Source of the DNA: an uncultured Spirochaetaceae bacterium
GTDB lineage: Bacteria; Spirochaetota; Spirochaetia; Sphaerochaetales; Sphaerochaetaceae
DNA length: 62,702 bases
Assembly (NCBI GenBank): GCA_944388955.1
Contig: CALXKJ010000012.1
Span: forward strand, 1 to 62,702
Direction of reading: 5' to 3'
Of the stretch, positions 1 to 62,702 are shown piece by piece (position 1 is the stretch's first letter; each line of letters opens with the position of its first letter). Below the pieces are notes generated by a model, which saw only the letters and a program-made list of their open reading frames with translations, searched no databases and was not told the DNA's origin. The position numbers and the translations under genes are program-made.

Positions 1-95
1 CTAAGAAGCAGTGCCCCGATATGGAAGAAGCAGGAAAAGTTTCGGCACTCGATGCTGGAAGCTCCATCTTCAAGACGCACGATATGTCCGGATAA
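1..95 (+). CDS. 3' end of an unidentified gene (partial)
   Basis: The window opens inside a reading frame beginning at base 3 that ends at TAA 93-95. Its 30 codons have the same flavour as the genes nearby. The tail contains SALDAGSSIFKTHDMSG, which I do not recognise. A second open frame from base 1 runs to TGA at 154-156, but it would overlap the nadE promoter, so the base-3 frame is preferred. The 5' part lies outside the window, so function cannot be assigned. Confidence 0.35.
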   Translation, partial: KKQCPDMEEAGKVSALDAGSSIFKTHDMSG

Positions 96-152
96 GATGG
101 AGAGCGTTCACCTGAAAGGTCTCCACTTTAAACCGGAGATCAAAGGTGTCTT

Positions 153-187
153 TTGACCTTCTTCGGCCTTGTATTTATCATGTAGCT
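153..187 (+). promoter_or_regulatory. nadE promoter, leaderless type
   Basis: TTGACC (153-158) and TATCAT (176-181) are separated by exactly 17 bases. Only six bases then precede the ATG at 188, so transcription should begin at or next to the start codon. No Shine-Dalgarno sequence lies before that ATG. This box pair decides the start in favour of 188 over the in-frame GTG at 146. Confidence 0.6.
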
Positions 188-2116
188 ATGATTGACGGAT
201 TCGTGAAGGTTGCTGCGGCATCTCCTGAGCTCAGAGTTGCGGATCCTGCATACAATGCAGGAATGATTTCCGATATGATTCATAGGGCAGAGAAGGAAGG
301 GGTGAAGATTCTTGTCTTCCCCGAGCTTTCCATCACAGGTTACACATGCTCGGATCTTTTTTTCCAGAAAGCCCTGCAAGACGAGACGCTCTCTGTTCTG
401 AGCGCTATCGTAAAGGATTCCGTATCTTCCGATGTTCTTATATTCATAGGTTTTCCTTATCTTCACTCATCGAAGCTCTATAATGCAGCCGCCGCAATAA
501 AGGGCGGTAAAGTCCTTGCGATTATTCCAAAGACGAACATCCCGTCATATGGTGAATTCTATGAGACAAGATGGTTCACTCCAGCTCCTGATGAGAATGA
601 GGAAGTGGTTTTCCTTGGTATGAAGACCGTCTTCGGCAAGAAAGTTGTTTTCGATGCAGATTACCCATCAACGCTCTCTGTTGGCTGTGAGATATGCGAG
701 GATCTCTGGGTGCCTGAATCGCCTTCGATAAAGCTTGCCGAGAATGGCGCGACGGTTATTGTCAATCTATCCGCGTCCGATGAGATCATAGGGAAGAACG
801 AGTATAGGAGAAATCTCATCTCCTCTGTCTCCGCGCGTCTTGTCGCTGGCTATATCTACGCCGATGCCTCAGATGGTGAAAGCACCACTGATATGGTTTT
901 CACATCCAGCTCATTGATTGCTGAGAACGGTAATATTCTTGCCTCATCCCGGTTTGATGCAGGTGCCCTTATTGTCAGTGAGATAGATACGGATAAGCTT
1001 CAGGGCGAGAGAAGCAGGATGAATACTTTCAAGACCGCTTCAGGCTATACGCATATCGATATATCCTTCAGGCACGAGAATACGAAGCTTACACGCTCAT
1101 TCCCATCTCAGCCATTCGTGCCATCGGATGAGAATGAGAGGTCCTCGCGCTGTGAGGAAATCCTCACGCTGCAGGCTTATGGTCTCAAGAAGAGACTTGT
1201 CGCGTCCCATGCCGCGAAAGCTGTCGTCGGGCTTTCAGGCGGACTCGATTCGACGCTTGCTCTTCTTGTCACTGTCCGCGCGTTTGATTTATTACGTCGA
1301 GACAGGAAGGATATCGTGGCAGTCACAATGCCTTGCTTTGGTACTACAGAGCGTACGAAATCCAACGCTGAGAAACTTGCGAGTGCTCTCGGTGTTACAT
1401 TCCAGACTGTTGATATCACGAAAAGCGTACTTCAGCATTTTGAGGATATAGGGCAGAGTGTTGATGACCTTTCTGTGACATATGAGAATGGGCAGGCGAG
1501 GGAGAGAACGCAGGTTCTGATGGATACGGCGAACAAGATGAATGGCATTGTCATCGGAACAGGTGATCTGTCTGAGCTCGCGCTTGGCTGGGCGACATAC
1601 AATGGCGATCACATGAGCATGTATGGCGTTAATGCGTCCATTCCCAAGACCCTTGTGAGATATCTTGTCCGTCATAGTGCTTCATCGCTTCCCGATGATG
1701 CCGCTATTGTGCTTTATGACATTCTCGCGACTCCTGTTTCTCCTGAGCTTTTGCCAGCGAAAGACGGAGTTATATCGCAGGTGACAGAAGATATAGTGGG
1801 ACCGTATGAACTCCATGATTTCTTCCTCTACTACATGGTTCGTTTCGGCTTCCCGCCACATAAGATATTCCGTATTGCTGTCACATCTTTCAGGAATGAG
1901 TATTCGCCAGCTTTCATAAAGAAATGGCTTATCGTATTTATCAGGCGATTCTTCCAGCAGCAGTTCAAGCGCAGCTGCCTTCCTGATGGTCCTAAGGTGG
2001 GTACAGTCACGTTATCTCCGCGCTCTGACTGGCGAATGCCTTCCGATGCCATCTCTGATAGCTGGATAAAGGATGCGGAGAACATTAAGATACAAGGTGA
2101 CGGTGAGGCACTTTAG
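188..2116 (+). CDS. nadE: Glutamine-dependent NAD+ synthetase
   Basis: Converts nicotinate adenine dinucleotide to NAD+ using ATP and ammonia released from glutamine, the last step of NAD synthesis in the cytoplasm. From the ATG at 188 the protein has 642 residues. The N-terminal nitrilase-type amidase carries the Glu (FPELSITGY), Lys (PKTNIPSYGEFYE) and Cys (GCEICEDLW) catalytic motifs. The C-terminal synthetase domain has the ATP pyrophosphatase loop VVGLSGGLDSTLALLV and a later GTGDLSELALGW segment. An upstream in-frame GTG at 146 would add 14 residues, but homologues typically begin near the (D)GFVKVAAASPEL segment and the promoter spacing fits 188. It stands alone, followed by the small-RNA repeat region. 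Confidence 0.93.
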   Translation: MIDGFVKVAAASPELRVADPAYNAGMISDMIHRAEKEGVKILVFPELSITGYTCSDLFFQKALQDETLSVLSAIVKDSVSSDVLIFIGFPYLHSSKLYNAAAAIKGGKVLAIIPKTNIPSYGEFYETRWFTPAPDENEEVVFLGMKTVFGKKVVFDADYPSTLSVGCEICEDLWVPESPSIKLAENGATVIVNLSASDEIIGKNEYRRNLISSVSARLVAGYIYADASDGESTTDMVFTSSSLIAENGNILASSRFDAGALIVSEIDTDKLQGERSRMNTFKTASGYTHIDISFRHENTKLTRSFPSQPFVPSDENERSSRCEEILTLQAYGLKKRLVASHAAKAVVGLSGGLDSTLALLVTVRAFDLLRRDRKDIVAVTMPCFGTTERTKSNAEKLASALGVTFQTVDITKSVLQHFEDIGQSVDDLSVTYENGQARERTQVLMDTANKMNGIVIGTGDLSELALGWATYNGDHMSMYGVNASIPKTLVRYLVRHSASSLPDDAAIVLYDILATPVSPELLPAKDGVISQVTEDIVGPYELHDFFLYYMVRFGFPPHKIFRIAVTSFRNEYSPAFIKKWLIVFIRRFFQQQFKRSCLPDGPKVGTVTLSPRSDWRMPSDAISDSWIKDAENIKIQGDGEAL

Positions 2117-2165
2117 CTGCAGCAATAATGTGTGTCAGTGCTTATCATTCAAAAGATTCGTTTGA

Positions 2166-2194
2166 TTGACGAGTTAAAAGCAATGGCTTAATAT
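2166..2194 (+). promoter_or_regulatory. Promoter of antisense RNA 1
   Basis: TTGACG (2166-2171), a 17-base spacer and TAATAT (2189-2194). The same boxes and spacing recur in all three units. Confidence 0.75.
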
Positions 2195-2199
2195 TCAAT

Positions 2200-2293
2200 C
2201 AGAAAGAGGTACTGCCGATAGGCGGCTGACCTCCGATAACCGAAACGACAAAGTCGCCCAGAATCGCGAGTTCTATGGGTGGCTTATTTCTTT
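2200..2293 (+). ncRNA. Candidate antitoxin antisense RNA, unit 1
   Basis: Predicted RNA of about 94 nt from the promoter at 2166-2194 to a terminator. The terminator stem pairs AAGTCGCCC (2251-2259) with GGGTGGCTT (2277-2285), with an inner AGAA/TTCT stem, and is followed by ATTTCTTT. The RNA is antisense to the 3' end of the toxin message, including the toxin stop codon. Compared with unit 2, both arms of the stem have changed while pairing is kept, which supports a real RNA structure. Confidence 0.65.
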
Positions 2294-2355
2294 ACAACGA
2301 TAACTACTAAGCTGATGATGGATATCACCAGCGACAGCAATTCAAAATCCGTCAT
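2284..2355 (-). CDS. Small hydrophobic peptide, candidate type I toxin, unit 1
   Basis: A 23-residue peptide beginning MTDFELLSLVISIISLV and ending in two lysines: one predicted membrane helix with a short basic tail. The SD is GGAGG, seven bases before the ATG (GGAGGCGCTTATG). Size, hydrophobic core and lysine end resemble known type I toxins of the Fst/Hol-Tox kind, but I cannot assign a named family. The stop codon lies inside the terminator stem of the convergent RNA. A hairpin (CAGGGGGC/GCTTCCTG, loop GTT) sits upstream of the SD in the leader. Expression would come from the promoter at 2469-2497. Confidence 0.65.
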   Translation of the reverse strand: MTDFELLSLVISIISLVVIVVKK

Positions 2356-2468
2356 AAGCGCCTCCTTCTCCTAACGATGCCGAAGGGGCAGGAAGCAACG
2401 CCCCCTGACCTCCGATAACCAAAATACAGGAGGAACAGCCGCCTACCGCATATAGCAGTGCCATAGGC

Positions 2469-2497
2469 AATATATCATATAGCCTAAATATACTCAA
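2469..2497 (-). promoter_or_regulatory. Toxin promoter, unit 1
   Basis: On the minus strand TTGAGT (2497-2492), a 17-base spacer and TATATT (2474-2469). It would give a message with a leader of about 105 nt before the micro-ORF. Confidence 0.7.
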
Positions 2498-2634
2498 TTA
2501 TTAATATTTATATTCGAATATCAAAGGGTATTGCCCAATATTTGCTATTAAATCTTTTTCAGTAAAAGCGCGGAAAGCCATAGCGTGAATATTCTCTCGA
2601 AAGGGATCCAAGTCAATAGACAATACATGTTTGA

Positions 2635-2663
2635 TTGACGAGTTAAAAGCAATGGCTTAATAT
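2635..2663 (+). promoter_or_regulatory. Promoter of antisense RNA 2
   Basis: TTGACG (2635-2640), 17-base spacer, TAATAT (2658-2663), identical to unit 1. Confidence 0.75.
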
Positions 2664-2668
2664 TCAAG

Positions 2669-2768
2669 AAGAAAGAGGCACTGCTGATAGGCGGCTGACC
2701 TCACAATCAAATAGTCATAAGACCGTCCTTGATCGCTACATCAAATATGGGCGGCCTTACTTTTTTTT
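2669..2768 (+). ncRNA. Candidate antitoxin antisense RNA, unit 2
   Basis: Predicted ~100-nt RNA ending in a strong intrinsic terminator. AAGACCGTCC (2719-2728) pairs with GGGCGGCCTT (2749-2758), with one mismatch and an inner TTGAT/ATCAA stem, followed by a run of eight T from 2761. It overlaps the last codons of the unit-2 peptide and the 3' UTR of its message. Its 5' part (GGCACTGCTGATAGGCGGCTG) is the exact complement of the toxin-message 3' end. Confidence 0.7.
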
Positions 2769-2830
2769 CGAACAATTATCACTAAGCTGATGATGGATAT
2801 CACCAGCGACAGCAATTCAAAATCCGTCAT
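2741..2830 (-). CDS. Small hydrophobic peptide, candidate type I toxin, unit 2
   Basis: A 29-residue peptide whose first 17 residues (MTDFELLSLVISIISLV) are identical to unit 1, followed by an extended tail RKKSKAAHI. One membrane helix and a basic C-terminus are expected. The SD GGAGG lies in AAGGAGGCGCTTATG. The frame can be read upstream to 2971, but there is no SD for earlier starts and the promoter lies inside that stretch. The leader has a hairpin (TCAGGAGG/CTTCCTGA, loop CATTG) comparable to unit 1 with paired base changes. Confidence 0.65.
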   Translation of the reverse strand: MTDFELLSLVISIISLVIIVRKKSKAAHI

Positions 2831-2942
2831 AAGCGCCTCCTTCTCCAACGATGCCGAAGGGTCAGGAAGCAATGCCTCCTGACATCCGATAACCGAAATA
2901 CAGGAGGAACAGCCGCCTACCGCGTATAGCAGTGCCACATAC

Positions 2943-2971
2943 AATATATCATATATTTTGATTATGCTCAA
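2943..2971 (-). promoter_or_regulatory. Toxin promoter, unit 2
   Basis: Minus strand TTGAGC (2971-2966), 17-base spacer, TATATT (2948-2943). Confidence 0.7.
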
Positions 2972-3109
2972 TTATTGATGTTTTTATTCAAACATGAGGA
3001 TATATTGCTCAATATTTATTATAAAATCTTTTCTCAGGAAATGAGCGGAAAGATATAGAGAGAATATTCTCTTGAAAGAGAGACATGCCGATAGACAATA
3101 TATGTTTGA

Positions 3110-3138
3110 TTGACGACTTAAACGCAATGGCTTAATAT
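3110..3138 (+). promoter_or_regulatory. Promoter of antisense RNA 3
   Basis: TTGACG (3110-3115), 17-base spacer, TAATAT (3133-3138), as in units 1 and 2. Confidence 0.72.
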
Positions 3139-3143
3139 TCAAT

Positions 3144-3253
3144 CAGAGAGGCACTGCCGATAGACGGTTGACCTCTGGAGTCCGCGATTAAGCACGGACG
3201 CTTATGCTAGCAATCCGCCCCTAATGCTTTCCATGGCCGGGGCGGTTATTTGT
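3144..3253 (+). ncRNA. Candidate antitoxin antisense RNA, unit 3
   Basis: Predicted RNA of about 110 nt. It has a stem GTCCG/CGGAC (3180-3198) and ends at CCGCCCC (3215-3221) paired with GGGGCGG (3239-3245), followed by TTATTTGTG. The U tract is weaker than in unit 2. The 5' portion keeps the family sequence GGCACTGCCGATAGACGGTTG. It overlaps the stop codon and last codons of the unit-3 peptide. Confidence 0.6.
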
Positions 3254-3331
3254 GAAGAGGAGAATTGCTGTTACAAGGGAGAGAGCCTTAGAAGCTATAT
3301 CCGCAAGTTTCAGTAATATATCCAAAACCAT
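3221..3331 (-). CDS. Small hydrophobic peptide, candidate type I toxin, unit 3
   Basis: A 36-residue peptide starting MVLDILLKLADIASKALSL, with a hydrophobic helix up to LVTAILLF and a polar end NNRPGHGKH. The SD is AAAGGAG in GAAAGGAGCTTATATG. Its sequence is unrelated to units 1 and 2 although the surrounding promoters and inverted repeats are shared. The reading frame extends further upstream to 3415, but there is no SD for those starts. A membrane-active toxin is inferred only from position and hydrophobicity. Confidence 0.55.
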   Translation of the reverse strand: MVLDILLKLADIASKALSLVTAILLFTNNRPGHGKH

Positions 3332-3434
3332 ATAAGCTCCTTTCATCATGAAGAATCCATGAAGCCTATACAGGCTCCAGTGTGTTACGACTGGAAGCCA
3401 ACCGCCTATTACCATTTATAGCAGTGCCAAAGAC

Positions 3435-3464
3435 AATGTATCATACAGGTCGTATTCTGCTCAA
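3435..3464 (-). promoter_or_regulatory. Toxin promoter, unit 3
   Basis: Minus strand TTGAGC (3464-3459), 18-base spacer, TACATT (3440-3435). Slightly weaker than the other two units. Confidence 0.6.
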
Positions 3465-3562
3465 TTACTAATATTATATTTGCAATATAAGGGTATATTA
3501 CTCGATATTTATTATTTTTTTCTCAAAACTACGAGAAGTCCATTGGTTTAAATTCAGCTGCA

Positions 3563-3590
3563 AAAGAAAAACCACAAGCTTGGCTTGTGG
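3563..3590 (-). terminator. Terminator of the epmA-efp unit
   Basis: On the minus strand CCACAAGC, loop CAA, GCTTGTGG, followed by TTTTTCTTTT: an eight-pair stem and U tract 46 bases past the efp stop codon. Confidence 0.85.
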
Positions 3591-3635
3591 CTTTGTGCAG
3601 AAAATCAGGCTGCTATGCAACAGCCATTTCCTTTC

Positions 3636-4199
3636 TTAGCTGTTTACTCTTTCGAGATATTCCTTAGTCTCTGTGTTGACTCTGATCTTCTCACCCTGCT
3701 TGATGAAGATAGGAACTCTGACGCGAAGTCCTGTCTCTGTTGTGACATACTTTGTTGCGCCCTGGACTGTATCACCCTTTACAGCTTCCTCTGCTTCTGC
3801 GACTGTGAAGACAATCTTTGAAGGAATGATGATATCAAGAACCTGATCCTCCCAGAATGTTGCTCTGTAAGTCTCGCCTTCCTTCATGAAGTACTCATAG
3901 TCTGTGAAGGACTTCATAGGAACATCAATCTGGTCGAATGTCTCTGTGTTCTGGAAATAGAAGTTCTCTCCATCGTTATAGAGGTACTGGAGATCCTTGT
4001 CCTCTACAGTGATATCCTCAGCATTGTCCTGGCTCTTCATTGTCTCGGCGAGCACCTGACCTGTTGAAGGGCTCTTGAGCTTAAGACGTACGAATGCAGA
4101 ACCCTTTCCAGGGTTTACAAACTCACGTTCAATGCAGACAAACGGCTGACCTTTGATAAGAAGTGCCGTTCCCTTGTCAATCTGACCTGCTTTAATCAT
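3636..4199 (-). CDS. efp: Translation elongation factor P
   Basis: EF-P enters the ribosomal E site and relieves stalling at polyproline stretches. The 187 residues match the usual three-domain length. The loop NPGKGSAFVR holds Lys32, the equivalent of the lysine (Lys34 in E. coli) modified by EpmA. The gene lies six bases after epmA on the same strand and is followed by a strong terminator, so the factor and its modifying enzyme are co-transcribed. The C-terminus (EYLERVNS) is normal. Confidence 0.95.
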   Translation of the reverse strand: MIKAGQIDKGTALLIKGQPFVCIEREFVNPGKGSAFVRLKLKSPSTGQVLAETMKSQDNAEDITVEDKDLQYLYNDGENFYFQNTETFDQIDVPMKSFTDYEYFMKEGETYRATFWEDQVLDIIIPSKIVFTVAEAEEAVKGDTVQGATKYVTTETGLRVRVPIFIKQGEKIRVNTETKEYLERVNS

Positions 4200-4204
4200 A
4201 TTAT

Positions 4205-5212
4205 CTACCTCTGATTAGACAAATTAGCTTTAACGGAACGTAGCATATCAGAAAGAGGAAACAATAGTAAAGGCTCTATCGTATCAAGACCAAGTGCGGC
4301 TGCAAGAAGTCTATCAAGCCCCATTGCTCCTCCTGATGACTGCGGAATCTCCAGAAAGGAAAATTCAGGATCAGAAGGGGATATCTCATCGCCTGTGCTT
4401 TCTCTCTCTTTTTCGAGGATTTCCTGCTCTTCTCTGAAATAAGCCTCGGTTTCGTTTTTGTCAGTCTCCTCGTCATAGCAGTTCGCGATTTCAATGCCGT
4501 TTATGTACATTTCCCATCGACGTCTGCAAGGCTTGTCGCTGTAGCGCTTTGCTAGGCATCTGATTTTATCAGGATAGTCTGTGAGATAGACTTCCCTGTT
4601 CTTTGGAAGCCATGGCTCGGCGTATGTGATGAATATCCTGTTGAATGTGTCATCCCAGCTTTCATTCTCATCGTATTGCAATGAAAGACGCTCTGCTTCC
4701 TTTCTTAGGTATTCTGTATCCTCGGCTTTGTCCATATCGACACCGCATGATCTGAGCATCGCCTCATGCATTGTTATCACTAATGGCTCTTTGTGCATCC
4801 ATTCTTCACAGAGAGATGAGGGGATGGCTTTCTCTATCATCTCATGGGTTATGCCAATCGAATCCTTCTCGTCTGCACCGACAGTGTAGTATTCAAGCAT
4901 TGTGAATTCAGGATTATGTATCTCGCCAAGCTGTTCTGAGTTCCTGAAGCATTGTGATATCTGGAAAATAGAGCCTGAACCCGCCGCGAGAAGCCTTTTC
5001 ATGAATATTTCAGGAGATGGGATCATGAAAAGCGATGACTTCTCCATGAATGGGTTTATGAATTCAGTCCTGAAAGTCTTGATTGTCGGCTCCGGAATGA
5101 GATAAGGCGATAGCGTCGGCGTGGAGACTTCCAGATACTCCTTGCCGATGAAATATTCTCTTATGTTCATGAGCATCTCCGATTTGAGACGCTGGAAGCG
5201 GAAATTGTACAT
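4205..5212 (-). CDS. epmA: EF-P beta-lysylation ligase EpmA (GenX, LysRS-like)
   Basis: A 335-residue class II aminoacyl-tRNA synthetase catalytic core without the anticodon-binding domain of LysRS. This is the form that attaches (R)-beta-lysine to EF-P. Class II motif 2 is seen as QCFRNSEQLG and motif 3 as GGAMGLDRLL; EIFMKRLLAAG matches the lysine-site region. efp directly follows, which supports this role over tRNA charging. The partner EpmB, which makes beta-lysine, is not in the window. No SD precedes the ATG at 5212; the promoter suggests a leaderless message. Confidence 0.9.
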   Translation of the reverse strand: MYNFRFQRLKSEMLMNIREYFIGKEYLEVSTPTLSPYLIPEPTIKTFRTEFINPFMEKSSLFMIPSPEIFMKRLLAAGSGSIFQISQCFRNSEQLGEIHNPEFTMLEYYTVGADEKDSIGITHEMIEKAIPSSLCEEWMHKEPLVITMHEAMLRSCGVDMDKAEDTEYLRKEAERLSLQYDENESWDDTFNRIFITYAEPWLPKNREVYLTDYPDKIRCLAKRYSDKPCRRRWEMYINGIEIANCYDEETDKNETEAYFREEQEILEKERESTGDEISPSDPEFSFLEIPQSSGGAMGLDRLLAAALGLDTIEPLLLFPLSDMLRSVKANLSNQR

Positions 5213-5247
5213 GTCGCGATTGTATTGCCCATCGATGCAACTTTCAA
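5213..5247 (-). promoter_or_regulatory. epmA promoter, leaderless type
   Basis: Minus strand TTGAAA (5247-5242), 17-base spacer, TACAAT (5224-5219), then six bases to the ATG. It shares nearly all its bases with the divergent mnmE promoter. Confidence 0.65.
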
Positions 5248-5260
5248 TAGTATTTCACAT
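5225..5260 (+). promoter_or_regulatory. mnmE promoter, leaderless type
   Basis: TTGCCC (5225-5230), 17-base spacer, TAGTAT (5248-5253), then seven bases to ATG 5261. There is no SD before this ATG. The two divergent promoters interlock within 48 bases. Confidence 0.55.
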
Positions 5261-6571
5261 ATGCCTTGCTATACTACAGACGAGCCTATATATGCGCTCG
5301 CTACGCCTTTCTCACCATCAGCCATCGCCCTCATAAGAGGCAGCGGTGATGATATTCTTTCGATTATCGCTCCATATTTCACTTCAGATTTCCGGAAATA
5401 TCCCTCATCCCATGCGATTCATGGCTTCTTGAAGGGTACGGATGGGAAGAATATCGATGAGGTGATGATCATCAAATATGAGAAAGGACATGGCTACACA
5501 TCTGAAGAAGCCTTTGAGATTATGTGCCATGGCTCACTTCCTGTCATCAGGAGCATTGAGGAGCTTCTGGAGGCAATCGGCATAAGAAGAGCTGAAAAAG
5601 GCGAATTCACATACAGGGCATTCATGCATGGCAGGATGGATCTCACTGAAGCTGAGGCTGTGGAGGAGATTGTGCGCTCTAAAAGCGAGAAGGCAGGCTC
5701 TGAAGCTCTCTCCAGGCTTACCGGTGCGATAAAGCGTGAGGCTGAGGATGCTAAGGAAAGGATACTCAACATCCTCGCGTCGCTTGAGGTCCAGCTCGAT
5801 TACGGAGAGGATGAGATTCCTGAGGATTGGGAATTCCCCCATGATGAAATCTGCTCAATTATCTCAAGGCTGGAGGCTATTGCTGCGACATATTCAGCAT
5901 CGAGACTCTATTCAGAAGGTGCGAAAGTCGTCATCGCTGGACGCACTAATGCCGGCAAGAGCTCTTTGTATAATGCCATACTGAAGGAAAACAGGGCTAT
6001 AGTCTCATCAGAAGAAGGTACTACCCGCGATTATCTTGAGACAGATGCCTCGATAGATGGTATTCCTGTGCGTCTTTTCGATACAGCCGGTATAAGAGAG
6101 ACTGATGGAGAGGTGGAGAAGGAGGGAATAAAGCGCTCCGAGGCTCTGATGAGCGATGCTGATCTGGTTGTATATGTTATAGATCCTCGTGATGATGATA
6201 CCCCGCCTTCTGGTGATAACACGCTTACTGTCTATTCCAAGCGTGATATAACACTCCGTCCGGATGCGATTTCTTTCTCGTCAGTTACGGGAGAGGGACT
6301 GGATGAGGTTATCAGGAAGATTGCTGAATGTCTTATGAAAGGCAATACCTTTACCTCATCTGTCCCTTCCATCGATTCTGAGAGGCAAAGAGATAAGCTT
6401 CTGGAAACAGCTGCCGCTCTCAGAGATGCGGAAAAGGCTGTCTCTTCCGGTTATGATATCATAGCGCTTTATCTGCAGAGCGCGCTCTCATTGCTAGGGG
6501 AGCTTACAGGTGCAGTGACAGGGGAGGATGTCCTTGAGCGTCTCTTCTCATCTTTCTGTCTGGGGAAATGA
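5261..6571 (+). CDS. mnmE: tRNA modification GTPase MnmE
   Basis: Works with MnmG to place the (carboxymethyl)aminomethyl group on the wobble uridine of certain tRNAs. Its 436 residues include the N-terminal folate-binding domain (YALATPFSPSAIALIRGSG), a helical domain and an inserted G domain. The G domain shows GRTNAGKSSL (G1), GTTRDYLE (G2) and FDTAGIRETD (G3). The C-terminus ends in CLGK, the usual catalytic cysteine tail. A TTG 36 bases upstream is in frame, but ATG 5261 fits the family N-terminus and the promoter. The stop overlaps the SD of mnmG. Confidence 0.95.
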   Translation: MPCYTTDEPIYALATPFSPSAIALIRGSGDDILSIIAPYFTSDFRKYPSSHAIHGFLKGTDGKNIDEVMIIKYEKGHGYTSEEAFEIMCHGSLPVIRSIEELLEAIGIRRAEKGEFTYRAFMHGRMDLTEAEAVEEIVRSKSEKAGSEALSRLTGAIKREAEDAKERILNILASLEVQLDYGEDEIPEDWEFPHDEICSIISRLEAIAATYSASRLYSEGAKVVIAGRTNAGKSSLYNAILKENRAIVSSEEGTTRDYLETDASIDGIPVRLFDTAGIRETDGEVEKEGIKRSEALMSDADLVVYVIDPRDDDTPPSGDNTLTVYSKRDITLRPDAISFSSVTGEGLDEVIRKIAECLMKGNTFTSSVPSIDSERQRDKLLETAAALRDAEKAVSSGYDIIALYLQSALSLLGELTGAVTGEDVLERLFSSFCLGK

Positions 6572-6572
6572 T

Positions 6573-8372
6573 ATGCGTGATTATGATGCGATAGTAATAG
6601 GTGGAGGGCATGCGGGCATTGAAGCCTCGCTGGCCCTTTCAAGAGAGGGCTTTGAAACTCTTCTCATAACACAGTCACTCGATGCGATAGGACGCATGAG
6701 CTGCAATCCATCGATAGGAGGGCTTGCGAAAGGCAATCTTGTGCGTGAGATTGACGCTATGGGCGGTGAGATGGGGCATCTTATCGACAAGACGATGATA
6801 CAGATGCGTATTCTCAATCGCAGAAGGGGACCTGCGGTTCAGGCACCCCGCGCACAGGCTGACAAGTTCAGCTACTCGCGGCTTGCGAAGGAGACCCTGG
6901 AGAAGGAGCACCATCTCCATCTTTTCATGGATACTGTCGTCGATATGATTGTCGATGGAGGAAGAGCAGCCGGTGTCATCACTGAGCGTGGCTGGCATAT
7001 CTCCGCAAAGACTGTGGTTCTCACTACTGGTACATTCATGGATGGCAAAATATTCATAGGTGAGTATGATGCCTCTTGCGGACGCCTGGGAGAGAGTGCA
7101 GCTATAGGGCTTGGAGACAGCCTCAGACGCCTCGGATTCCATACAGGACGCATGAAGACAGGCACACCTAGCCGAGTCCGCTTCTCATCCCTCGACCTTG
7201 ATGAGATGGAAGTGCAATATGGGGATGCGATTATGGAGCCATTCTCTTTTGAGAGCGAGACAATCGAGAGGCCATCCCTTCCTTGCTACATCACATACAC
7301 AAATGAGACGACCCATAGGATTATCAGAGATAATATCAGCCTTTCCCCGCTCTATGGTGGTAAGATTGTCGGCAAAGGACCACGTTACTGCCCGTCAATT
7401 GAAGACAAAGTCGTGCGCTTCCCTGACCGTGAGCGGCATCAGATATTCGTGGAGCCAGAGGGTGTGGGGACTGAGGAGATGTATCTCAACGGGCTCTCTT
7501 CGTCGCTTCCAGAGAGTGTACAGCATGATTTCATCCATTCCATTCCTGGGTTGAGGCATGCCGAGATTATGAGACCTGCATACGCAGTTGAGTATGATTA
7601 TCTTGATCCGATGGATCTTTATCCATCGCTTGAGAGCAAGATTCTTCCATCTCTTTTCATAGCAGGTCAGACCAATGGCACATCCGGTTATGAGGAGGCT
7701 GCGGCACAAGGTCTTATCGCTGGAATGAATGCAGCTCAGCTGCTGAAGGGTGAGAAGCCTGTTATCCTTTCCCGTACAGATGCTTATATAGGTGTTCTCA
7801 TAGATGACCTTGTCACGAAGGGAACGAAAGAGCCATACAGGATGTTCACATCGCGCGCTGAATACAGGCTTTCATTGCGTCATGATAACGCAGATCAGCG
7901 TCTTACTGAGATTTCCTACAATGCAGGACTTGCTACGAAGGAAAGAATGACGAGACTTGCGAAGAAGAGCGAGGATATACTCTCTGTAAAGGAAATCCTC
8001 AGGAAGACAAGAATGGATGGCAGAAGCTGTTATGACCTGGTCCGTATGCCTGAGACTGAGATAACCGAGCTGTCTATTCCAGAGCTTTCATCATTCCCGT
8101 CTTACGTTCTCCACGAAGCCGAGCTTGATATCAAATACGAAGGTTATCTCCAGAGACAGGAAAAAGAGACAGAGAAAGCAAAACGCATGGAGAATATGGA
8201 GATTCCAGCGGATTTCGATTATGATTCAGTTGATGGTATCTCCAGTGAGTCGCGGGAGAAGCTGAAGCTTGTAAAACCCCTTTCGATTGGTCAGGCTTCA
8301 AGAATCTCCGGCGTGAGAGTCACTGACATCGCAGTGCTTTCTGTCGCTGTAAGGAGCAGGAAACGTGGATAA
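6573..8372 (+). CDS. mnmG: tRNA uridine-5-carboxymethylaminomethyl enzyme MnmG (GidA)
   Basis: FAD-dependent partner of MnmE in wobble-uridine modification. It has 599 residues. The N-terminal dinucleotide site is AIVIGGGHAGIEAS, and the family hallmark SCNPSIGGLAKGNLVREIDA follows. GQTNGTSGYEEAAAQG is the second conserved FAD segment, and the C-terminus holds the helical MnmE-binding domain. The ATG at 6573 has a GGGGAAA SD overlapping the mnmE stop; an upstream start inside mnmE is unlikely. The tight mnmE-mnmG-rsmG order indicates one operon. Confidence 0.95.
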   Translation: MRDYDAIVIGGGHAGIEASLALSREGFETLLITQSLDAIGRMSCNPSIGGLAKGNLVREIDAMGGEMGHLIDKTMIQMRILNRRRGPAVQAPRAQADKFSYSRLAKETLEKEHHLHLFMDTVVDMIVDGGRAAGVITERGWHISAKTVVLTTGTFMDGKIFIGEYDASCGRLGESAAIGLGDSLRRLGFHTGRMKTGTPSRVRFSSLDLDEMEVQYGDAIMEPFSFESETIERPSLPCYITYTNETTHRIIRDNISLSPLYGGKIVGKGPRYCPSIEDKVVRFPDRERHQIFVEPEGVGTEEMYLNGLSSSLPESVQHDFIHSIPGLRHAEIMRPAYAVEYDYLDPMDLYPSLESKILPSLFIAGQTNGTSGYEEAAAQGLIAGMNAAQLLKGEKPVILSRTDAYIGVLIDDLVTKGTKEPYRMFTSRAEYRLSLRHDNADQRLTEISYNAGLATKERMTRLAKKSEDILSVKEILRKTRMDGRSCYDLVRMPETEITELSIPELSSFPSYVLHEAELDIKYEGYLQRQEKETEKAKRMENMEIPADFDYDSVDGISSESREKLKLVKPLSIGQASRISGVRVTDIAVLSVAVRSRKRG

Positions 8373-9015
8373 GGAACTTCTTTCATCAAGTCTTGAGCGT
8401 ATAGGTATAACCCCGAGCGATGAGCTTATAGGGAGAATACAGCTCTATCTTGATGAGATTCTTTTCTTCAATCCATCGCTGAAGCTTGTCGGCGCTGAGG
8501 ATGCCGATGAGATTATAATAAAGCATGTGCTGGATTCTGCCGCGGCTTATCCAGTATTCTTGGAAAATACAGAAGCCTCTTCCGTGATAGCGGACATGGG
8601 CTCGGGAGCGGGGTTCCCGGGTGTTGTGCTTGCTATGCTCTTTCCGGATAGGGACTTCGTGCTTATAGAGAGGATGCAGCGCCGTTCGAGGTTCCTCAAG
8701 GGAGTTCTTGTGAGGACGGGACTGAAGAACGCAGAGGTCTGTGATTGTGATATCAAAGATGCCGAGAGAAGCTTCGATGCCGTCACATGCCGCGCTTTCC
8801 ATCCTATTTACGATGCAGCTGATGAGGTCTATCCGCTGCTGAAAGAAGGAGCGCCGCTTCTTCTTTACAAAGGACCGCGTGTGAGTGTGTCATCAGAGCT
8901 TGATGTCCTTAGGGGAGAGGGCTGGAGCTTTGAAGAAGAGATAGTGAATCTTAAAGTTCCCTATCTTGATGAGGCGAGGACTATGGCTGTCCTCAGGAAG
9001 CTTAGAAGGATATGA
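8365..9015 (+). CDS. rsmG: 16S rRNA (guanine-N7) methyltransferase RsmG (GidB)
   Basis: Methylates one guanine (G527 in E. coli numbering) of 16S rRNA using S-adenosylmethionine. It has 216 residues. The SAM-binding glycine motif is ADMGSGAGFPGVVLAMLFP, preceded by KHVLDSAAAYPVF, typical of the family. It starts at GTG 8365 with SD AAGGAG and overlaps the last eight bases of mnmG. Its own end overlaps the ftsK start by four bases. Translational coupling along mnmG-rsmG-ftsK is likely. Confidence 0.94.
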   Translation: MDKELLSSSLERIGITPSDELIGRIQLYLDEILFFNPSLKLVGAEDADEIIIKHVLDSAAAYPVFLENTEASSVIADMGSGAGFPGVVLAMLFPDRDFVLIERMQRRSRFLKGVLVRTGLKNAEVCDCDIKDAERSFDAVTCRAFHPIYDAADEVYPLLKEGAPLLLYKGPRVSVSSELDVLRGEGWSFEEEIVNLKVPYLDEARTMAVLRKLRRI

Positions 9016-11984
9016 AGAGAAAATACAGGCTATCCCTTGGTGTGGGGCTGGCTCTATTCTTTTTAGGTATTGCAGCCGTTCTGCTGCATTTCGTTTCAGG
9101 TTATCTTCCAGCCGCCGTGTCAGAGGCGATTGCAATCGCGGGCAGTTATATCGGTATAGGCAATGGTACGGCTTCAATAGTGCCATTCGGAGCGTTCCTT
9201 GCCATAGAAGGCTTCATTATTCTTATATTCAGGAAGAAGAAGCGGTTCTCTCTTTTCCTTTCAGTGCCGTTTCTCGCTCTGATATACCTGACAGCGCTTT
9301 CCTATGCGCATAAAGCCGCTGGAAATCCACAGCCTGAATTCATTCTCTCGAGAATCAACGCAAACCGCACGGAGCTCCTTCTGCTCTGTGTGCTTCTTGA
9401 AGCGCTTCTTTATGTCATCCTCATGCTTCTTGCCGGAAAGCTCGACGCGCGTTTCTTCAGGAAGGCGGAGAAGAGAAATCGCATGGAGAGACTGAAGAAG
9501 GAAAGAGAGGAAGCACAATCCGATGATAATGATGACTCACAGCATGAGGAAGAAGAGTTACCATCCCATGAAAAGGAAGATAAAGCTTATCTGAAGCTGA
9601 AGCGGAAGATGGAGAAGAAAAGGCTGAAAGAAGAGGCAAAGCTTGAGAAGAAAGAGGAAAAGAAGCGCCTCATAGCGGAGAAAAAAGAAGAGAAGCTCCG
9701 TCTTAAAGCCGAGCGCAAGGCTGAAAAAACTGATGATAAGCACATCGCTGAAGATGATGAGGATCGTTTCACCACTCCCGGAATGGAAGCTGAGAAGAAG
9801 GTCTATATAGATCCAAATGCTCCCGTCGATGTTCCTGAGGTGGGGGAGATGCCTCAGATGAAGCGTATCAGGATGGTAAAGCGCGATAACGCTTCCCCTC
9901 AGCCTAAGAAAACAATGCCACCTGTTTCCGATGTCTTTCCAGAAATAAAGAAAGAGCTGGAGAGAGAAGCAGTGGAAGAGAAGAAGGAAGAGCCTAAGTA
10001 TAGCCCGAAACGCACTGAAGGCTTTCATAAAGGCGGCATGATAGAAGCCACGCTAGAGACGATGATCACCATGGCTGAGGCTGCCTCTTCAGATGATAAG
10101 CCGGTACAGGCTCCTATCAGGGGATTCGAGAAGAAGGATGAGACTGAGAGAAAAAATGACTCGTCATTTGCTCCTTCGAATCTCTCTCCGGAGCATCCTC
10201 GCTACAGGATGTTTGAATCGCTTACGCATAAGAAGAGTGTTTCATCATTCCCTGCGAAATCATTCGAGGCGGATGAGACTGCCCCTTCTGATGATAAGCC
10301 TTCTTATGGCAGCACATTCGTGAAAGACGAGATCGAAGAGAAAAAGCCCATTCATGAAGTGAAGAAGACATATATTCCTGAAATCAAGGAAGAGAAACCT
10401 GTTGTTGAGACACAGAGCTCGGAAGATGATGAGAATTACGATGATGAAACTGGTGAGATGCCTCAGCAGGAGAATGAATTCCTTTACTCTGTAGGTATTG
10501 GCGGCCTTGAGAGCAATGAGCTTGGATATGCTTCGATATCAAGGCGGCAGAAGGCAAGCTACAGCACTCCTCCAAAGTCTATACTCAAGGACTATCCTCA
10601 GGCGTCATCCGAGATTGATGATTTCACGAGAGAGCAGGGCGATATAATCGTTGAGACGCTTGCTGACTATCATGTTTCCGTGACGCTCGATGATATCATC
10701 AAGGGACCTACTGTCACGATGTATGAGCTTAAGCTCGGAGAGGGCGTGATGGTACAGCGCATCAAGTCACGCTATGATGAGCTCTCATATAGCCTTGGTG
10801 GTGTGCATATAAGAATTCTCGCTCCTGTTCCGGGCCGTCAGGCTGTAGGAATCGAAGTTCCGAACAAGACAAGGGCGGTCATTGGCTTCAAGGATATGCT
10901 CTATGCAATGGAAAGCAATCCTGATAGCGCGAAGCTGCGTGTGCCTATGATTCTCGGACGCACTATTACAGGCGAGCCCCGTACGATTGATGTGGCAAAG
11001 ATGCCTCATATGCTTATTGCGGGAACTACAGGTTCTGGAAAGTCGGTGTGTATCAACTCATTCATATGCACGCTTGTATACACACGCTCTCCGCAGCAGG
11101 TGCGCCTTATAATGGTTGATCCGAAGGTCGTAGAGCTTACTGTTTATAATGGCATACCTCATCTGCTGACGCCTGTTATCACAGAGGATAAAAAAGTCGT
11201 CAGGATGCTCAAATGGTTAGTCGATGAGATGGAGAGACGCTATCAGATGCTTTTCCGCTTCGGTGTAAGGAATATCGAGGGACTCAATGACAAGATAAAG
11301 AAAGAGAATATACCGTGCGAGAAGCTTCCGTATATTGTCCTTATCATGGATGAGTTCGCTGATCTGATGGCGACAGTCGGCAAGGATATCGAGAACTATG
11401 TAGCGAGGCTTGCTGCCAAAGCGCGTGCTGCGGGCATTCATCTGATACTTGCAACACAGCGTCCGTCTACTGATGTCATCACAGGCACGATTAAGAACAA
11501 CTTCCCGTCTCGTATAGCATTCGCTGTCTCTTCAGGCACCAACTCGAGGATAATCCTCGATGAGAACGGCGCTGAGGATCTCCTTGGCAAGGGCGACATG
11601 CTTCTCATGGAGCCTTCAACCATTGGCTTGCAGAGAATACAGGGTGCATTCCTTTCCGATGATGAAGTATATGGCATCGTGTCATATGCTCAGAAGCATG
11701 GCACCACTGATTATCTTTCGGAGGATATCTTTGAGGAGCCGCCAGAGAGCAGTGAAGGAGAGGGCGTTGAAGTCAATGTCTCCGACGAGGATTCCGATGA
11801 GGTTCTCTATGAGACGGCCAAGCAGATAGTCTATGAAAGGAAGAATGCTTCGGCATCATATCTGCAGCGGAGGATGAAGATTGGCTATAACCGTGCAGCC
11901 AGAATCATTGAGATGATGGAGGAGCGGGGTATAATAGGTCCGCCAAACGGCTCCAAGCCAAGAGAAATCCTCAAATATGAATGA
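9012..11984 (+). CDS. ftsK: DNA translocase FtsK/SpoIIIE
   Basis: Septum-anchored ATPase that pumps chromosomal DNA during division and activates dimer resolution. The 990 residues have about four membrane segments in roughly 1-150. A very long Lys/Glu/Asp-rich linker (about 155-500) follows, with EKKEEKKRL-type repeats. Then come the alpha/beta motor with Walker A IAGTTGSGKS near residue 670 and Walker B YIVLIMDEFADLM. The C-terminal winged-helix gamma domain (SASYLQRRMKIGYNRAARI) reads KOPS-like DNA. The linker is charged rather than Pro/Gln-rich. Translationally coupled to rsmG. Confidence 0.95.
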   Translation: MKRKYRLSLGVGLALFFLGIAAVLLHFVSGYLPAAVSEAIAIAGSYIGIGNGTASIVPFGAFLAIEGFIILIFRKKKRFSLFLSVPFLALIYLTALSYAHKAAGNPQPEFILSRINANRTELLLLCVLLEALLYVILMLLAGKLDARFFRKAEKRNRMERLKKEREEAQSDDNDDSQHEEEELPSHEKEDKAYLKLKRKMEKKRLKEEAKLEKKEEKKRLIAEKKEEKLRLKAERKAEKTDDKHIAEDDEDRFTTPGMEAEKKVYIDPNAPVDVPEVGEMPQMKRIRMVKRDNASPQPKKTMPPVSDVFPEIKKELEREAVEEKKEEPKYSPKRTEGFHKGGMIEATLETMITMAEAASSDDKPVQAPIRGFEKKDETERKNDSSFAPSNLSPEHPRYRMFESLTHKKSVSSFPAKSFEADETAPSDDKPSYGSTFVKDEIEEKKPIHEVKKTYIPEIKEEKPVVETQSSEDDENYDDETGEMPQQENEFLYSVGIGGLESNELGYASISRRQKASYSTPPKSILKDYPQASSEIDDFTREQGDIIVETLADYHVSVTLDDIIKGPTVTMYELKLGEGVMVQRIKSRYDELSYSLGGVHIRILAPVPGRQAVGIEVPNKTRAVIGFKDMLYAMESNPDSAKLRVPMILGRTITGEPRTIDVAKMPHMLIAGTTGSGKSVCINSFICTLVYTRSPQQVRLIMVDPKVVELTVYNGIPHLLTPVITEDKKVVRMLKWLVDEMERRYQMLFRFGVRNIEGLNDKIKKENIPCEKLPYIVLIMDEFADLMATVGKDIENYVARLAAKARAAGIHLILATQRPSTDVITGTIKNNFPSRIAFAVSSGTNSRIILDENGAEDLLGKGDMLLMEPSTIGLQRIQGAFLSDDEVYGIVSYAQKHGTTDYLSEDIFEEPPESSEGEGVEVNVSDEDSDEVLYETAKQIVYERKNASASYLQRRMKIGYNRAARIIEMMEERGIIGPPNGSKPREILKYE

Positions 11985-12023
11985 GTCTTTCCGCAATGCT
12001 TTTTTGAGAGTATCATCTGCCGT

Positions 12024-12824
12024 ATGAAAAGCGCCATTAGAAACGGAATAATCGTTGATGAATCGATGGCTGTGCTTCCTGTGACAAAGAGGGAAGTGCA
12101 GTATTCTTTCTCTGTATACGAAACGATAAGGACAGAAAGCGGCAAACCTGTGCATCTTCAGGATCATCTGGAGAGACTGAAGGCGTCTTGCCGCATGATA
12201 GAGCTTTCACATCCGTTCTCTGATGAGATGATTTCCTCATCGCTTTATTCTCTCATAGAGCATGATGCCATCTCAGACGCGTCATGCCGTATCCTCATTG
12301 TCGGAGGTCCTGATCCGCTCTTTTTCATCACTTATAGTGATCCGGAGCCATTTCCCGAGAGTTATTACAGTGAAGGTGTGCCCGCTATTCTCTACTACGG
12401 AGAGAGATTTATGCCGGAAGCTAAGACATCCAATCTCCTGATGCAGTATCTGGCGGCAGAGGAAGCAAAGAGAAAAGGAGCTTTCGAAGCCCTGCTTGTA
12501 AACAGGAAGGGTGAGATACTCGAAGGAACAAGGTGCAATGTATACGGTCTTTACGGAAAACGCATCTATACAGCCGCAGATGGAGCAGTGCTTTCAGGCA
12601 TAACGCGTATAAGCGTGCTGAAAGCGGCAGAGGCTCTTGGCTTCGAGATTGTCTATACGCCTCCTACTGACACGAACTACCATATGTTTGACGCGCTTTT
12701 CCTGTCATCTACTCCATATGGGATTATCCCGCTTTCCTCTGTGAATGGCCATGTGCTCAACCGCAGGAGCTGGGAGGAGATAAGGAAAATCCACACGCTT
12801 GAACGCCAGTGGGAGAAAGAATGA
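12024..12824 (+). CDS. PLP-dependent class IV aminotransferase (BCAT / ADC lyase / D-amino-acid type)
   Basis: A 266-residue fold-type IV PLP enzyme. The N-terminal half shows SVYETIRTESGKPVHLQDHLERL, the substrate-side segment of IlvE/PabC/Dat proteins. The second half has PEAKTSNLLMQYLAAEEAK, including the PLP lysine, then ILEGTRCNVY and GAVLSGITRISVLKAA, which bind the cofactor phosphate. Sequence alone does not separate branched-chain aminotransferase, aminodeoxychorismate lyase and D-alanine transaminase. The short length and GTRCNVY motif fit any of the three. It lies 39 bases after ftsK with little SD; a 16-codon frame overlaps the junction. Confidence 0.8.
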   Translation: MKSAIRNGIIVDESMAVLPVTKREVQYSFSVYETIRTESGKPVHLQDHLERLKASCRMIELSHPFSDEMISSSLYSLIEHDAISDASCRILIVGGPDPLFFITYSDPEPFPESYYSEGVPAILYYGERFMPEAKTSNLLMQYLAAEEAKRKGAFEALLVNRKGEILEGTRCNVYGLYGKRIYTAADGAVLSGITRISVLKAAEALGFEIVYTPPTDTNYHMFDALFLSSTPYGIIPLSSVNGHVLNRRSWEEIRKIHTLERQWEKE

Positions 12825-12901
12825 TGGCAATGGACAAAAGATAACAGAAACTATATTGTTCAGGTGTCACTTAAAGCAATTTTACCATTGAGGTTCAATA
12901 T

Positions 12902-14467
12902 ATGAAATTCACTGAATTACCTCTTTCTGAGGATGTTCTTGCCGGTATTGCAAAGGCCGGCTACACAGAGTGCACGCCTGTTCAGGAGAAAGTCCTTCCT
13001 ATATCGCTTTCTGGAAAGGATGTCATGGTTCAATCGAAGACCGGAAGCGGCAAGACAGCGGTTTTCCTTCTCACAATACTTGAGAAATACAGCAGGAACC
13101 GGAGTGGCGCCGCTCTTATAGTTTCTCCTACCAGAGAGCTTGCGGTACAGATTGAGGAAGATGCCAGGGTTCTGGCTGCGGGTTTCCCAGATTACCGTAT
13201 TGGATGCTTTTATGGAGGAGTTGGATATAAAGAGCAGAACGAGGAGCTTTCATCAGGGCTTAATCTCTATGTGGGAACGCCTGGCCGCCTTTTGGATTTC
13301 GCTAAATCCAACAAGCTCGATTTCCGTGTGTTTGATACAATCGTGCTTGATGAAGCTGACAGGATGTTCGATATGGGATTCTATCCTGATGTCCAATCCA
13401 TGTTCGCGCAGATGGTCCCTTCTTCAGAGAGACAGACGATGCTCTTTTCCGCGACGCTCTCCACAAAAGTGAGGAATCTTGCCTGGCAGTATATGTCAGA
13501 GCCAGAGGAGATAGCTGTCCAGCCTGAGGAAATAACCGTGAAGAACATCACTCAGGAGCTTTTTCATGTGACAAAGGACGAGAAGTTCTCTCTTTTCCTG
13601 TCGATACTGAAGAAATTGAATCCATCATCATGCCTTATCTTCACGAACACGAAAGACAGGGCAGTCGAGGTCGCTAAAAGACTTTCGATGAATGGCTATA
13701 AGGCTGAATACCTCATGGGTGACATGCCTCAGTCAAAGAGGCTCAAGACTCTTGAGAAGATGAAGGAAGGAAAGCTTCCTTATCTTGTAGCTACCGATGT
13801 CGCGGCAAGAGGTCTGCAGATTGATGATCTCGAGCTTGTTGTCAATTATGATATTCCAGAGGATTATGAGAACTATGTCCACAGAATCGGACGCACAGCA
13901 AGAGCTGGCAAGACAGGAAAAGCCATCACGCTTGCATGTGAGGAATATATCTATGGGCTGGAAGCTATAGAGGATTATATCCAGATGAAGATTCCAGTTC
14001 TCTGGCCTGATGAAGTCGGGCTTGAGAGTGTCGAGGATAAGTCCGCTGGTTATCATTACAGATCCTACCGTTCTTCCGGAAGAGGACGCGATGATAGAAA
14101 AGACAGCTCCAGAAGCCGTGGCGGCAAGAATACGAGAAAGACGCAGAGAATCAGCAAATCAAGAAAGCCTCAGAAGAATGAAGACAGTGTGATAGAGAAG
14201 TCCAATACCGATTTCTCAAAGCTTTCTGAGATGTCACTTGATGAGAGAATGGCATATTACAAAAAACAGTATGCGCCTTCTGCCGCGCCTAAAAGCGAGA
14301 AGAAGAGACCTCAGCCGAAGAAGGCACAGAAGCCTGCTGTCCAGAAAGCACCGAAAGACAGCATGAGGAAAGCGCCTGAGCCTAAGGTTGAAGAGGTGAA
14401 GACAGAGGTCAAGAGCGCCAGAAAGGGACTTTTCAGCCGTATCAAGGCACGTATCTTCGGAGCGTGA
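12902..14467 (+). CDS. DEAD-box ATP-dependent RNA helicase
   Basis: Unwinds RNA, probably in ribosome assembly or mRNA decay. The 521 residues show the Q motif (YTECTPVQEKVLP), motif I (SKTGSGKTAVF, about residue 45), Ia (SPTRELAVQ), II (DEAD, about 150), III (SAT), V (VATDVAARGLQI) and VI (HRIGRTARAG). The last ~140 residues are an Arg/Lys/Ser/Pro-rich basic tail (SRSRGGKNTRK..., KKRPQPKKAQK), a typical RNA-tethering extension. It starts at ATG 12902 with a GAGG SD. The ABC exporter gene follows immediately. Confidence 0.93.
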   Translation: MKFTELPLSEDVLAGIAKAGYTECTPVQEKVLPISLSGKDVMVQSKTGSGKTAVFLLTILEKYSRNRSGAALIVSPTRELAVQIEEDARVLAAGFPDYRIGCFYGGVGYKEQNEELSSGLNLYVGTPGRLLDFAKSNKLDFRVFDTIVLDEADRMFDMGFYPDVQSMFAQMVPSSERQTMLFSATLSTKVRNLAWQYMSEPEEIAVQPEEITVKNITQELFHVTKDEKFSLFLSILKKLNPSSCLIFTNTKDRAVEVAKRLSMNGYKAEYLMGDMPQSKRLKTLEKMKEGKLPYLVATDVAARGLQIDDLELVVNYDIPEDYENYVHRIGRTARAGKTGKAITLACEEYIYGLEAIEDYIQMKIPVLWPDEVGLESVEDKSAGYHYRSYRSSGRGRDDRKDSSRSRGGKNTRKTQRISKSRKPQKNEDSVIEKSNTDFSKLSEMSLDERMAYYKKQYAPSAAPKSEKKRPQPKKAQKPAVQKAPKDSMRKAPEPKVEEVKTEVKSARKGLFSRIKARIFGA

Positions 14468-14468
14468 G

Positions 14469-16187
14469 ATGCTTAGAAGATTCTGCTCTTATTACAGATA
14501 TTACAAAGGTCTTTTTGCCCTTGATATGTCTGTGGCATTCATTTCATCGCTTCTGTCGCTAGTTTCTCCCGCTATAGTCCGCTATATACTTTCCACAGCA
14601 CTTCCCGCGAGGCTTTTTGTGGATATAATATGGCTTCTTATCGCGATAATCGTCATTTACATGCTTCAGGCAGGAGCGACGTACATAAGAATCAAGTGGG
14701 GACATTACCTTGGTGTCTACATGGAAAACAGAATGCGCACAGAGCTCTTCTCTCATCTTCAGGAGCTTTCATTCTCATATTTCGACCGCACGAAGACCGG
14801 AACGATAATGTCGAGGATCACTAATGACCTCTTCAACATCGCGGAAGTTGCGCATCACTGTCCTGAGGATTTCCTTATCTCAATAGCCACTATCCTTGGC
14901 GCGTATATCTTGATGTTCTCGTTCTCATGGGAGCTGGCGCTTGTTTCTGTTATCCCACTTCCTGTGATGCTTGTATATGGAATCATATTCAACCACAGGC
15001 TCAAGGAAAGAAACAGGGCTATCAGGCGTACGATTGCAGAAGTCAATGTCGCTGCCGAGAACTCAATCCAAGGTATCCGCGAAGTGAAAAGCTATTCACG
15101 TGAGAAGCTCCAGGAGAAGAAATTCAACGCTTCGAATACGGAGCTCAAGACATCAAGGGAAAAGATGTACCAGACAATGGCTTTCTACCAGACCGGGATA
15201 GGTTTCATGCGTGATTTCTACTACTTCATGACAATCGCAGGCGGTATAATCCTCATTGCCCGTGGTACTGTGGCAGTCTACGATCTTGTCACTTTCCTTC
15301 TCTATGTCTCTGTTGTTCTCCCTCCTATTGATAGGCTTATAAACTTCACTGAGCAGTTCACCCAAGGCATGGCGTCATTTGAGCGTTTTACGGAGATTCT
15401 CGATATTAAACCGCAGATTACGGACAATCCCGATGCTGTTCCGCTTGCAGTGAAAGACGGTACGATTGATTTCAATTCAGTTTCATTCGCTTATGAAAGC
15501 GATGATGGACGGGAGAGAGTGATAGAGAATCTCACGATGCATATTCCAGGAGGAAAGAAAGTTGCGCTTGTGGGTGAGTCAGGTGCAGGTAAGTCCACTA
15601 TAGTCTCTCTTTTAGGCCGTTTTTACGAGCGTCAGGGTGGCTCGATAGAGATTGATGGCACTGATATCGATTCAGTTACGCAGAAATCTCTTCATGAGGC
15701 AATAGGGTTTGTGCAGCAGAATGTTTTCCTGTTTGATGCGACTATTAGGGAGAATCTTCGTTACGGTAAAGTCGACGCGAATGATGATGAGATGTGGAGA
15801 GCCCTTGAGAATGCGAACCTGAAGGATTTTGTCGCTTCGCTTCCGAATGGGCTTGATACTGAAGTCGGGGAACGTGGCACAAGACTTTCAGGCGGACAGA
15901 AGCAGAGACTCTCCATTGCCCGTATTTTCCTCAAGGATCCGAAGATTCTCATCTTTGATGAGGCGACAAGCTCACTTGATACCGAGAGCGAGAAACTTAT
16001 ACAGGATGCTTTCGACAGGCTTGCCGAGGGAAGGACATCCATTGTCATAGCTCATCGGTTATCAACAATAAAGGATTCGGATATAATCTTTGTCATAGAT
16101 AAGGGAATGGTTGCTGAGTCGGGCACGCATCAGGAGCTTCTTGATAAGCGTGGTCTCTACTACAGGCTCTATTCCCTCAAGGATTGA
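14469..16187 (+). CDS. ABC exporter, fused membrane and ATPase domains (MsbA/MdlB-like)
   Basis: Homodimeric or heterodimeric exporter half-transporter of 572 residues. Six membrane helices lie in about 1-320 and the nucleotide-binding domain follows. Walker A is ALVGESGAGKST (near residue 370), the Q loop VQQNVFLF, signature RLSGGQKQR and Walker B ILIFDEATSSLDTE. The start follows the helicase stop by one base. It is followed by plsC at three bases, which makes a lipid or lipid-linked substrate plausible, but the substrate is not determined by the sequence. Confidence 0.9.
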   Translation: MLRRFCSYYRYYKGLFALDMSVAFISSLLSLVSPAIVRYILSTALPARLFVDIIWLLIAIIVIYMLQAGATYIRIKWGHYLGVYMENRMRTELFSHLQELSFSYFDRTKTGTIMSRITNDLFNIAEVAHHCPEDFLISIATILGAYILMFSFSWELALVSVIPLPVMLVYGIIFNHRLKERNRAIRRTIAEVNVAAENSIQGIREVKSYSREKLQEKKFNASNTELKTSREKMYQTMAFYQTGIGFMRDFYYFMTIAGGIILIARGTVAVYDLVTFLLYVSVVLPPIDRLINFTEQFTQGMASFERFTEILDIKPQITDNPDAVPLAVKDGTIDFNSVSFAYESDDGRERVIENLTMHIPGGKKVALVGESGAGKSTIVSLLGRFYERQGGSIEIDGTDIDSVTQKSLHEAIGFVQQNVFLFDATIRENLRYGKVDANDDEMWRALENANLKDFVASLPNGLDTEVGERGTRLSGGQKQRLSIARIFLKDPKILIFDEATSSLDTESEKLIQDAFDRLAEGRTSIVIAHRLSTIKDSDIIFVIDKGMVAESGTHQELLDKRGLYYRLYSLKD

Positions 16188-16190
16188 AAA

Positions 16191-16940
16191 TTGAAAGCAT
16201 TCAGATTGACCATTGGTTTGATATTCCTCGTTCCTGTATTCCTTGTGCTCGGGATTCTCGCGCTTATTGTCGGCAATCTTCTTTCGCTTATCAGGCTGAG
16301 AAGAGCCTCGGAAGTCAGTGTGCATTTCATCTTCGATATCCTCATCTGGTGGATTTTCATCTGTCTAGGTGTCAGATACCATGTCTACGGCAAGGAGAAT
16401 ATCCCTCGCTGGGGCTCTCGTGTATGCTATGTGGCGAACCATCAGAGTGCTCTCGATATCCCCGCGATATTCGGTACAGGCGCATGGTGCGGAATCGTCG
16501 CTAAGAAGGAGCTTTTCAGGATTCCATTCCTTCATAGTCTCCTGAAGCTTCTCAGATGCATCTCCCTTGACAGATCATCGCTGCGTGCCGGTCTGCAGTC
16601 AATCCTTGCTGGTGTCGAGAGGATAAAGAGCGGTTATCCCATGGGTATTTTCCCCGAAGGAACAAGGAGCCGTACAGGAGAGATTGCTGAGATGAAGGCC
16701 GGGGCTTTCAAGATGGCGACGAAAGCAAAGGCGCTTCTTGTACCAATAGTGATAAAGAATACAAGGACAGCATTTGAGGCTATAGACAGCCTTAAGCGCG
16801 TCAATGTCTATGTTCAGATACTTCCTCCGATTGATACATCCATCATGTCCGAGGATGAGCTGAAAAATGTCCATTCTGTTGTGGAAAAGATGATCAGAGA
16901 TACATATTCAGCGCTTCCTGAACCATATGCTCACCGCTGA
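16191..16940 (+). CDS. plsC: 1-acyl-sn-glycerol-3-phosphate acyltransferase
   Basis: Adds the second acyl chain to lysophosphatidate in phospholipid synthesis. A 249-residue membrane-anchored protein with a strong N-terminal helix (LTIGLIFLVPVFLVLGILAL). The acyltransferase box is VANHQSALD (HX4D), and the substrate motif is FPEGTRSRTGE. It starts at TTG 16191. Its end overlaps the next ATPase gene by 14 bases. Confidence 0.92.
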   Translation: MKAFRLTIGLIFLVPVFLVLGILALIVGNLLSLIRLRRASEVSVHFIFDILIWWIFICLGVRYHVYGKENIPRWGSRVCYVANHQSALDIPAIFGTGAWCGIVAKKELFRIPFLHSLLKLLRCISLDRSSLRAGLQSILAGVERIKSGYPMGIFPEGTRSRTGEIAEMKAGAFKMATKAKALLVPIVIKNTRTAFEAIDSLKRVNVYVQILPPIDTSIMSEDELKNVHSVVEKMIRDTYSALPEPYAHR

Positions 16941-18246
16941 TCTCTCATTCAGCTATGCTGATGGAAGAGATATCTTCCATTCCCTCTCTTTCTCTCTGAA
17001 GAAGGGCGGGAAGATTCTCATTATCTCTGAGCCCGGAAGCGGTAAGTCAACTCTCTCGCGCATCCTTACAGGGGCTCTTCCTGGTTATACAGGGGGGACA
17101 ATAACCGGGCATGCCGAGATTGACGGCAAAGACATCCTTTCGCTTCTGTCTTATGAGAGAATGGAGATGATAGGACGCGTTAGCCAGAATACCGACGAGC
17201 TTCTTTTATTCTCATCTGTTGAGGAGGAGATATCATTTCCTCTTATCAACATGGGGCTGGATAAGGAAGAGAGGGAAAAGCGTATTTCTTCCTCCCTGGA
17301 GTTTTTTGGTCTGACGCAATATAGAGGAGTTTCCACCTCAGAGCTTTCCGGAGGTGAGAAGCGCAGACTCATTCTTTCGATTCTCTTTGCTATAGACCCC
17401 GATATTTATATTCTTGATGAGGCTTTTGACGAGCTTTCACCTTACTGGAGAGGAAGACTCAGGGATACAATCAGAAGCTCAGAGCGCTCCATGATAGTTC
17501 TTGGCAGCCATATGCTTGGCGAGTATGTGGACACGTTTGATAATATCCTATCGATAGAAAATGGGACTCTTAGACCATATACTCCACATGATTCTTCGTT
17601 TGCAATACCTGTTATGAAGAAAGGCGGGTCTCTCCTTAGAGCTGAAGATCTTTCAATCGAGAGAATGCATAGAAGCGCTGGAAGCACATTCACGCTATCT
17701 GTTCCAGACTTCGAGCTGTGTGAAGGTGAGTGCGTCACGCTTCTTGGTGATAACGGCAGTGGCAAGAGCTCACTGGCGCGAGTGCTGTCGGGATTGCTGA
17801 AAGAAAAGAGTGGCAGTGTCTCTATAGACGGGAAGGCATTGACAGTGCGTGAACGGCGGCATGATGTGGCTTATCTCATGCAGAATCCATATGAAGAGCT
17901 TTTCCTGCCGACCGTTTCCGATGAGCTTGAGAGCACGGGCGCAAGCAGTGAGAGGATAGATTCAGTCCTTTCGCTTTTCTCTCTTGAGCGAGGTGAGTAT
18001 GTGCAAGAACTGTCATATGGGAAAGCGAAGATGGTGCAAGCCGCGATTTTCCTTCTTCTGGGAAGACGATTTGCCATTCTTGATGAAATGGACAGCGCTC
18101 TCTCTACTGAGGATTTCTATAAAGTCATATCATCTTTTCTTGAAAACGGCACGGGCGTGCTTGTGATTACCCATGATATGAATGTGGCGGCAACGCTTCC
18201 AGGGCGTAAGCTCATGATAGAAGGCGGGGTACTCAATGAACATTAG
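16927..18246 (+). CDS. ECF transporter energising ATPase, two fused ABC domains
   Basis: Drives uptake of a vitamin-like substrate together with the T and S proteins that follow. Its 439 residues contain two ABC modules in tandem. The first has EPGSGKSTLS, LSGGEKRRL and a degenerate Walker B region YILDEAFDE. The second has LGDNGSGKSSLA, LSYGKAKMVQA and FAILDEMDSAL. Its second signature (LSYGK) departs from LSGGQ, as is common in EcfA2-like halves. The fused EcfA1-EcfA2 layout recurs at 46659-48086. The 3' end overlaps the T-component start. Confidence 0.9.
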   Translation: MLTADLSFSYADGRDIFHSLSFSLKKGGKILIISEPGSGKSTLSRILTGALPGYTGGTITGHAEIDGKDILSLLSYERMEMIGRVSQNTDELLLFSSVEEEISFPLINMGLDKEEREKRISSSLEFFGLTQYRGVSTSELSGGEKRRLILSILFAIDPDIYILDEAFDELSPYWRGRLRDTIRSSERSMIVLGSHMLGEYVDTFDNILSIENGTLRPYTPHDSSFAIPVMKKGGSLLRAEDLSIERMHRSAGSTFTLSVPDFELCEGECVTLLGDNGSGKSSLARVLSGLLKEKSGSVSIDGKALTVRERRHDVAYLMQNPYEELFLPTVSDELESTGASSERIDSVLSLFSLERGEYVQELSYGKAKMVQAAIFLLLGRRFAILDEMDSALSTEDFYKVISSFLENGTGVLVITHDMNVAATLPGRKLMIEGGVLNEH

Positions 18247-18970
18247 CAGCTATATCTACGGGACATCTTTCTATCATAAGCTTGATGTGAGGCCGAAGCT
18301 CTTCTTCACTCTGCTTTTCTCTGTTATCTCATTCGTGCTCTCATCGCATATATCCATCGCTGTGATATTCATTCTTCCTCTGATAATCATGATGCTATCA
18401 GTAGGGAAGGGAGAGACATGGCGTTGCTATTCCCGCCTTCTTCCTCTATTCGTAATCATGATTCTTTTCATTCCATTCCAGAACAGGGATGGGCATTCCC
18501 TCCTTGTGGTTCGTGGCTTCACATTAGCAACAGAAGAAGGCTTCTGGAATGTGCTGAGGATAATCTCAAGGCTTGGCGGGATATCAGGGGTGCTGATGCT
18601 TCTTCTGCTTACCGAGAGGAATGAGAGCATCATAAGAGGACTCAGAGCCTTTCATCTGCCTTATAACGCGTCTCTCGCATGTTCTATGATACTCCGCTAC
18701 ATACCATATCTTGGACATCTTTTCTCCGAGATAAGGGATGCGATGTCTCTTCGGCTGGAGGAAGGTAAGAGAGGTTATCCTATGCTTCCCTCTATAACAG
18801 CCCTTGTCATTTCAGCTATCAGGATGATTCCTGATACGGCATCTGCGCTCGAGGAGAGAGGATTCGGAAGAATCAAGCCTCCCAAAGAGCGGATACCACA
18901 TCCTTCCGGCTATTTAATTCAATGGCTTTTTAGTGTTATCATTCCGCTCAGTTTATTGCTTGTGAGGTAG
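18236..18970 (+). CDS. ecfT: ECF transporter transmembrane protein EcfT
   Basis: Couples the ATPases to the S component. A 244-residue membrane protein of the CbiQ/EcfT type: about five helices, an N-terminal KLDVRPKLFFTLLFSVISF and the cytoplasmic coupling region with SLRLEEGKRGYP and ALEERGFG. The second segment corresponds to the conserved Ala-Arg-Gly type motif that touches the ATPases. It overlaps the ATPase gene and is followed three bases later by the S gene. Confidence 0.88.
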   Translation: MNISSYIYGTSFYHKLDVRPKLFFTLLFSVISFVLSSHISIAVIFILPLIIMMLSVGKGETWRCYSRLLPLFVIMILFIPFQNRDGHSLLVVRGFTLATEEGFWNVLRIISRLGGISGVLMLLLLTERNESIIRGLRAFHLPYNASLACSMILRYIPYLGHLFSEIRDAMSLRLEEGKRGYPMLPSITALVISAIRMIPDTASALEERGFGRIKPPKERIPHPSGYLIQWLFSVIIPLSLLLVR

Positions 18971-18973
18971 ATT

Positions 18974-19699
18974 ATGGCAGAGAGCAACAGAACTGCTATG
19001 CGTATCAGCTTGATTGCGATAATGACAGCAATAGTCGCTGTCTTCACGCTTGTTATAAGAATACCATCGCCAATCGGGGGATATATATCACTCTGTGATG
19101 CCGCAGTTGTTTTTGCTAGCTATGCATTCGGCCCAGTTACTGGTTTTATTGCTGGTGGTCTGGGTACTGCTTTCGCGGATCTTATCGGCGGTTATCCGCA
19201 GTGGGCGGCTATTTCATTTATCGTTCATGGCTTTGAGGCTTTCATCATAGGCCTTATGGTCAGGAATGGCTCATCTACAGGTACTATCAAAAGCGTTGTT
19301 TCGATACTTACCGGTGTGGTGATGGCGATACTGGCTATTGTTCTCAGCCTTTATCTCTTCTCATCGTTATTCACCGCAGAGACATTTCTAAAAGAGGGAA
19401 GCGAGCATGCAGCATTCTCAATCGCACTTTCTCTTATCGTGCTTTCTTTTGTCATCAGTTTCCTTCTGAAAGGAGATGATTCGATGATTTCCAGTGTGGT
19501 TGCGATTGTCCTTGCTGTTGTCATAGTAAGTCTTGGATATCTTTCACTTACAACGCTTTTCGGTCTGACTATCATTTCAGAAGCTATTCTGGAAGTTCCT
19601 GGCAATATTGCCCAGAGCTCTGTCGGTGCTGTAATCGGCCTTGTACTTTATTCTGCAGTCAGAAAAGGCTTCAGGAATCTCGATACACTCAGGTGGTGA
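18974..19699 (+). CDS. ECF transporter substrate-binding S component
   Basis: Membrane protein that captures the substrate for the preceding ATPase and T proteins. The 241 residues begin like the riboflavin-transporter-type S family (PF07155 as I recall it): AIVAVFTLVIRIPSPIGGYISL, then FIAGGLGTAFADLIGGYPQW and HGFEAFIIGL. Typical members are about 170-190 residues. This one has an extra hydrophobic insert of some 60-80 residues in the second half (about 100-200), adding perhaps two or three helices. Substrate unknown; no riboswitch is seen upstream of the operon. guaA starts 16 bases later. Confidence 0.82.
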   Translation: MAESNRTAMRISLIAIMTAIVAVFTLVIRIPSPIGGYISLCDAAVVFASYAFGPVTGFIAGGLGTAFADLIGGYPQWAAISFIVHGFEAFIIGLMVRNGSSTGTIKSVVSILTGVVMAILAIVLSLYLFSSLFTAETFLKEGSEHAAFSIALSLIVLSFVISFLLKGDDSMISSVVAIVLAVVIVSLGYLSLTTLFGLTIISEAILEVPGNIAQSSVGAVIGLVLYSAVRKGFRNLDTLRW

Positions 19700-19715
19700 A
19701 ACCTAAGGAGACCAT

Positions 19716-21269
19716 ATGAAAACGAATGAACATGATATGATTCTCGTTCTGGATTTCGGGGCACAGTACAGCCAGCTTATAGCAAGGCGTGTCAGGGAAT
19801 GCGGCGTATATAGCCAGATTGTTCCTTTCACAATAAAAGCTGATGAAATAAGGAAACTTAATCCAAAAGGCCTTATTTTCTCAGGTGGTCCATGTTCAGT
19901 ACCAGCAGAGGGTTCACCTCGTCCTGATAAGGACATCTTCTCTCTTGGACTTCCTATTCTTGGTATCTGCTATGGTCTGCAGGTGATGTCCCAGATGCTT
20001 GGTGGTCATGTCTCATCCTCTGGAAAGAAGGAGTATGGCCTTCAGAATATAGATATCATCGATAGCTCTTCGGAGCTTCTGAAAGCTGTGTCAGACAAGA
20101 GCCGTGTATGGATGAGCCATGGTGATTCCGTTGATAAGATCCCTGAGGGCTTCAGGGTAACTGCAACAACGCCCACGTGCCCATTTACAGCTATCGAAGA
20201 TTCAAAGCGCAGATTCTATGGTGTGCAGTTCCATCCTGAAGTCGTGCACTCGGAGGAGGGCGAGAAGATGATTCAGTCTTTCGTCCTTGATATCTGCAAA
20301 GCCAATGCAGACTGGAATATGGGCTCTTTTGTCTCCGATGCTGTCGAAGCGATAAGGGAGAAAGTCGGCAACAAACGCGTTCTCTGCGGACTTTCTGGCG
20401 GTGTTGATTCTTCTGTGGCTGCTGTTCTCATCCATAAGGCAATCGGAGATCAGCTTGTATGTGTTTTCGTTAATAATGGCATGCTGAGGAAGAATGAGGC
20501 GGAATCTGTTCTTGATCTTTTCGGCAAGCATTTCAACATGAATCTCCAGTATGCGGATGCGACTGATGATTTCCTTTCAGCGCTCAAGGGTGTCACAGAG
20601 CCTGAAGCGAAGAGAAAGATCATTGGGCGCGTCTTTGTTGATGTTTTCTATAAGGAAGCGAGAAAGTGCGGAGATATTGCATTTCTTGCTCAGGGAACGC
20701 TTTATCCTGATGTGATTGAGTCCCGCTCCCCATCTGGCGGACCTTCTTCGACAATCAAATCACATCATAATGTAGGTGGTCTTCCTGAGGATCTTAAGTG
20801 GGAGCTTCTTGAACCGCTTAAAGAGCTTTTCAAGGATGAAGTCCGAGCGCTTGGAAAGGAGCTTGGTCTTCCAGATGAGCTTGTTTATCGTCATCCATTC
20901 CCCGGCCCAGGTCTTGGCGTTAGATGCATCGGAGAGGTGACAAAGGAAAGACTGGATACCCTCAGAGAAGTCGATGCAATCTTTATTGAAGAGATAAGGA
21001 AAGCAGGTCTTTATGGAAAAATCTGGCAAGCTCTTGCAGATCTTCTTCCTGTCAGAAGCGTTGGCGTTCAGGGCGATGAGAGAACATACAGGGAGGTCTG
21101 CACACTTCGCGCTGTTACCAGTGAGGATGCTATGACTGCTGATTGGTATCATATGCCTTATGATGTTCTTCAGCGTGCTTCAACGCGTATCTGCAATGAA
21201 GTAAGCGGTGTTAACAGAGTGCTTTATGATATTTCCTCTAAACCGCCAGCAACGATAGAGTGGGAGTAA
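19716..21269 (+). CDS. guaA: GMP synthase (glutamine-hydrolysing)
   Basis: Converts XMP to GMP with ATP and glutamine. The 517 residues show a class I amidase domain with Cys85 in LGICYGLQVM and FHPEVVHSEEG. The PP-loop synthetase domain has LCGLSGGVDSSVAA, and the C-terminal dimerisation domain ends PATIEWE. The SD AAGGAG precedes ATG 19716. The last codons, GAG TGG GAG TAA, are duplicated at 31650, marking this gene's 3' end as the insertion site of the following island. Confidence 0.96.
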   Translation: MKTNEHDMILVLDFGAQYSQLIARRVRECGVYSQIVPFTIKADEIRKLNPKGLIFSGGPCSVPAEGSPRPDKDIFSLGLPILGICYGLQVMSQMLGGHVSSSGKKEYGLQNIDIIDSSSELLKAVSDKSRVWMSHGDSVDKIPEGFRVTATTPTCPFTAIEDSKRRFYGVQFHPEVVHSEEGEKMIQSFVLDICKANADWNMGSFVSDAVEAIREKVGNKRVLCGLSGGVDSSVAAVLIHKAIGDQLVCVFVNNGMLRKNEAESVLDLFGKHFNMNLQYADATDDFLSALKGVTEPEAKRKIIGRVFVDVFYKEARKCGDIAFLAQGTLYPDVIESRSPSGGPSSTIKSHHNVGGLPEDLKWELLEPLKELFKDEVRALGKELGLPDELVYRHPFPGPGLGVRCIGEVTKERLDTLREVDAIFIEEIRKAGLYGKIWQALADLLPVRSVGVQGDERTYREVCTLRAVTSEDAMTADWYHMPYDVLQRASTRICNEVSGVNRVLYDISSKPPATIEWE

Positions 21270-21428
21270 TTCCAATTTGTCTATAATAAGAAAATCGTTG
21301 TAATACAATGACTTGTATTATGACGATTTTCTGCTTTATGTCAGTTATCACTATTATTTCAGATTTTTCCTGCCAAATTCCTACCACGGAAAAATCTTTA
21401 AAACTGGTATACGTATTATTTCTATTAT
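21258..21428. repeat. Left 171-bp direct repeat (guaA 3' end)
   Basis: Begins with the last 12 bases of guaA. The first 125 bases (21258-21382) are identical to 31650-31774. A further stretch to 21428 matches 31775-31820 imperfectly with the same total length. It includes the guaA terminator hairpin. Confidence 0.9.
21289..21332 (+). terminator. guaA terminator-like long hairpin
   Basis: AGAAAATCGT...ACGATTTTCT with inner TAATACAA/TTGTATTA and loop TGAC: an almost perfect 20-pair stem, 20 bases after guaA. It is AT-rich with no long T run. An identical copy lies at 31681-31724 in the right repeat. Confidence 0.6.
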
Positions 21429-21668
21429 CTGAGAGCAAAAATAACTGATTGCAGATAAAAGAAATAAGAATCGATGTTTCCGGATAGTAAGATGCCATGA
21501 TTCTGGCCTTCCGGGCTGGTTGCCAATCTGCTTTTTACGGCCTTTTCGTGCCAGAGGAGACTCCTTGATTAGGTAAACTGGTTGATGGCATGAGCGATTG
21601 CAGCAGCCACGGTTACCACCTAGATGAAAAAAAAAGAATTTTTACTCTATAATATACTGGAGGATTAT
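21429..21668. other. Island left end, no gene seen
   Basis: 240 bases between the left repeat and the methyltransferase start. Stop codons occur in all frames over short distances. An in-frame ATG at 21624 exists before the chosen methyltransferase start but has no SD. I see no tRNA or terminator; a promoter for the defence operon should lie here but is not obvious. Confidence 0.5.
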
Positions 21669-22730
21669 ATGGGCGAAGTCATTTACAGAATGGGTGAATT
21701 GTTCTGCGGTCCCGGAGGAATCGCTTATGGAGCACTCCATACCGATGTGCCGGGACAGAAAATAGTTCATGCTTGGGCGAATGATTTTGATTATGATACT
21801 TGTCAGACTTATATTCACAATATTTGTCCAGAATCTCCTAACAGTGTGATAAATGGGGACGTTCGTTGTCTAGATTTTGATAAACTTTCTCCTATAGATG
21901 CCCTTAGTTTTGGTTTCCCTTGCAATGATTACTCTATAGTTGGCAAGAAAAAGGGATTAGAAGGTGAATATGGCCCATTATTCGAATATGGAGCAAAAGC
22001 TTTGGAGAAGTTTCAGCCGAGATGGTTTCTTGCAGAGAATGTGAATGGACTTAAAGCTGATACAAAGGCCTTTTCTATCATAATGAACAGGTTCAAAGAT
22101 TGTGGGTACGATCTTTATCCTAATATTTATTTTTTTGAAGATTATGGAATTCCTCAAAAAAGACATAGAATCATAATAGTAGGAATAAGAAATGATCAGC
22201 ACAAGGTTTTTCATATTCCGAGTACTGCAGGATATAAGAAGAAGACTTGCAAAGAGGCTATTGAACATCCTCCGATTTCCAAAGATGCCCCAAATAATGA
22301 ATTTACAAAGAATTCTGATGTTGTGATTAATCGTCTCTTGCATATCGGTCCGGGGAAGAACGCTTTCAATTCTGACATACCAACGGAATTCCAGCTTAAT
22401 GTTAAAGGAGCTCGGCTAAGTCAGATTTACAGGCGTCTGGACCCTTCCGAACCTTCTTATACTGTTACAGGTTCTGGTGGGGGAGGAACACATATTTATC
22501 ACTGGTCTGAACCTAGAGCTTTGACAAACAGGGAGAGAGCAAGGTTGCAGACATTCCCTGATGATTATGTGTTTTATGGGTCTAAAGAAGGAGTTCGCAG
22601 GCAAATAGGCATGGCAGTTCCTTGTGAAGGAGCAAAAATTATATTCGAAGCTATCCTAAAAACCTTTTCCGGAATTGATTACGAATGGACAGCTCCAAAT
22701 ATTACCGAAGAACAGTGGCGTCTAAAATGA
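21669..22730 (+). CDS. DNA cytosine-C5 methyltransferase
   Basis: Transfers a methyl group from S-adenosylmethionine to C5 of cytosine in a specific DNA sequence, protecting host DNA. The 353 residues show motif I (GELFCGPGGIAYGA), IV (FGFPCNDYS with the catalytic Cys), VI (AENVNGL), VIII (QKRHRIIIVG), and IX/X (TNRERARLQTFPDDYVF, QIGMAVP). GGAGG lies six bases before ATG 21669, so the earlier in-frame ATG at 21624 is not used. Target sequence unknown. First gene of a five-gene operon in which the other products are an ATPase, helicase and nuclease. Confidence 0.92.
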   Translation: MGEVIYRMGELFCGPGGIAYGALHTDVPGQKIVHAWANDFDYDTCQTYIHNICPESPNSVINGDVRCLDFDKLSPIDALSFGFPCNDYSIVGKKKGLEGEYGPLFEYGAKALEKFQPRWFLAENVNGLKADTKAFSIIMNRFKDCGYDLYPNIYFFEDYGIPQKRHRIIIVGIRNDQHKVFHIPSTAGYKKKTCKEAIEHPPISKDAPNNEFTKNSDVVINRLLHIGPGKNAFNSDIPTEFQLNVKGARLSQIYRRLDPSEPSYTVTGSGGGGTHIYHWSEPRALTNRERARLQTFPDDYVFYGSKEGVRRQIGMAVPCEGAKIIFEAILKTFSGIDYEWTAPNITEEQWRLK

Positions 22731-22754
22731 TTATTATGGAAGGGGGTAGGCGTA

Positions 22755-24245
22755 TTGAGGTATGTGGATTGTGATATCAATGCAGGAAACTTCATCGATT
22801 CCTATAGAAACATAGGATATTCAATAGAGACCGCAATTACCGATATAATTGATAACAGTATATCTGCCAAAGCTTATGAAATTCATGTGGATATGGAATG
22901 GGATCCAGAGGATGAATCTTCTAAACCCTTTGTTAGAATTAGAGATAATGGTGTAGGCATGAATGACCAAGAACTGTATGAGGCAATGCGTCTTGCAAGC
23001 CGGAGCCCTTTGGATTACAGAGAGCCTGATGATCTTGGACGTTTCGGATTAGGGCTTAAAGCTGCCTCATTTTCTCAATGCCGCAGATTGACTGTAATAT
23101 CTAGAAAAAAAGGATTTAGTGTAAGTTGTAAACAGTGGGATATAGATCATATAAAGGAAGAGGGTGCCTTTGAGCTGACTGATTGTACTCCGGAAGAAGT
23201 CGGGTTGTCTGATTCTGTGCCCCAAAACAATGGTACTGTTGTCATTTGGCAGAATCTGGACCAGCTGAATGTACCAGCGGAACTTGAAGCCAACAAGAAA
23301 GAAAAGCTGTGGATAAGTATATTGGATAGGGTCTATCGCCATATTCAGGTAACTTATGGGGATTTGGGAAAACAGATTTCTTTCTATTTCAATGACAATA
23401 CTGTTGAGCTGTGGAATCCTTTTGACTTTAAGAATGTTGTTATTAGTACAGATGAGAAAATCCCGTTAGGAAGCAGTTTTGTAAGAATAAGGACTTATAT
23501 CCTTCCTAAATCCATGACACCCGAAGAACAGATGAGAGCCTCATTGAATAAATCCATGAATGATATGCAAGGTTTCTATATATATAGGAACAATCGGCTA
23601 ATCAAATATGGAGGTTGGCTAGGTTTACCAAAAATGACAAACAAGGAAGCCTACCGTTTGGCTCGAATAAGACTCGATATTGATAATTCGATGGATGAAT
23701 ATTGGCATATAGATGTAAAAAAAGAGAATGCTGTATGTCCTCCTGCTATCGTCGATAAACTCATTTCATATGCAAAGCAGGCTCGTGCAGATTCAAGGAA
23801 GATATTCCGTTCTAAGGGAAGAACCCTGAGAAGAAATTCTAACAATGATAAAGCAACCTTTTTATGGTCTTACGGCATGAAAAATGATAAGCCATATTAT
23901 GAGATAAACAGGGAAAATCCTCTCATTAAGATGTTTATAGAGAGTCTCGATGATAGGCAAAAGAAAAATTTCAGCATAATGATTCGAGCTGTCGAAGACT
24001 ATATTCCTGTAATGAGCATCCTTGAAACAGAGTCCGTATCAAATGGTGAATATATTGACAATCCTGCTTCGGTGATAACTGATGAGGAAATCGCTCAATC
24101 ATTTAAAGATATGGTAGAAAGTTTGGTCACTTATGATGGACTGAATTTGAATGAAGCTATAGTTTTTCTGCGCTCTACGGAGCCTTTTTCTAGCCACCTA
24201 GAAATAGTCGATGAAGTAAGTGAAAGACTTAAGAAAGGAATTTGA
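22755..24245 (+). CDS. GHKL (HATPase_c_3, MORC/MutL-like) ATPase
   Basis: Predicted ATP-operated DNA-processing switch of a restriction-type system. The N-terminal Bergerat fold is clear: ITDIIDNSISAKAYEI (N box), IRDNGVGMND (G1 box) and DLGRFGLGLKAASFSQCRRL (G2 box), followed by a MutL/MORC-like transducer region. 496 residues from TTG 22755 with SD AGGGGG. Iyer and Aravind described such MutL/MORC-like ATPases in predicted restriction-modification operons with methyltransferase, helicase and nuclease, as here. The next gene starts three bases after its stop. Confidence 0.88.
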   Translation: MRYVDCDINAGNFIDSYRNIGYSIETAITDIIDNSISAKAYEIHVDMEWDPEDESSKPFVRIRDNGVGMNDQELYEAMRLASRSPLDYREPDDLGRFGLGLKAASFSQCRRLTVISRKKGFSVSCKQWDIDHIKEEGAFELTDCTPEEVGLSDSVPQNNGTVVIWQNLDQLNVPAELEANKKEKLWISILDRVYRHIQVTYGDLGKQISFYFNDNTVELWNPFDFKNVVISTDEKIPLGSSFVRIRTYILPKSMTPEEQMRASLNKSMNDMQGFYIYRNNRLIKYGGWLGLPKMTNKEAYRLARIRLDIDNSMDEYWHIDVKKENAVCPPAIVDKLISYAKQARADSRKIFRSKGRTLRRNSNNDKATFLWSYGMKNDKPYYEINRENPLIKMFIESLDDRQKKNFSIMIRAVEDYIPVMSILETESVSNGEYIDNPASVITDEEIAQSFKDMVESLVTYDGLNLNEAIVFLRSTEPFSSHLEIVDEVSERLKKGI

Positions 24246-24248
24246 ATC

Positions 24249-27140
24249 ATGGAAGAAAATAGAGAAAAAGCAATTGAGGATTTATGTTTTCAGCAAGTAT
24301 ACGATTATCTCGATAATTATGAGCAGAAGTTAGGTAGGCCTGTGTCTCAAGAAAGTCTTGAAACAAGGCTTGAAATGGAAGTCAGTGAGGTTTTGAATAA
24401 TGTTGCGGGAAATGTTTATCCACCCGGAAAGGAAGAACTAAAACGACGTGTCAGAGTCAGACTTGAAATTGCAAAATCGCAAACTGATCAGCCAACTTAT
24501 TCTCTTGTCGATAAAGCAGCAGATCATATCCCATGGCTTGAAAATGAAAAGGATAAAATAGAGTGGAGCCATTGGCAGATTTATCGAAATTATTTACGTA
24601 AAAAACAAGCTCCTTTAAGTCAACTAAAAGAAATTAGCAACAGTACTGAGCAGATTCTTTCTTATCTTGAAAATCCAAATAGACCTGCCCCTTGGGATGT
24701 AAGAGGACTGGTTGTTGGCAATATTCAAGCAGGCAAAACATCAAATTATATCGGACTCCTAGCAAAGGCCGTAGATGCAGGATATCGGATTCTTATTGTG
24801 CTTGCGGGTACCACAAATGATCTTCGAAGTCAGACACAGAAAAGAATTGACGAAGGACTTCTTGGCTATGATTCAAGTAAAAGTGAGCCTGGAAAGTTTG
24901 CCTCAAGTCGACAACATAAAGGTCGAATTATTCAGACAAAAACAACCAGTGATTTAAATGGAGATTATGGCAAGGCTATTTCTTTTGTTAACACAAGATT
25001 TGACGGGGAAGATGCAATATTGTATGTGGTTAAGAAGAATGCAAGTATTTTAAGAAATATTTATAGCGATTTACAAAACAATCTTGAAATTAATGGAAAA
25101 ATTGCAGCTCCAATGATAATGATTGACGATGAGGCGGATAATGCCTCCGTGAATGGAAAGCAGCAAAGTTATGATTTGATAACAGGAAAACTTGTCGATA
25201 AGAATGAAATTGATCCTGCTCAAGTAAATAAATACATTCGGGCTATCCTTTCAAGTTTTGAAAAGGTTGCATATGTTGCCTATACAGCAACTCCATATGC
25301 CAACATTTTTATTATGCCGAATGAACCAGAAAAGAGAAGTGCACAGGTTTATGATGACAAATTAAAAAGAGATATCATAATTGGAGAAGATCTTTTTCCG
25401 AGGAATTTCATTGTAGAGCTTTCTTCTGGAGCAAATTACTATGGACCGGATAGTATTTTTGGAATAGAAGGAAAGCCCGGATTGCCAATAGTTTTAAAGA
25501 CTTCACAGTTTGAAGATGAGGCTTCAATTCTTCGCACAAGCAAGACAGGCAAATCGGTAAAATTCATTGCTACTGAAATGCCAGAATCTATGAGATATGC
25601 AATAGATTGCTTCATTATTTCAGCAGCAGGGAAGAATGTTAGACGCTGTTCTATTATCCACAATACGATGTTGATTCATGTTGATCGGTTAAATGCAACC
25701 CAAAAGAAAGTACTTGAATGGGTAAGCGAATACATTTCCGGCTTTCAAAGTATTTTTAGAGTTGGAACAGTCAATAGACAGCAGTCATACTTAAATACCC
25801 TTTTCTCAATATGGACAGAAGAGTATTCCCCTAAGTTTGAAACTATAAAAAGTATGACTAAGGACACTTCTTTAACTCAGTTGGATTGGGAGAGTGTAGA
25901 GAAAGAAATCCGGCATGTAATTCTTTCTATTGAGTGTTTGGAAATTAATTCAAAAAATGGAAAGAAAGGATTTGAATATGACAAATATAAAAATGGAAGA
26001 ACATTAATTGCTATTGGTGGTGACAAATTAGCTAGAGGTTTGACTCTTGAGGGATTATCAATAAGCTATTTTATGAGACATTCAAGGATGTATGATTCTT
26101 TACTCCAGATGGGAAGGTGGTTTGGGTATCGAACTGGTTATATTGATTTAAGCCGAATATTTGCATCTGAGCAACTAATTAGGAATTATCAAATTATAAC
26201 AAAAGCTAACGAGGATCTTTCAGAGCAGTTCCATCAGTTAGCCACCATGCAACCAGCAAGATCGCCGCGAGATTTTGGACTGATGGTAAAGACGGATCCT
26301 TCTTCAATTCTTATGGTAACGGCCCTTAATAAATCCAAGAACACTACGAAACGTAAGATTTCGTTTTCAGGAAATGCTACTTCTATTCCGTACATAACAA
26401 AGGATGCTACCAAAAATAATGAAAACTACGAAAAGGTTAGAGCTTTTATTAGGGAATTAGAGGAATTAGGCCTAGCTTGTTCCAATGAGCATAACGCTTA
26501 TATTTGGAAAAATGTGCCTGTAGCAGAAATACTCAGTGGATTTATCGGGAGAGAATTATATGTCGATCCGCAAAATACTCTTTATTCGTATGATGCTTTG
26601 GCAAAATATATAGAGAAGCTTAATAAAGAATTCAACGAGTTGACCAATTGGACAGTTGCATTAGTGCAAGGTGATGGTAAGAAAATGGGGAATGTTGTAT
26701 CAATTACTGACACCATCTCGGTATCTGCATCATCGCGTACTATTTTTGATCCCAGTGAAGACAATTTTTCTTATTATGAAATTAACCAAAGACGGCTTGC
26801 TACCGGTACAAATGAATCAATTGATCTTACTAAGGTGGAATTCAAGAAAGCTTTGGATGCTACCAATGCGGCAAGGAGCCGAGAAAATAAGAAACCTACG
26901 ACCACACCATCTCCAGTAGAAATTAGGAAAGCTCGGCCCGCAACTAATGCATTGCTTGTTCTATATTTTTTAGGGCTACATACAGATGATAACTCTGCTT
27001 ATATTCCTGGTGTTTTTCCTTCCTTTATGATTAGTTTTTCCGAGTCTGGACATGGACGAGAAGAAACGGAAGTGGAATATCAGCTTAATGCAATAGCTGA
27101 GCGTGAATATAGAAAGAGGTTTGAAAATGATAAGTCGTGA
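24249..27140 (+). CDS. Z1-domain superfamily II helicase-like protein
   Basis: A 963-residue predicted ATP-driven DNA translocase. It has Walker A VVGNIQAGKTSNYIGLLAKA (about residue 160) and a DExx box MIMIDDEADNAS (about 295). A YTATPYANIF motif III-like segment follows, then the Z1 region with GGDKLARGLTLEGLSISYF and QMGRWFGYRTGY (motifs V and VI). Z1 proteins are known mainly from operons with GHKL ATPases and PD-(D/E)XK nucleases. Here it would be the motor that moves DNA to the nuclease. Not a classical HsdR: the nuclease is on a separate gene. Confidence 0.88.
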   Translation: MEENREKAIEDLCFQQVYDYLDNYEQKLGRPVSQESLETRLEMEVSEVLNNVAGNVYPPGKEELKRRVRVRLEIAKSQTDQPTYSLVDKAADHIPWLENEKDKIEWSHWQIYRNYLRKKQAPLSQLKEISNSTEQILSYLENPNRPAPWDVRGLVVGNIQAGKTSNYIGLLAKAVDAGYRILIVLAGTTNDLRSQTQKRIDEGLLGYDSSKSEPGKFASSRQHKGRIIQTKTTSDLNGDYGKAISFVNTRFDGEDAILYVVKKNASILRNIYSDLQNNLEINGKIAAPMIMIDDEADNASVNGKQQSYDLITGKLVDKNEIDPAQVNKYIRAILSSFEKVAYVAYTATPYANIFIMPNEPEKRSAQVYDDKLKRDIIIGEDLFPRNFIVELSSGANYYGPDSIFGIEGKPGLPIVLKTSQFEDEASILRTSKTGKSVKFIATEMPESMRYAIDCFIISAAGKNVRRCSIIHNTMLIHVDRLNATQKKVLEWVSEYISGFQSIFRVGTVNRQQSYLNTLFSIWTEEYSPKFETIKSMTKDTSLTQLDWESVEKEIRHVILSIECLEINSKNGKKGFEYDKYKNGRTLIAIGGDKLARGLTLEGLSISYFMRHSRMYDSLLQMGRWFGYRTGYIDLSRIFASEQLIRNYQIITKANEDLSEQFHQLATMQPARSPRDFGLMVKTDPSSILMVTALNKSKNTTKRKISFSGNATSIPYITKDATKNNENYEKVRAFIRELEELGLACSNEHNAYIWKNVPVAEILSGFIGRELYVDPQNTLYSYDALAKYIEKLNKEFNELTNWTVALVQGDGKKMGNVVSITDTISVSASSRTIFDPSEDNFSYYEINQRRLATGTNESIDLTKVEFKKALDATNAARSRENKKPTTTPSPVEIRKARPATNALLVLYFLGLHTDDNSAYIPGVFPSFMISFSESGHGREETEVEYQLNAIAEREYRKRFENDKS

Positions 27141-28143
27141 TATGAAGTCTGAACTATTAAAACTATTTGAAATACTTTTGGCAGAAGGGTTTGATAATGA
27201 CTATTATCGCAGAATTGACATCCCCTCGGAAGCTGAGATTTATTTAGGAGTAAGTTCTGATAAAGAACCTTATTTCAGATTCATAGCAGAAAAAGACAAA
27301 TGGAGGCAGATTGAAGAAATTCAGCCAAGAAATGGTTTTCAAATAGTTCCTGATACATTGTCAACAAATGAAGCAGCTACAAAAAAGGCCTATAGAATAA
27401 TAAAGAGGAAACATATTGATAATGATATTTTCTTTTCATTCATAGCGAACCTGATAGAAGCTGTTTACAATTCTGCCTCTGTTGATTCTATTAGCAATCT
27501 GATAGATCGGTTAATGCAATGGGCTTCTTTTTTTAAAAAATATCCTTCGGGTATACTTAATCAAAAACAGCAGATTGGATTATTTGGTGAGCTATATTTT
27601 CTTCGGATGTATCTGGAAAAAGGAAATCTGAACATAATTAAGAATTGGAAAGGTCCTGATAAAGCTGCAAAGGACTTTGTATTTAATTCTTTTGCTGTTG
27701 AAATAAAAACTTCCGTAGTTTCTGACAACAATGTTGTTCACATTTCAAATGAATATCAACTAGATTCATCTGGGCTTGCAAAGCTTTTTCTTTTTAATTT
27801 ATTGGTCGCCGAAGATAATGTGGATGGTCAAACCATCCCTGAAATCGTAGATGAAATTATGGAGTTTACTGTAGCTGATCAAAAGCTACATTTTAAATTC
27901 AGGACATTATTAAACGAGATTGGATATAATGAAGCTTTCAAAGAGCAATATAAACTGAGGATTGCTCCTCAAGTGTTTTATTGCTATGAGGTAACTCCTG
28001 ATTTTCCTAGAATTATACCTTCAGATCTTAAGCAGGGGATTCATAATGTGTCTTATAGCATTGAACTTTCACACTGTCTTCGTTATTTGTATCCATATGG
28101 AGAATTCGAAAGCTTGGTATCTGGAGGGGTAGAAAGTGAGTAG
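27127..28143 (+). CDS. PD-(D/E)XK family protein (DUF4420-like), predicted restriction nuclease
   Basis: Probable cleavage subunit of the system. 338 residues from ATG 27127, chosen because GAAAGAGG precedes it; an ATG at 27103 is also in frame. The nuclease core is seen as GLFGELYFLRMYL (Glu), then KDFVFNSFAVEIKTS, which supplies the Asp and the ExK. The start lies inside the end of the Z1 gene and the stop overlaps the AIPR gene by eight bases, so the subunits are translationally coupled. The family assignment rests on these motifs and on context. Confidence 0.8.
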   Translation: MISRDMKSELLKLFEILLAEGFDNDYYRRIDIPSEAEIYLGVSSDKEPYFRFIAEKDKWRQIEEIQPRNGFQIVPDTLSTNEAATKKAYRIIKRKHIDNDIFFSFIANLIEAVYNSASVDSISNLIDRLMQWASFFKKYPSGILNQKQQIGLFGELYFLRMYLEKGNLNIIKNWKGPDKAAKDFVFNSFAVEIKTSVVSDNNVVHISNEYQLDSSGLAKLFLFNLLVAEDNVDGQTIPEIVDEIMEFTVADQKLHFKFRTLLNEIGYNEAFKEQYKLRIAPQVFYCYEVTPDFPRIIPSDLKQGIHNVSYSIELSHCLRYLYPYGEFESLVSGGVESE

Positions 28144-30265
28144 TAGTACTGAACAGTTTTATAAAGACTGTATGATTTATGTGAATCGAGAATTAGAAAC
28201 TTCCGGAGAGGAAGGAGATAATTGTGAAAACATTTTTACCCGAAAGATTATCTCTGATTTGAGTAGTGGAAATTCTCCTGTTGTAAGAGGCTATGACGAT
28301 TCGGTTTTCAGATATGAATCAAGTTCAAGCAATTCTAAAATCAATGCCTTTCACCTGGATGATGTAGAGAAAGATATCATTGTTTATGTAACTTTTTTTT
28401 CTCAGGAACCGGAGCTGTATCGACTTGGGGCAACTGATGTGGATGCCTATCTTAGGAAGCTATCCAATTTCATGAAGATGATTGAGCAATTTCAAGATAC
28501 ATTGTTGTCTTCGATAGAAGAGGAGCATCCTCTGTATTCATTAGTATATGAACTTAAATCACACCCAAATGAGTACGATTCAGTCAACTACGTACTTCTT
28601 ACAAATGGCAAGGTGGGAGAAATTAAGCTTCCAGCTTTTCGATTGTTTGGAAAAAAGGTAAATGTATCTGTTTATGATATAGAACGTTATAAAAGGTTCA
28701 TTGACGGCCAAACTGTAGAAGAGATTATAGCTGATCTGGATATACTCGGGCATCCGTTGAAATGTACTCATTTAAGAATTGCTGATAACAGCTATGAAGT
28801 CTATTCCTGTATTCTCAGTGGCAATGTAATTTATAGGTTATTTGATGAATTCCATTTCCGATTACTGAATAGCAATGTGCGTACTTATCTGCAACTCCGG
28901 GGAGAAGTGAATAAAGAAATAATGCGAACAATAACAACCTCTCCTGAAAAGTTTCTTGCCTACAACAATGGTATATCTGCTACTGCTAGTCGTGTTGATA
29001 CCGATGACAATGGAGATATAATCAGTATCTCTGATCTTCAAATAGTCAACGGAGGCCAGACGTCTGTTTCTATTTATAAGGCAAAGTCTGATTCAAATGC
29101 CAATCTTGATAATGTATATGTACTGGCAAAAATCACTGTGATTAATAATCCTGATATCTATAAAGAGATGGTCAAGAATATCTCTCGATATGCAAATACA
29201 CAGAATAAAATCAAGATTTCTGATTTGAGTTCTAATGATGCCTATAATATAGAATTAGCCAAGCTTTCAAGAACAATCTATACTCCTGCTATTGGCACTA
29301 AACTTCCTACTAAATGGTTTTATGAAAATATAGATGGTGCTTATAATATTGAAGCGAGCGAAAACGGAAACTCATTCAAGCGAGAATATCCTGAAACGCA
29401 AAAGATTAAAAAAACAGATCTTTCCACAATAGAGCTTTCTTATCAGGGATTGCCATATCTGGCCTGTAAGGGAGCTGAAGATGGATATAAGGTATTTGCC
29501 CAAAATCTCCCTGATCTTTCGATGCCTGATGAAGAGACTTTCAAGCAACTAATTGCAAAGAAAATTCTTTATGATAAAACGGTAGCTATTATTGGCGAGG
29601 AAGGATATGGACAGGGAAAGAAATCTATGACCGCATATGTAGTAGCTTATCTTTCCGCCGTTGTGTGTAAAAACAAACTGAATCTGAAGGATATTTGGAA
29701 TAACCAGGCCATTTCAGACGATCTGTCAGCAGACATCCATAATCTGGTGCGAAAAATGTGTCCATATATCAGAGAGCATGCAATTCGGGCTCAGAAAAGT
29801 ATTGAGATGTATACAAAACCCCTTGCAACATGGCAGGAAATTAAATCAATCGATTTTAATTGTTGTAATTTCTATTCTTATATTGGAACAGAAGCACTGA
29901 AACCAATACTTACAAATACAAAAATCTCTAACGCTATTGCAAAAACACTATTGCTTGTTTCAAAAGAAGATTGGATTCAAATGTCGCAACAATGTAATCT
30001 GATTGAAAAGAGCAAAGAAGGAATTCGTTCTGATCGGAGTATGTGTATTTCTATGCTGACCACTTCCTTGGAAGAGTTATCTGAAAAGCAGGTTGCTTAT
30101 GCTTTGAGATTAATCTACAAGTTTTATTCAGTGGGCTTTGTTTTTGCTGATGATTCTTCAGTAAAAAAAGTAGTTGATGCAAATAGATCCGAATTCAATT
30201 CGTTACTGAAATTGAGATTGAGGACACTTTCTACAGAAAAATACTTTAAGCCAGAAGCTTCCTAA
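28136..30265 (+). CDS. AIPR-family protein (abortive phage infection type)
   Basis: A 709-residue member of the AIPR family, named from phage-resistance proteins. Hallmarks are FLAYNNGISATASRV near residue 280 and DLQIVNGGQTSVSIYKA near 300. AIPR proteins accompany Z1/GHKL/methyltransferase sets and are also found alone; their biochemical role is unsettled, and an effector or nuclease-related part is possible. It starts at GTG 28136, overlapping the preceding gene. It is the last gene of the operon and is followed by an intrinsic terminator. Confidence 0.85.
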   Translation: MSSSTEQFYKDCMIYVNRELETSGEEGDNCENIFTRKIISDLSSGNSPVVRGYDDSVFRYESSSSNSKINAFHLDDVEKDIIVYVTFFSQEPELYRLGATDVDAYLRKLSNFMKMIEQFQDTLLSSIEEEHPLYSLVYELKSHPNEYDSVNYVLLTNGKVGEIKLPAFRLFGKKVNVSVYDIERYKRFIDGQTVEEIIADLDILGHPLKCTHLRIADNSYEVYSCILSGNVIYRLFDEFHFRLLNSNVRTYLQLRGEVNKEIMRTITTSPEKFLAYNNGISATASRVDTDDNGDIISISDLQIVNGGQTSVSIYKAKSDSNANLDNVYVLAKITVINNPDIYKEMVKNISRYANTQNKIKISDLSSNDAYNIELAKLSRTIYTPAIGTKLPTKWFYENIDGAYNIEASENGNSFKREYPETQKIKKTDLSTIELSYQGLPYLACKGAEDGYKVFAQNLPDLSMPDEETFKQLIAKKILYDKTVAIIGEEGYGQGKKSMTAYVVAYLSAVVCKNKLNLKDIWNNQAISDDLSADIHNLVRKMCPYIREHAIRAQKSIEMYTKPLATWQEIKSIDFNCCNFYSYIGTEALKPILTNTKISNAIAKTLLLVSKEDWIQMSQQCNLIEKSKEGIRSDRSMCISMLTTSLEELSEKQVAYALRLIYKFYSVGFVFADDSSVKKVVDANRSEFNSLLKLRLRTLSTEKYFKPEAS

Positions 30266-30297
30266 TCATTCCTTCTCACAGATTGTTAGTCAGAGAT

Positions 30298-30328
30298 TCT
30301 CAATCCCTTTAGATTGAGACCTCCTTTT
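30298..30328 (+). terminator. Terminator of the defence operon
   Basis: TCTCAATC (30298-30305), loop CCTTTA, wait-free pairing with GATTGAGA (30312-30319), then CCTCCTTTT: an eight-pair perfect stem 33 bases after the AIPR stop. Confidence 0.8.
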
Positions 30329-31057
30329 CAAATCTGGAATGAAGCAGTGCAGATTCACTGTACCCTCAAAAGTGTGGGTTATAAGCACATTCTGTATTCG
30401 TACTTTCGAGCCAGTAAATTCCTAACCTCTGCTTGATACATCACCTTGCTGATTGATAAGGCCTAATTAATCTTGACTGAAAATCGTTTAAGTACCAAAT
30501 ATTATATTTCGAAATCAGACTAGTAAAATATATTAGTGTTGTTATAAAAGGCTTTGCAGAAGTAACTAAGCCCAATTCCTTATTAAGTTTAAGCTAATCT
30601 CTATTGTTCGAAGCAAGATATATCGTTCGATCTGTTTGCTGTTCCAAATTTTATAAACCCTCACATTGCCATTTGCCTGACCCGATGAGGCCATCGCTAT
30701 ACGAATCAAGAGGAAGGAAGGAGCGCTTCCAGCGCTTTCAGTTCCAATTGCCAGATGAATATCAGATCAGAAAAGAAGGCTGTCTGCTTACCGATGACAA
30801 ACATCGGCCACGCAATGCTTTCTCTATCGGTTCGGATACGAAATTGGCTTCAGGAAAGAACACTCAATGTAAACCTGATGTTCAAGAAAGGAACAGCCCC
30901 TTCGGGGCAGTCAGGAACAGATGTCAATCCAGAAATTGGAAAGCCTTCCGGGAGGGAAAAGAAGGGAAGGCGGCAATCGGATCTCATCGGAATGAGGCAA
31001 CACAGACAGCTGTAAAAAACGCGGAGGCAAAGACTGTAGCAAGGGGATCCGATATAG
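30329..31057. other. Island right part: no confident gene, possible remnants
   Basis: About 730 bases. The first ~270 are AT-rich without long frames. From about 30680 the base composition resembles the host chromosome again. Two overlapping plus-strand frames (30604-31152 and 30755-31015) are open, but their products are unusually rich in Arg, Lys, Gln and Asn and match nothing I recognise. This reads as decayed or noncoding sequence rather than a working gene. Confidence 0.5.
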
Positions 31058-31519
31058 GTGAAGACCTATTCGCAAACGACATCTCCCAGAATTGGGAGAG
31101 ATTCTTCTTATACAGGAGACAGCAGAGTGATCAACACGGATTCTGCATATGACATCAGCATGGTTGTTTTTGGGGAGACAATCACCGGACGCAGGTCGGA
31201 TTACGGTGTGTTCCTGCTTGCTGGGAAGAGCAGGATAACCGGCAAGGACAAACTCATCCTCGCTATTGCAGATGTTAAAAAGGATGTCGGGAAGGATGTC
31301 ATGTTATTGTCCAAAGAATCATCAAAAGGGTCTGTGACTCGGCGTAATGCAATACTTGATTTGATAAGAAGTAATCAAACCATAACTATTCCTGAAATCG
31401 CAATTTTACAAAAGGTTTCCGCACGCACAATGGAAAGAGATTTTGATTGGTTGAAGGATAAGGGAATCATTATTAGGGAAGGATCGCGGGCTGATGGTAG
31501 GTGGAGCATTGTTGAATAG
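31058..31519 (+). pseudogene. Remnant with a C-terminal winged-helix DNA-binding domain
   Basis: An open frame of 153 codons whose last ~60 residues look like a real winged helix: RNAILDLIRSNQ, ITIPEIAILQKVSARTMERD, LKDKGIIIREGSRADGRW. This is the pattern seen at the C-terminus of AlbA_2/ATP-binding-type regulators and related HTH proteins. The N-terminal part matches nothing I know and there is no SD at its ATG. A 5'-truncated fragment is the simplest reading. It ends 130 bases before the right direct repeat. Confidence 0.5.
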
Positions 31520-31649
31520 AAAATTGTCTGATCCCAATTTGACCTCAAAAGCTCCTGAGATGTTTGAGACTGATGATATGAGTGAGAAATATAGCGGTTA
31601 TAATGAATCTTGTAACACTACAGCTAGTGTATGAGACAGTGGAATTATT

Positions 31650-31820
31650 GAGTGGGAGTAATTCCAATTTGTCTATAATAAGAAAATCGTTGTAATACAA
31701 TGACTTGTATTATGACGATTTTCTGCTTTATGTCAGTTATCACTATTATTTCAGATTTTTCCTGCCAAATTCCTGCCAGCGGAAAACATTTTAAACTGGT
31801 ATACGTATTATTTCTATTAT
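31650..31820. repeat. Right 171-bp direct repeat (guaA 3'-end copy)
   Basis: Starts with GAGTGGGAGTAA, the last four codons of guaA, and repeats the guaA terminator hairpin (31681-31724). 125 bases are identical to the left copy; the remaining 46 are diverged with no length change. It is preceded by GGAATTATT, so only the end of guaA is present. Confidence 0.9.
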
Positions 31821-31890
31821 TTTGGATAATGTTCTATCTGATTTCTTTAAATTAAGATTTCTAGAAGGTAAAACTTTCGATACCCATTAC

Positions 31891-33099
31891 TTAGGGCTCG
31901 ATTGCCAGCTTTTTATGTCCGGTGAGGAAATCTCTCACATTCATGTGGATGATTCCTCTTTGTGAGAAGTCAGGCTTGTCCATCGAGATTACGTACTTTG
32001 GCCAGTTGTCCTTTACAGTGGAGTAAGCATTGAACTCTCTTTTAATAACCTCTTCGCTGGCAAGCTGGTAAGCAACCTGAATGTAACATCTCTCCACTCC
32101 GTTGGTGACAACGAAATCTATCTCACCCTTGTATGTTTTACCAGTATGAACTTCATATCCACGTGAAATCAGCTCGTTGTAGATTACAGTCTCAAGAATG
32201 TCCCCGAGGTTGAAGGTTGCAGTCGATCCACGCTGCAAAGTGACAAGAGAAGGATCTGTTGCATATGACTTTCTCCGTGTCTTAAGCATCTCTTTTCCCC
32301 TGATGTCAAATCGGAACGGCATTGTGATGAGATTTGCCTCACACATAGCATCAAGGTACTTGTAGCAGGTTGTTGTGCTAATCTTTTTTTCGTTGACAGA
32401 AATGAAGTTTGAAAGGCTTTCGGCTGATATGACATTCGAAGTGTAAGCTAGAATGTATGTCAGGAAATTCTTGAAATTCCAGCTGTCAAATCCTGAATGC
32501 CTGCCAAGGATATCACGATCAATAATGCTGGAAAGAATGTCTTGAATTGACGTCCTTGCGTTGATTGAAGGAGCGAATCGTACAGGAAATCCTCCCCATC
32601 TGAGGTAATCAGCGAGGGTCTCATCGTCATCATGTCCGGTGAACTGGACAACCTCATCATAAGAGAAGGGGAAAACGGTGAATTCCACGTAACGGCCCGT
32701 GAGCTTATTTGCCAGTTCCCCTGAAATCAGGGTGGATGTTGATCCTGTCACAAAAACAGAAGCGCTGAGAGCAGACCTGATGGATGCGATTACCGGGATG
32801 TACCTGTCCAGATACTGGACCTCATCAATGAAGACATAGGCCTTACGGCCTGCAAGTGCTGCGATACGGTCCTTCACGTCGCTATAGAATCCTTTCGGGT
32901 CTTTGATGTAGTGTTCGTTATCAAAATCCTCGAAGTCGTAGAAGATAATCTGGTCATCAGAAACACGTTTTGACAGTTCTTCCATAATCTGTGCAAGGAT
33001 TGTCGACTTCCCGCAGCGTCTGATTCCTGCTATCGCCTTTATCAAATCGCTTTCATAATAGGGCCTTATGCGGCTGAGGTACTTCTCTCTCTTTAGCAT
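31891..33099 (-). CDS. AAA+ ATPase with DUF4143 C-terminal domain
   Basis: A 402-residue member of the widespread AAA_14-DUF4143 family, whose function is not established. The ATPase part has IAGIRRCGKSTILAQ (Walker A) and AYVFIDEVQYLDRYIPVI (Walker B), with sensor FVTGSTSTLISGELANKL. The C-terminal part has a PD-(D/E)XK-like GEIDFVVTNGVERCYIQVA, with the acidic residue partly conserved and the usual ExK replaced by QV. It is more distant from the two copies at 57-60 kb than they are from each other. It stands alone on the minus strand between the island and the Wadjet genes. Confidence 0.85.
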   Translation of the reverse strand: MLKREKYLSRIRPYYESDLIKAIAGIRRCGKSTILAQIMEELSKRVSDDQIIFYDFEDFDNEHYIKDPKGFYSDVKDRIAALAGRKAYVFIDEVQYLDRYIPVIASIRSALSASVFVTGSTSTLISGELANKLTGRYVEFTVFPFSYDEVVQFTGHDDDETLADYLRWGGFPVRFAPSINARTSIQDILSSIIDRDILGRHSGFDSWNFKNFLTYILAYTSNVISAESLSNFISVNEKKISTTTCYKYLDAMCEANLITMPFRFDIRGKEMLKTRRKSYATDPSLVTLQRGSTATFNLGDILETVIYNELISRGYEVHTGKTYKGEIDFVVTNGVERCYIQVAYQLASEEVIKREFNAYSTVKDNWPKYVISMDKPDFSQRGIIHMNVRDFLTGHKKLAIEP

Positions 33100-33134
33100 G
33101 GTTCAAGCGTACCATAATTTTTAAGTTTATTCAA
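33100..33134 (-). promoter_or_regulatory. Promoter of the DUF4143 ATPase gene, leaderless type
   Basis: Minus strand TTGAAT (33134-33129), 17-base spacer, TACGCT (33111-33106), six bases, ATG. No SD is present. Confidence 0.5.
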
Positions 33135-33409
33135 AAATAATATGTAAATTAAAAAAAACTTTGAGTATATATCAATAATATATCTAAATTTTTAAGAATC
33201 CGGGATTTGGTCATAGATGTGAAAGAACTTCCTTTGTTCTCAAATTTCGGACTTGAGCCATGAGAAATAGATAACCCCCATTTTGTTAGCGACAGATGAG
33301 ATTTTTACTTGGGAATAAAGGAAAGTATTTATCTCAGGGTACAGAATGAACATTGGCTTGAAGCAGAAATGTAAACCATCTGTCTTATTTCTTCGGAACA
33401 CAATTATGC
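33135..33409. other. Intergenic region upstream of jetA, no gene seen
   Basis: Starts strongly AT-rich (33120-33200). It contains no frame of note and no terminator, and lies between divergent transcription units. Nothing further can be supported. Confidence 0.5.
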
Positions 33410-33421
33410 TATCATTCAGAT
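33410..33421 (+). promoter_or_regulatory. Possible leaderless -10 element of jetA
   Basis: TATCAT (33410-33415) lies six bases before GTG 33422, the same arrangement as nadE. A matching -35 box is poor (ATTTCT at 17 bases), so this is weaker than the others. Confidence 0.35.
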
Positions 33422-34801
33422 GTGAAACTTTTCGATATAGTTCCAGACAGATTTTTCAGTATTCTTTCATCAGGTAAGAAGGAAATCTATCTTGAGGCCG
33501 TCATGCTTCTAAGAGAAGCTGCCAGGAACAGCGAGCTTACAATAAGCAGGTCGTATCTTCAGATGCTGTTTATTGACAGGCTTGGATCTGTTGTTGCCTC
33601 AGGAGATTTCTCTGAAGAGGAAAAAGAATATGGAACTGCTGATGATATTTCTTCAAAAGTATCCATCATCATACGCAGGCTGATTGAATGTGGATGGATT
33701 CAGATAGAATATGCTTCCTCCTCATCTTTTAATGAGAATGTCATAATCCCGGATTATGCCGTAACCATGATTGATGCGCTCTATGCAATGATGAATGAAA
33801 CGCACCTTGAGTACAATGGATTTGTGTTCTCCACATACGCTGTACTGCGACAATCTGAAACTGATCCGGACTTCCGTTACACGGCACTTGAAGAGTCATA
33901 CAGGCATACGTCAGAGTTCATTGAATCATTGAAGACCCTTTACAATAACATCAGACGATACATGCAGAGAGTTTCAACGCTCGATGTCAATGCTCTGCTT
34001 GCAGATCATTTTGACAGTTATGCTCACGATATTCTGAAGAAGGTGCTGGATCCAATCAAGAGAACCGATTCCGTCTATCGTTTCAAACAGTCCATTCTTT
34101 CTATTCTTGAGTCATGGAGTGACAGCGATGAGATTATTCTCTCCCTGGCGGCAGAAGGAAGTAAAAGACATCCTGAATCCGATGAAAGCAAAGCAAGTGA
34201 AGATGTGCTCCGGAAAATCAATTTCATTATCGATACTTATTCAAGCATCCAGAATACGATAGCAATGATAGAGAACAGGCATGCAGAATATACACGTGCT
34301 GCTATTGATAGAATGCGCTATATGGTCAGTTATGACCGTGGCAGCAGAGGACTTCTTACAAAGATTTTGATGCATAGTTCTGACAACAATACAGTAACAT
34401 TACTGTCTGATTCTGTTTCCGTGTTCTCATCAAGATTCCTTGTATCAGAGTCACTTTATGACAGAATCAGGCGCACCGAGCTCGATGAAGGAGCAATTGA
34501 TAGAATAGAAAGAGTGGAGTTGCCTGATGGCGAAGCGGAAATGCTGATGAATGAATTCGAGTCAGCATATTCGAATGACAGGATAGATGACTTCATCATG
34601 TCGAAGCTGGATGGTCGGGACGAAATCCATACAGAGGAACTTTGCATTGAAGATGAGAATACATCATTGCTTTTTGTTCTTGCTCTCATGCGTTCCTCTG
34701 AGATCCTTTCCCCGTTCATAATGGAGATGGGCGATGAAGAAGTGATTTGCGGAGGTTATATCCTTCCGGATGCTGTATTCAGGAGGAACAGTCATGATTG
34801 A
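33422..34801 (+). CDS. jetA: Wadjet protein JetA (kleisin-like; DUF5716-type)
   Basis: First subunit of a Wadjet anti-plasmid SMC complex; JetA plays the MukF/kleisin part that bridges the SMC heads. The N-terminus MKLFDIVPDRFFSILSSGKKEIYLEAVMLL resembles the DUF5716 form as I remember it, which would make this type III, but type assignment is tentative. It has a winged-helix-like N-terminal half and long helical segments after it. Start GTG 33422 has no SD. It overlaps jetB by eight bases. Its identity rests mainly on the unmistakable JetC and JetD downstream. Confidence 0.82.
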   Translation: MKLFDIVPDRFFSILSSGKKEIYLEAVMLLREAARNSELTISRSYLQMLFIDRLGSVVASGDFSEEEKEYGTADDISSKVSIIIRRLIECGWIQIEYASSSSFNENVIIPDYAVTMIDALYAMMNETHLEYNGFVFSTYAVLRQSETDPDFRYTALEESYRHTSEFIESLKTLYNNIRRYMQRVSTLDVNALLADHFDSYAHDILKKVLDPIKRTDSVYRFKQSILSILESWSDSDEIILSLAAEGSKRHPESDESKASEDVLRKINFIIDTYSSIQNTIAMIENRHAEYTRAAIDRMRYMVSYDRGSRGLLTKILMHSSDNNTVTLLSDSVSVFSSRFLVSESLYDRIRRTELDEGAIDRIERVELPDGEAEMLMNEFESAYSNDRIDDFIMSKLDGRDEIHTEELCIEDENTSLLFVLALMRSSEILSPFIMEMGDEEVICGGYILPDAVFRRNSHD

Positions 34802-35411
34802 TGGATATGTTGAGCTTTCATCTGGAGACAAGGTGCTTTTCATGAAGGCCGTGAATTCATTGCTTTTCCATACGTTTATCACTCTGTATGTCTATGATGC
34901 CGAAGAAGGACGTAGGAAAACTAATCCTGAGTACCTTTTTGCGGACAGATGCTTTCCCCTTCTTGAGGAGTACCTGTCAGTGATGGGAATCATACTCAGG
35001 CGTGATGAGAACTACGGTGTCATATATGCTTCTCCTGATGAAGGTGGCACAAGAGAACGGCTTGATAAATTCACAACTCAGCTGATTTATATGCTGCGGC
35101 TGATTTACGATGAGGAGAGAGATAATCTTTCCTTATCAGCAGATGTGGTAATTTCTCTGGCAGCTATAGTTCAGCGTATGATAAGTCTTTCACTGTTCCA
35201 GAAGAAACCTTCGAATGATGTACTGAGACAAAGCATCAGAAAGTTACAGAATTTCAGAATCATCTCAAGATTATCTGGGTCGATTGAGAAAGGAGATGCG
35301 AAATATATCATACATCCGACAATCCTCTTCATTGTCACCAATGAGAAGATTGCGACAATTGCCAGAATGATTGATGAGGATACAAGGGGGGATGACGATG
35401 AAGAAGCTTGA
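34794..35411 (+). CDS. jetB: Wadjet protein JetB (MukE-like, DUF4194 type)
   Basis: Kite-type accessory subunit that binds JetA in the Wadjet complex. 205 residues from ATG 34794, chosen because AGGAGGAAC precedes it; a further upstream ATG at 34770 lacks an SD. Sequence landmarks are MIDGYVELSSGDKVLFMKAVNSLL at the start and two predicted winged-helix repeats, with GVIYASPDEGG in the middle. Overlaps jetA by eight bases and jetC by 14, so the three are translationally coupled. Confidence 0.8.
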   Translation: MIDGYVELSSGDKVLFMKAVNSLLFHTFITLYVYDAEEGRRKTNPEYLFADRCFPLLEEYLSVMGIILRRDENYGVIYASPDEGGTRERLDKFTTQLIYMLRLIYDEERDNLSLSADVVISLAAIVQRMISLSLFQKKPSNDVLRQSIRKLQNFRIISRLSGSIEKGDAKYIIHPTILFIVTNEKIATIARMIDEDTRGDDDEEA

Positions 35412-38400
35412 GCGGATGCTGTTGATGAACTGGCATAATTTCTCCATGCAGATAATCCCCTTCGAGATGATTACTTTCCTTACTGGAAAGAACAGTTCAG
35501 GCAAATCAACAATCATTGATGCGATGCAGCTTGTACTTCTTGGTGATACGTCCGGAACATTCTTCAATAAAGCTGCGAACCAGAGATCCACGAGAACGCT
35601 TCAGAGCTATCTTTTCGGAGAACAGGGAGATGATGGCGACACCGGATTTACGTATAAACGTTCAAGCCATTTCATGACCTATATAGCACTGGAATTCCAT
35701 GACACTGATCAGAATTCATATTTCACGGCATCGTTTGCAGCGGAATGCTATAAGGACGGAGCATTCAGCCACATATGGTTTATAATTCCGGAAAAACTTC
35801 CTGCTTCTCTTTTCCACTTGAATGATGTTCCGATGAACAGGGAGCAGCTTAAGGATTTCGTGCGCAGCTCGGATGGTGCCTGGTATCAGTCTAATCGGGA
35901 ATACAGGGCGGCGCTTCTTGCAAAGGAAGGTGCCATCAACGAGAAATATCTCTCACTTCTCAGAAAAGCTGTTCCATTCACTCCTATGAATGATATCACT
36001 CGATTCATAACGGAATATATATGTGATGTGAAGAGTGAAATTGATGTTATGGCTATGCAGAGTGACATCAGAAAATACACGGAACTGGAGCATGAAGCGG
36101 AGACTATGGAGAGCCGCATCGCCAGATTGGAGGAAATAGAGAAGTCAGATGTGGACTATCAAGGCATCAAGGATACTCTCAGAATCCAGCAGTATATAGC
36201 TGCAAGAGCCGGCGTGGATGAGCATGCGCAAGAGATGGAGGCAGGTAAAGCCAGACTTGCCGGGCTTCTGGATGAAAACAGCCGGAATGATGAAGAGCTC
36301 ACTTTGATAAATGCGGCCATTGAGGAAACTGGCAACAGGATTGCTGAACTCCAGAAGACGTTGTATTCATCTGATGAGAAGAAAAGGGAAGAGAGCCTGA
36401 GGCAGAAACAGGAAAGCCTTTCGGAAGAGAAGTCAAAGGCTTTAGATTTCATCTCCCGTCTTATTGCGCGACTGCAGCGCCTCGGGGATTTCTGGACCAG
36501 AGCACTTGACGACGCTTTCTCTTTGTCCCTGGAGCTTCCTTCTCCACAGTTCATGCTGTCTGATCTTGCCAGAATAGATAGTAAAGAGTTGTCATCATAT
36601 CCTTTTGATGAGGCTGACAGGTATATCAATGAGCTTAAAAGCTCAATCTGGGAGAAGTGGAGCAGCTACCAGACACGGCTGGACGAGCTGAACAGGCATA
36701 TTGATTCATTGAACGACGAGATAAGCAGGCTTGAAAGCGGAATAAAGCCATTCCCTGAGGCTGTTGTCCGGCTGAAAGAAGAGCTTTGGCAGAATACCGC
36801 TGAGGAGCCCGTCATCCTTGCAGATGCTGCAGAAGTGGTGGAGCCTGTATGGATGGATGCTGTCGAGGGATATCTGGGAAAGCATCGTTTTGATATCCTG
36901 CTCTCGCATGAGGCTTTTATGAAAGCAGAGGACCTTATAGCAGAGTATAACGGTGAAGGTGTAGCTGTTGTGGATGCTGAATCGGTTCCAGAAATGGAAG
37001 TGCTGCATGATTCGCTTTATGAATCTGTATCTGCGACTGACGAAAAAGCAGACAGGTATCTGCGGTATCTTCTGGGTGGCATTCTCAAGGGCGATGCAGG
37101 TGAATCTCATATAGATATCAGCGCTGTATTCTTCAATGTACCCAGAGTGGAGGCAATAAGCCGCAATATATACACTTTCCCGTTTCTGGGTCGTGCTGCA
37201 ATCGATTATCAGATAAAGGCAAGAAAACTCGAGAGAGAAGAGAAAAGAAAAGAACAGGAGAATATCTGCCGTTGTGTTGATTTCCTTGCTGGCGCAAAGA
37301 GTGGACCAGGCCTGCCTCCTTCTGAGAGAATGGACGAAGGCAGAAGTGCGGTTCTCCGTATTCCTGCAATTGATGATGAACTGTCCTCTGTTGAAGAAGA
37401 ACTTTCAAGCATCGATATGTTCTTCCTGAGCAGACTTGAAGAACAGATAGAAGACCTTAAGACCGAGGAAAATAGGAAGCGGGGTGAGCGTGATACAGCT
37501 GTCCAGCATCGTGGTGAGCTTTCTGCTGAAATAAGAAGACTTTCTGATTATGTCATACCAGAACTTGAGAAGACGATTGGAAAAGAAATGGAAGCAATAG
37601 AATCTGAGTATGATGATGAGTGGAGACACCAGATAGGAGAGGTGCGTTATCAGAAGGAGAAGCTGAACGATAAGGGAGGAAAAACCATACTTGAACGCTT
37701 TACAGTGGCAATCAGTGGAACTATGACACGACTGACTAACCTCAGGACTGCTCGCGATAGTCTTCGGACTGACTATAATACAGTTTTCCAGCTTGGCCTC
37801 GATACCAGGAGGGAGGACAATGATGAATACAACGCAGAACTCTCTGCTCTGAAAGATGTGAAACTTCCTGAGTATCTTGAAAAGATAAAGGATGCGAAGG
37901 CTACAGCCGACAGACAATTCCGTGATGATTTCATCTCCAGAATCAAGGAGAATATCGAGAGTGTATGGAGACAGATTGAGAGCATGAATGTGACTTTGCG
38001 CCATTTCCGGTTCGGTCATGACAGATATCGTTTCACCGTTCAGCCGAACAAGGAATACAGACGCTTCTATGATATGTTCATGGATCCCCTTCTGATGCGT
38101 ATGAATGAAGGCAATCCTTCATTATTCCAGGATTCATTCACGGAGAGCCATAAGAAGGAGATAGATGAACTGTTTGGGGCGATAATCCTTTCCGGCAGCG
38201 AAGGCGAGAGAAGGGCTGAATATGAAGAAGCAGTGAGACGATACACAGATTACCGGACATATCTTACATTCGATCTGGTTGTGACTGATGAGGAATCAGG
38301 GCGCAATCAGAGACTTTCTGTCATGATGGGAAAGAAATCTGGAGGTGAAACACAGCTCCCGTTCTATATTTCCCTTCTTGTGTCATTCGCACAAATCTGC

Positions 38401-38646
38401 CGTATCAGAAGTACAAGCCATAACAATACAATCAGGCTTATCATCCTTGATGAAGCCTTCTCGAAAATGGACGGCGAGAGAATAAGGGAGTCAATAAGAC
38501 TGCTCAGGGAGATAGGCCTGCAAGCCGTATTCTCTGCTCCTCCTGAGAAGCTTGGTGATATCGATCCACTTTCCGATGAGACATTGATTGCTCTCCGCTC
38601 CAATGACTCCTCTTATGTGAGAAGAAAGAAGAAAGCCGATGCGTAA
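35398..38646 (+). CDS. jetC: Wadjet SMC-like ATPase JetC (MukB/SbcC type)
   Basis: SMC motor that extrudes DNA loops; small circular plasmids are recognised and cut by JetD. 1082 residues from ATG 35398, which has AAGGGGGG about eight bases upstream. Walker A is FLTGKNSSGKSTIIDAMQ near the N-terminus. Coiled-coil arms occupy roughly 220-430 and 640-900, around a hinge-like region near 470-600. The signature KKSGGETQLPFYISL and Walker B LIILDEAFSKMDGERI lie near the C-terminus. A complete head is therefore present. It overlaps jetD by eight bases. Confidence 0.92.
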   Translation: MKKLERMLLMNWHNFSMQIIPFEMITFLTGKNSSGKSTIIDAMQLVLLGDTSGTFFNKAANQRSTRTLQSYLFGEQGDDGDTGFTYKRSSHFMTYIALEFHDTDQNSYFTASFAAECYKDGAFSHIWFIIPEKLPASLFHLNDVPMNREQLKDFVRSSDGAWYQSNREYRAALLAKEGAINEKYLSLLRKAVPFTPMNDITRFITEYICDVKSEIDVMAMQSDIRKYTELEHEAETMESRIARLEEIEKSDVDYQGIKDTLRIQQYIAARAGVDEHAQEMEAGKARLAGLLDENSRNDEELTLINAAIEETGNRIAELQKTLYSSDEKKREESLRQKQESLSEEKSKALDFISRLIARLQRLGDFWTRALDDAFSLSLELPSPQFMLSDLARIDSKELSSYPFDEADRYINELKSSIWEKWSSYQTRLDELNRHIDSLNDEISRLESGIKPFPEAVVRLKEELWQNTAEEPVILADAAEVVEPVWMDAVEGYLGKHRFDILLSHEAFMKAEDLIAEYNGEGVAVVDAESVPEMEVLHDSLYESVSATDEKADRYLRYLLGGILKGDAGESHIDISAVFFNVPRVEAISRNIYTFPFLGRAAIDYQIKARKLEREEKRKEQENICRCVDFLAGAKSGPGLPPSERMDEGRSAVLRIPAIDDELSSVEEELSSIDMFFLSRLEEQIEDLKTEENRKRGERDTAVQHRGELSAEIRRLSDYVIPELEKTIGKEMEAIESEYDDEWRHQIGEVRYQKEKLNDKGGKTILERFTVAISGTMTRLTNLRTARDSLRTDYNTVFQLGLDTRREDNDEYNAELSALKDVKLPEYLEKIKDAKATADRQFRDDFISRIKENIESVWRQIESMNVTLRHFRFGHDRYRFTVQPNKEYRRFYDMFMDPLLMRMNEGNPSLFQDSFTESHKKEIDELFGAIILSGSEGERRAEYEEAVRRYTDYRTYLTFDLVVTDEESGRNQRLSVMMGKKSGGETQLPFYISLLVSFAQICRIRSTSHNNTIRLIILDEAFSKMDGERIRESIRLLREIGLQAVFSAPPEKLGDIDPLSDETLIALRSNDSSYVRRKKKADA

Positions 38647-39850
38647 AGATGAGATAGCTCTTAAGATTATTAATGCACTTCTTGATAAATATGAGAGGAG
38701 CAAAGCATTCAAAGGGGGAAAGCGACGCATAATCCTTACGCCTCATAAAGACAGTCGTCTCTTTCTGATGCTGGAAAGTCCATCAGACAGGCGCCCGTTT
38801 CTTGAGGCAATTGCCTTCCTGAAAGAAGAAGGCATTGCTGGATATGAGCGTGACAGGGATGATGACTCATATCCTTCATTAATCTTCCTAGATGTTGACG
38901 CAGGAAGCATCGAAAAGGCATATGCTGCTGCAGGCAGAGTCGACCGCCACAGTCTTATCGAAGATCTCAAGATGAAGATATCACAGGCGGAAGCGGCAAT
39001 GCCGGATGGCAATATTAGATTATATCTTCAATCGGTTCTTGTGAGGATAGAGGAGCAGGTGATTCCACGTCCTTTCACAGGTTCTTCCCTTGATGATGAT
39101 ATTCTTAAGGCACTTCACTTCATAGCCTCCAATGAAGACGAGATTATGGAAAGGGTAATGAGTCTTAAGCTGTACGGAGATTCAAAGCATTTCGAGAAGA
39201 ACGTACGTCCATCTGTACTCTCAATCCTTCGTAGAATCAGAACAGGGGATAGAGATGAAGAGCTCCTTTCCGCATATTCTGTTGTAAGATATCCTGAGGA
39301 ATTCATATTCAGTGGGAATCTTTCGATTGAATTCGACGATGAACGGATTACCGATTTCTCTGCTTTGAATGGTAGTGTTGCTATCACATCGACTGATGTA
39401 GAACGGGCTGTAGGATGCACTTCTTCAAACATCCGCAGGATAATAACTGTAGAAAATAAGGCTAATTACATTCACTTGGTTTTCAACAAAGAGGATGATG
39501 AACTTGTCATTTTTCTGGGAGGCTTCTTCAGCCCCGCAAAAGGCAGGTTTCTGTCGCTTATCCATAAAAGCTTTCCTGAAGCGGAATATCGTCATACCGG
39601 TGATATAGACATTGGTGGATTCCGCATATTCACTCAGCTCAAAGCATTGATACCGGAAGTGACTCCTCTCATGATGGATGAAGACACGCTTGCAAATTAT
39701 ATGGATTCAGCAGAGAAAATCACTGATGAAGATTACCTGAGGTCGTTGGAGGCACTTCTTTCTGATGAGTCATATTCTGTGTTCCATTCATTGATTCCTC
39801 TGATGATTAAGAAGCGCGTACGTCTTGAACAGGAAGCATTCCTTGAATGA
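38639..39850 (+). CDS. jetD: Wadjet nuclease JetD (toprim, topoisomerase VI A-like)
   Basis: Nuclease of the Wadjet complex. The 403 residues carry a DUF3322-type N-terminal half with a winged helix. The C-terminal toprim (DUF2220) domain shows the catalytic Glu in TVENKANYIHL and the metal-binding DxD in GDIDIGGFRIFTQL. The intact active-site residues suggest a working enzyme. It is the last gene of jetABCD, and no clear terminator follows. Confidence 0.9.
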   Translation: MRKDEIALKIINALLDKYERSKAFKGGKRRIILTPHKDSRLFLMLESPSDRRPFLEAIAFLKEEGIAGYERDRDDDSYPSLIFLDVDAGSIEKAYAAAGRVDRHSLIEDLKMKISQAEAAMPDGNIRLYLQSVLVRIEEQVIPRPFTGSSLDDDILKALHFIASNEDEIMERVMSLKLYGDSKHFEKNVRPSVLSILRRIRTGDRDEELLSAYSVVRYPEEFIFSGNLSIEFDDERITDFSALNGSVAITSTDVERAVGCTSSNIRRIITVENKANYIHLVFNKEDDELVIFLGGFFSPAKGRFLSLIHKSFPEAEYRHTGDIDIGGFRIFTQLKALIPEVTPLMMDEDTLANYMDSAEKITDEDYLRSLEALLSDESYSVFHSLIPLMIKKRVRLEQEAFLE

Positions 39851-40251
39851 GATTCATGTATGCTTGCACGTGTCAATAAAAACTGAAATTGAATTCATTG
39901 AAATGAGATTCAATGTTTTCAGATATGGGGGTGTAGAGAAGTTCTGTACCGGGATTCTGAAAATGCTGAATGCGTGCAAGGCAGATAAAGATCCGAAGCC
40001 TGAATAAAAGGTCTAAGAGAAAAGCATTTCCCTTGTCTTGAAACTGGATAGAGGGAAATAGCACCTGGAGATTGGATATCGGAGGAGAGGTTTTCGTCTC
40101 AATCGGTTTGCACCTTCTGGGGGAGGTTGTCTTTGTCATAGATGAAGATTCTTGTTTTCTTCTTGTGGCGCTAAATGAAGTGTGACAGTCATCCTGAAAG
40201 TCTTCTTTACACCTTGATGTGTTCATTTAGCTGAAATCATTGAAAAAAAGT
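39851..40251. other. Intergenic region after jetD, no confident gene
   Basis: About 400 bases. An open frame to 40007 ends in LNACKADKDPKPE, but it has no SD and matches nothing I know. A perfect inverted repeat ATTTCCCT/AGGGAAAT (40026-40033 and 40052-40059) has no T tract. This may be eroded sequence at the edge of the defence cluster. Confidence 0.45.
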
Positions 40252-40279
40252 TTGACAGTTCCAGATTTCATAATACAAT
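40252..40279 (+). promoter_or_regulatory. Promoter of the LacI-type regulator and sugar operon
   Basis: TTGACA (40252-40257), 16-base spacer, TACAAT (40274-40279): a strong sigma70-type promoter about 50 bases before the lacI-type gene. Confidence 0.75.
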
Positions 40280-40289
40280 TTTTACAAAA

Positions 40290-40315
40290 GTAAAACGTTT
40301 ACGTAATCGTTTTAC
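40290..40315. promoter_or_regulatory. LacI-family operator
   Basis: GTAAAACG and CGTTTTAC are perfect inverted arms, with an inner AAACGTTT palindrome (40293-40300) having the central CG of LacI/CcpA-type sites. It lies just past the -10 box, in a position to repress. Autoregulation by the next gene is likely. Confidence 0.7.
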
Positions 40316-40328
40316 AAGGAGGTAGGAT

Positions 40329-41318
40329 ATGGCTTGTGGAATAAAAGATGTCGCAACAGCAGCCGGTGTTTCCATTGCTACCGTATCCCATGTCCTCAAT
40401 AGAACACGGAATGTATCAGATGCGACGCGCAGGAAAGTCGAGAAGGCTATGAAGGACCTGGAGTACTGTCCGAATTACCTTGCAAAGAGCCTGAAGGAGA
40501 ACAAGTCAAATGTAATAGGGCTTGTGGTGCCTGATATATCCAACTTCTTCTTTACGGAGATTGCAGGGGCTGTGGAGATGAGGCTTCGCAAGCTTGGCTA
40601 CAATCTGATTCTCTGCAATACTGATGAGAATCTTGAGCAGGAAAAACAGCAGATTGCACATCTGCAGTCTTACATGGTAAGCGGCATGATAATAGCTCCC
40701 ACAACAAGGGAGTACAATTACCGGAAGCTGTTTCATACCTATGATTATCCGGTGGTATTTATCGATAGACGTCTTAATACTCCGCAGGGCGACTGTGTAT
40801 ATGTAGATACAAAAAGTGTTTCCATGGAATCCACGGAATATCTTATAAGCAAAGGACATAAGCGCATTGCATTCATTGGAGCTCTTCCTGAGCTCAGTAC
40901 TACTGTAGACCGCTTCGGCGGCTATGCCGAGGCTCTGAAAGCGCATGGAATACCTCTTGATATGGATATCGTGGGATTCGGTGGGGCAAAGGATGATTCC
41001 GGGTATGAGATATGCAGAAAGCTGCTCTCCCACAAGGATGTCACAGCGCTGTTTGTTTCAACCAGTATGATGAGTATCGGTGCGATGCGCTATCTTGTCG
41101 AGAGCAACATCTCTATACCTGATGAGATAGCGATTATCGGCTTTGATGATTATATGTGGACAGGCATCACAAGTCCGCCTCTCTCGACTATAAAGCAACC
41201 GACGGTAGAGCTAGGAGAGAGGGCTACGGATATTCTGATGAAAAGAATAGAAGATAGGAATACGGATATAAGGAATGAGGTTCTGAAAGCCCACCTGATC
41301 ATCCGCGAATCGTGTTAG
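40329..41318 (+). CDS. LacI-family transcriptional regulator
   Basis: Represses the following sugar operon until an effector sugar binds. 329 residues. The N-terminal helix-turn-helix is IKDVATAAGVSIATVSHVLN, with the hinge helix YCPNYLAKSLKENKS. The periplasmic-binding-protein-like effector domain begins NVIGLVVPDISNFFFTEI and ends near EIAIIGFDDYMWTGITSPPL. SD AAGGAGG precedes ATG 40329. A LacI-type palindrome lies in its own promoter and a second one in the start of the next gene. Confidence 0.93.
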   Translation: MACGIKDVATAAGVSIATVSHVLNRTRNVSDATRRKVEKAMKDLEYCPNYLAKSLKENKSNVIGLVVPDISNFFFTEIAGAVEMRLRKLGYNLILCNTDENLEQEKQQIAHLQSYMVSGMIIAPTTREYNYRKLFHTYDYPVVFIDRRLNTPQGDCVYVDTKSVSMESTEYLISKGHKRIAFIGALPELSTTVDRFGGYAEALKAHGIPLDMDIVGFGGAKDDSGYEICRKLLSHKDVTALFVSTSMMSIGAMRYLVESNISIPDEIAIIGFDDYMWTGITSPPLSTIKQPTVELGERATDILMKRIEDRNTDIRNEVLKAHLIIRESC

Positions 41319-41358
41319 CAGAAGGCAGGTCTACTGCAAAAAAATAAAGGAGGAAACA

Positions 41359-42639
41359 ATGACGAAGGTTAAACGTTTAACAACCATTCTCGTATTGCTG
41401 CTTGTATCTGTTTCGCTTATATGGGCGGGCGGTTCCAAGGATTCGGGAGAAAGAGATACGATCACCGTTCTTCTCAACTCAAGCGGTAGCGACGAGACTT
41501 ACAACACATGGGCTGAGATATTCGAAGGCTTCACAGCTGAGACAGGAATAGAGTTCGAATATGAGCTCATTTCCAATAAGGCTGATTACATGAACAAGCT
41601 TCAGCTTTATATCTCCAGCAATCAGCTTCCTGATATCTATGGATGCTTCAATGGTCCATATTCAGATGCCGCGAAGGCAACCGGGGCTCTTCTCAACGTT
41701 CAGGCTGAACTTGAGGACATCGGCGCTTTCGATAGTCTCAACAAAGCAGTTGTTGACTTCCTCAAGGATGCGAATGATGGAATCATGTACCTCCATCCAC
41801 AGGCACTGTACAGCGAATTCTTCTTCTACAGGACAGACATTTTCGCGAAATATGGTCTTGAGCCTCCAACAACATGGCAGGAGTTCATCGACGTATGCCA
41901 GGTGCTTCTTGACAATGGAGAGGTTCCTGTAGTCGTCGGAGGTAAGGACAACTGGCAGCTCACACGTTACCTTTCATTCATTCCATGGAGAGTTACACAC
42001 GATGATTTCATCATGGATTGGATTGCTGGAACAGATGATTTCGCAAGCAACGAAGCAGCACAGGCTGGCGTAGAGCTTGTAAGGACACTTGGTACTGGCA
42101 ATTACTTCCAGAGAGGTTTCACAAGCTCTGACTATACTGATGCGGTGAATATCTTCTTCGGTGGAACTGGTGCGATTTTCTATGGTGGTTCAGGCCTTAT
42201 TCCGAATGCAAGCAAGATGTATGCAGAAGGCAAGCTCGGTGTATTCCCTGTTCCGTCAATGGATGGCATGGAGAACATGAGCACAGATATCCCAATCCAC
42301 GCTGGCGTCGGAATCGGATTCAATGCCAAGACTTATGATGCGACAATGAGACAGCTTCTTGAGTATATCGCAGAGCACTATGGAGAGGCATGCTACCACG
42401 CAGGAGTCTATTCTCCATACAATATCCCAATTCCTGAGGGAATGGATCAGCTTTTCTACGATGTATATCCACTCTTTGAGAATGCAGAGCAGAGCTGGGT
42501 CAGCTGGGATGATAAGCTTGATGCTGCAACAATGACATCCCTGGCGGATGCAGAGCAGGAACTTGCATTGGGTATGCTTTCACCTGAGGACTTTATCTCT
42601 CAGATGGACGCGACTATTGATTCGAACAACGGAAGATAA
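41359..42639 (+). CDS. ABC sugar transporter substrate-binding protein (family 1)
   Basis: Periplasmic protein delivering a sugar to the two permeases that follow. 426 residues with an N-terminal signal (RLTTILVLLLVSVSLIWAGG). There is no lipobox cysteine, so cleavage by signal peptidase I at A-GG is expected. The rest is a solute-binding family 1 fold (ITVLLNSSGSDETYNTWAEIF; ANDGIMYLHPQALYSEFFFY). SD AGGAGG. The substrate may be a fructose-containing sugar, judged only from the GH32-like gene downstream. A hairpin after the gene may raise its mRNA level over the permeases. Confidence 0.88.
   Translation: MTKVKRLTTILVLLLVSVSLIWAGGSKDSGERDTITVLLNSSGSDETYNTWAEIFEGFTAETGIEFEYELISNKADYMNKLQLYISSNQLPDIYGCFNGPYSDAAKATGALLNVQAELEDIGAFDSLNKAVVDFLKDANDGIMYLHPQALYSEFFFYRTDIFAKYGLEPPTTWQEFIDVCQVLLDNGEVPVVVGGKDNWQLTRYLSFIPWRVTHDDFIMDWIAGTDDFASNEAAQAGVELVRTLGTGNYFQRGFTSSDYTDAVNIFFGGTGAIFYGGSGLIPNASKMYAEGKLGVFPVPSMDGMENMSTDIPIHAGVGIGFNAKTYDATMRQLLEYIAEHYGEACYHAGVYSPYNIPIPEGMDQLFYDVYPLFENAEQSWVSWDDKLDAATMTSLADAEQELALGMLSPEDFISQMDATIDSNNGR
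41368..41381. promoter_or_regulatory. LacI-type operator inside the binding-protein gene
   Basis: GTTAAACGTTTAAC is a perfect 14-base palindrome with central CG covering codons 4 to 8 of the binding-protein gene. It shares the AAACGTTT core with the operator at 40290-40315, so it could act as a second site or a roadblock. Confidence 0.6.
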
Positions 42640-42650
42640 TTCCAATGACA

Positions 42651-42677
42651 GGCTGCCGCACATTACCGGCGGCAGCC
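42651..42677 (+). promoter_or_regulatory. Intercistronic hairpin after the binding-protein gene
   Basis: GGCTGCCGC pairs with GCGGCAGCC around a short loop, without a T tract. Such hairpins often protect the upstream message and favour more binding protein than permease. Confidence 0.6.
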
Positions 42678-42693
42678 AATATCAGGAGGCATA

Positions 42694-43581
42694 ATGACCA
42701 AGACATTGAATAAACCATCAGACATACTGACGTTCATTCTGCCCGCATTCATAGTTTTCACTCTCATTGTGATAGTTTCCATCGCGTGGGTATTCGGTGT
42801 CAGTTTTCTTGACTGGAATGGAATGACCGGTGGAAAATTCGTAGGCTTTAATAATTACAGGCAGCTGTTTTTTGAGGACAGCAGTTATTGGGAAATCGTA
42901 GGTAATACATTCCTTTATACAATATATGAGCTTTTGTGGCAGGTTCTGGGCGGCCTTCTTGTCGCTATATTCCTTACAAGGCTAAGACATTTCAGATCGA
43001 TACTTCAGACCTTGTATTATATTCCGGTAGTCATCTCAACTGTTGCTATCTGCCAGATCTTCACGAAATTCTTCTCCGTTGTGCCGTCAGGTGTGATCAA
43101 CTCAGTCCTGAGTCTATTCAACGAGGAGTGGGCTTACCTTGAATGGCTTTCCAATCCTAATCTGTCGCTGGAAGTTGCGGCATTTGCTGAAGGATATAAA
43201 TACTTTGGTTTGTATATGGTTATCTTCTATGCTGCGCTGATATCAGTTCCACAGGAGCTGGAAGAGGCCGCAAGAATAGATGGTGCAGGCATGCTCACGC
43301 AGATAATGAAGATAAAGCTGCCATATATCAAGCCTGTTATAATCTCAAACCTCATCATCGTCCTCAATGGCTCCATGCGGTCGTTCGATGTGTCGTATCT
43401 GCTGACGAAGGGTGGGCCCGCAAATACCTCGCAGCTTCTGACACCTTATATGTACAAACAGGCATTCAACAGCCTGAAATACGGCTATGGAAGCGCTGTC
43501 GCCATTACGATAGTTATTCTCTGCATACTGCTTGGAGTCGTACTGCAGAAACTGATTATCAAAGATGATAAGGAGGAGTGA
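42694..43581 (+). CDS. ABC sugar transporter permease 1 (MalF/UgpA type)
   Basis: One of two inner-membrane subunits of the importer. 295 residues with six predicted helices. The cytoplasmic EAA loop that contacts the ATPase reads ELEEAARIDGAGMLTQIMKIKLP. SD CAGGAGG lies before ATG 42694. The next gene begins three bases after its stop. No ATPase gene is in this operon; a shared MsmK/UgpC-type ATPase from elsewhere in the genome is the usual solution. Confidence 0.92.
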   Translation: MTKTLNKPSDILTFILPAFIVFTLIVIVSIAWVFGVSFLDWNGMTGGKFVGFNNYRQLFFEDSSYWEIVGNTFLYTIYELLWQVLGGLLVAIFLTRLRHFRSILQTLYYIPVVISTVAICQIFTKFFSVVPSGVINSVLSLFNEEWAYLEWLSNPNLSLEVAAFAEGYKYFGLYMVIFYAALISVPQELEEAARIDGAGMLTQIMKIKLPYIKPVIISNLIIVLNGSMRSFDVSYLLTKGGPANTSQLLTPYMYKQAFNSLKYGYGSAVAITIVILCILLGVVLQKLIIKDDKEE

Positions 43582-43584
43582 TTT

Positions 43585-44427
43585 ATGGTTATAAGGAAAC
43601 TGAATAGAGGACTTCCTATCATAAGAATTCTCATTGCTGCGCTGCTTCTTATCATATGTATCTATCCGGTGTTCTATGTATTCATGTCCAGCGTTAAGAC
43701 AACAGAGGATTTCCAGCAGCAGAAGCCTTATGAGCTCCCTTCTGAAATCACGTTTGCCAATTACCAGAAGATAATAGAGCAGGGCAGGATCCTTACGTAT
43801 TTCAAGAACAGCATAATAATCACGCTTTTCACGGTTCTGTTCATACTTATACTGGCATCGATGGCGGGATTCGGATTGAGCAAGTTCTCATTCCGGGGAA
43901 ACAAGACTCTCAGAAATTATTTCAATCTGGGCTTGATGCTTCCGATACAGGTGTCGCTGATACCGCTTTTCTACATTTTCTCCCGCATCGACATTCTGGA
44001 TACATATCCTGCCGTCATCATCCCACAGGTTGCTTTCGGTCTTGCATTCTCTATACAGCTGTTCTACTCGTTTTATAAATTTCTTCCGAATGATGTCATA
44101 GAGTCCGGGATAATCGATGGCTGCACTCCGATGCAGGTATTCATCAAGATTGTCACACCAATGGCCCAGAACACATATCTCACCGTTGCTACGATGCAGG
44201 GAGTGTTCTGCTGGAATGAGTTCATAACGACATATACGATGACAAAATCTGTCGGGATGAAGACGGTTACGCTTGGATTGAATGACTTTGTCGGGACGAT
44301 GGGGCTTACTGACTGGGGCGCTACATTCGCAATGATCATACTTACTATACTGCCGACGCTGATCCTGTACTTCTTTACAAACAAGCATATGGTTTCCGGC
44401 ATAGCGGCAGGTTCTGTCAAAGGCTGA
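43585..44427 (+). CDS. ABC sugar transporter permease 2 (MalG/UgpE type)
   Basis: Second inner-membrane subunit. 280 residues with six predicted helices. The EAA loop is NDVIESGIIDGCTPMQVFIK, with the first residues less canonical than in permease 1 (ESGIIDGC instead of EAARIDGA). N-terminal membrane helix IIRILIAALLLIICIYPVFY. The gene is separated from permease 1 by three bases and from the GH32-like gene by 18. Confidence 0.92.
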   Translation: MVIRKLNRGLPIIRILIAALLLIICIYPVFYVFMSSVKTTEDFQQQKPYELPSEITFANYQKIIEQGRILTYFKNSIIITLFTVLFILILASMAGFGLSKFSFRGNKTLRNYFNLGLMLPIQVSLIPLFYIFSRIDILDTYPAVIIPQVAFGLAFSIQLFYSFYKFLPNDVIESGIIDGCTPMQVFIKIVTPMAQNTYLTVATMQGVFCWNEFITTYTMTKSVGMKTVTLGLNDFVGTMGLTDWGATFAMIILTILPTLILYFFTNKHMVSGIAAGSVKG

Positions 44428-44445
44428 GCAAATAGGAGGAAAGAA

Positions 44446-45840
44446 ATGCACAAGCTTTATTATCAGCCAGAAGGGTTCTGGTTCGGAGACTGCATGCCTT
44501 TCGGCAAGGGCGATGAGTTCTATCTTTTCCATCAGAGGGACAACAGGAATCCAGGTCCATTTGGAGAGCCTTTTGGATGGTGCCTGGCTACCACAAAGGA
44601 TTTTGTCCATTACATCGATAAAGGGACAGCTATCCCAAGAGGAAGTGATACCGATCAGGATCAGTTCATCTATGCTGGAAGCGTGTTCGAGGATAAAGAG
44701 CATACTTATCATGCTTTCTACACGGGATACAACAGGGAGTTCCCGAAACTTGGAAAGGCATCTCAGGTTCTGATGCATGCTACCAGCAAGGATCTTCTCC
44801 ACTGGGAGAAGACAGAGGAAGCACTCACATTCACTCCTCAGCCAGGGTATGACAAGGATGACTGGCGTGATCCGTTTGTTATCTACGAGGAAGATAAGGA
44901 CAGGTACCGCCTGATACTGGGAGCACGCAAGCTGAATGGCCAGAAGCGCATAAATGGCTGTACAGTCCAGTTCTTCTCGAAGGATCTGAAGGAATGGGAG
45001 TTCGGTGGTCAGTTCTGGGCGCCAGAGCTGTATACGATGCATGAGATGCCCGATCTGTTCCGCATCGGTGATTGGTGGTATCACATAGTCACTGAGTACA
45101 GCGATAAGAGCAAGATGATTTATCGCATGAGCCGTTCAATCGAAGGTCCATGGATTGCTCCTTACGATGATGCATTCGATGGAAGAGCCTATTATGCTGG
45201 CCGTACATTCCTGCTTAATGGAGAGAGAATAGTTTTCGGATGGGTTCCTACCAAGGTTGACTGCGATGATAAGAATCAGTTCGAGTGGGGCGGGACTTTC
45301 ATGCCTCATAAGATTATTCAGAGAGCAGATGGAACACTTGGCTGCCTTCCGGCTCCTGGTATTCTCAAGGCATTCATCAACGGACAGCAGATTCAGTCCT
45401 GCACTGTAAAAGGTGAAGGTAAACGTACTGAGAAAGTCCTTCATAGTGATACGTCGGATCTTTTTAAGTTCGAATGCGATCTCGAGTACAAAGAAGGCTC
45501 AAGGTATGCTTCCATCAATTTCTATGAAAATGAAGAGACTGGTGATGAGTATTCCTTCAAGCTTCTTTTCCAGGAGGATAGGATAGTTTTCGATGTGACA
45601 CCGAATCAGCCCTGGTTCCAGTGCATGAACATCGGGCTTGAGCGTCCATTCCGCTTTGAAAGTGGAAAGAAGTATCACATCACGCTCATCGTGGATGATA
45701 CTATAGCAACGCTGTATGTTAATGATGTAGCGCTCAATAGCCGTTTCTACAGCAAGTTCGGCACAGCACTCTCAATATCTGCCGTTGATGGTGAAGTATC
45801 TGTATCTGCAGCTTCGGTCTCTTCAGATATCCAGATGTGA
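44446..45840 (+). CDS. Atypical GH32-like glycoside hydrolase (five-bladed propeller)
   Basis: Probable cytoplasmic enzyme acting on the sugar brought in by the preceding importer; no signal peptide. 464 residues. The propeller domain has the three GH32/68 acidic positions: Asp15 in FWFGDCMPF (in place of WMNDPNG), Asp142 in DWRDPFVI, and Glu200 in HEMPDLF (in place of EC-P). The second domain, from about 330, is a beta-sandwich of GH32 type. The unusual nucleophile motif means fructosidase activity is likely but not proven; another glycosidase or a phosphorylated substrate is possible. SD AGGAGG. Confidence 0.75.
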   Translation: MHKLYYQPEGFWFGDCMPFGKGDEFYLFHQRDNRNPGPFGEPFGWCLATTKDFVHYIDKGTAIPRGSDTDQDQFIYAGSVFEDKEHTYHAFYTGYNREFPKLGKASQVLMHATSKDLLHWEKTEEALTFTPQPGYDKDDWRDPFVIYEEDKDRYRLILGARKLNGQKRINGCTVQFFSKDLKEWEFGGQFWAPELYTMHEMPDLFRIGDWWYHIVTEYSDKSKMIYRMSRSIEGPWIAPYDDAFDGRAYYAGRTFLLNGERIVFGWVPTKVDCDDKNQFEWGGTFMPHKIIQRADGTLGCLPAPGILKAFINGQQIQSCTVKGEGKRTEKVLHSDTSDLFKFECDLEYKEGSRYASINFYENEETGDEYSFKLLFQEDRIVFDVTPNQPWFQCMNIGLERPFRFESGKKYHITLIVDDTIATLYVNDVALNSRFYSKFGTALSISAVDGEVSVSAASVSSDIQM

Positions 45841-45846
45841 TGATTG

Positions 45847-45877
45847 TTCTCCTGCGAGGTATATACCCGCGGGAGAA
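45847..45877. terminator. Hairpin between convergent operons
   Basis: TTCTCCTGCG (45847-45856) pairs with CGCGGGAGAA (45868-45877), with an inner GGTA/TACC. There is no T run on either side, so it is a weak or factor-dependent terminator shared by the two converging operons. Confidence 0.5.
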
Positions 45878-45976
45878 TTCTGCCTAATAACGTTAGACGG
45901 CTTTTTAGATCAAACGAATAAATGGCTAACTAAAGCTGTAGATTTTGGTATGGAAGTTTAGCATGCGTGGATGGAA

Positions 45977-46684
45977 TCAATGGGTCAGCAATGCTGTTAC
46001 TGGCAGCATGATGCAGCAGAATACTGTAAATAGGATATCTCTTGCATGAACACGAACAGGAGAGGAATCTGTTCTTCTTGCGTTTGACGAGAATCCTTTG
46101 GATTCCATTGCTATCGAAAGTTCTTCTGACCACCTTACAGATTTCACAAGAAGTGGTGCGAGAAGTGCCGGGGACACAGGGTAAACCCTGATGCCTCGAG
46201 CTCTGAAAGCAGCTTTTGTTCTCTTGTATTCAAGAGCCATGTGAGGAAATATACCCCATGCAGCTAAAAGTCCATACGCGAAGACCTGCGGCAGATGGAG
46301 CTGTTTCTGAAATGAGCGTACCATGAAGACTCTGTCTGTTGTCAGGGCAAAGAGATATCCAAGCCCCGCATACGCCAGTACGCGGCTGAGCTGCAGAATA
46401 CCATTCATCAGCTGGCTATTTCCCTGGAAGATGAATGTGTCCGAACGAACAGGCATGGCAGATTCCGCTGTGAACCTGTATCCAGTGAAAAACATGCCTG
46501 CTGCGGCAAGTACTACTGGCAAAAGGTACAGCAGGAGAGTCCGCATTCTGATTCCCGAGAGAAGCAATAGGAGCAGACTGACTAAGAATGCCGAAAGATT
46601 CCACCATGGATCTTTCAGTCCTGCAAGAAGAAGCGTAACAGCTAGCAGTGATATGAACTTACAGGCTGGATTCAGAGTCCGCAT
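45977..46684 (-). CDS. ECF/YkoC-type transmembrane protein
   Basis: T component of the thiamine-precursor transporter encoded with it. 235 residues, about five helices (FISLLAVTLLLAGLKDPWW; LLYLLPVVLAAAGMFFTG), and the coupling region AAFRARGIRVYP, the Ala-Arg-Gly motif of EcfT proteins. It ends the minus-strand operon and overlaps the 3' end of the ATPase gene by 26 bases. The YkoC label rests on the YkoE partner at 48968-49585 and the TPP riboswitch. Confidence 0.85.
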   Translation of the reverse strand: MRTLNPACKFISLLAVTLLLAGLKDPWWNLSAFLVSLLLLLLSGIRMRTLLLYLLPVVLAAAGMFFTGYRFTAESAMPVRSDTFIFQGNSQLMNGILQLSRVLAYAGLGYLFALTTDRVFMVRSFQKQLHLPQVFAYGLLAAWGIFPHMALEYKRTKAAFRARGIRVYPVSPALLAPLLVKSVRWSEELSIAMESKGFSSNARRTDSSPVRVHARDILFTVFCCIMLPVTALLTH

Positions 46685-48086
46685 AGAGTTGTCCCTCCTT
46701 TAGTGTGAGTATCTCATCGGCATAATCGGCAGCGAGCTGTCTGTCGTGTGTAGAGAATATCAGAGCGATGTTTCTCTCTCTCGCCTCCCGGCATAATGCA
46801 TCCATGATTGCCATTGTGTTCATCAGATCCTGTGCATATGTTGGCTCATCACATACAAGACAATGACAGTCGTATGCTATAAGGGCCGCTGTTCCAAGAC
46901 GTCTCTGCTGGCCTTGGCTCAGAAGATATGGTGATATATCACGGTAACGCCATAGCTTTATTGCTCGCAGTATTTCTTCGCTTTTGCTTGCGGCTTCTGG
47001 ATCCTTTCTGAGACTGGAGAGGATTTCATCCCTGACAGTTCCTCCAACGAACTGATCCTGAGGATTCTGCGTTATGAAACCAATCATTCCTGCCTCTGAG
47101 CGCTTGAGATGCTTTATATCCTTTCCATCGAGGAGAGCTTTGCCGCTGTAAGGAAAGATTCCGGAAAGCGCTCCGAAGAGCGTGCTCTTTCCGCTACCGC
47201 TTTCACCGATGATTGCATAAATCATGCCTCGGCGGAATGAAGCTGAGATACCGTGAAGAATCTCTTTCTTCCCTCTGCAGGCTTTGAGATTATGGAATTC
47301 AAGCACAATATCACTCGGGGTTGGCTGAGGAATGGAAGGAGCGTAGTGTACTCCCGGTGCTATGATTCCAAGGTCCCGAAGCTTTTCTGGGTTTGCATTC
47401 CTGACATCGATTTCTTCCGGGATGATTCTTCCATCCTTCATTATTGCCACGTTATCAGCAATACCAATCCAGTTATCAAGACGATGATCAACGGCAAGTA
47501 TTCCGACACCTTTTTCCTTGTGAAGCTTTCCAAGAGCTGCTGCGATGGAGCGTGCGGACATATCATCGATATTGGCGAACGGCTCGTCCAGAAGCACCCA
47601 CTCTGGAGAAATAGCTACTACGCATGCAAGCGCAGCTTTCTGCTTTTCGCCTCCGGAAAGACTCAAAAGCGCTCTGTTCTCAAGGTCTCTGATGCCGCAG
47701 AAGTCCAGCGAGAATCTGAGCTTCTCTTCCATCTCCTCCTGCGGTATCGCTATATTCTCAAGACAGAAGAGAATCTCATTGCGCACGGTATCCATGCAGA
47801 ATTGCAGTTCCGGATTCTGGAACATCATTCCCACAAGGCGACAACGCTCAGGGGGATTAAGCTTTGCCGGATCCTTGCCTTCTATCAGCACATGACCTGT
47901 TGTGATGATTCCCGAGTTTTCCGGATAAAGCCCAGCGGCAAGATAGAGCAGGGTTGACTTACCACAGCCTGATGCACCGGTGAGAACTGTGATAGCTCTG
48001 CGGTCTACACTCCACCCCAGCTTGTCCACTAGAGGCTTCAGATTCTCTGAGTATTTGAATGACAGGTTATCGAAGGTTATTCCCAT
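46659..48086 (-). CDS. ECF/YkoD-type ATPase, two fused ABC domains
   Basis: Energy-coupling ATPase of 475 residues. Domain one has LTGASGCGKSTLLYLA, LLSLSGGEKQKAA and WVLLDEPFANID. Domain two has IIGESGSGKSTLFGAL, LLSQGQQRRLGTA and CLVCDEPTYAQD. YkoD proteins have this fused double form. It overlaps the gene for the ThiY-like protein by one base at its start and the T gene at its end. The operon is controlled by the TPP riboswitch upstream of ykoE. Confidence 0.88.
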   Translation of the reverse strand: MGITFDNLSFKYSENLKPLVDKLGWSVDRRAITVLTGASGCGKSTLLYLAAGLYPENSGIITTGHVLIEGKDPAKLNPPERCRLVGMMFQNPELQFCMDTVRNEILFCLENIAIPQEEMEEKLRFSLDFCGIRDLENRALLSLSGGEKQKAALACVVAISPEWVLLDEPFANIDDMSARSIAAALGKLHKEKGVGILAVDHRLDNWIGIADNVAIMKDGRIIPEEIDVRNANPEKLRDLGIIAPGVHYAPSIPQPTPSDIVLEFHNLKACRGKKEILHGISASFRRGMIYAIIGESGSGKSTLFGALSGIFPYSGKALLDGKDIKHLKRSEAGMIGFITQNPQDQFVGGTVRDEILSSLRKDPEAASKSEEILRAIKLWRYRDISPYLLSQGQQRRLGTAALIAYDCHCLVCDEPTYAQDLMNTMAIMDALCREARERNIALIFSTHDRQLAADYADEILTLKEGQLYADSESSL

Positions 48087-48964
48087 CAGTCGAAGTACTC
48101 GTTTGTATATTCATTGCTACGGCGATGGGTAATGACTCCCACGGAGCACATGTAATCTGCCATTCTGTCCCAGCGTTCAGGTTTTATGCGTCCCCAGTGG
48201 CCTTCTTCATCGAGTAGTATCGGGGCAAGGTGTCTCTGACTTCTTATGAGAAGTGAATCAGTGGAGTCTTCAGGCATCATATCCTTCACTTCAAGAACAG
48301 TAGTTTCCGGCTCTGCTGCAACCGCTTGGTATGCACGGTCAAGTACATTGAGGAATCTTCTCACTGCATCTGATTTATCTCTAAGTGTTGATGCAGCTGC
48401 CGCCATTGCAGGGGCGCAGAAATCGAAGATAGGATCGACATCACCGAGATTGAAGTAATTGATTTCCTTCCCAGCTTCCAGAAGAACCTGATTCTCCCAG
48501 TTCTCATAGACCCATGTTGCATCTGCGACACTTCCAAGTGTTGCCACGATATCACCAACGTCCATGTTCAGGAGTTTTACCTTTGAATAGTCGCCTCCAT
48601 CTTTCTCTACAATCCTGCCGATTGCCTTATGAAACCATGCTGGAGACCAGTGCGTGAGACGCTTTCCTTCGAGTTCCCTTGGCCTTGTGATTCCTGCTTC
48701 TTTAAGCGATACGATACCTGAATCGCATTTCTGCGTCATAACGGCAACGCATGTCATCTCTTCTCCTCGCTCCATACAGTCGAGCATCGAGATTTCAGGA
48801 CCGCATATGAAATCGGCATCTCCAAGGTGCATAGCCCCATGTACTTTCCCGGAAATCTCTACATCGAGATCCGCTTCTTTGAACCATCCCCGCTTCTCGG
48901 CAAGAAGGTAGCCTGTGTGATTCGTATTTGGGAACCAGTCAAGAACAACTTTCAGCTTATCCAT
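48086..48964 (-). CDS. ThiY/NMT1-family pyrimidine-binding protein without a signal peptide
   Basis: 292 residues with the NMT1/THI5-like fold: KVVLDWFPNTNHTGYLLAEKRGWF at the N-terminus, GPEISMLDCMERGEEM, and YTNEYFD at the C-terminus. ThiY proteins bind thiamine pyrimidine precursors for an importer, which fits the operon. However, AGGAGG lies directly before this ATG and the mature-type sequence begins at residue 3, so no export signal is encoded. It also lacks the His/Lys pair and Cys-rich motif of THI5 HMP-P synthase. A cytoplasmic binding or catalytic role is therefore open. Confidence 0.72.
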   Translation of the reverse strand: MDKLKVVLDWFPNTNHTGYLLAEKRGWFKEADLDVEISGKVHGAMHLGDADFICGPEISMLDCMERGEEMTCVAVMTQKCDSGIVSLKEAGITRPRELEGKRLTHWSPAWFHKAIGRIVEKDGGDYSKVKLLNMDVGDIVATLGSVADATWVYENWENQVLLEAGKEINYFNLGDVDPIFDFCAPAMAAAASTLRDKSDAVRRFLNVLDRAYQAVAAEPETTVLEVKDMMPEDSTDSLLIRSQRHLAPILLDEEGHWGRIKPERWDRMADYMCSVGVITHRRSNEYTNEYFD

Positions 48965-48967
48965 TTC

Positions 48968-49585
48968 CTATTCCTCCTCATCATATATTTTCCCGATATC
49001 AGCAGATGCACCGATAGCGTAATTTCTCACTACACCAGTCTTCGCCAGTGCGTCGCCAGCAAGTCGGCAGACAATACCGGAGAAGATGGCTGCGCTGATG
49101 AATCTGACTGTGAGCTGTCCGATAAGGAGAACAGGAGAGAGTGTGATGTAGTTCAGGTAGTAGAGCTCGTAGCAGAAGATGAGAAAAGCCGATGCGATAC
49201 CAGCGAGGATCATCGATACTGTATCCCATTTCCTGTAACGGAATGCCGCAAAAACAGCTTCTGCTCCAAGTCCCTGTATAAATCCGGTAAGTACTACGGT
49301 AAGACCTCCGGAATTTCCCATCAGCAGCTCGATTGCAGAAGCGAGCATCTCGGTTATCAGGGCAACACCTGGTTTCCTGATTATATATGCCGCGAGAGTT
49401 GCTGCCATGAACCACACGCCATAGATAATCTCGAAGCCGAAGTTAGACAGTCCGAATGGGGTCAGCGCGGTCGAAAGCGCAAGGCCACCCTGAAATACAG
49501 CCATGTAAACGGCTGCGAATACAACGCCGAGAATTGCCATCATGATGACATCCTTCAGCTTCCACGTTTCCAATTTCCTATCCAT
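48968..49585 (-). CDS. ykoE: YkoE-type ECF S component for a thiamine precursor
   Basis: Membrane substrate-capture protein, probably for hydroxymethylpyrimidine or a related precursor. 205 residues, about six helices. Landmarks are LKDVIMMAILGVVFAAVY, FGLSNFGFEIIYGVWFMAAT and TGFIQGLGAEAVFAAFRYR, which match YkoE. The SD CAGGAGG precedes ATG 49585. It is the first gene after a TPP riboswitch and terminator, so it is switched off when thiamine pyrophosphate is plentiful. Confidence 0.88.
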   Translation of the reverse strand: MDRKLETWKLKDVIMMAILGVVFAAVYMAVFQGGLALSTALTPFGLSNFGFEIIYGVWFMAATLAAYIIRKPGVALITEMLASAIELLMGNSGGLTVVLTGFIQGLGAEAVFAAFRYRKWDTVSMILAGIASAFLIFCYELYYLNYITLSPVLLIGQLTVRFISAAIFSGIVCRLAGDALAKTGVVRNYAIGASADIGKIYDEEE

Positions 49586-49609
49586 ATCATACCTCCTGGC
49601 AAGGAAATG

Positions 49610-49640
49610 AAAAAAGCCGCACAGCCTTCGCTGAGCGACC
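49610..49640 (-). terminator. Riboswitch expression-platform terminator
   Basis: Minus strand GTCGCTCAGC, loop GAAG, GCTGTGCGGC (one mismatch), then TTTTTT. The right arm (GTGCGG) can pair instead with CCGCAC at the 5' edge of the aptamer, giving a plausible on/off switch. Confidence 0.75.
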
Positions 49641-49660
49641 TTGACGCAGATTGCGCTGAA

Positions 49661-49757
49661 TCTTCCCTACGATGGCATTACCCAACAGGTTCAGAGGGTC
49701 ATCGGAAGTATCATCCGATATCTCAGCCAGGTTCTCCCGGCTCCCCAGTAGTGCGGT
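49661..49757 (-). promoter_or_regulatory. TPP (thi-box) riboswitch
   Basis: On the minus strand the aptamer shows CTGGGGAGCC, then GGCTGAGATA, then ACCCTCTGAACCTG, then GGGTAATGCCATCGTAGGGAAG, the conserved cores of the TPP-binding RNA. The closing arms CCGCAC (49757 side) and GTGCGG overlap the terminator. It controls ykoE and the three genes after it. Confidence 0.95.
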
Positions 49758-49892
49758 TTATTTCTGTTGCCATTAGAGCACAGGGCATTTGATTATGCAA
49801 TATCCATGAGATGTGTTTCATATGAAAATAGCGATTATCAAGGTTTACGTTTATGATTGTAAAATTGCTATTATTTGAACAGAATAGAATAG

Positions 49893-50510
49893 ATGAGCGG
49901 GAAATATATAAAAGATCAGGCATATGACGAAATAAGAGAGAAGATAATCAACTGTGAATACGAGCCAGGGGAGGCTTTGAGTGAGCTTGAGCTTACCAAG
50001 GAGCTTGGATTCGGAAGGACGCCATTGCACAACGCATTCATCCGGCTGGCAGCTGAAGGCCTTGTAACCCTTATTCCGAAGAAAGGTGTGATAGTAAATG
50101 GTATTTCACTTAATGACCAGCTGGAAATATTTGATGTCAGGCTGATGATTGAGCCAGAGCTTATCCGTAAATATGGTGACTCAATCGAGCTCTCATATCT
50201 CGATGATTATACAGCACGCTGTCAGAGCGCTCTTGACACGAAGAGCCGTATTGCATTGGACGAGGAGCTTCATAGCAAGCTTCGTGAAGTGTGCAGAAAT
50301 CATTACATCAGAAATATATTGCATGATCTTGAGGGTGTTAGTCACAGGAATAGAATCTATCATTCTAATGAAACCCGTATAGCAGAAAGTATCAAAGAGC
50401 ATATAGTCATTGTCCAGCATCTCATGTGCCGGGATTTTGAAAAAGCGGCGGAGGCCATGCGTGTCCATCTTACGAATGCGCGTGAGTTCGCTATGAAGAA
50501 ATATCTATGA
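49893..50510 (+). CDS. GntR-family regulator, FadR/FCD subfamily
   Basis: Transcription factor of 205 residues. The winged helix is AYDEIREKIINCEYEPGEAL through GFGRTPLHNAFIRLAAEGLV, followed by an FCD-type all-helical effector domain with metal-site-like residues (FDVRLMIEPELIRKY; ELHSKLREV; KEHIVIVQHL). No clear SD precedes ATG 49893. GCATGC palindromes in front of the next operon and of the gene at 54211 are its likely targets. Its own upstream region lacks that motif. Confidence 0.9.
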   Translation: MSGKYIKDQAYDEIREKIINCEYEPGEALSELELTKELGFGRTPLHNAFIRLAAEGLVTLIPKKGVIVNGISLNDQLEIFDVRLMIEPELIRKYGDSIELSYLDDYTARCQSALDTKSRIALDEELHSKLREVCRNHYIRNILHDLEGVSHRNRIYHSNETRIAESIKEHIVIVQHLMCRDFEKAAEAMRVHLTNAREFAMKKYL

Positions 50511-50526
50511 TTTATAGTGTTCAGCC

Positions 50527-50554
50527 TTGACAAATGCCTTAAGCATGTTAGTCT
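50527..50554 (+). promoter_or_regulatory. Promoter of the amidohydrolase operon
   Basis: TTGACA (50527-50532), 16-base spacer, TAGTCT (50549-50554). The same boxes and spacing occur at 54122-54149. Confidence 0.65.
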
Positions 50555-50568
50555 ACTATTAACAATAG

Positions 50569-50610
50569 ATGCATGCAACAATTATTAAATTTTATAATAC
50601 TTGCATGCAT
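50569..50610. promoter_or_regulatory. GntR/FadR-type operator pair
   Basis: ATGCATGCAA (50569-50578) and TTGCATGCAT (50601-50610) form an inverted pair 22 bases apart, just downstream of the promoter. Each half holds GCATGC. The GntR protein encoded immediately upstream is the likely ligand. Confidence 0.7.
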
Positions 50611-50657
50611 AACAGTTGCTCAAATTTTATTTGAGATGCTATTCAGGAGGCTGGAAG

Positions 50658-51836
50658 GTGAGGGTTCTTTTAAGTAATCCATACGTATGGACAGATGACC
50701 ATTTTGAGAAAAAGGATGTTATTGTTGATGGCTGTAAGCTTGAAGTCGCTCCATTCAGACAACCCATTAAGTATGATTCGGTAAAGAAGCTTGACGGCTT
50801 CTACCTGCTGCCTGGGATTATAGATTGCCATGCCCATGTGTCGATGGTATGCGGCACACAGCATATGAAGGATTTCTTCGCTTCAAGCGAGAATGATTTG
50901 GTTGTTGATTCTGTCATAAACGCTGAGAAGATGGTACGTCATGGAATAACGACAATCAGGGATTGCGGTGGAAAGCGATTTGAGACACTGTCTGTGCGTA
51001 ACTATATAAATAAAGGAAAGATTCCAGGACCGAGAATCCTTTGTTCAGGTACTCCTTTAAAAGCAATTGGTGGTCATGAGCCTGGAATGGATTATACAGG
51101 TCCAATCGAGGCGAGAGCGAAAGTCCGTGAATTTCTTTATAAAGGCGTGGATTTCATCAAGGTCATGGTCACCGGAGGTCTTGGCAAGGCAGGAGAGAAG
51201 CCAGGATGCGTCGAGATTACGCAGGATGAGCTGAATGCAATCACCGAAGAAGCAACTCGTCATGGCAGACGTGTGGCATGCCATTGCCATAGCAAGGAGG
51301 GGATGCAGATGATTATCAACGCAGGTGCAACCTCCATAGAGCATTCTACATTTCTCGATAAGGAAATCGATGAACAGCTCATTGAGAAAGGTATTTATAT
51401 CGTTCCTACATTCGAGCCATATATGAATTATGCACTATATGGTGAGCAGAATAATCAGCTTATGGACACTGTTCTGGCAGCACGAGCTATCGTAAGCGAG
51501 AAGAAAACACGTTTCCATGAAGCATATGAGATGGGTGTGAAGATAGCCTTTGGCCGCGATAGCGGAGGATTCCTGATGGACCAGGGGAAGTTTGCTGGTG
51601 AAATGCTTTATATGGAAGATGCCGGCATGAGCAGGGCGGATATAATAAACAGCGCAACGCGTAATGCTGCCGAGCTATGTGGACTGGCTGATATCACAGG
51701 AACAATTGAGACAGGAAAAGAGGCAGATCTTGTTATTCTGAAAGACAATCCTCTCGATAACCTGATGGCATTTGAGAATTCGCTTTCAGGTGTATTTGCC
51801 AGAGGTAAATACCTCGTCCCAGAACAAGAGATGTAA
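50658..51836 (+). CDS. Amidohydrolase (prolidase / imidazolonepropionase-like metal hydrolase)
   Basis: 392-residue metal-dependent hydrolase of the amidohydrolase superfamily. It shows GIIDCHAHVSMV (HxH), FIKVMVTGGLGKAG (bridging Lys), VACHCHSKEGM and TSIEHSTFLD (two further His), and GRDSGGF (Asp). GTG 50658 is chosen because AGGAGG lies seven bases before it; an earlier in-frame ATG at 50616 overlaps the promoter region. The substrate is unknown; an amide or cyclic amino-acid derivative would suit the CyuA-like gene in the operon. Confidence 0.85.
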   Translation: MRVLLSNPYVWTDDHFEKKDVIVDGCKLEVAPFRQPIKYDSVKKLDGFYLLPGIIDCHAHVSMVCGTQHMKDFFASSENDLVVDSVINAEKMVRHGITTIRDCGGKRFETLSVRNYINKGKIPGPRILCSGTPLKAIGGHEPGMDYTGPIEARAKVREFLYKGVDFIKVMVTGGLGKAGEKPGCVEITQDELNAITEEATRHGRRVACHCHSKEGMQMIINAGATSIEHSTFLDKEIDEQLIEKGIYIVPTFEPYMNYALYGEQNNQLMDTVLAARAIVSEKKTRFHEAYEMGVKIAFGRDSGGFLMDQGKFAGEMLYMEDAGMSRADIINSATRNAAELCGLADITGTIETGKEADLVILKDNPLDNLMAFENSLSGVFARGKYLVPEQEM

Positions 51837-51853
51837 TCTGATAGGAGATCGCA

Positions 51854-52843
51854 ATGACAAAAATAGAGAGAATACGCGCTGTCCTGAATAGGGCATCTGT
51901 CGATTATGTCCCGACTGGTTTCTGGATTCATTTCACTGAAGATTGCTTTTTTGGTGATGCGGCAGTGAATGCTCATCTTGAATTCTTCGATAAGACAGAG
52001 TCTGACCTCTGCAAGGTCATGACTGAATGGACGTATCCATGTGATGGGAGCATAAAAGCCGCTTCTGACTGGAAATTGATAAAATCTTATAAACGAGATG
52101 CTTCATTTATCCAGAATCAGGCAAATCTCATAAGCTCTGTCGCTGAGAAATGCAATGACTCTCCGATAGTTGCGACACTTCATGGTGTTGTTGCTTCCGC
52201 CTCTCACGCTTTGCTTGGAATTCCCCGTTATGATTCGATTGGAAGATATGCGCAGCTGTATCATCTCCGTACGGATAGGCAATCAGTTTATGAAGGCTAT
52301 AGAAGGATTGCCGATACTCTGAAGAACATGGCTCGCGAATTTGTCAAAGCTGGCGCCATCGGTATATATTATGCAGCCCTCGGTGGTGAGGCGGATGGCT
52401 TTACTGATGAGGAGCATGCTGAATATATCGCTCCGCTTGATAAGGAGATTATACATGCCGCATACGATGCTGGAGCGGAATTCGTCATTCTCCATATGTG
52501 CAAGCCAAAAGTAAGGCTTGAGAGATTCCTTGGCTATGATGCTGATATTGTGAACTGGGGTGTCCGTGAAAGCGGTATTCCTTTATCCAAAGGAAGAGAG
52601 CTTTTCCCTGATAAGATTCTTCTTGGTGGGCTTGATCATAGGGAAGGTGCTCTTATTTCAGGCGATATCTATGAATTGGAAAAGGGCATCTCCTCAATTT
52701 TTGCAGAGGTAGGAACTGATGGGCTTATTCTTGGCAGTGATTGCACCCTGCCTACCGGTATACCATATTCAAACATCAGGGCAGTGTCTGAGATTTCAAA
52801 AAGGCTTTCAGACTGTACTTTGACGAGGTGTGTGAATGTCTGA
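51854..52843 (+). CDS. Uroporphyrinogen decarboxylase-like (URO-D superfamily) protein
   Basis: 329-residue TIM-barrel protein. The start MTKIERIRAVLNRASVDYVPTGF and the end LILGSDCTLPTGIPYSNIRA are typical of the URO-D family branch used in cobamide- or methyl-transfer systems and in unassigned catabolic operons. No other haem genes are near, so haem synthesis is unlikely. SD AGGAG precedes ATG 51854. It overlaps the next gene by eight bases. Function in this pathway is unknown. Confidence 0.75.
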   Translation: MTKIERIRAVLNRASVDYVPTGFWIHFTEDCFFGDAAVNAHLEFFDKTESDLCKVMTEWTYPCDGSIKAASDWKLIKSYKRDASFIQNQANLISSVAEKCNDSPIVATLHGVVASASHALLGIPRYDSIGRYAQLYHLRTDRQSVYEGYRRIADTLKNMAREFVKAGAIGIYYAALGGEADGFTDEEHAEYIAPLDKEIIHAAYDAGAEFVILHMCKPKVRLERFLGYDADIVNWGVRESGIPLSKGRELFPDKILLGGLDHREGALISGDIYELEKGISSIFAEVGTDGLILGSDCTLPTGIPYSNIRAVSEISKRLSDCTLTRCVNV

Positions 52844-54104
52844 TTCATTCACAGAAATCCGAAGAATTCTCAAAAGCGAGCTTATCACCGCAACAGGCTG
52901 TACTGAGCCGATTGCCTTGGCGTATGGAGCCTCATGCTGTCGTAAGCTTCTTGGTACAATGCCTGACAGAATCGATGTGGAGTGCAGCGGCAATATAATC
53001 AAGAATGCAAAGAGCGTTACCGTTCCGAATTGCAATGGGCTGAAAGGTATCGATACAGCAGTTGCGATAGGCACTGTCTCGGGAGATGCCAATGCCGGTC
53101 TTGAACTCCTGAAAAATATAACCAGTAACGACATAGCATCAGCAATTGAATATCTGCAATCGCACAGCATAGTGATTTCTCTGCTGGAATCAGACTCAAA
53201 ACTGCATTTCGTGATACGGATGCGTGCTGGAATACACCACTCTCTGATTGAAATCAAAGATGTTCACACAAGGATTGTGAGAGCGGAAAGAGATGGCAAG
53301 TCAATTGTCTCTGAAACTGATTTCATCAGTCATGATGATAGCATCTCGGATTTCATGAAAACCATTTCAGTCGCTTCGATAATAGAGTATGCGGAACAGG
53401 AGGATGCTGAATTTCTTTCTTCTGCTTTTTCAACCCAGATAAAAGATAACTGGGATATCGCAACTGAGGGACTGCGGAATAACTGGGGTACAGGTATTGG
53501 TGGATTGATTGAGCAGTATCATCTTGGTGGTGCATTCAGCGATATTGAGGCATTGGCTGCAGCTGCATCCGATGCGAGAATGAGTGGCTGTCCTATGCCT
53601 GTTGTCATAAACTGCGGAAGCGGGAATCAGGGATTGACTGTCTCTGTGCCGGTGGTGGCGTATGCCCGGAAGAACAGTATCCCTGAAGACAAGTTGCTGC
53701 GTGCTCTTGCTATAAGCAATCTGCTTGCGTTGTATCAGAAGGCTTCTATAGGACGTCTTTCAGCTTTCTGCGGTGCTGTAACGGCTGCAACAGGAGCTGG
53801 AGCAGCTATCACGTGGCTAGCTGATGGCTCTTTGCGGCAGATTGAGGATACTGTAGTCAACACGCTTGCTATCGTTTCCGGCATTATCTGTGATGGGGCA
53901 AAGCCATCATGCGCTGGTAAGATTGCTATATGCGTGAATGCCGCTCTGATTGCTCATTCAATGGCTATGTGCAATTCTTTATTCTCATCCGGTGATGGTA
54001 TTGTCAAAAAGAATGCAGATGAAACAATCAGCGGGGTAGGAATGATAGCTAGTCAGGGGATGAAAGCAACTGATGATGTAATTCTCAGTGTCATGCTTGC
54101 CTGA
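52836..54104 (+). CDS. CyuA/UPF0597-type L-cysteine desulfidase or L-serine dehydratase-like protein
   Basis: 422-residue Fe-S enzyme homologue. Conserved cysteines appear in TATGCTEPIALAYG, in RLSAFCGAVTAATGAGAA and in GIICDGAKPSCAGKIA, the set that would hold a [4Fe-4S] cluster. NCGSGNQGLTVSVPVVAYA is a family hallmark. E. coli CyuA (YhaM) degrades L-cysteine to pyruvate, ammonia and sulfide. Whether this one uses cysteine, serine or another amino acid released by the amidohydrolase cannot be told. Last gene of the operon. Confidence 0.8.
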   Translation: MSDSFTEIRRILKSELITATGCTEPIALAYGASCCRKLLGTMPDRIDVECSGNIIKNAKSVTVPNCNGLKGIDTAVAIGTVSGDANAGLELLKNITSNDIASAIEYLQSHSIVISLLESDSKLHFVIRMRAGIHHSLIEIKDVHTRIVRAERDGKSIVSETDFISHDDSISDFMKTISVASIIEYAEQEDAEFLSSAFSTQIKDNWDIATEGLRNNWGTGIGGLIEQYHLGGAFSDIEALAAAASDARMSGCPMPVVINCGSGNQGLTVSVPVVAYARKNSIPEDKLLRALAISNLLALYQKASIGRLSAFCGAVTAATGAGAAITWLADGSLRQIEDTVVNTLAIVSGIICDGAKPSCAGKIAICVNAALIAHSMAMCNSLFSSGDGIVKKNADETISGVGMIASQGMKATDDVILSVMLA

Positions 54105-54121
54105 AGAGATTATGAATTTTG

Positions 54122-54149
54122 TTGACAACGTCTGAAAGCGTGGTAGTCT
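54122..54149 (+). promoter_or_regulatory. Promoter of the orphan binding-protein gene
   Basis: TTGACA (54122-54127), 16-base spacer, TAGTCT (54144-54149), identical in form to 50527-50554. Confidence 0.68.
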
Positions 54150-54157
54150 TAACATAT

Positions 54158-54200
54158 GTTGCATGCAACAAGTTTTAATTAAAACAAAAGATGCATGCAT
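54158..54200. promoter_or_regulatory. GntR/FadR-type operators
   Basis: GTTGCATGCAAC (54158-54169) is a perfect 12-base palindrome. ATGCATGCAT (54191-54200) is a second one directly before the SD. Same GCATGC core as 50569-50610. Confidence 0.7.
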
Positions 54201-54210
54201 AGGAGGTCTT

Positions 54211-55503
54211 GTGAAGCGTTTTACTCTTGTTATCTGCATGGCTCTGATTGTTTCTATGCTGTGTTTTGCTGGTGGTAATTCAGACAAGAAGGCAACAGCT
54301 GTTGCTGAGAGTTCTGAAGGGAAAACAGTTATCAATATCTACTGGTGGGGTAATCAGGTGAGAAATGACATCACCCAGAAGGCGATTAATCTCTACATGT
54401 CAGAGCACCCTGATATTGAAATCCGCTCCGAGTTCGCAGATTGGTCAGGATACTGGGATAGACTCAGCGCTACGGCAGCTGGCGGCAATATGCCTGATAT
54501 CGTCCAGATGGATTACAGCTATCTCAACCAGTATCAGCAGAACGGTCTTCTTGCGGATCTCAATCCTTACTTTGAAGATGGGACTATCGATATTTCCAAG
54601 ATACCTTCATCTGTAATCGAGTCTGGCTCTGTAGATGGACATTGCTATGCGCTTTCCCTTGGAAGCAATGCGCCTGTCATGATTTATGACCCAGCAATCA
54701 CAGAAGCCGCTGGCGTTGAAATTCCTGATCAGCTTACAGTTGAGGAGCTTTATGAGATCAGCAACACGATATATGAGAAAACAGGTGTGTCAACATATTT
54801 CCACGATGGAATAAACATGATGGCTATTGTCTGCCGTTCATATGGCTCTCACATATTCGATGAACTTGCAGCTGGTGATACAACAGGCTCACTTAAGCAT
54901 TGGAATTACGTAAAATGGTTCGCGGATGCTCCATCAGCTATTTCTCCAGAGCTTATTGCCGAGAAGAATCCTGATGTCGTCGAGACAAAGCCTATAACAG
55001 ATGGAACAACATGGAATGATTTCTCATTCTCGAATCAGTTCATCGCTGTGAGCAATGCAGCAGGCAGAAAACTTGAGATGACAATGTACCCAGTCGCAGA
55101 GGATGCCGTCAATCAGCCGATGTATCTTAAGCCTTCACAGTTCTTCTCAATCTCTTCTCAGAGCGATTGCAAGGAAGAAGCTGCAGCATTCCTGGATTGG
55201 TTTACAAACAGCGTGGAATGCAATGAAATCCTCATGGCCGAGCGTGGTATACCGGTAAATACAGAAGTCGCAGCCGCGATAAAGAATCTTGTCGATGAGA
55301 ATAATCAGGCAATTTTCGAGTATGTAGATAAAGTCGGTGCCATAGCAACTCCGATAGACGCTCCGGATCCAGCCGGTAAAGGTGAGATCGAAGCTATTGG
55401 AAAGACAACAGCTGAGGAGCTTAGACATGGCTATATGACTGTAGAGGAAGCAACTGAAGACTTCGTTTCAAGAGCTCAATCTATAATCGCTTCCATGCAG
55501 TAA
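54211..55503 (+). CDS. ABC transporter substrate-binding protein, family 1 (orphan)
   Basis: 430-residue periplasmic binding protein of the sugar-binding family 1. The signal peptide KRFTLVICMALIVSMLCFAGG is cut in front of GG with no proper lipobox. The mature part opens VINIYWWGNQVRNDITQKAI; GGNMPDIVQMDYSYLNQY is typical. GTG 54211 is chosen because TAGGAGG precedes it; the ATG at 54163 lies inside the operator. No permease follows: the next gene is convergent. Its regulation together with the amidohydrolase operon suggests it imports that pathway's substrate. Confidence 0.87.
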   Translation: MKRFTLVICMALIVSMLCFAGGNSDKKATAVAESSEGKTVINIYWWGNQVRNDITQKAINLYMSEHPDIEIRSEFADWSGYWDRLSATAAGGNMPDIVQMDYSYLNQYQQNGLLADLNPYFEDGTIDISKIPSSVIESGSVDGHCYALSLGSNAPVMIYDPAITEAAGVEIPDQLTVEELYEISNTIYEKTGVSTYFHDGINMMAIVCRSYGSHIFDELAAGDTTGSLKHWNYVKWFADAPSAISPELIAEKNPDVVETKPITDGTTWNDFSFSNQFIAVSNAAGRKLEMTMYPVAEDAVNQPMYLKPSQFFSISSQSDCKEEAAAFLDWFTNSVECNEILMAERGIPVNTEVAAAIKNLVDENNQAIFEYVDKVGAIATPIDAPDPAGKGEIEAIGKTTAEELRHGYMTVEEATEDFVSRAQSIIASMQ

Positions 55504-55525
55504 ATCATGATATTCTCTTTTCTGC

Positions 55526-55562
55526 GCCGGTATCCATTGATTGGTTACCGGTTTTTTTCTTT
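55526..55562 (+). terminator. Intrinsic terminator
   Basis: CCGGTATCC, loop ATTGATT, GGTTACCGG, then TTTTTTTCTTTT, 24 bases after the binding-protein stop. It reaches the stop codon of the convergent EamA gene. Confidence 0.88.
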
Positions 55563-56413
55563 TAGAGATTGAGCAATAGCAATGATGGAATAATCAGCGC
55601 GAGACTCAGGAATCCCCATTTTGTCAGTTTCTCTCTGAAGATGAATATACTTGCAATCATCACCACGATAATCGCACCAACGCTGTATGTCGGGTAAGCG
55701 ATGTAAGCACTGACAAGACTCAATGATTTCAGCAGGAAGAACGATGAGAGATAATTGGGTATTCCAAGGCATATACCTATGATTGTCTCTTTTCTTCCTA
55801 TTCTGTGCCTGCCTGCAAGGACAATGGCAAGGCAGATCATCGCCGCGGAGAGAAATGTCATTCCCATAAACCAGTTTTCCAGGTTTTCATTGCCAAACTC
55901 CTGGAATACTTTCAGAAAGCTATCAACAGCACCATTAAATAGAAGTCCCGCTATAAGAAGCGGAAATGCAGACTTTCTGCTCTCTCTGCTGTTTCCCTCC
56001 TTTTCTGGGATATTCATTATGATGAATGCGGCAAGAACAGCCAGTATTCCGATTATCTCGCCCGGAGCAGGGCGTTCTCCGAAAAAGATTATCGACAGGA
56101 ATGTAGGAACTATGACGCCAAGACGTGCGAATGTCGATTGCAATATGGCTCCGTTTCTTTTCACATTGATCTGATTAAGAAGCATGCCTGCGATATACAG
56201 AACTCCGTTGACTATTGCAAAGAGGAGGCAGTTGCCGAAGTCCTTGTCGATAGGTGGCAAGGAGCTTCCTTTCTGTAATATAAGGAAAGGAACAAGACAG
56301 GATAGATAATTGATGAAAAGCATCCCATACCTGTCATAATTCCATCTGCTGCTGTATTTCAGGACAATGGAAACCGAAGCGCTGCATAGTAAACCTGCTA
56401 TGAGGAAAAACAT
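55562..56413 (-). CDS. EamA/DMT-family membrane transporter
   Basis: 283-residue protein with about ten predicted helices in two repeated halves, the drug/metabolite transporter fold. Landmarks are FFLIAGLLCSASVSIVLKYS at the start, ILQSTFARLGVIVPTFLSIIFFGERP in the first repeat and YPTYSVGAIIVVMIASIFIFREKLTKWGF in the second. The FxE/REK segments at the end of each half are typical. Substrate unknown; metabolite export is usual for the family. Transcribed towards the binding-protein gene. Confidence 0.85.
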   Translation of the reverse strand: MFFLIAGLLCSASVSIVLKYSSRWNYDRYGMLFINYLSCLVPFLILQKGSSLPPIDKDFGNCLLFAIVNGVLYIAGMLLNQINVKRNGAILQSTFARLGVIVPTFLSIIFFGERPAPGEIIGILAVLAAFIIMNIPEKEGNSRESRKSAFPLLIAGLLFNGAVDSFLKVFQEFGNENLENWFMGMTFLSAAMICLAIVLAGRHRIGRKETIIGICLGIPNYLSSFFLLKSLSLVSAYIAYPTYSVGAIIVVMIASIFIFREKLTKWGFLSLALIIPSLLLLNL

Positions 56414-56743
56414 ATCCGGAAAACCTCTCTTATCACCAATAGGAGCACCTTCGCCCTTGTCTTGCTGGATTCATTTCTTTGTAAGCTTTCATTACGCATT
56501 TTGCTGGGGCCAACAGGTGCATCGATTGCGTTATTGTAATCTTCTTTTAAAAGGAGCGTAACTGGTTTCTTGACATTCTCTTCCTTCACGAAGTAAAAGC
56601 TGTCCTCCGTACGTAATGATAGCAAACGAGCATATAGCCGGATTCTGTATTAGATTCCTGAATGCTTCATTATTCTTTATCTTCAGAAGTCTGCCTGTTG
56701 TACTTTGAGGCGGAATTCTGTACGAATAGCGGACAAGAGTACA
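56414..56743. other. Gene debris, no intact gene
   Basis: Short minus-strand frames contain segments such as NNEAFRNLIQNPAICSFAII that resemble parts of AlbA_2-type ATP-binding regulators, but no frame has a start, SD and adequate length. I read it as decayed accessory sequence. Confidence 0.4.
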
Positions 56744-56928
56744 GACAGCAAAGAACATCACTAATAAGGAACTAAAAGGACTCCGGACTTTCATGGATGA
56801 GACTGCTGTGAAGGACTATATAATCGTATGCCGTGAACTCTTTGAGCGGACAACTGTTGATGGAATCAGGATAATGCCGTGGACGATCTTCCTTGATAAG
56901 CTATGGAATAACGAGATTTTCAGTTGAT
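56744..56928 (+). pseudogene. 3' fragment of a DUF4143 ATPase gene
   Basis: Translates as TAKNITNKELKGLRTFMDE followed by TAVKDYIIVCRELFERTT and ends DKLWNNEIFS. This matches the last ~60 residues of the protein at 59035-60192 almost residue for residue, with close DNA identity (compare 60010-60192). The rest of the gene is missing. It shows that this family was duplicated and lost here. Confidence 0.85.
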
Positions 56929-57499
56929 GGGAAGATGAAACACACAAGGTGAAAGTGGCAGTTCTGCACAAGAAGTTCTGTTATGAGCCGATTGCAGGAG
57001 CCTGTGCCCTGTTGCAATGTCGGTAATGAATTCATCTTCTATTGTGACGACGAAAGAGATGATTTATGGCATTGTGTATCAATACGCTTGTGAAAACCAG
57101 GAATAAAGATTCATGCGGGCCGAAGATTCCGTTCTATTCCGATGTCTGGGATGCAATCTAACGCTATATCTATGCTTCCATTGAAGAAGGAAAATACAAC
57201 AATCACATGTTATAACAATGGAATAAGGACAGAAATCTTCAATATTGAATGCATTGATGAAGAGAAATAGAATTCGCTATAAGCGAAGCAATGATATTTA
57301 TTGGTAACTACGCAACGTATTGTTATGAAAGGAATTACTCTGAATTCTTGGATTGTATAAGCCTGCATTACAATATTTAAATGACTTTTGAAAGCAATAA
57401 GTATGGATTTGTTCTCCAGCATGACGAACGAACTTCATAATGCGAATTCTACTGACAAATTTCTATAAAAATCGCTAGTAGAAATAGCAAAAATAGCAA
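56929..57499. other. Gene debris upstream of the DUF4143 pair
   Basis: About 570 bases with broken frames; pieces such as ISEAMIFIGNYATYCYERNYSEFLDC read as protein-like but are interrupted by stop codons. No RNA gene or terminator seen. Confidence 0.4.
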
Positions 57500-57505
57500 T
57501 ATAAT
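57500..57505 (+). promoter_or_regulatory. -10 element before the first DUF4143 gene
   Basis: TATAAT at 57500-57505, preceded by two AAATAGCAA direct repeats (57482-57499). The ATG is at 57523 with SD AGAGG. No convincing -35 box. Confidence 0.45.
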
Positions 57506-57522
57506 GGCAGTAGAGGTGACAT

Positions 57523-58695
57523 ATGGAAAGGTATGTAAAGCGCATCATAGATATTCAGTCCAAACTCAAAAACAAATCACTTTTTCTTTCCGGTCCAAGG
57601 CAGACGGGGAAAAGCTCTTTGATAGCAAATCAGATCCAGGATGACGTGAAGCTTTCATGGTCACTTCTCAATGCTAGGATAAGAAGAAGGTGTCAGGCGG
57701 ATCCTGGAGTGCTGCGCGATGAGATTGAGACAAGAGGAATCCAAGATGGGCTTGTAATCATCGACGAGATCCAGAAAGTTCCAGAGCTTCTTGACGAGGT
57801 TCATCTTCTGATTGAGGAGACAGATATCAGATTCCTTCTGACAGGCTCAAGCGCAAGAAGGCTCAAGGAACAGGGAGTGAATCTTCTGGGAGGTCGAGCT
57901 GGAAAGATGAACCTCCATCCATTCGTATGGCCGGAAATCAAAGAGCTCAATCCTACTCTGGACAGAATCCTAAAATACGGGATGCTTCCATCCGTATTCT
58001 TGTCAGATACTCCTGATGATGTTCTTGATGATTACATCAATGTCTACCTTCAGGACGAGATAGCGGGAGAAGGCCTCGTAAGACAGCTTCCTAAGTTCGA
58101 ACGTTTTCTTGAAGTAGCAGCCCTTACCAACGCCGAGGAGATCAACTACTCCAACATTGCAAGTGATGTGATGATGAGCAGAGGATCCATAACCCAATGG
58201 TACGGAATCCTATATGACACCATGATTGGCTTTGCAGTTCCTCCTTATACGAAGACGAAGAAAAGAAAGGCTGTTGAAACTGAGCGCTTCTACTACTTCG
58301 ATGTAGGCCTTGTCCGCTTTCTTCTCGGTCTTAGGGATATTGTCGATACACAGACTGAATACGGAAAGCTGTTTGAGACATACATTGCTGAAGAGCTATC
58401 AGCATACCTCGATTATAACAAGCGTAAAGAGAAACTGTCGTACTGGAGAACCCGTCAGTCATCATTCGAAGTGGACTTTGTAATCGGTGATGATGTTGCC
58501 ATTGAGACCAAGACGACGAAGCTTGTGAATGAGAATAAGGATCTCCGGGGACTCAGGGCATTGAAGGAAGAAGGGATATTCAAGAAGTACATCGTAGTTT
58601 CCAGGGACAGCATCTCCAGGACAACTGATGATGGAATCATGCTTCTTCCCTGGAACCTTTTCCTCACCTGGCTCTGGGACGGAAGGATACTCTGA
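57523..58695 (+). CDS. AAA+ ATPase with DUF4143 domain, tandem copy 1
   Basis: 390 residues. The ATPase has LSGPRQTGKSSLI, GLVIIDEIQKVPELLDEVH and FLLTGSSARRLKEQGVNLLGGRAG. The C-terminal PD-(D/E)XK-like domain has FEVDFVIGDDVAIETKT, with Asp and ExK preserved. A helix-turn-helix-like stretch (NIASDVMMSRGSITQWYGIL) lies between them. The family is common and often multi-copy in gut bacteria and spirochaetes, and its function is not established. Followed by a 125-base element shared with copy 2. Confidence 0.87.
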   Translation: MERYVKRIIDIQSKLKNKSLFLSGPRQTGKSSLIANQIQDDVKLSWSLLNARIRRRCQADPGVLRDEIETRGIQDGLVIIDEIQKVPELLDEVHLLIEETDIRFLLTGSSARRLKEQGVNLLGGRAGKMNLHPFVWPEIKELNPTLDRILKYGMLPSVFLSDTPDDVLDDYINVYLQDEIAGEGLVRQLPKFERFLEVAALTNAEEINYSNIASDVMMSRGSITQWYGILYDTMIGFAVPPYTKTKKRKAVETERFYYFDVGLVRFLLGLRDIVDTQTEYGKLFETYIAEELSAYLDYNKRKEKLSYWRTRQSSFEVDFVIGDDVAIETKTTKLVNENKDLRGLRALKEEGIFKKYIVVSRDSISRTTDDGIMLLPWNLFLTWLWDGRIL

Positions 58696-58720
58696 TTATT
58701 GATTGCAAAAAGGAACCCTC

Positions 58721-58851
58721 GAGTAATCTTGACCATGCGAATCAACTCCGTGATACAAACACGGAGGCTGTATTGCAACAGTTGACGGCGAGTACATTTC
58801 ATTTTGTTCAGCCGTCTTTAATGCCGATTTATCTATGTATCTATGGATGTA
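58721..58851. repeat. Repeat element downstream of DUF4143 copy 1
   Basis: Matches 60221-60342 at many positions: a stem CCGTG/CACGG around a short loop, then TGT(A/G)TTGCAA, and an ending (C/A)(C/G)ATTTATCTATG. It may be a terminator copied with the gene. Confidence 0.65.
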
Positions 58852-58980
58852 CAAATTATAGAACTGCATTCTTCGTGGATCCTAAAAACACAAGGCTTGT
58901 ATTCATGCTAATCTCAGGAGTGATATCATTCATAATCCAAGGAGTTTTGATTTTAGTTGCTCTTCTCTAAATTTTTATCA
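58852..58980. other. Possible membrane-peptide remnant
   Basis: An open frame (58773-58970) ends in a hydrophobic stretch, LVFMLISGVISFIIQGVLIL. There is no SD and it starts inside the repeat. It could be the tail of a lost membrane protein; not called as a gene. Confidence 0.3.
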
Positions 58981-59020
58981 AATTCCTAGTCTTACTCGGA
59001 ATTTTTAGATATAATTCCGA
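58981..59020 (+). promoter_or_regulatory. Promoter with inverted repeat before DUF4143 copy 2
   Basis: TATAAT (59010-59015) is overlapped by the right arm of TCGGAATT (58996-59003)/AATTCCGA (59013-59020), a perfect 8-base inverted repeat. A third AATTCC half-site lies at 58981. This looks like an operator over the -10 box. Confidence 0.55.
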
Positions 59021-59034
59021 TTGAAGGTATCAAT

Positions 59035-60192
59035 ATGGAATATATCAGACGAGCACTTGAGATTGAAGACATGCTTGAGGAAAGCTCTCTTTTCCTCTTC
59101 GGCCCGAGGATGACAGGAAAAACATCATATATCGAGAATGAGCTTCAGAAGAAAGCGATTCTCTCAATCACCTTCCTTGATGGTGACACTCTTGACGCAT
59201 TCCGTCGAAACCCTGTACTTCTGAGATCGATGCTGAATGGAAAGACTGAAGGGTTTGTCATCGTTGATGAGGTGCAGCTCTTCCCTCCTGTACTCCTCGA
59301 TATCCAGCATATTATGACCCATAGCGATATCCAGTTCCTGCTTACAGGATCCAGTGCAAGGAAACTGAAGAAGAGTGGAAACAACCTTCTTGGGGGAAGA
59401 GCTGGAATCGTTCCGATGCACCCTCTTGTATGGAAGGAGATCAGAGACAGGAATCCTGATCTTGATTCAATCTTTGCAACAGGAATGCTTCCCAAGGCAT
59501 TCATGGCCAAATCGTATCAGACTCAGCTCAGGAACTATGTCAGAGGCTATCTCGATAATGAAATCGCAGCCGAAGGAGAAAGACGTGATCTTGGAGTTTT
59601 CAGCAACTTTCTTACATTCGCCGCTTCCGAGAATACTGAGCTGATGAACTTCTCGAATGTGTCCAGAGATATAGGGATGTCCGCTGATACGATCAAGGAG
59701 TGGTATCAGATTCTTGTAGACACCTTCATCGGCTACTATCTCAGACCATACAGGAAGGGATCAAAGAGGATTCCCGTGAATACATCAAAGTTCTATTTCT
59801 TCGATGTAGGAGTTGCGAGAGCCACAGCTAGGATGCCTGTTCCGACCGAGACGATGACAGAGTATGGAAAGATGTTTGAGAATTACATCTTCATGGAGCT
59901 GAGAGCCTACATTGACTATAACATGACAGATGACGAACTTTACTTCTGGCGTACACGTGAAGGGTATGAGGTTGACTTCGTAATCGAGAACAAGGTTGCC
60001 ATTGAAGTGAAGACATCGAAGAACATCACCAATAAGGAACTTAAAGGACTGAGGGCTTTCATGGATGAGACTGCTGTGAAGGACTATATAATCGTATGCC
60101 GTGAGCTTTTCGAGCGAACGACGGATGATGGCATCAGAATATTGCCGTGGAAATCTTTCCTTGATAGGCTTTGGGGCGGAAAGATTATCTGA
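59035..60192 (+). CDS. AAA+ ATPase with DUF4143 domain, tandem copy 2
   Basis: 385 residues: FGPRMTGKTSYIENEL, EGFVIVDEVQLFPPVLLDIQ, LLTGSSARKLKKSGNNLLGGRAG, and C-terminal YEVDFVIENKVAIEVKTSKN with the nuclease-like Asp/ExK set. It is clearly a diverged duplicate of 57523-58695, with the same domain order and closely similar motifs. Its 3' end is the source relative of the fragment at 56744-56928. ATG 59035 has only a weak SD (GAAGG). Confidence 0.87.
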   Translation: MEYIRRALEIEDMLEESSLFLFGPRMTGKTSYIENELQKKAILSITFLDGDTLDAFRRNPVLLRSMLNGKTEGFVIVDEVQLFPPVLLDIQHIMTHSDIQFLLTGSSARKLKKSGNNLLGGRAGIVPMHPLVWKEIRDRNPDLDSIFATGMLPKAFMAKSYQTQLRNYVRGYLDNEIAAEGERRDLGVFSNFLTFAASENTELMNFSNVSRDIGMSADTIKEWYQILVDTFIGYYLRPYRKGSKRIPVNTSKFYFFDVGVARATARMPVPTETMTEYGKMFENYIFMELRAYIDYNMTDDELYFWRTREGYEVDFVIENKVAIEVKTSKNITNKELKGLRAFMDETAVKDYIIVCRELFERTTDDGIRILPWKSFLDRLWGGKII

Positions 60193-60220
60193 TCACTGGG
60201 GAAATCAGCAATCATTGCGA

Positions 60221-60342
60221 GATCTTACCGTGCAAATCAGCTCCGTGATGCAAAACACGGAAGCTGTGTTGCAATAATCGGAAGATACCTTCATTTCATC
60301 TTGTCCAACCATCTTCAATGTCCATTTATCTATGGATGTAAG
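60221..60342. repeat. Repeat element downstream of DUF4143 copy 2
   Basis: Counterpart of 58721-58851. The stem CCGTG...CACGG is kept while neighbouring bases differ. It lies 30-150 bases after the gene. Confidence 0.65.
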
Positions 60343-60391
60343 GGAATAAAGATTTATTGAAATCAATATCCCAATACAGATGGAGGCTCAC

Positions 60392-61159
60392 ATGACTACC
60401 ATATCGATAGCCAATCAGAAAGGCGGTGTCGGCAAAACGACAACAGCAATCGCCCTTTCTACCGCATTCACGAGCCGTGGAAAGAAAGTCCTGCTCATTG
60501 ATACAGATCCCCAGGGAAATCTGACAGCAGCCCTTGGCGTATGTCCTGATGATGTTCCTGGACTGCTTGAATTGATGACAAGCGATGTGAGTATCGGAGA
60601 TATACGGATAAACACATATGCTTGCGACCTCATTCCTTGCTCTATACTTTTTGCAGATGCTGACAGAAGCCTGACACAGCCATATGCATTTGGGATACTG
60701 GCATCAAAACTTGAGCCATATCAGGATGAATATGACATTTGCATAATAGATGCGCCGCCATCCCTTGGAATACTGTCTCTCAACGGCTTCAATGCTTTGG
60801 ACTATGTGATTGTACCAGTAAACACCTCCGCATTCTCATTGCAGGGACTGTCTTCCCTTTTTGAAATCATCAGCGTTGTGAATACGAAAGGAAAGCATGA
60901 GATAGGCATACTTGGAATTCTTCTTACCAGATTCAATCCCAGAACAAGGCGTGGCCATGAAGTTCTAGAATCCCTTAATAGAATTGCATATAAAATAAAA
61001 ACATCCGTTTTCGGTGTAAAAATTAGACAATCAATAAAAATAGAAGTTGTCCAAGCAAGACGTATCGATTCTTTTCTGGATGAGGTGAAGTCCAAAGCCA
61101 GCGATGACTACATTGTTCTTGCAGACGAGGTGATAGAGCGAATCAGGCTCAATGAATAA
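60392..61159 (+). CDS. parA: ParA/Soj-family partition ATPase (stand-alone)
   Basis: Walker-type ATPase that positions DNA or other cargo on the nucleoid. 255 residues from ATG 60392, which has GGAGG eight bases upstream; the ATG at 60380 lies in that SD. It has the deviant Walker A ISIANQKGGVGKTTTAIALS, then LIDTDPQGNLTAAL and CIIDAPPSLGILSLNGFNAL. No ParB gene follows, unlike the chromosomal parAB pair, so this is more likely plasmid- or element-derived or used for another cargo. A perfect 36-base inverted repeat lies 33 bases downstream. Confidence 0.9.
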   Translation: MTTISIANQKGGVGKTTTAIALSTAFTSRGKKVLLIDTDPQGNLTAALGVCPDDVPGLLELMTSDVSIGDIRINTYACDLIPCSILFADADRSLTQPYAFGILASKLEPYQDEYDICIIDAPPSLGILSLNGFNALDYVIVPVNTSAFSLQGLSSLFEIISVVNTKGKHEIGILGILLTRFNPRTRRGHEVLESLNRIAYKIKTSVFGVKIRQSIKIEVVQARRIDSFLDEVKSKASDDYIVLADEVIERIRLNE

Positions 61160-61191
61160 AGACTTAAATAAACGAGTAGATACATACATCA

Positions 61192-61227
61192 GTCAACGAC
61201 CTTCAGGCTTGCCTGAAGGTCGTTGAC
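61192..61227. repeat. Perfect 36-base inverted repeat
   Basis: GTCAACGACCTTCAGGC and GCCTGAAGGTCGTTGAC are perfect 17-base arms around TT. It is followed by CTGATTTTCTTCG. It may be the parA terminator, or a binding site for ParA's partner. Confidence 0.85.
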
Positions 61228-61362
61228 CTGATTTTCTTCGAGGCTATCAGGATAGAACAGACTCCATTATGGGGCACTATCATTGAATTCTACACTTACA
61301 GCCCTTTCCTTACCTGGCTCTATCCGCTTGGACTTGAAACAGCACTGAAAACATATGTCATC

Positions 61363-62109
61363 ATGGCAGTTCTTGTTGTCTGTTATCTTGCGACAGTCAT
61401 CTACTGTGGATCTTCGGTAAGGGAAGGACAATGCCTTGACCGTGATGAGCTGGAGGAGCTTGGAATCAATGACGTTCTGAGGAGAGTCAATCCGATAAGA
61501 CGACTCTTCCTTCCTCGTCCACACTTCTATGTTACAGACTCGTTCAGCCAGAATGCCTACTCATCTGGACGAAACATCGTGATTGCCCTTGATGTCTTTG
61601 ATGAGGGAATCGAGGTTGTTCAGGGGGTTATAGCACACGAATTGGGACATTATTATCACTATGATACCGATGCTTCCCTGATATGCACTGTAGCTATCAA
61701 TACCGTTACATTCCCTTTGATGATTGTTACATTCATGGCGAGGATTCTTTCACATATTCCTCTTCTCGGTATAGCCGCAGGTCTATATGGACTTCTGCTT
61801 ACTGTCTTCGGTGCAATCACTGGGATAATCTTCAATCTCATCAATCTGATCTTCTACTGGATTGATGGAAAATGGGCTGAGAGAAGGGCTGACATGTTCT
61901 CTGTGGATTTAGGCTACGGCTTTGGAAACTATCTCTTTCTTTCAAAGTACACGGATGGATTCTCACTTAGGGCACTGGTTTCAGGATTTCTCGATGTCCA
62001 TCCCGGAATCAGAAGCAGGTGCAGATATATCAAGAAAAGAATCATCAGATACTACGGTGAAGACTACTGGGATAGTTGTGTCGCAATCTATGGCGATTAC
62101 TACGTATGA
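61363..62109 (+). CDS. M48-family membrane metalloprotease, possibly 5'-truncated
   Basis: Zinc protease with the HExxH site in GVIAHELGHYYHY and membrane helices on both sides (VLVVCYLATVIYC; later VTFPLMIVTFMARILS and LYGLLLTVFGAITGIIFNLI). 248 residues from ATG 61363, which has no SD. The frame stays open upstream to 61180 and reads like protein (EFYTYSPFLTWLYPLGLETA), yet contains no ATG, GTG or TTG. The true start may have been lost when the parA segment joined, or a rare start is used. Its stop overlaps the next ATG. Confidence 0.75.
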   Translation: MAVLVVCYLATVIYCGSSVREGQCLDRDELEELGINDVLRRVNPIRRLFLPRPHFYVTDSFSQNAYSSGRNIVIALDVFDEGIEVVQGVIAHELGHYYHYDTDASLICTVAINTVTFPLMIVTFMARILSHIPLLGIAAGLYGLLLTVFGAITGIIFNLINLIFYWIDGKWAERRADMFSVDLGYGFGNYLFLSKYTDGFSLRALVSGFLDVHPGIRSRCRYIKKRIIRYYGEDYWDSCVAIYGDYYV

Positions 62110-62702
62110 GCAATGACAAGCCCCAATACAACACCGCAAGGGATATTCTGAAGGTAATTGCAATCATCGCAATGACAGCAGATCATGCTTCAACATTTTT
62201 CCTTGCTGAGGTGACTGTCATATACGCCATCTGTCAGTTCTTCGGAAACTTCACGATTGTCATAATGTGCTTCTTCATCGTCAGAGGACTCAGACATACA
62301 AGATCCGTGTTGAACTATGCATTGCGTCTTCTTGTTTGGGCAATGATATCTGAAGTGCCGTTCTATCTACTGTTTGGAATGAGGTTGAATATCCTATTCA
62401 CGCTACTTGCAAGTCTTCTGATAATTCTCCTGATAGATAGAAAGGGATGGCCTCTGGGAATAGCTGCTCTAATGCTGTTCTTCCCGTTATCCTGGATATG
62501 CGACTGGAGCATAATAGCACCTGTATTCACTGTCATCTATTATGTCCTTCAGAAGAGGCATATTGAGAAATTGTCATTGCTGCTGATACCTGCATCCTAC
62601 TTCATATTCAGAAATATCCTTTACTATGAAACCCAAGTTGAATATGTGGTTGGGACTATATCGATATTTCTTGCTGCCTTGCTGGTGTATCTTATGATGG
62701 GC
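62106..62702 (+). CDS. TraX-family membrane protein (partial)
   Basis: 199 residues are visible before the window ends, with many membrane helices. The start DILKVIAIIAMTADHAS matches the TraX family (F-pilin acetylation TraX and the acyltransferase-like proteins common on chromosomes). ATG 62106 overlaps the TGA of the protease gene, so the two are coupled. Chromosomal TraX-like proteins are not necessarily linked to conjugation, and no other transfer genes are visible. Confidence 0.8.
   Translation, partial: MSNDKPQYNTARDILKVIAIIAMTADHASTFFLAEVTVIYAICQFFGNFTIVIMCFFIVRGLRHTRSVLNYALRLLVWAMISEVPFYLLFGMRLNILFTLLASLLIILLIDRKGWPLGIAALMLFFPLSWICDWSIIAPVFTVIYYVLQKRHIEKLSLLLIPASYFIFRNILYYETQVEYVVGTISIFLAALLVYLMMG

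Follow-up and report, generated by a model that had tools for sequence, protein, structure and literature searches.

Positions 50658-55503 of the window, by which we mean the whole 62,702-nucleotide stretch analysed here, from an uncultured Spirochaetaceae bacterium, hold four genes on the forward strand, encoding, in this order, an amidohydrolase of prolidase-like type, a member of the URO-D superfamily, a CyuA-type desulfidase and a binding protein, with a GntR/FCD regulator upstream (Table 1). An earlier reading of the letters alone (the sequence-only reading) had placed the four genes at these coordinates, and all were recovered on the same strand with a Pfam match for each. The regulator gene lies just outside that interval, yet is probably part of the system. 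The amidohydrolase gene starts at GTG 50658, with AGGAGG at 50645, and stops at 51836; it is separated by 17 bp from the URO-D gene, whose ORF overlaps that of CyuA by 8 bp (a gap of -8 bp), and the binding-protein gene has its own promoter between CyuA and itself. As listed, the binding-protein ORF starts at 54163, but because that ATG falls within an operator we moved the likely start to GTG 54211, after AGGAGG 54201.

Table 1. Genes and candidate regulatory elements of the cluster (positions in the window).
Feature	Coordinates	Strand	Evidence
GntR/FCD-family regulator, probably of the cluster	49893..50510	+	PF00392 E=2e-16, PF07729 E=4e-15
Promoter-like TTGACA-N16-TAGTCT, before the enzyme operon	50527..50554	+	Pattern scan of the window
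Operator pair TGCATGCA-N24-TGCATGCA, first copy	50570..50609	+	Whole-genome pattern scan
Amidohydrolase (prolidase / Zn carboxypeptidase-like), 392 aa	50658..51836	+	PF01979 E=8e-46
URO-D-superfamily protein, 329 aa	51854..52843	+	PF01208 38.9 bits (cut-off 23.9)
CyuA-type [4Fe-4S] L-cysteine desulfidase, 422 aa	52836..54104	+	PF03313 E=4e-56
Promoter-like TTGACA-N16-TAGTCT, second copy, before the binding-protein gene	54122..54149	+	Pattern scan
Operator pair TGCATGCA-N24-TGCATGCA, second copy	54160..54199	+	Whole-genome scan and local alignment
Extracellular solute-binding protein, no adjoining permeases	54211..55503	+	PF13416 E=1e-26

On the two strands of the window together there are exactly two copies of the promoter-like sequence TTGACA-N16-TAGTCT (at 50527 and 54122), and each copy is followed by TGCATGCA-N24-TGCATGCA. 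When the whole 2.1-Mb genome of the organism was scanned for TGCATGCA repeats, with a spacer of N20-28 allowed, two sites were obtained, both in this cluster, and the reversed control pattern gave no match in the same genome. When the regions upstream of the enzyme operon and of the binding-protein gene were aligned locally, the score was 59; none of 500 shuffles exceeded 35. The binding protein had been described as co-regulated, and the finding of the same promoter-operator at the enzyme operon and at the binding-protein gene bears this out. The regulator combines a winged helix with an FCD domain, and the operator repeated at both promoters is putatively its own. Matching operons in L031, titled Lachnospiraceae bacterium, and in L170 are headed by regulators 50% and 47% identical, respectively.

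PDB relatives of the amidohydrolase were the Xaa-Pro dipeptidase 2qs8 and the arginine carboxypeptidases 3be7 and 3mtw, with which it shares the fold family and the metal-ligand pattern; however, it scored far under the curated cut-off of NF051886 (229 of 500 bits). The metal-ligand set of prolidase-like enzymes (HxH, Lys, His, His, Asp) is present as H72, H74, K182, H223, H243 and D315 (numbered from TTG 50616). Across five homologues H74 was kept in four (N in L042) and the other five positions in all. Close homologues (56-63%) were found in 3 of the 299 genomes of the Lachnospiraceae-titled family (G100), and all three cluster with a 49-58% URO-D relative.

For the CyuA protein, the nearest solved structures were those of L-cysteine desulfidase (9he0/9fsl), and positions carried over by alignment to them showed C22, E24, R248, C312, C352 and C359 conserved in 37/37 sequences. 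The key residues described in PMC12647591 are three cluster cysteines, a Cys/Glu base dyad and an active-site Arg, and the dyad is reported there as unique to cysteine desulfidases, separating them from the SdaA/B serine dehydratases. A serine dehydratase reading was set aside on this dyad. The family and the six key residues are those of CyuA of Methanococcus maripaludis and of E. coli CyuPA, and by analogy pyruvate, ammonia and H2S are the expected products of the window enzyme too. In E. coli, CyuA stands beside a cysteine importer (PMC9040844); here its neighbours are a URO-D-like zinc enzyme, an amidohydrolase or peptidases, and transporters of several kinds. The genome of the organism carries a second, unlinked CyuA (G000:C6:43980).

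The URO-D-superfamily protein, the sole PF01208 match in its genome, displays an MtaA-like His-x-Cys...Cys zinc-type pattern formed by H214 (conserved in 85/85), C216 (83/85) and C297 (85/85). Its profile gave MtaA 4ay7 as the top PDB match (E=4.8e-4); the HxC part was aligned to this structure, and the match of the third ligand, C297, is positional and not structural. A structure model (two sequences) was poor, with a mean pLDDT of 49.6, and the Foldseek matches obtained with it were all weak: MtaA 4ay8 came first (E=2e-4), at an identity of 16%, and MetE was also found. According to PMC10418091, His-Cys-Cys is the mark of the S/Se enzymes of the superfamily. Such a site argues for sulfur chemistry rather than for porphyrin-type decarboxylation; a haem-type uroporphyrinogen decarboxylase was provisionally set aside on the His-Cys-Cys pattern and the CyuA operon context. 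Corrinoid-protein domains were found in none of the genus genomes searched (PF02310, 0/14; PF02607, 0/22), no corrinoid-protein gene lies within the cluster and, by coordinates, 0 of the 11 PF02607 matches in the eight searched genomes that have this domain stood near a URO-D match. The negative results in the genus make a conventional, corrinoid-based methyl transfer unlikely. The sequence-only reading had tentatively proposed a methyl or decarboxylation step between the other two enzymes; the position between them, with a zinc/sulfur role, is retained, while decarboxylation fits His-Cys-Cys poorly, as does methyl transfer of the ordinary corrinoid kind the corrinoid searches.

Membership of the superfamily, the zinc-type site and sulfur-linked neighbours are shared with the soluble coenzyme M methyltransferases MtaA/MtbA and with the Mlp proteins (PMC10418091), but the window system has hydrolases, uptake systems and CyuA instead of a corrinoid protein. 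A type 1 mlp gene cluster is described in the same source as at least two Mlps, a corrinoid protein and a Ram activase together, in contrast to the single URO-D gene found here. MetE, which methylates thiols in a zinc-dependent reaction with no corrinoid (PMC539065), offers a likeness in its chemistry and in the weak Foldseek match, although the URO-D protein of the window consists of one barrel only.

We then turn to other genomes. Of 43 URO-D genes, 25 lay no more than 10 kb from a CyuA gene, where about 0.7 would be expected, and such a pair was seen in 21 of the 24 related genomes that carry the URO-D protein. The genes stand together in several genera of the phylum to which the organism belongs, and also in the family of the Lachnospiraceae record. 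Failure of the genes to co-occur in other genomes had been named as the outcome that would count against the pathway; gene neighbourhoods showed instead that they recur in both groups. In L172, of the Lachnospiraceae-titled family, all five gene types form a single cluster: binding protein (52% identity), CyuA (33%), amidohydrolase (56%), URO-D protein (49%) and GntR, plus two permeases. On the other side, CyuA did not adjoin two of the three most closely matching operons (L031 and L170), and in the higher-identity class of 40 CyuA genes 17 had no URO-D gene within 10 kb. Outside the deep clade, 24 of the 69 URO-D genes lacked both CyuA and a dipeptidase within 8 kb, in some cases because a fetched stretch ended. 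A scan of named genomes with the URO-D protein, using strict peptide patterns, found one locus. No report of the URO-D/CyuA pairing was found in the open-access literature searched.

The cassettes differ in their transporters (sugar-type, oligopeptide or branched-chain ABC systems, or AbgT) and in their hydrolases (M20 dipeptidase, M24 peptidase or amidohydrolase). The hydrolase partners are dipeptidase-like: two M20 proteins exceed the Sapep dipeptidase cut-off, and the M24 partner is PepQ-like, under its cut-off. Several cassettes adjoin glycan genes (sulfatases, GH88, GH130, GlcNAc 2-epimerase, GH4). Within cassette L116 lies a gene resembling CoA-disulfide reductase, whose score just reaches one curated cut-off and is below another. 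A 525-aa partner protein with no Pfam match reads as a solute-binding lipoprotein without a permease.

On the basis of gene content, the shared promoter-operator, co-occurrence and metal-site residues, from which we infer the steps, our preferred reading, held tentatively and at somewhat less than an even chance, is a catabolic cassette under GntR control that acts on a small compound containing cysteine, such as a dipeptide or an S-substituted or thiol-masked cysteine conjugate. The compound would be imported by the binding protein with permeases encoded elsewhere, and the dinuclear-metal amidohydrolase, acting as a dipeptidase or carboxypeptidase, would cut the amide bond and free a substituted cysteine. 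Its sulfur would be held on the His-Cys-Cys zinc site of the URO-D-like barrel while the substituent is removed or transferred without a corrinoid; the freed thiol would then reach the CyuA [4Fe-4S] cluster for elimination to pyruvate, ammonium and H2S. Other cassettes would retain the URO-D/CyuA core and swap transporter and hydrolase. The roles first proposed for three of the proteins fit: the amidohydrolase as an enzyme that would free an amino acid, CyuA as the Fe-S enzyme that would deaminate and desulfurate it, and the co-regulated binding protein as the probable carrier of substrate. The methyl or decarboxylation step is the part of that pathway in need of correction. Against the preferred reading, corrinoid-free removal of a substituent from a neutral thioether is chemically hard and has no known acceptor, and a plain cysteine-peptide route leaves the glycan-gene neighbours unexplained.

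The sulfatases, GH88 and GH130 of several cassettes, together with the sugar-type ABC transporters, would suit cassettes that degrade serine-bearing glycopeptides, with the CyuA-like enzyme as a serine dehydratase, but the Cys/Glu dyad of cysteine desulfidases (37/37; PMC12647591) makes this very improbable. Sugar transporters and sugar enzymes would also suit sugar adducts, and it is conceivable, if unlikely, that the compounds are cysteine heterocycles or aldehyde- or sugar-cysteine adducts (thiazolidines, thiazolines), the zinc enzyme helping ring opening by thiolate binding, oxidoreductases taking the aldehyde and CyuA the cysteine. Five cassettes have aldo-keto reductases within or next to them, one has an iron alcohol dehydrogenase, and prolidase-like hydrolases could cut proline-like rings. 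PF14196, a family named for 2-aminothiazoline-4-carboxylate (ATC) hydrolase and not known to have been tested for function in anaerobes, has genes near a URO-D gene in 5/24 matches, and two such cassettes (L048 and L132) contain CyuA too; however, these links fall mostly in URO-D clades that have diverged to 20-27% identity with the URO-D protein of the window, and the organism's own genome has no PF14196 match.

The 8-bp overlap with CyuA, and a zinc site suited to thiols and sulfide (PMC10418091), would also agree with a URO-D protein acting after CyuA, methylating or alkylating sulfide or a thiol for detoxification or to give a methylated sulfur product. We consider this distinctly unlikely: no gene for a methyl donor or a corrinoid protein lies close by, none was found in the genus, and the hydrolases and transporters vary together with the cassette, which suggests a role on the substrate side. 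MtaA is the nearest solved relative and the relatives in that group work with corrinoid proteins, so that an ordinary corrinoid-dependent methyltransferase could be envisaged, with free cobalamin as its partner or a corrinoid protein so divergent that Pfam misses it; the PF02310 and PF02607 counts in the genus, and the distance of the PF02607 matches elsewhere from any URO-D match, make it improbable.

A bolder and rather doubtful proposal is that a corrinoid-free, MtaA-like zinc branch strips S-substituents off cysteine conjugates, or opens cysteine rings, and so feeds CyuA, in a modular, transporter-swapping H2S pathway present in at least two bacterial phyla. If true, anaerobes, the Lachnospiraceae-titled family among them, would have a new route to H2S that starts from cysteine conjugates, and zinc barrels of the methyltransferase type, akin to those of methanogens, would be able to work without B12. 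It would also give the large group of function-less "uroporphyrinogen decarboxylase family" annotations a defined target, namely sulfur compounds.

All four genes that the sequence-only reading had placed here, encoding an amidohydrolase, a URO-D-superfamily (PF01208) protein, a CyuA-type L-cysteine desulfidase (PF03313) and a solute-binding protein, were present on the forward strand. The closest flanking genes on both sides, ECF-type transporter genes before the cluster and an EamA transporter gene after it, lie on the opposite strand.

Coordinates of the cluster and of other features of the genome
Feature	Position	Strand	Remarks
JetA	33422-34801		Wadjet defence genes (33422-39850); strong Pfam match
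JetD	38639-39850		Strong Pfam match; the two ORFs between JetA and JetD are, by position, candidates for JetB and JetC
LacI regulator, sugar ABC transporter, GH32 enzyme	40329-45840		Likely a fructan or sucrose operon
ECF-type transporter genes	45977-49585	-	ABC_cobalt/MptD-like S component, NMT1/THI5-like protein; probably for thiamine precursor
GntR/FCD regulator	49893-50510		Directly upstream of the amidohydrolase gene
TTGACA-N16-TAGTCT	50527		Ahead of the enzymes
Prolidase-like amidohydrolase	50658 (GTG)-51836	+
URO-D-superfamily protein	51854-52843	+
CyuA-type desulfidase	52836-54104	+
TTGACA-N16-TAGTCT	54122		Ahead of the binding protein
Solute-binding protein	54211 (likely GTG)-55503	+
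Two ATPase genes in tandem	57523-60192		One cluster; first matches AAA_14/DUF4143
Second CyuA gene (L117)	G000:C6:43980-45221		Same genome, outside the window

The binding protein had been called co-regulated with the enzymes, and the upstream sequences agree with this. Counting both strands, the window has two copies of the promoter-like element TTGACA-N16-TAGTCT, and both are followed by TGCATGCA-N24-TGCATGCA. With a spacer of 20-28, the TGCATGCA pair has two sites in the 2,116,308-base genome, both in the cluster, while the backward-read control pattern gave none in the same genome. Since the lone octamer is common enough (four in the window versus 2.1 expected), the weight rests on the pair and its spacing. 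Moreover, the two upstream regions aligned with a score of 59, as compared with 35 or less in 500 shuffles. These operators support joint control of the uptake and enzyme genes, and the GntR protein may be what binds them.

The enzymes had been read as one pathway, and their genes do co-occur in other genomes. Among 100 genomes (the window's own and relatives), the URO-D protein was matched at 43 places in 24 genomes (E <=1e-35), and a CyuA gene (E <=1e-20) stood within 10 kb of 25 of them, about 0.7 being expected; 21 of the 24 genomes carried at least one pair. Pairing involved 23/40 CyuA genes at least 39% identical to that of the window but 1/40 of those below, which indicates that one CyuA class accompanies the URO-D protein, although 17 of the former 40 had no such partner within 10 kb. 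Outside the deep clade, 69 distinct URO-D genes had within 8 kb a CyuA gene (32), a peptidase or amidohydrolase gene (27), or one or both (45); the remaining 24 had neither, in some because the fetched stretch simply ends. The URO-D profile was matched in 32/392 genomes of the window's phylum (1e-30), and in 8/398 of the phylum and 29/299 of the family of G100, a Lachnospiraceae-titled record (both 1e-50).

The transporters around URO-D and CyuA varied: sugar-type ABC genes (e.g. L041, L044, L045, L119, L123, L124), oligopeptide ABC genes with an M20 dipeptidase (L033/L054, L034/L055, L035/L056, L058, L062, L072), an orphan binding protein with an M20 peptidase (L038, L039, L040, L064, L122) or a Liv-type system (L066). 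The two M20 proteins tested passed the curated cut-off for Sapep dipeptidases and fell far short of the one for the Cys-Gly-3M3SH dipeptidase. Several cassettes also hold glycan genes (sulfatases, GH88, GH130, an epimerase), which a simple peptide reading leaves unexplained. At L033, L057 and L067, a second URO-D gene lies near a Fer4_20/Pyr_redox_2 oxidoreductase (domains read in L033) and has no CyuA gene in its operon.

Amidohydrolases 56-63% identical to the window's were found in 3/299 genomes of the G100 family, and in all three the same cluster holds a URO-D relative (49-58%). One further amidohydrolase match, at 36%, came from G883, a genome without a URO-D match at 1e-50. Loci L031 (in G100) and L170 share the order GntR, LivJ, amidohydrolase, LivH, LivM, LivG, LivF, URO-D, with no CyuA gene adjoining. 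G100 has CyuA in a second cassette (L116) with another URO-D gene, SDF and AbgT transporters, a CoA-disulfide-reductase-like gene and an M24 peptidase. Amidohydrolase (56%), CyuA (33%) and URO-D (49%) genes stand together on a single strand in L172 (G897), with a binding protein (52%), two permeases, a GntR ORF (assigned by eye from sequence) and a GH4 glycosidase. By branching order, a tree built from 85 URO-D proteins places that of the window with four G100-family sequences, apart from those of its own genus, a topology that suggests gene transfer between distant bacteria.

Among those 85 proteins, H214 (85/85), C216 (83/85) and C297 (85/85) were conserved, the last being, from its position, what we take to be the third zinc ligand. 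The top PDB profile match was the coenzyme M methyltransferase MtaA (4ay7, E=4.8e-4), the alignment spanning the HxC motif. Zinc ligation by His-Cys-Cys is, in this superfamily, the mark of S/Se methyltransferases, whereas O-enzymes have acids in place of cysteine (PMC10418091). The residues thus favour a zinc-thiol site. Corrinoid-protein domains were not found in the genus genomes (PF02310, 0/14; PF02607, 0/22; drafts, 78 to 96% complete), and none of 11 PF02607 matches in eight other genomes was close to a URO-D match by coordinates. In 37/37 CyuA proteins, the Cys/Glu dyad and the arginine were conserved along with three cysteines of the cluster; according to PMC12647591, this dyad tells cysteine desulfidases from serine dehydratases, so that the residues support the CyuA step. 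The L117 CyuA (36% identity) likewise keeps all six residues, adjoins a phosphomannose-isomerase-like gene and has no URO-D gene near. The amidohydrolase retains a dinuclear metal-site pattern, its nearest structures being prolidase and carboxypeptidase.

Every single family in the cassette is already known; our literature search found no report of the URO-D/CyuA pairing, of transporter and hydrolase swapping around it, or of URO-D proteins forming a His-Cys-Cys branch in genomes where no corrinoid protein was detected. The strongest rival to breakdown of a cysteine conjugate is a thiazolidine/thiazoline version of the pathway, as ATC-hydrolase-family genes lie near a URO-D gene in 5/24 matches (from 18/40 genomes), but the window genome has no match to that family. 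Such genes are close to URO-D genes at L129, L132, L048 and L169, L129 adding DhaK/DhaL-like kinase genes. For the cysteine conjugate, we infer that the substrate would be taken up, its amide bond cleaved, the sulfur unmasked on the zinc of the URO-D protein and the product desulfidated by CyuA, and the organism may in this way break down such conjugates to H2S.
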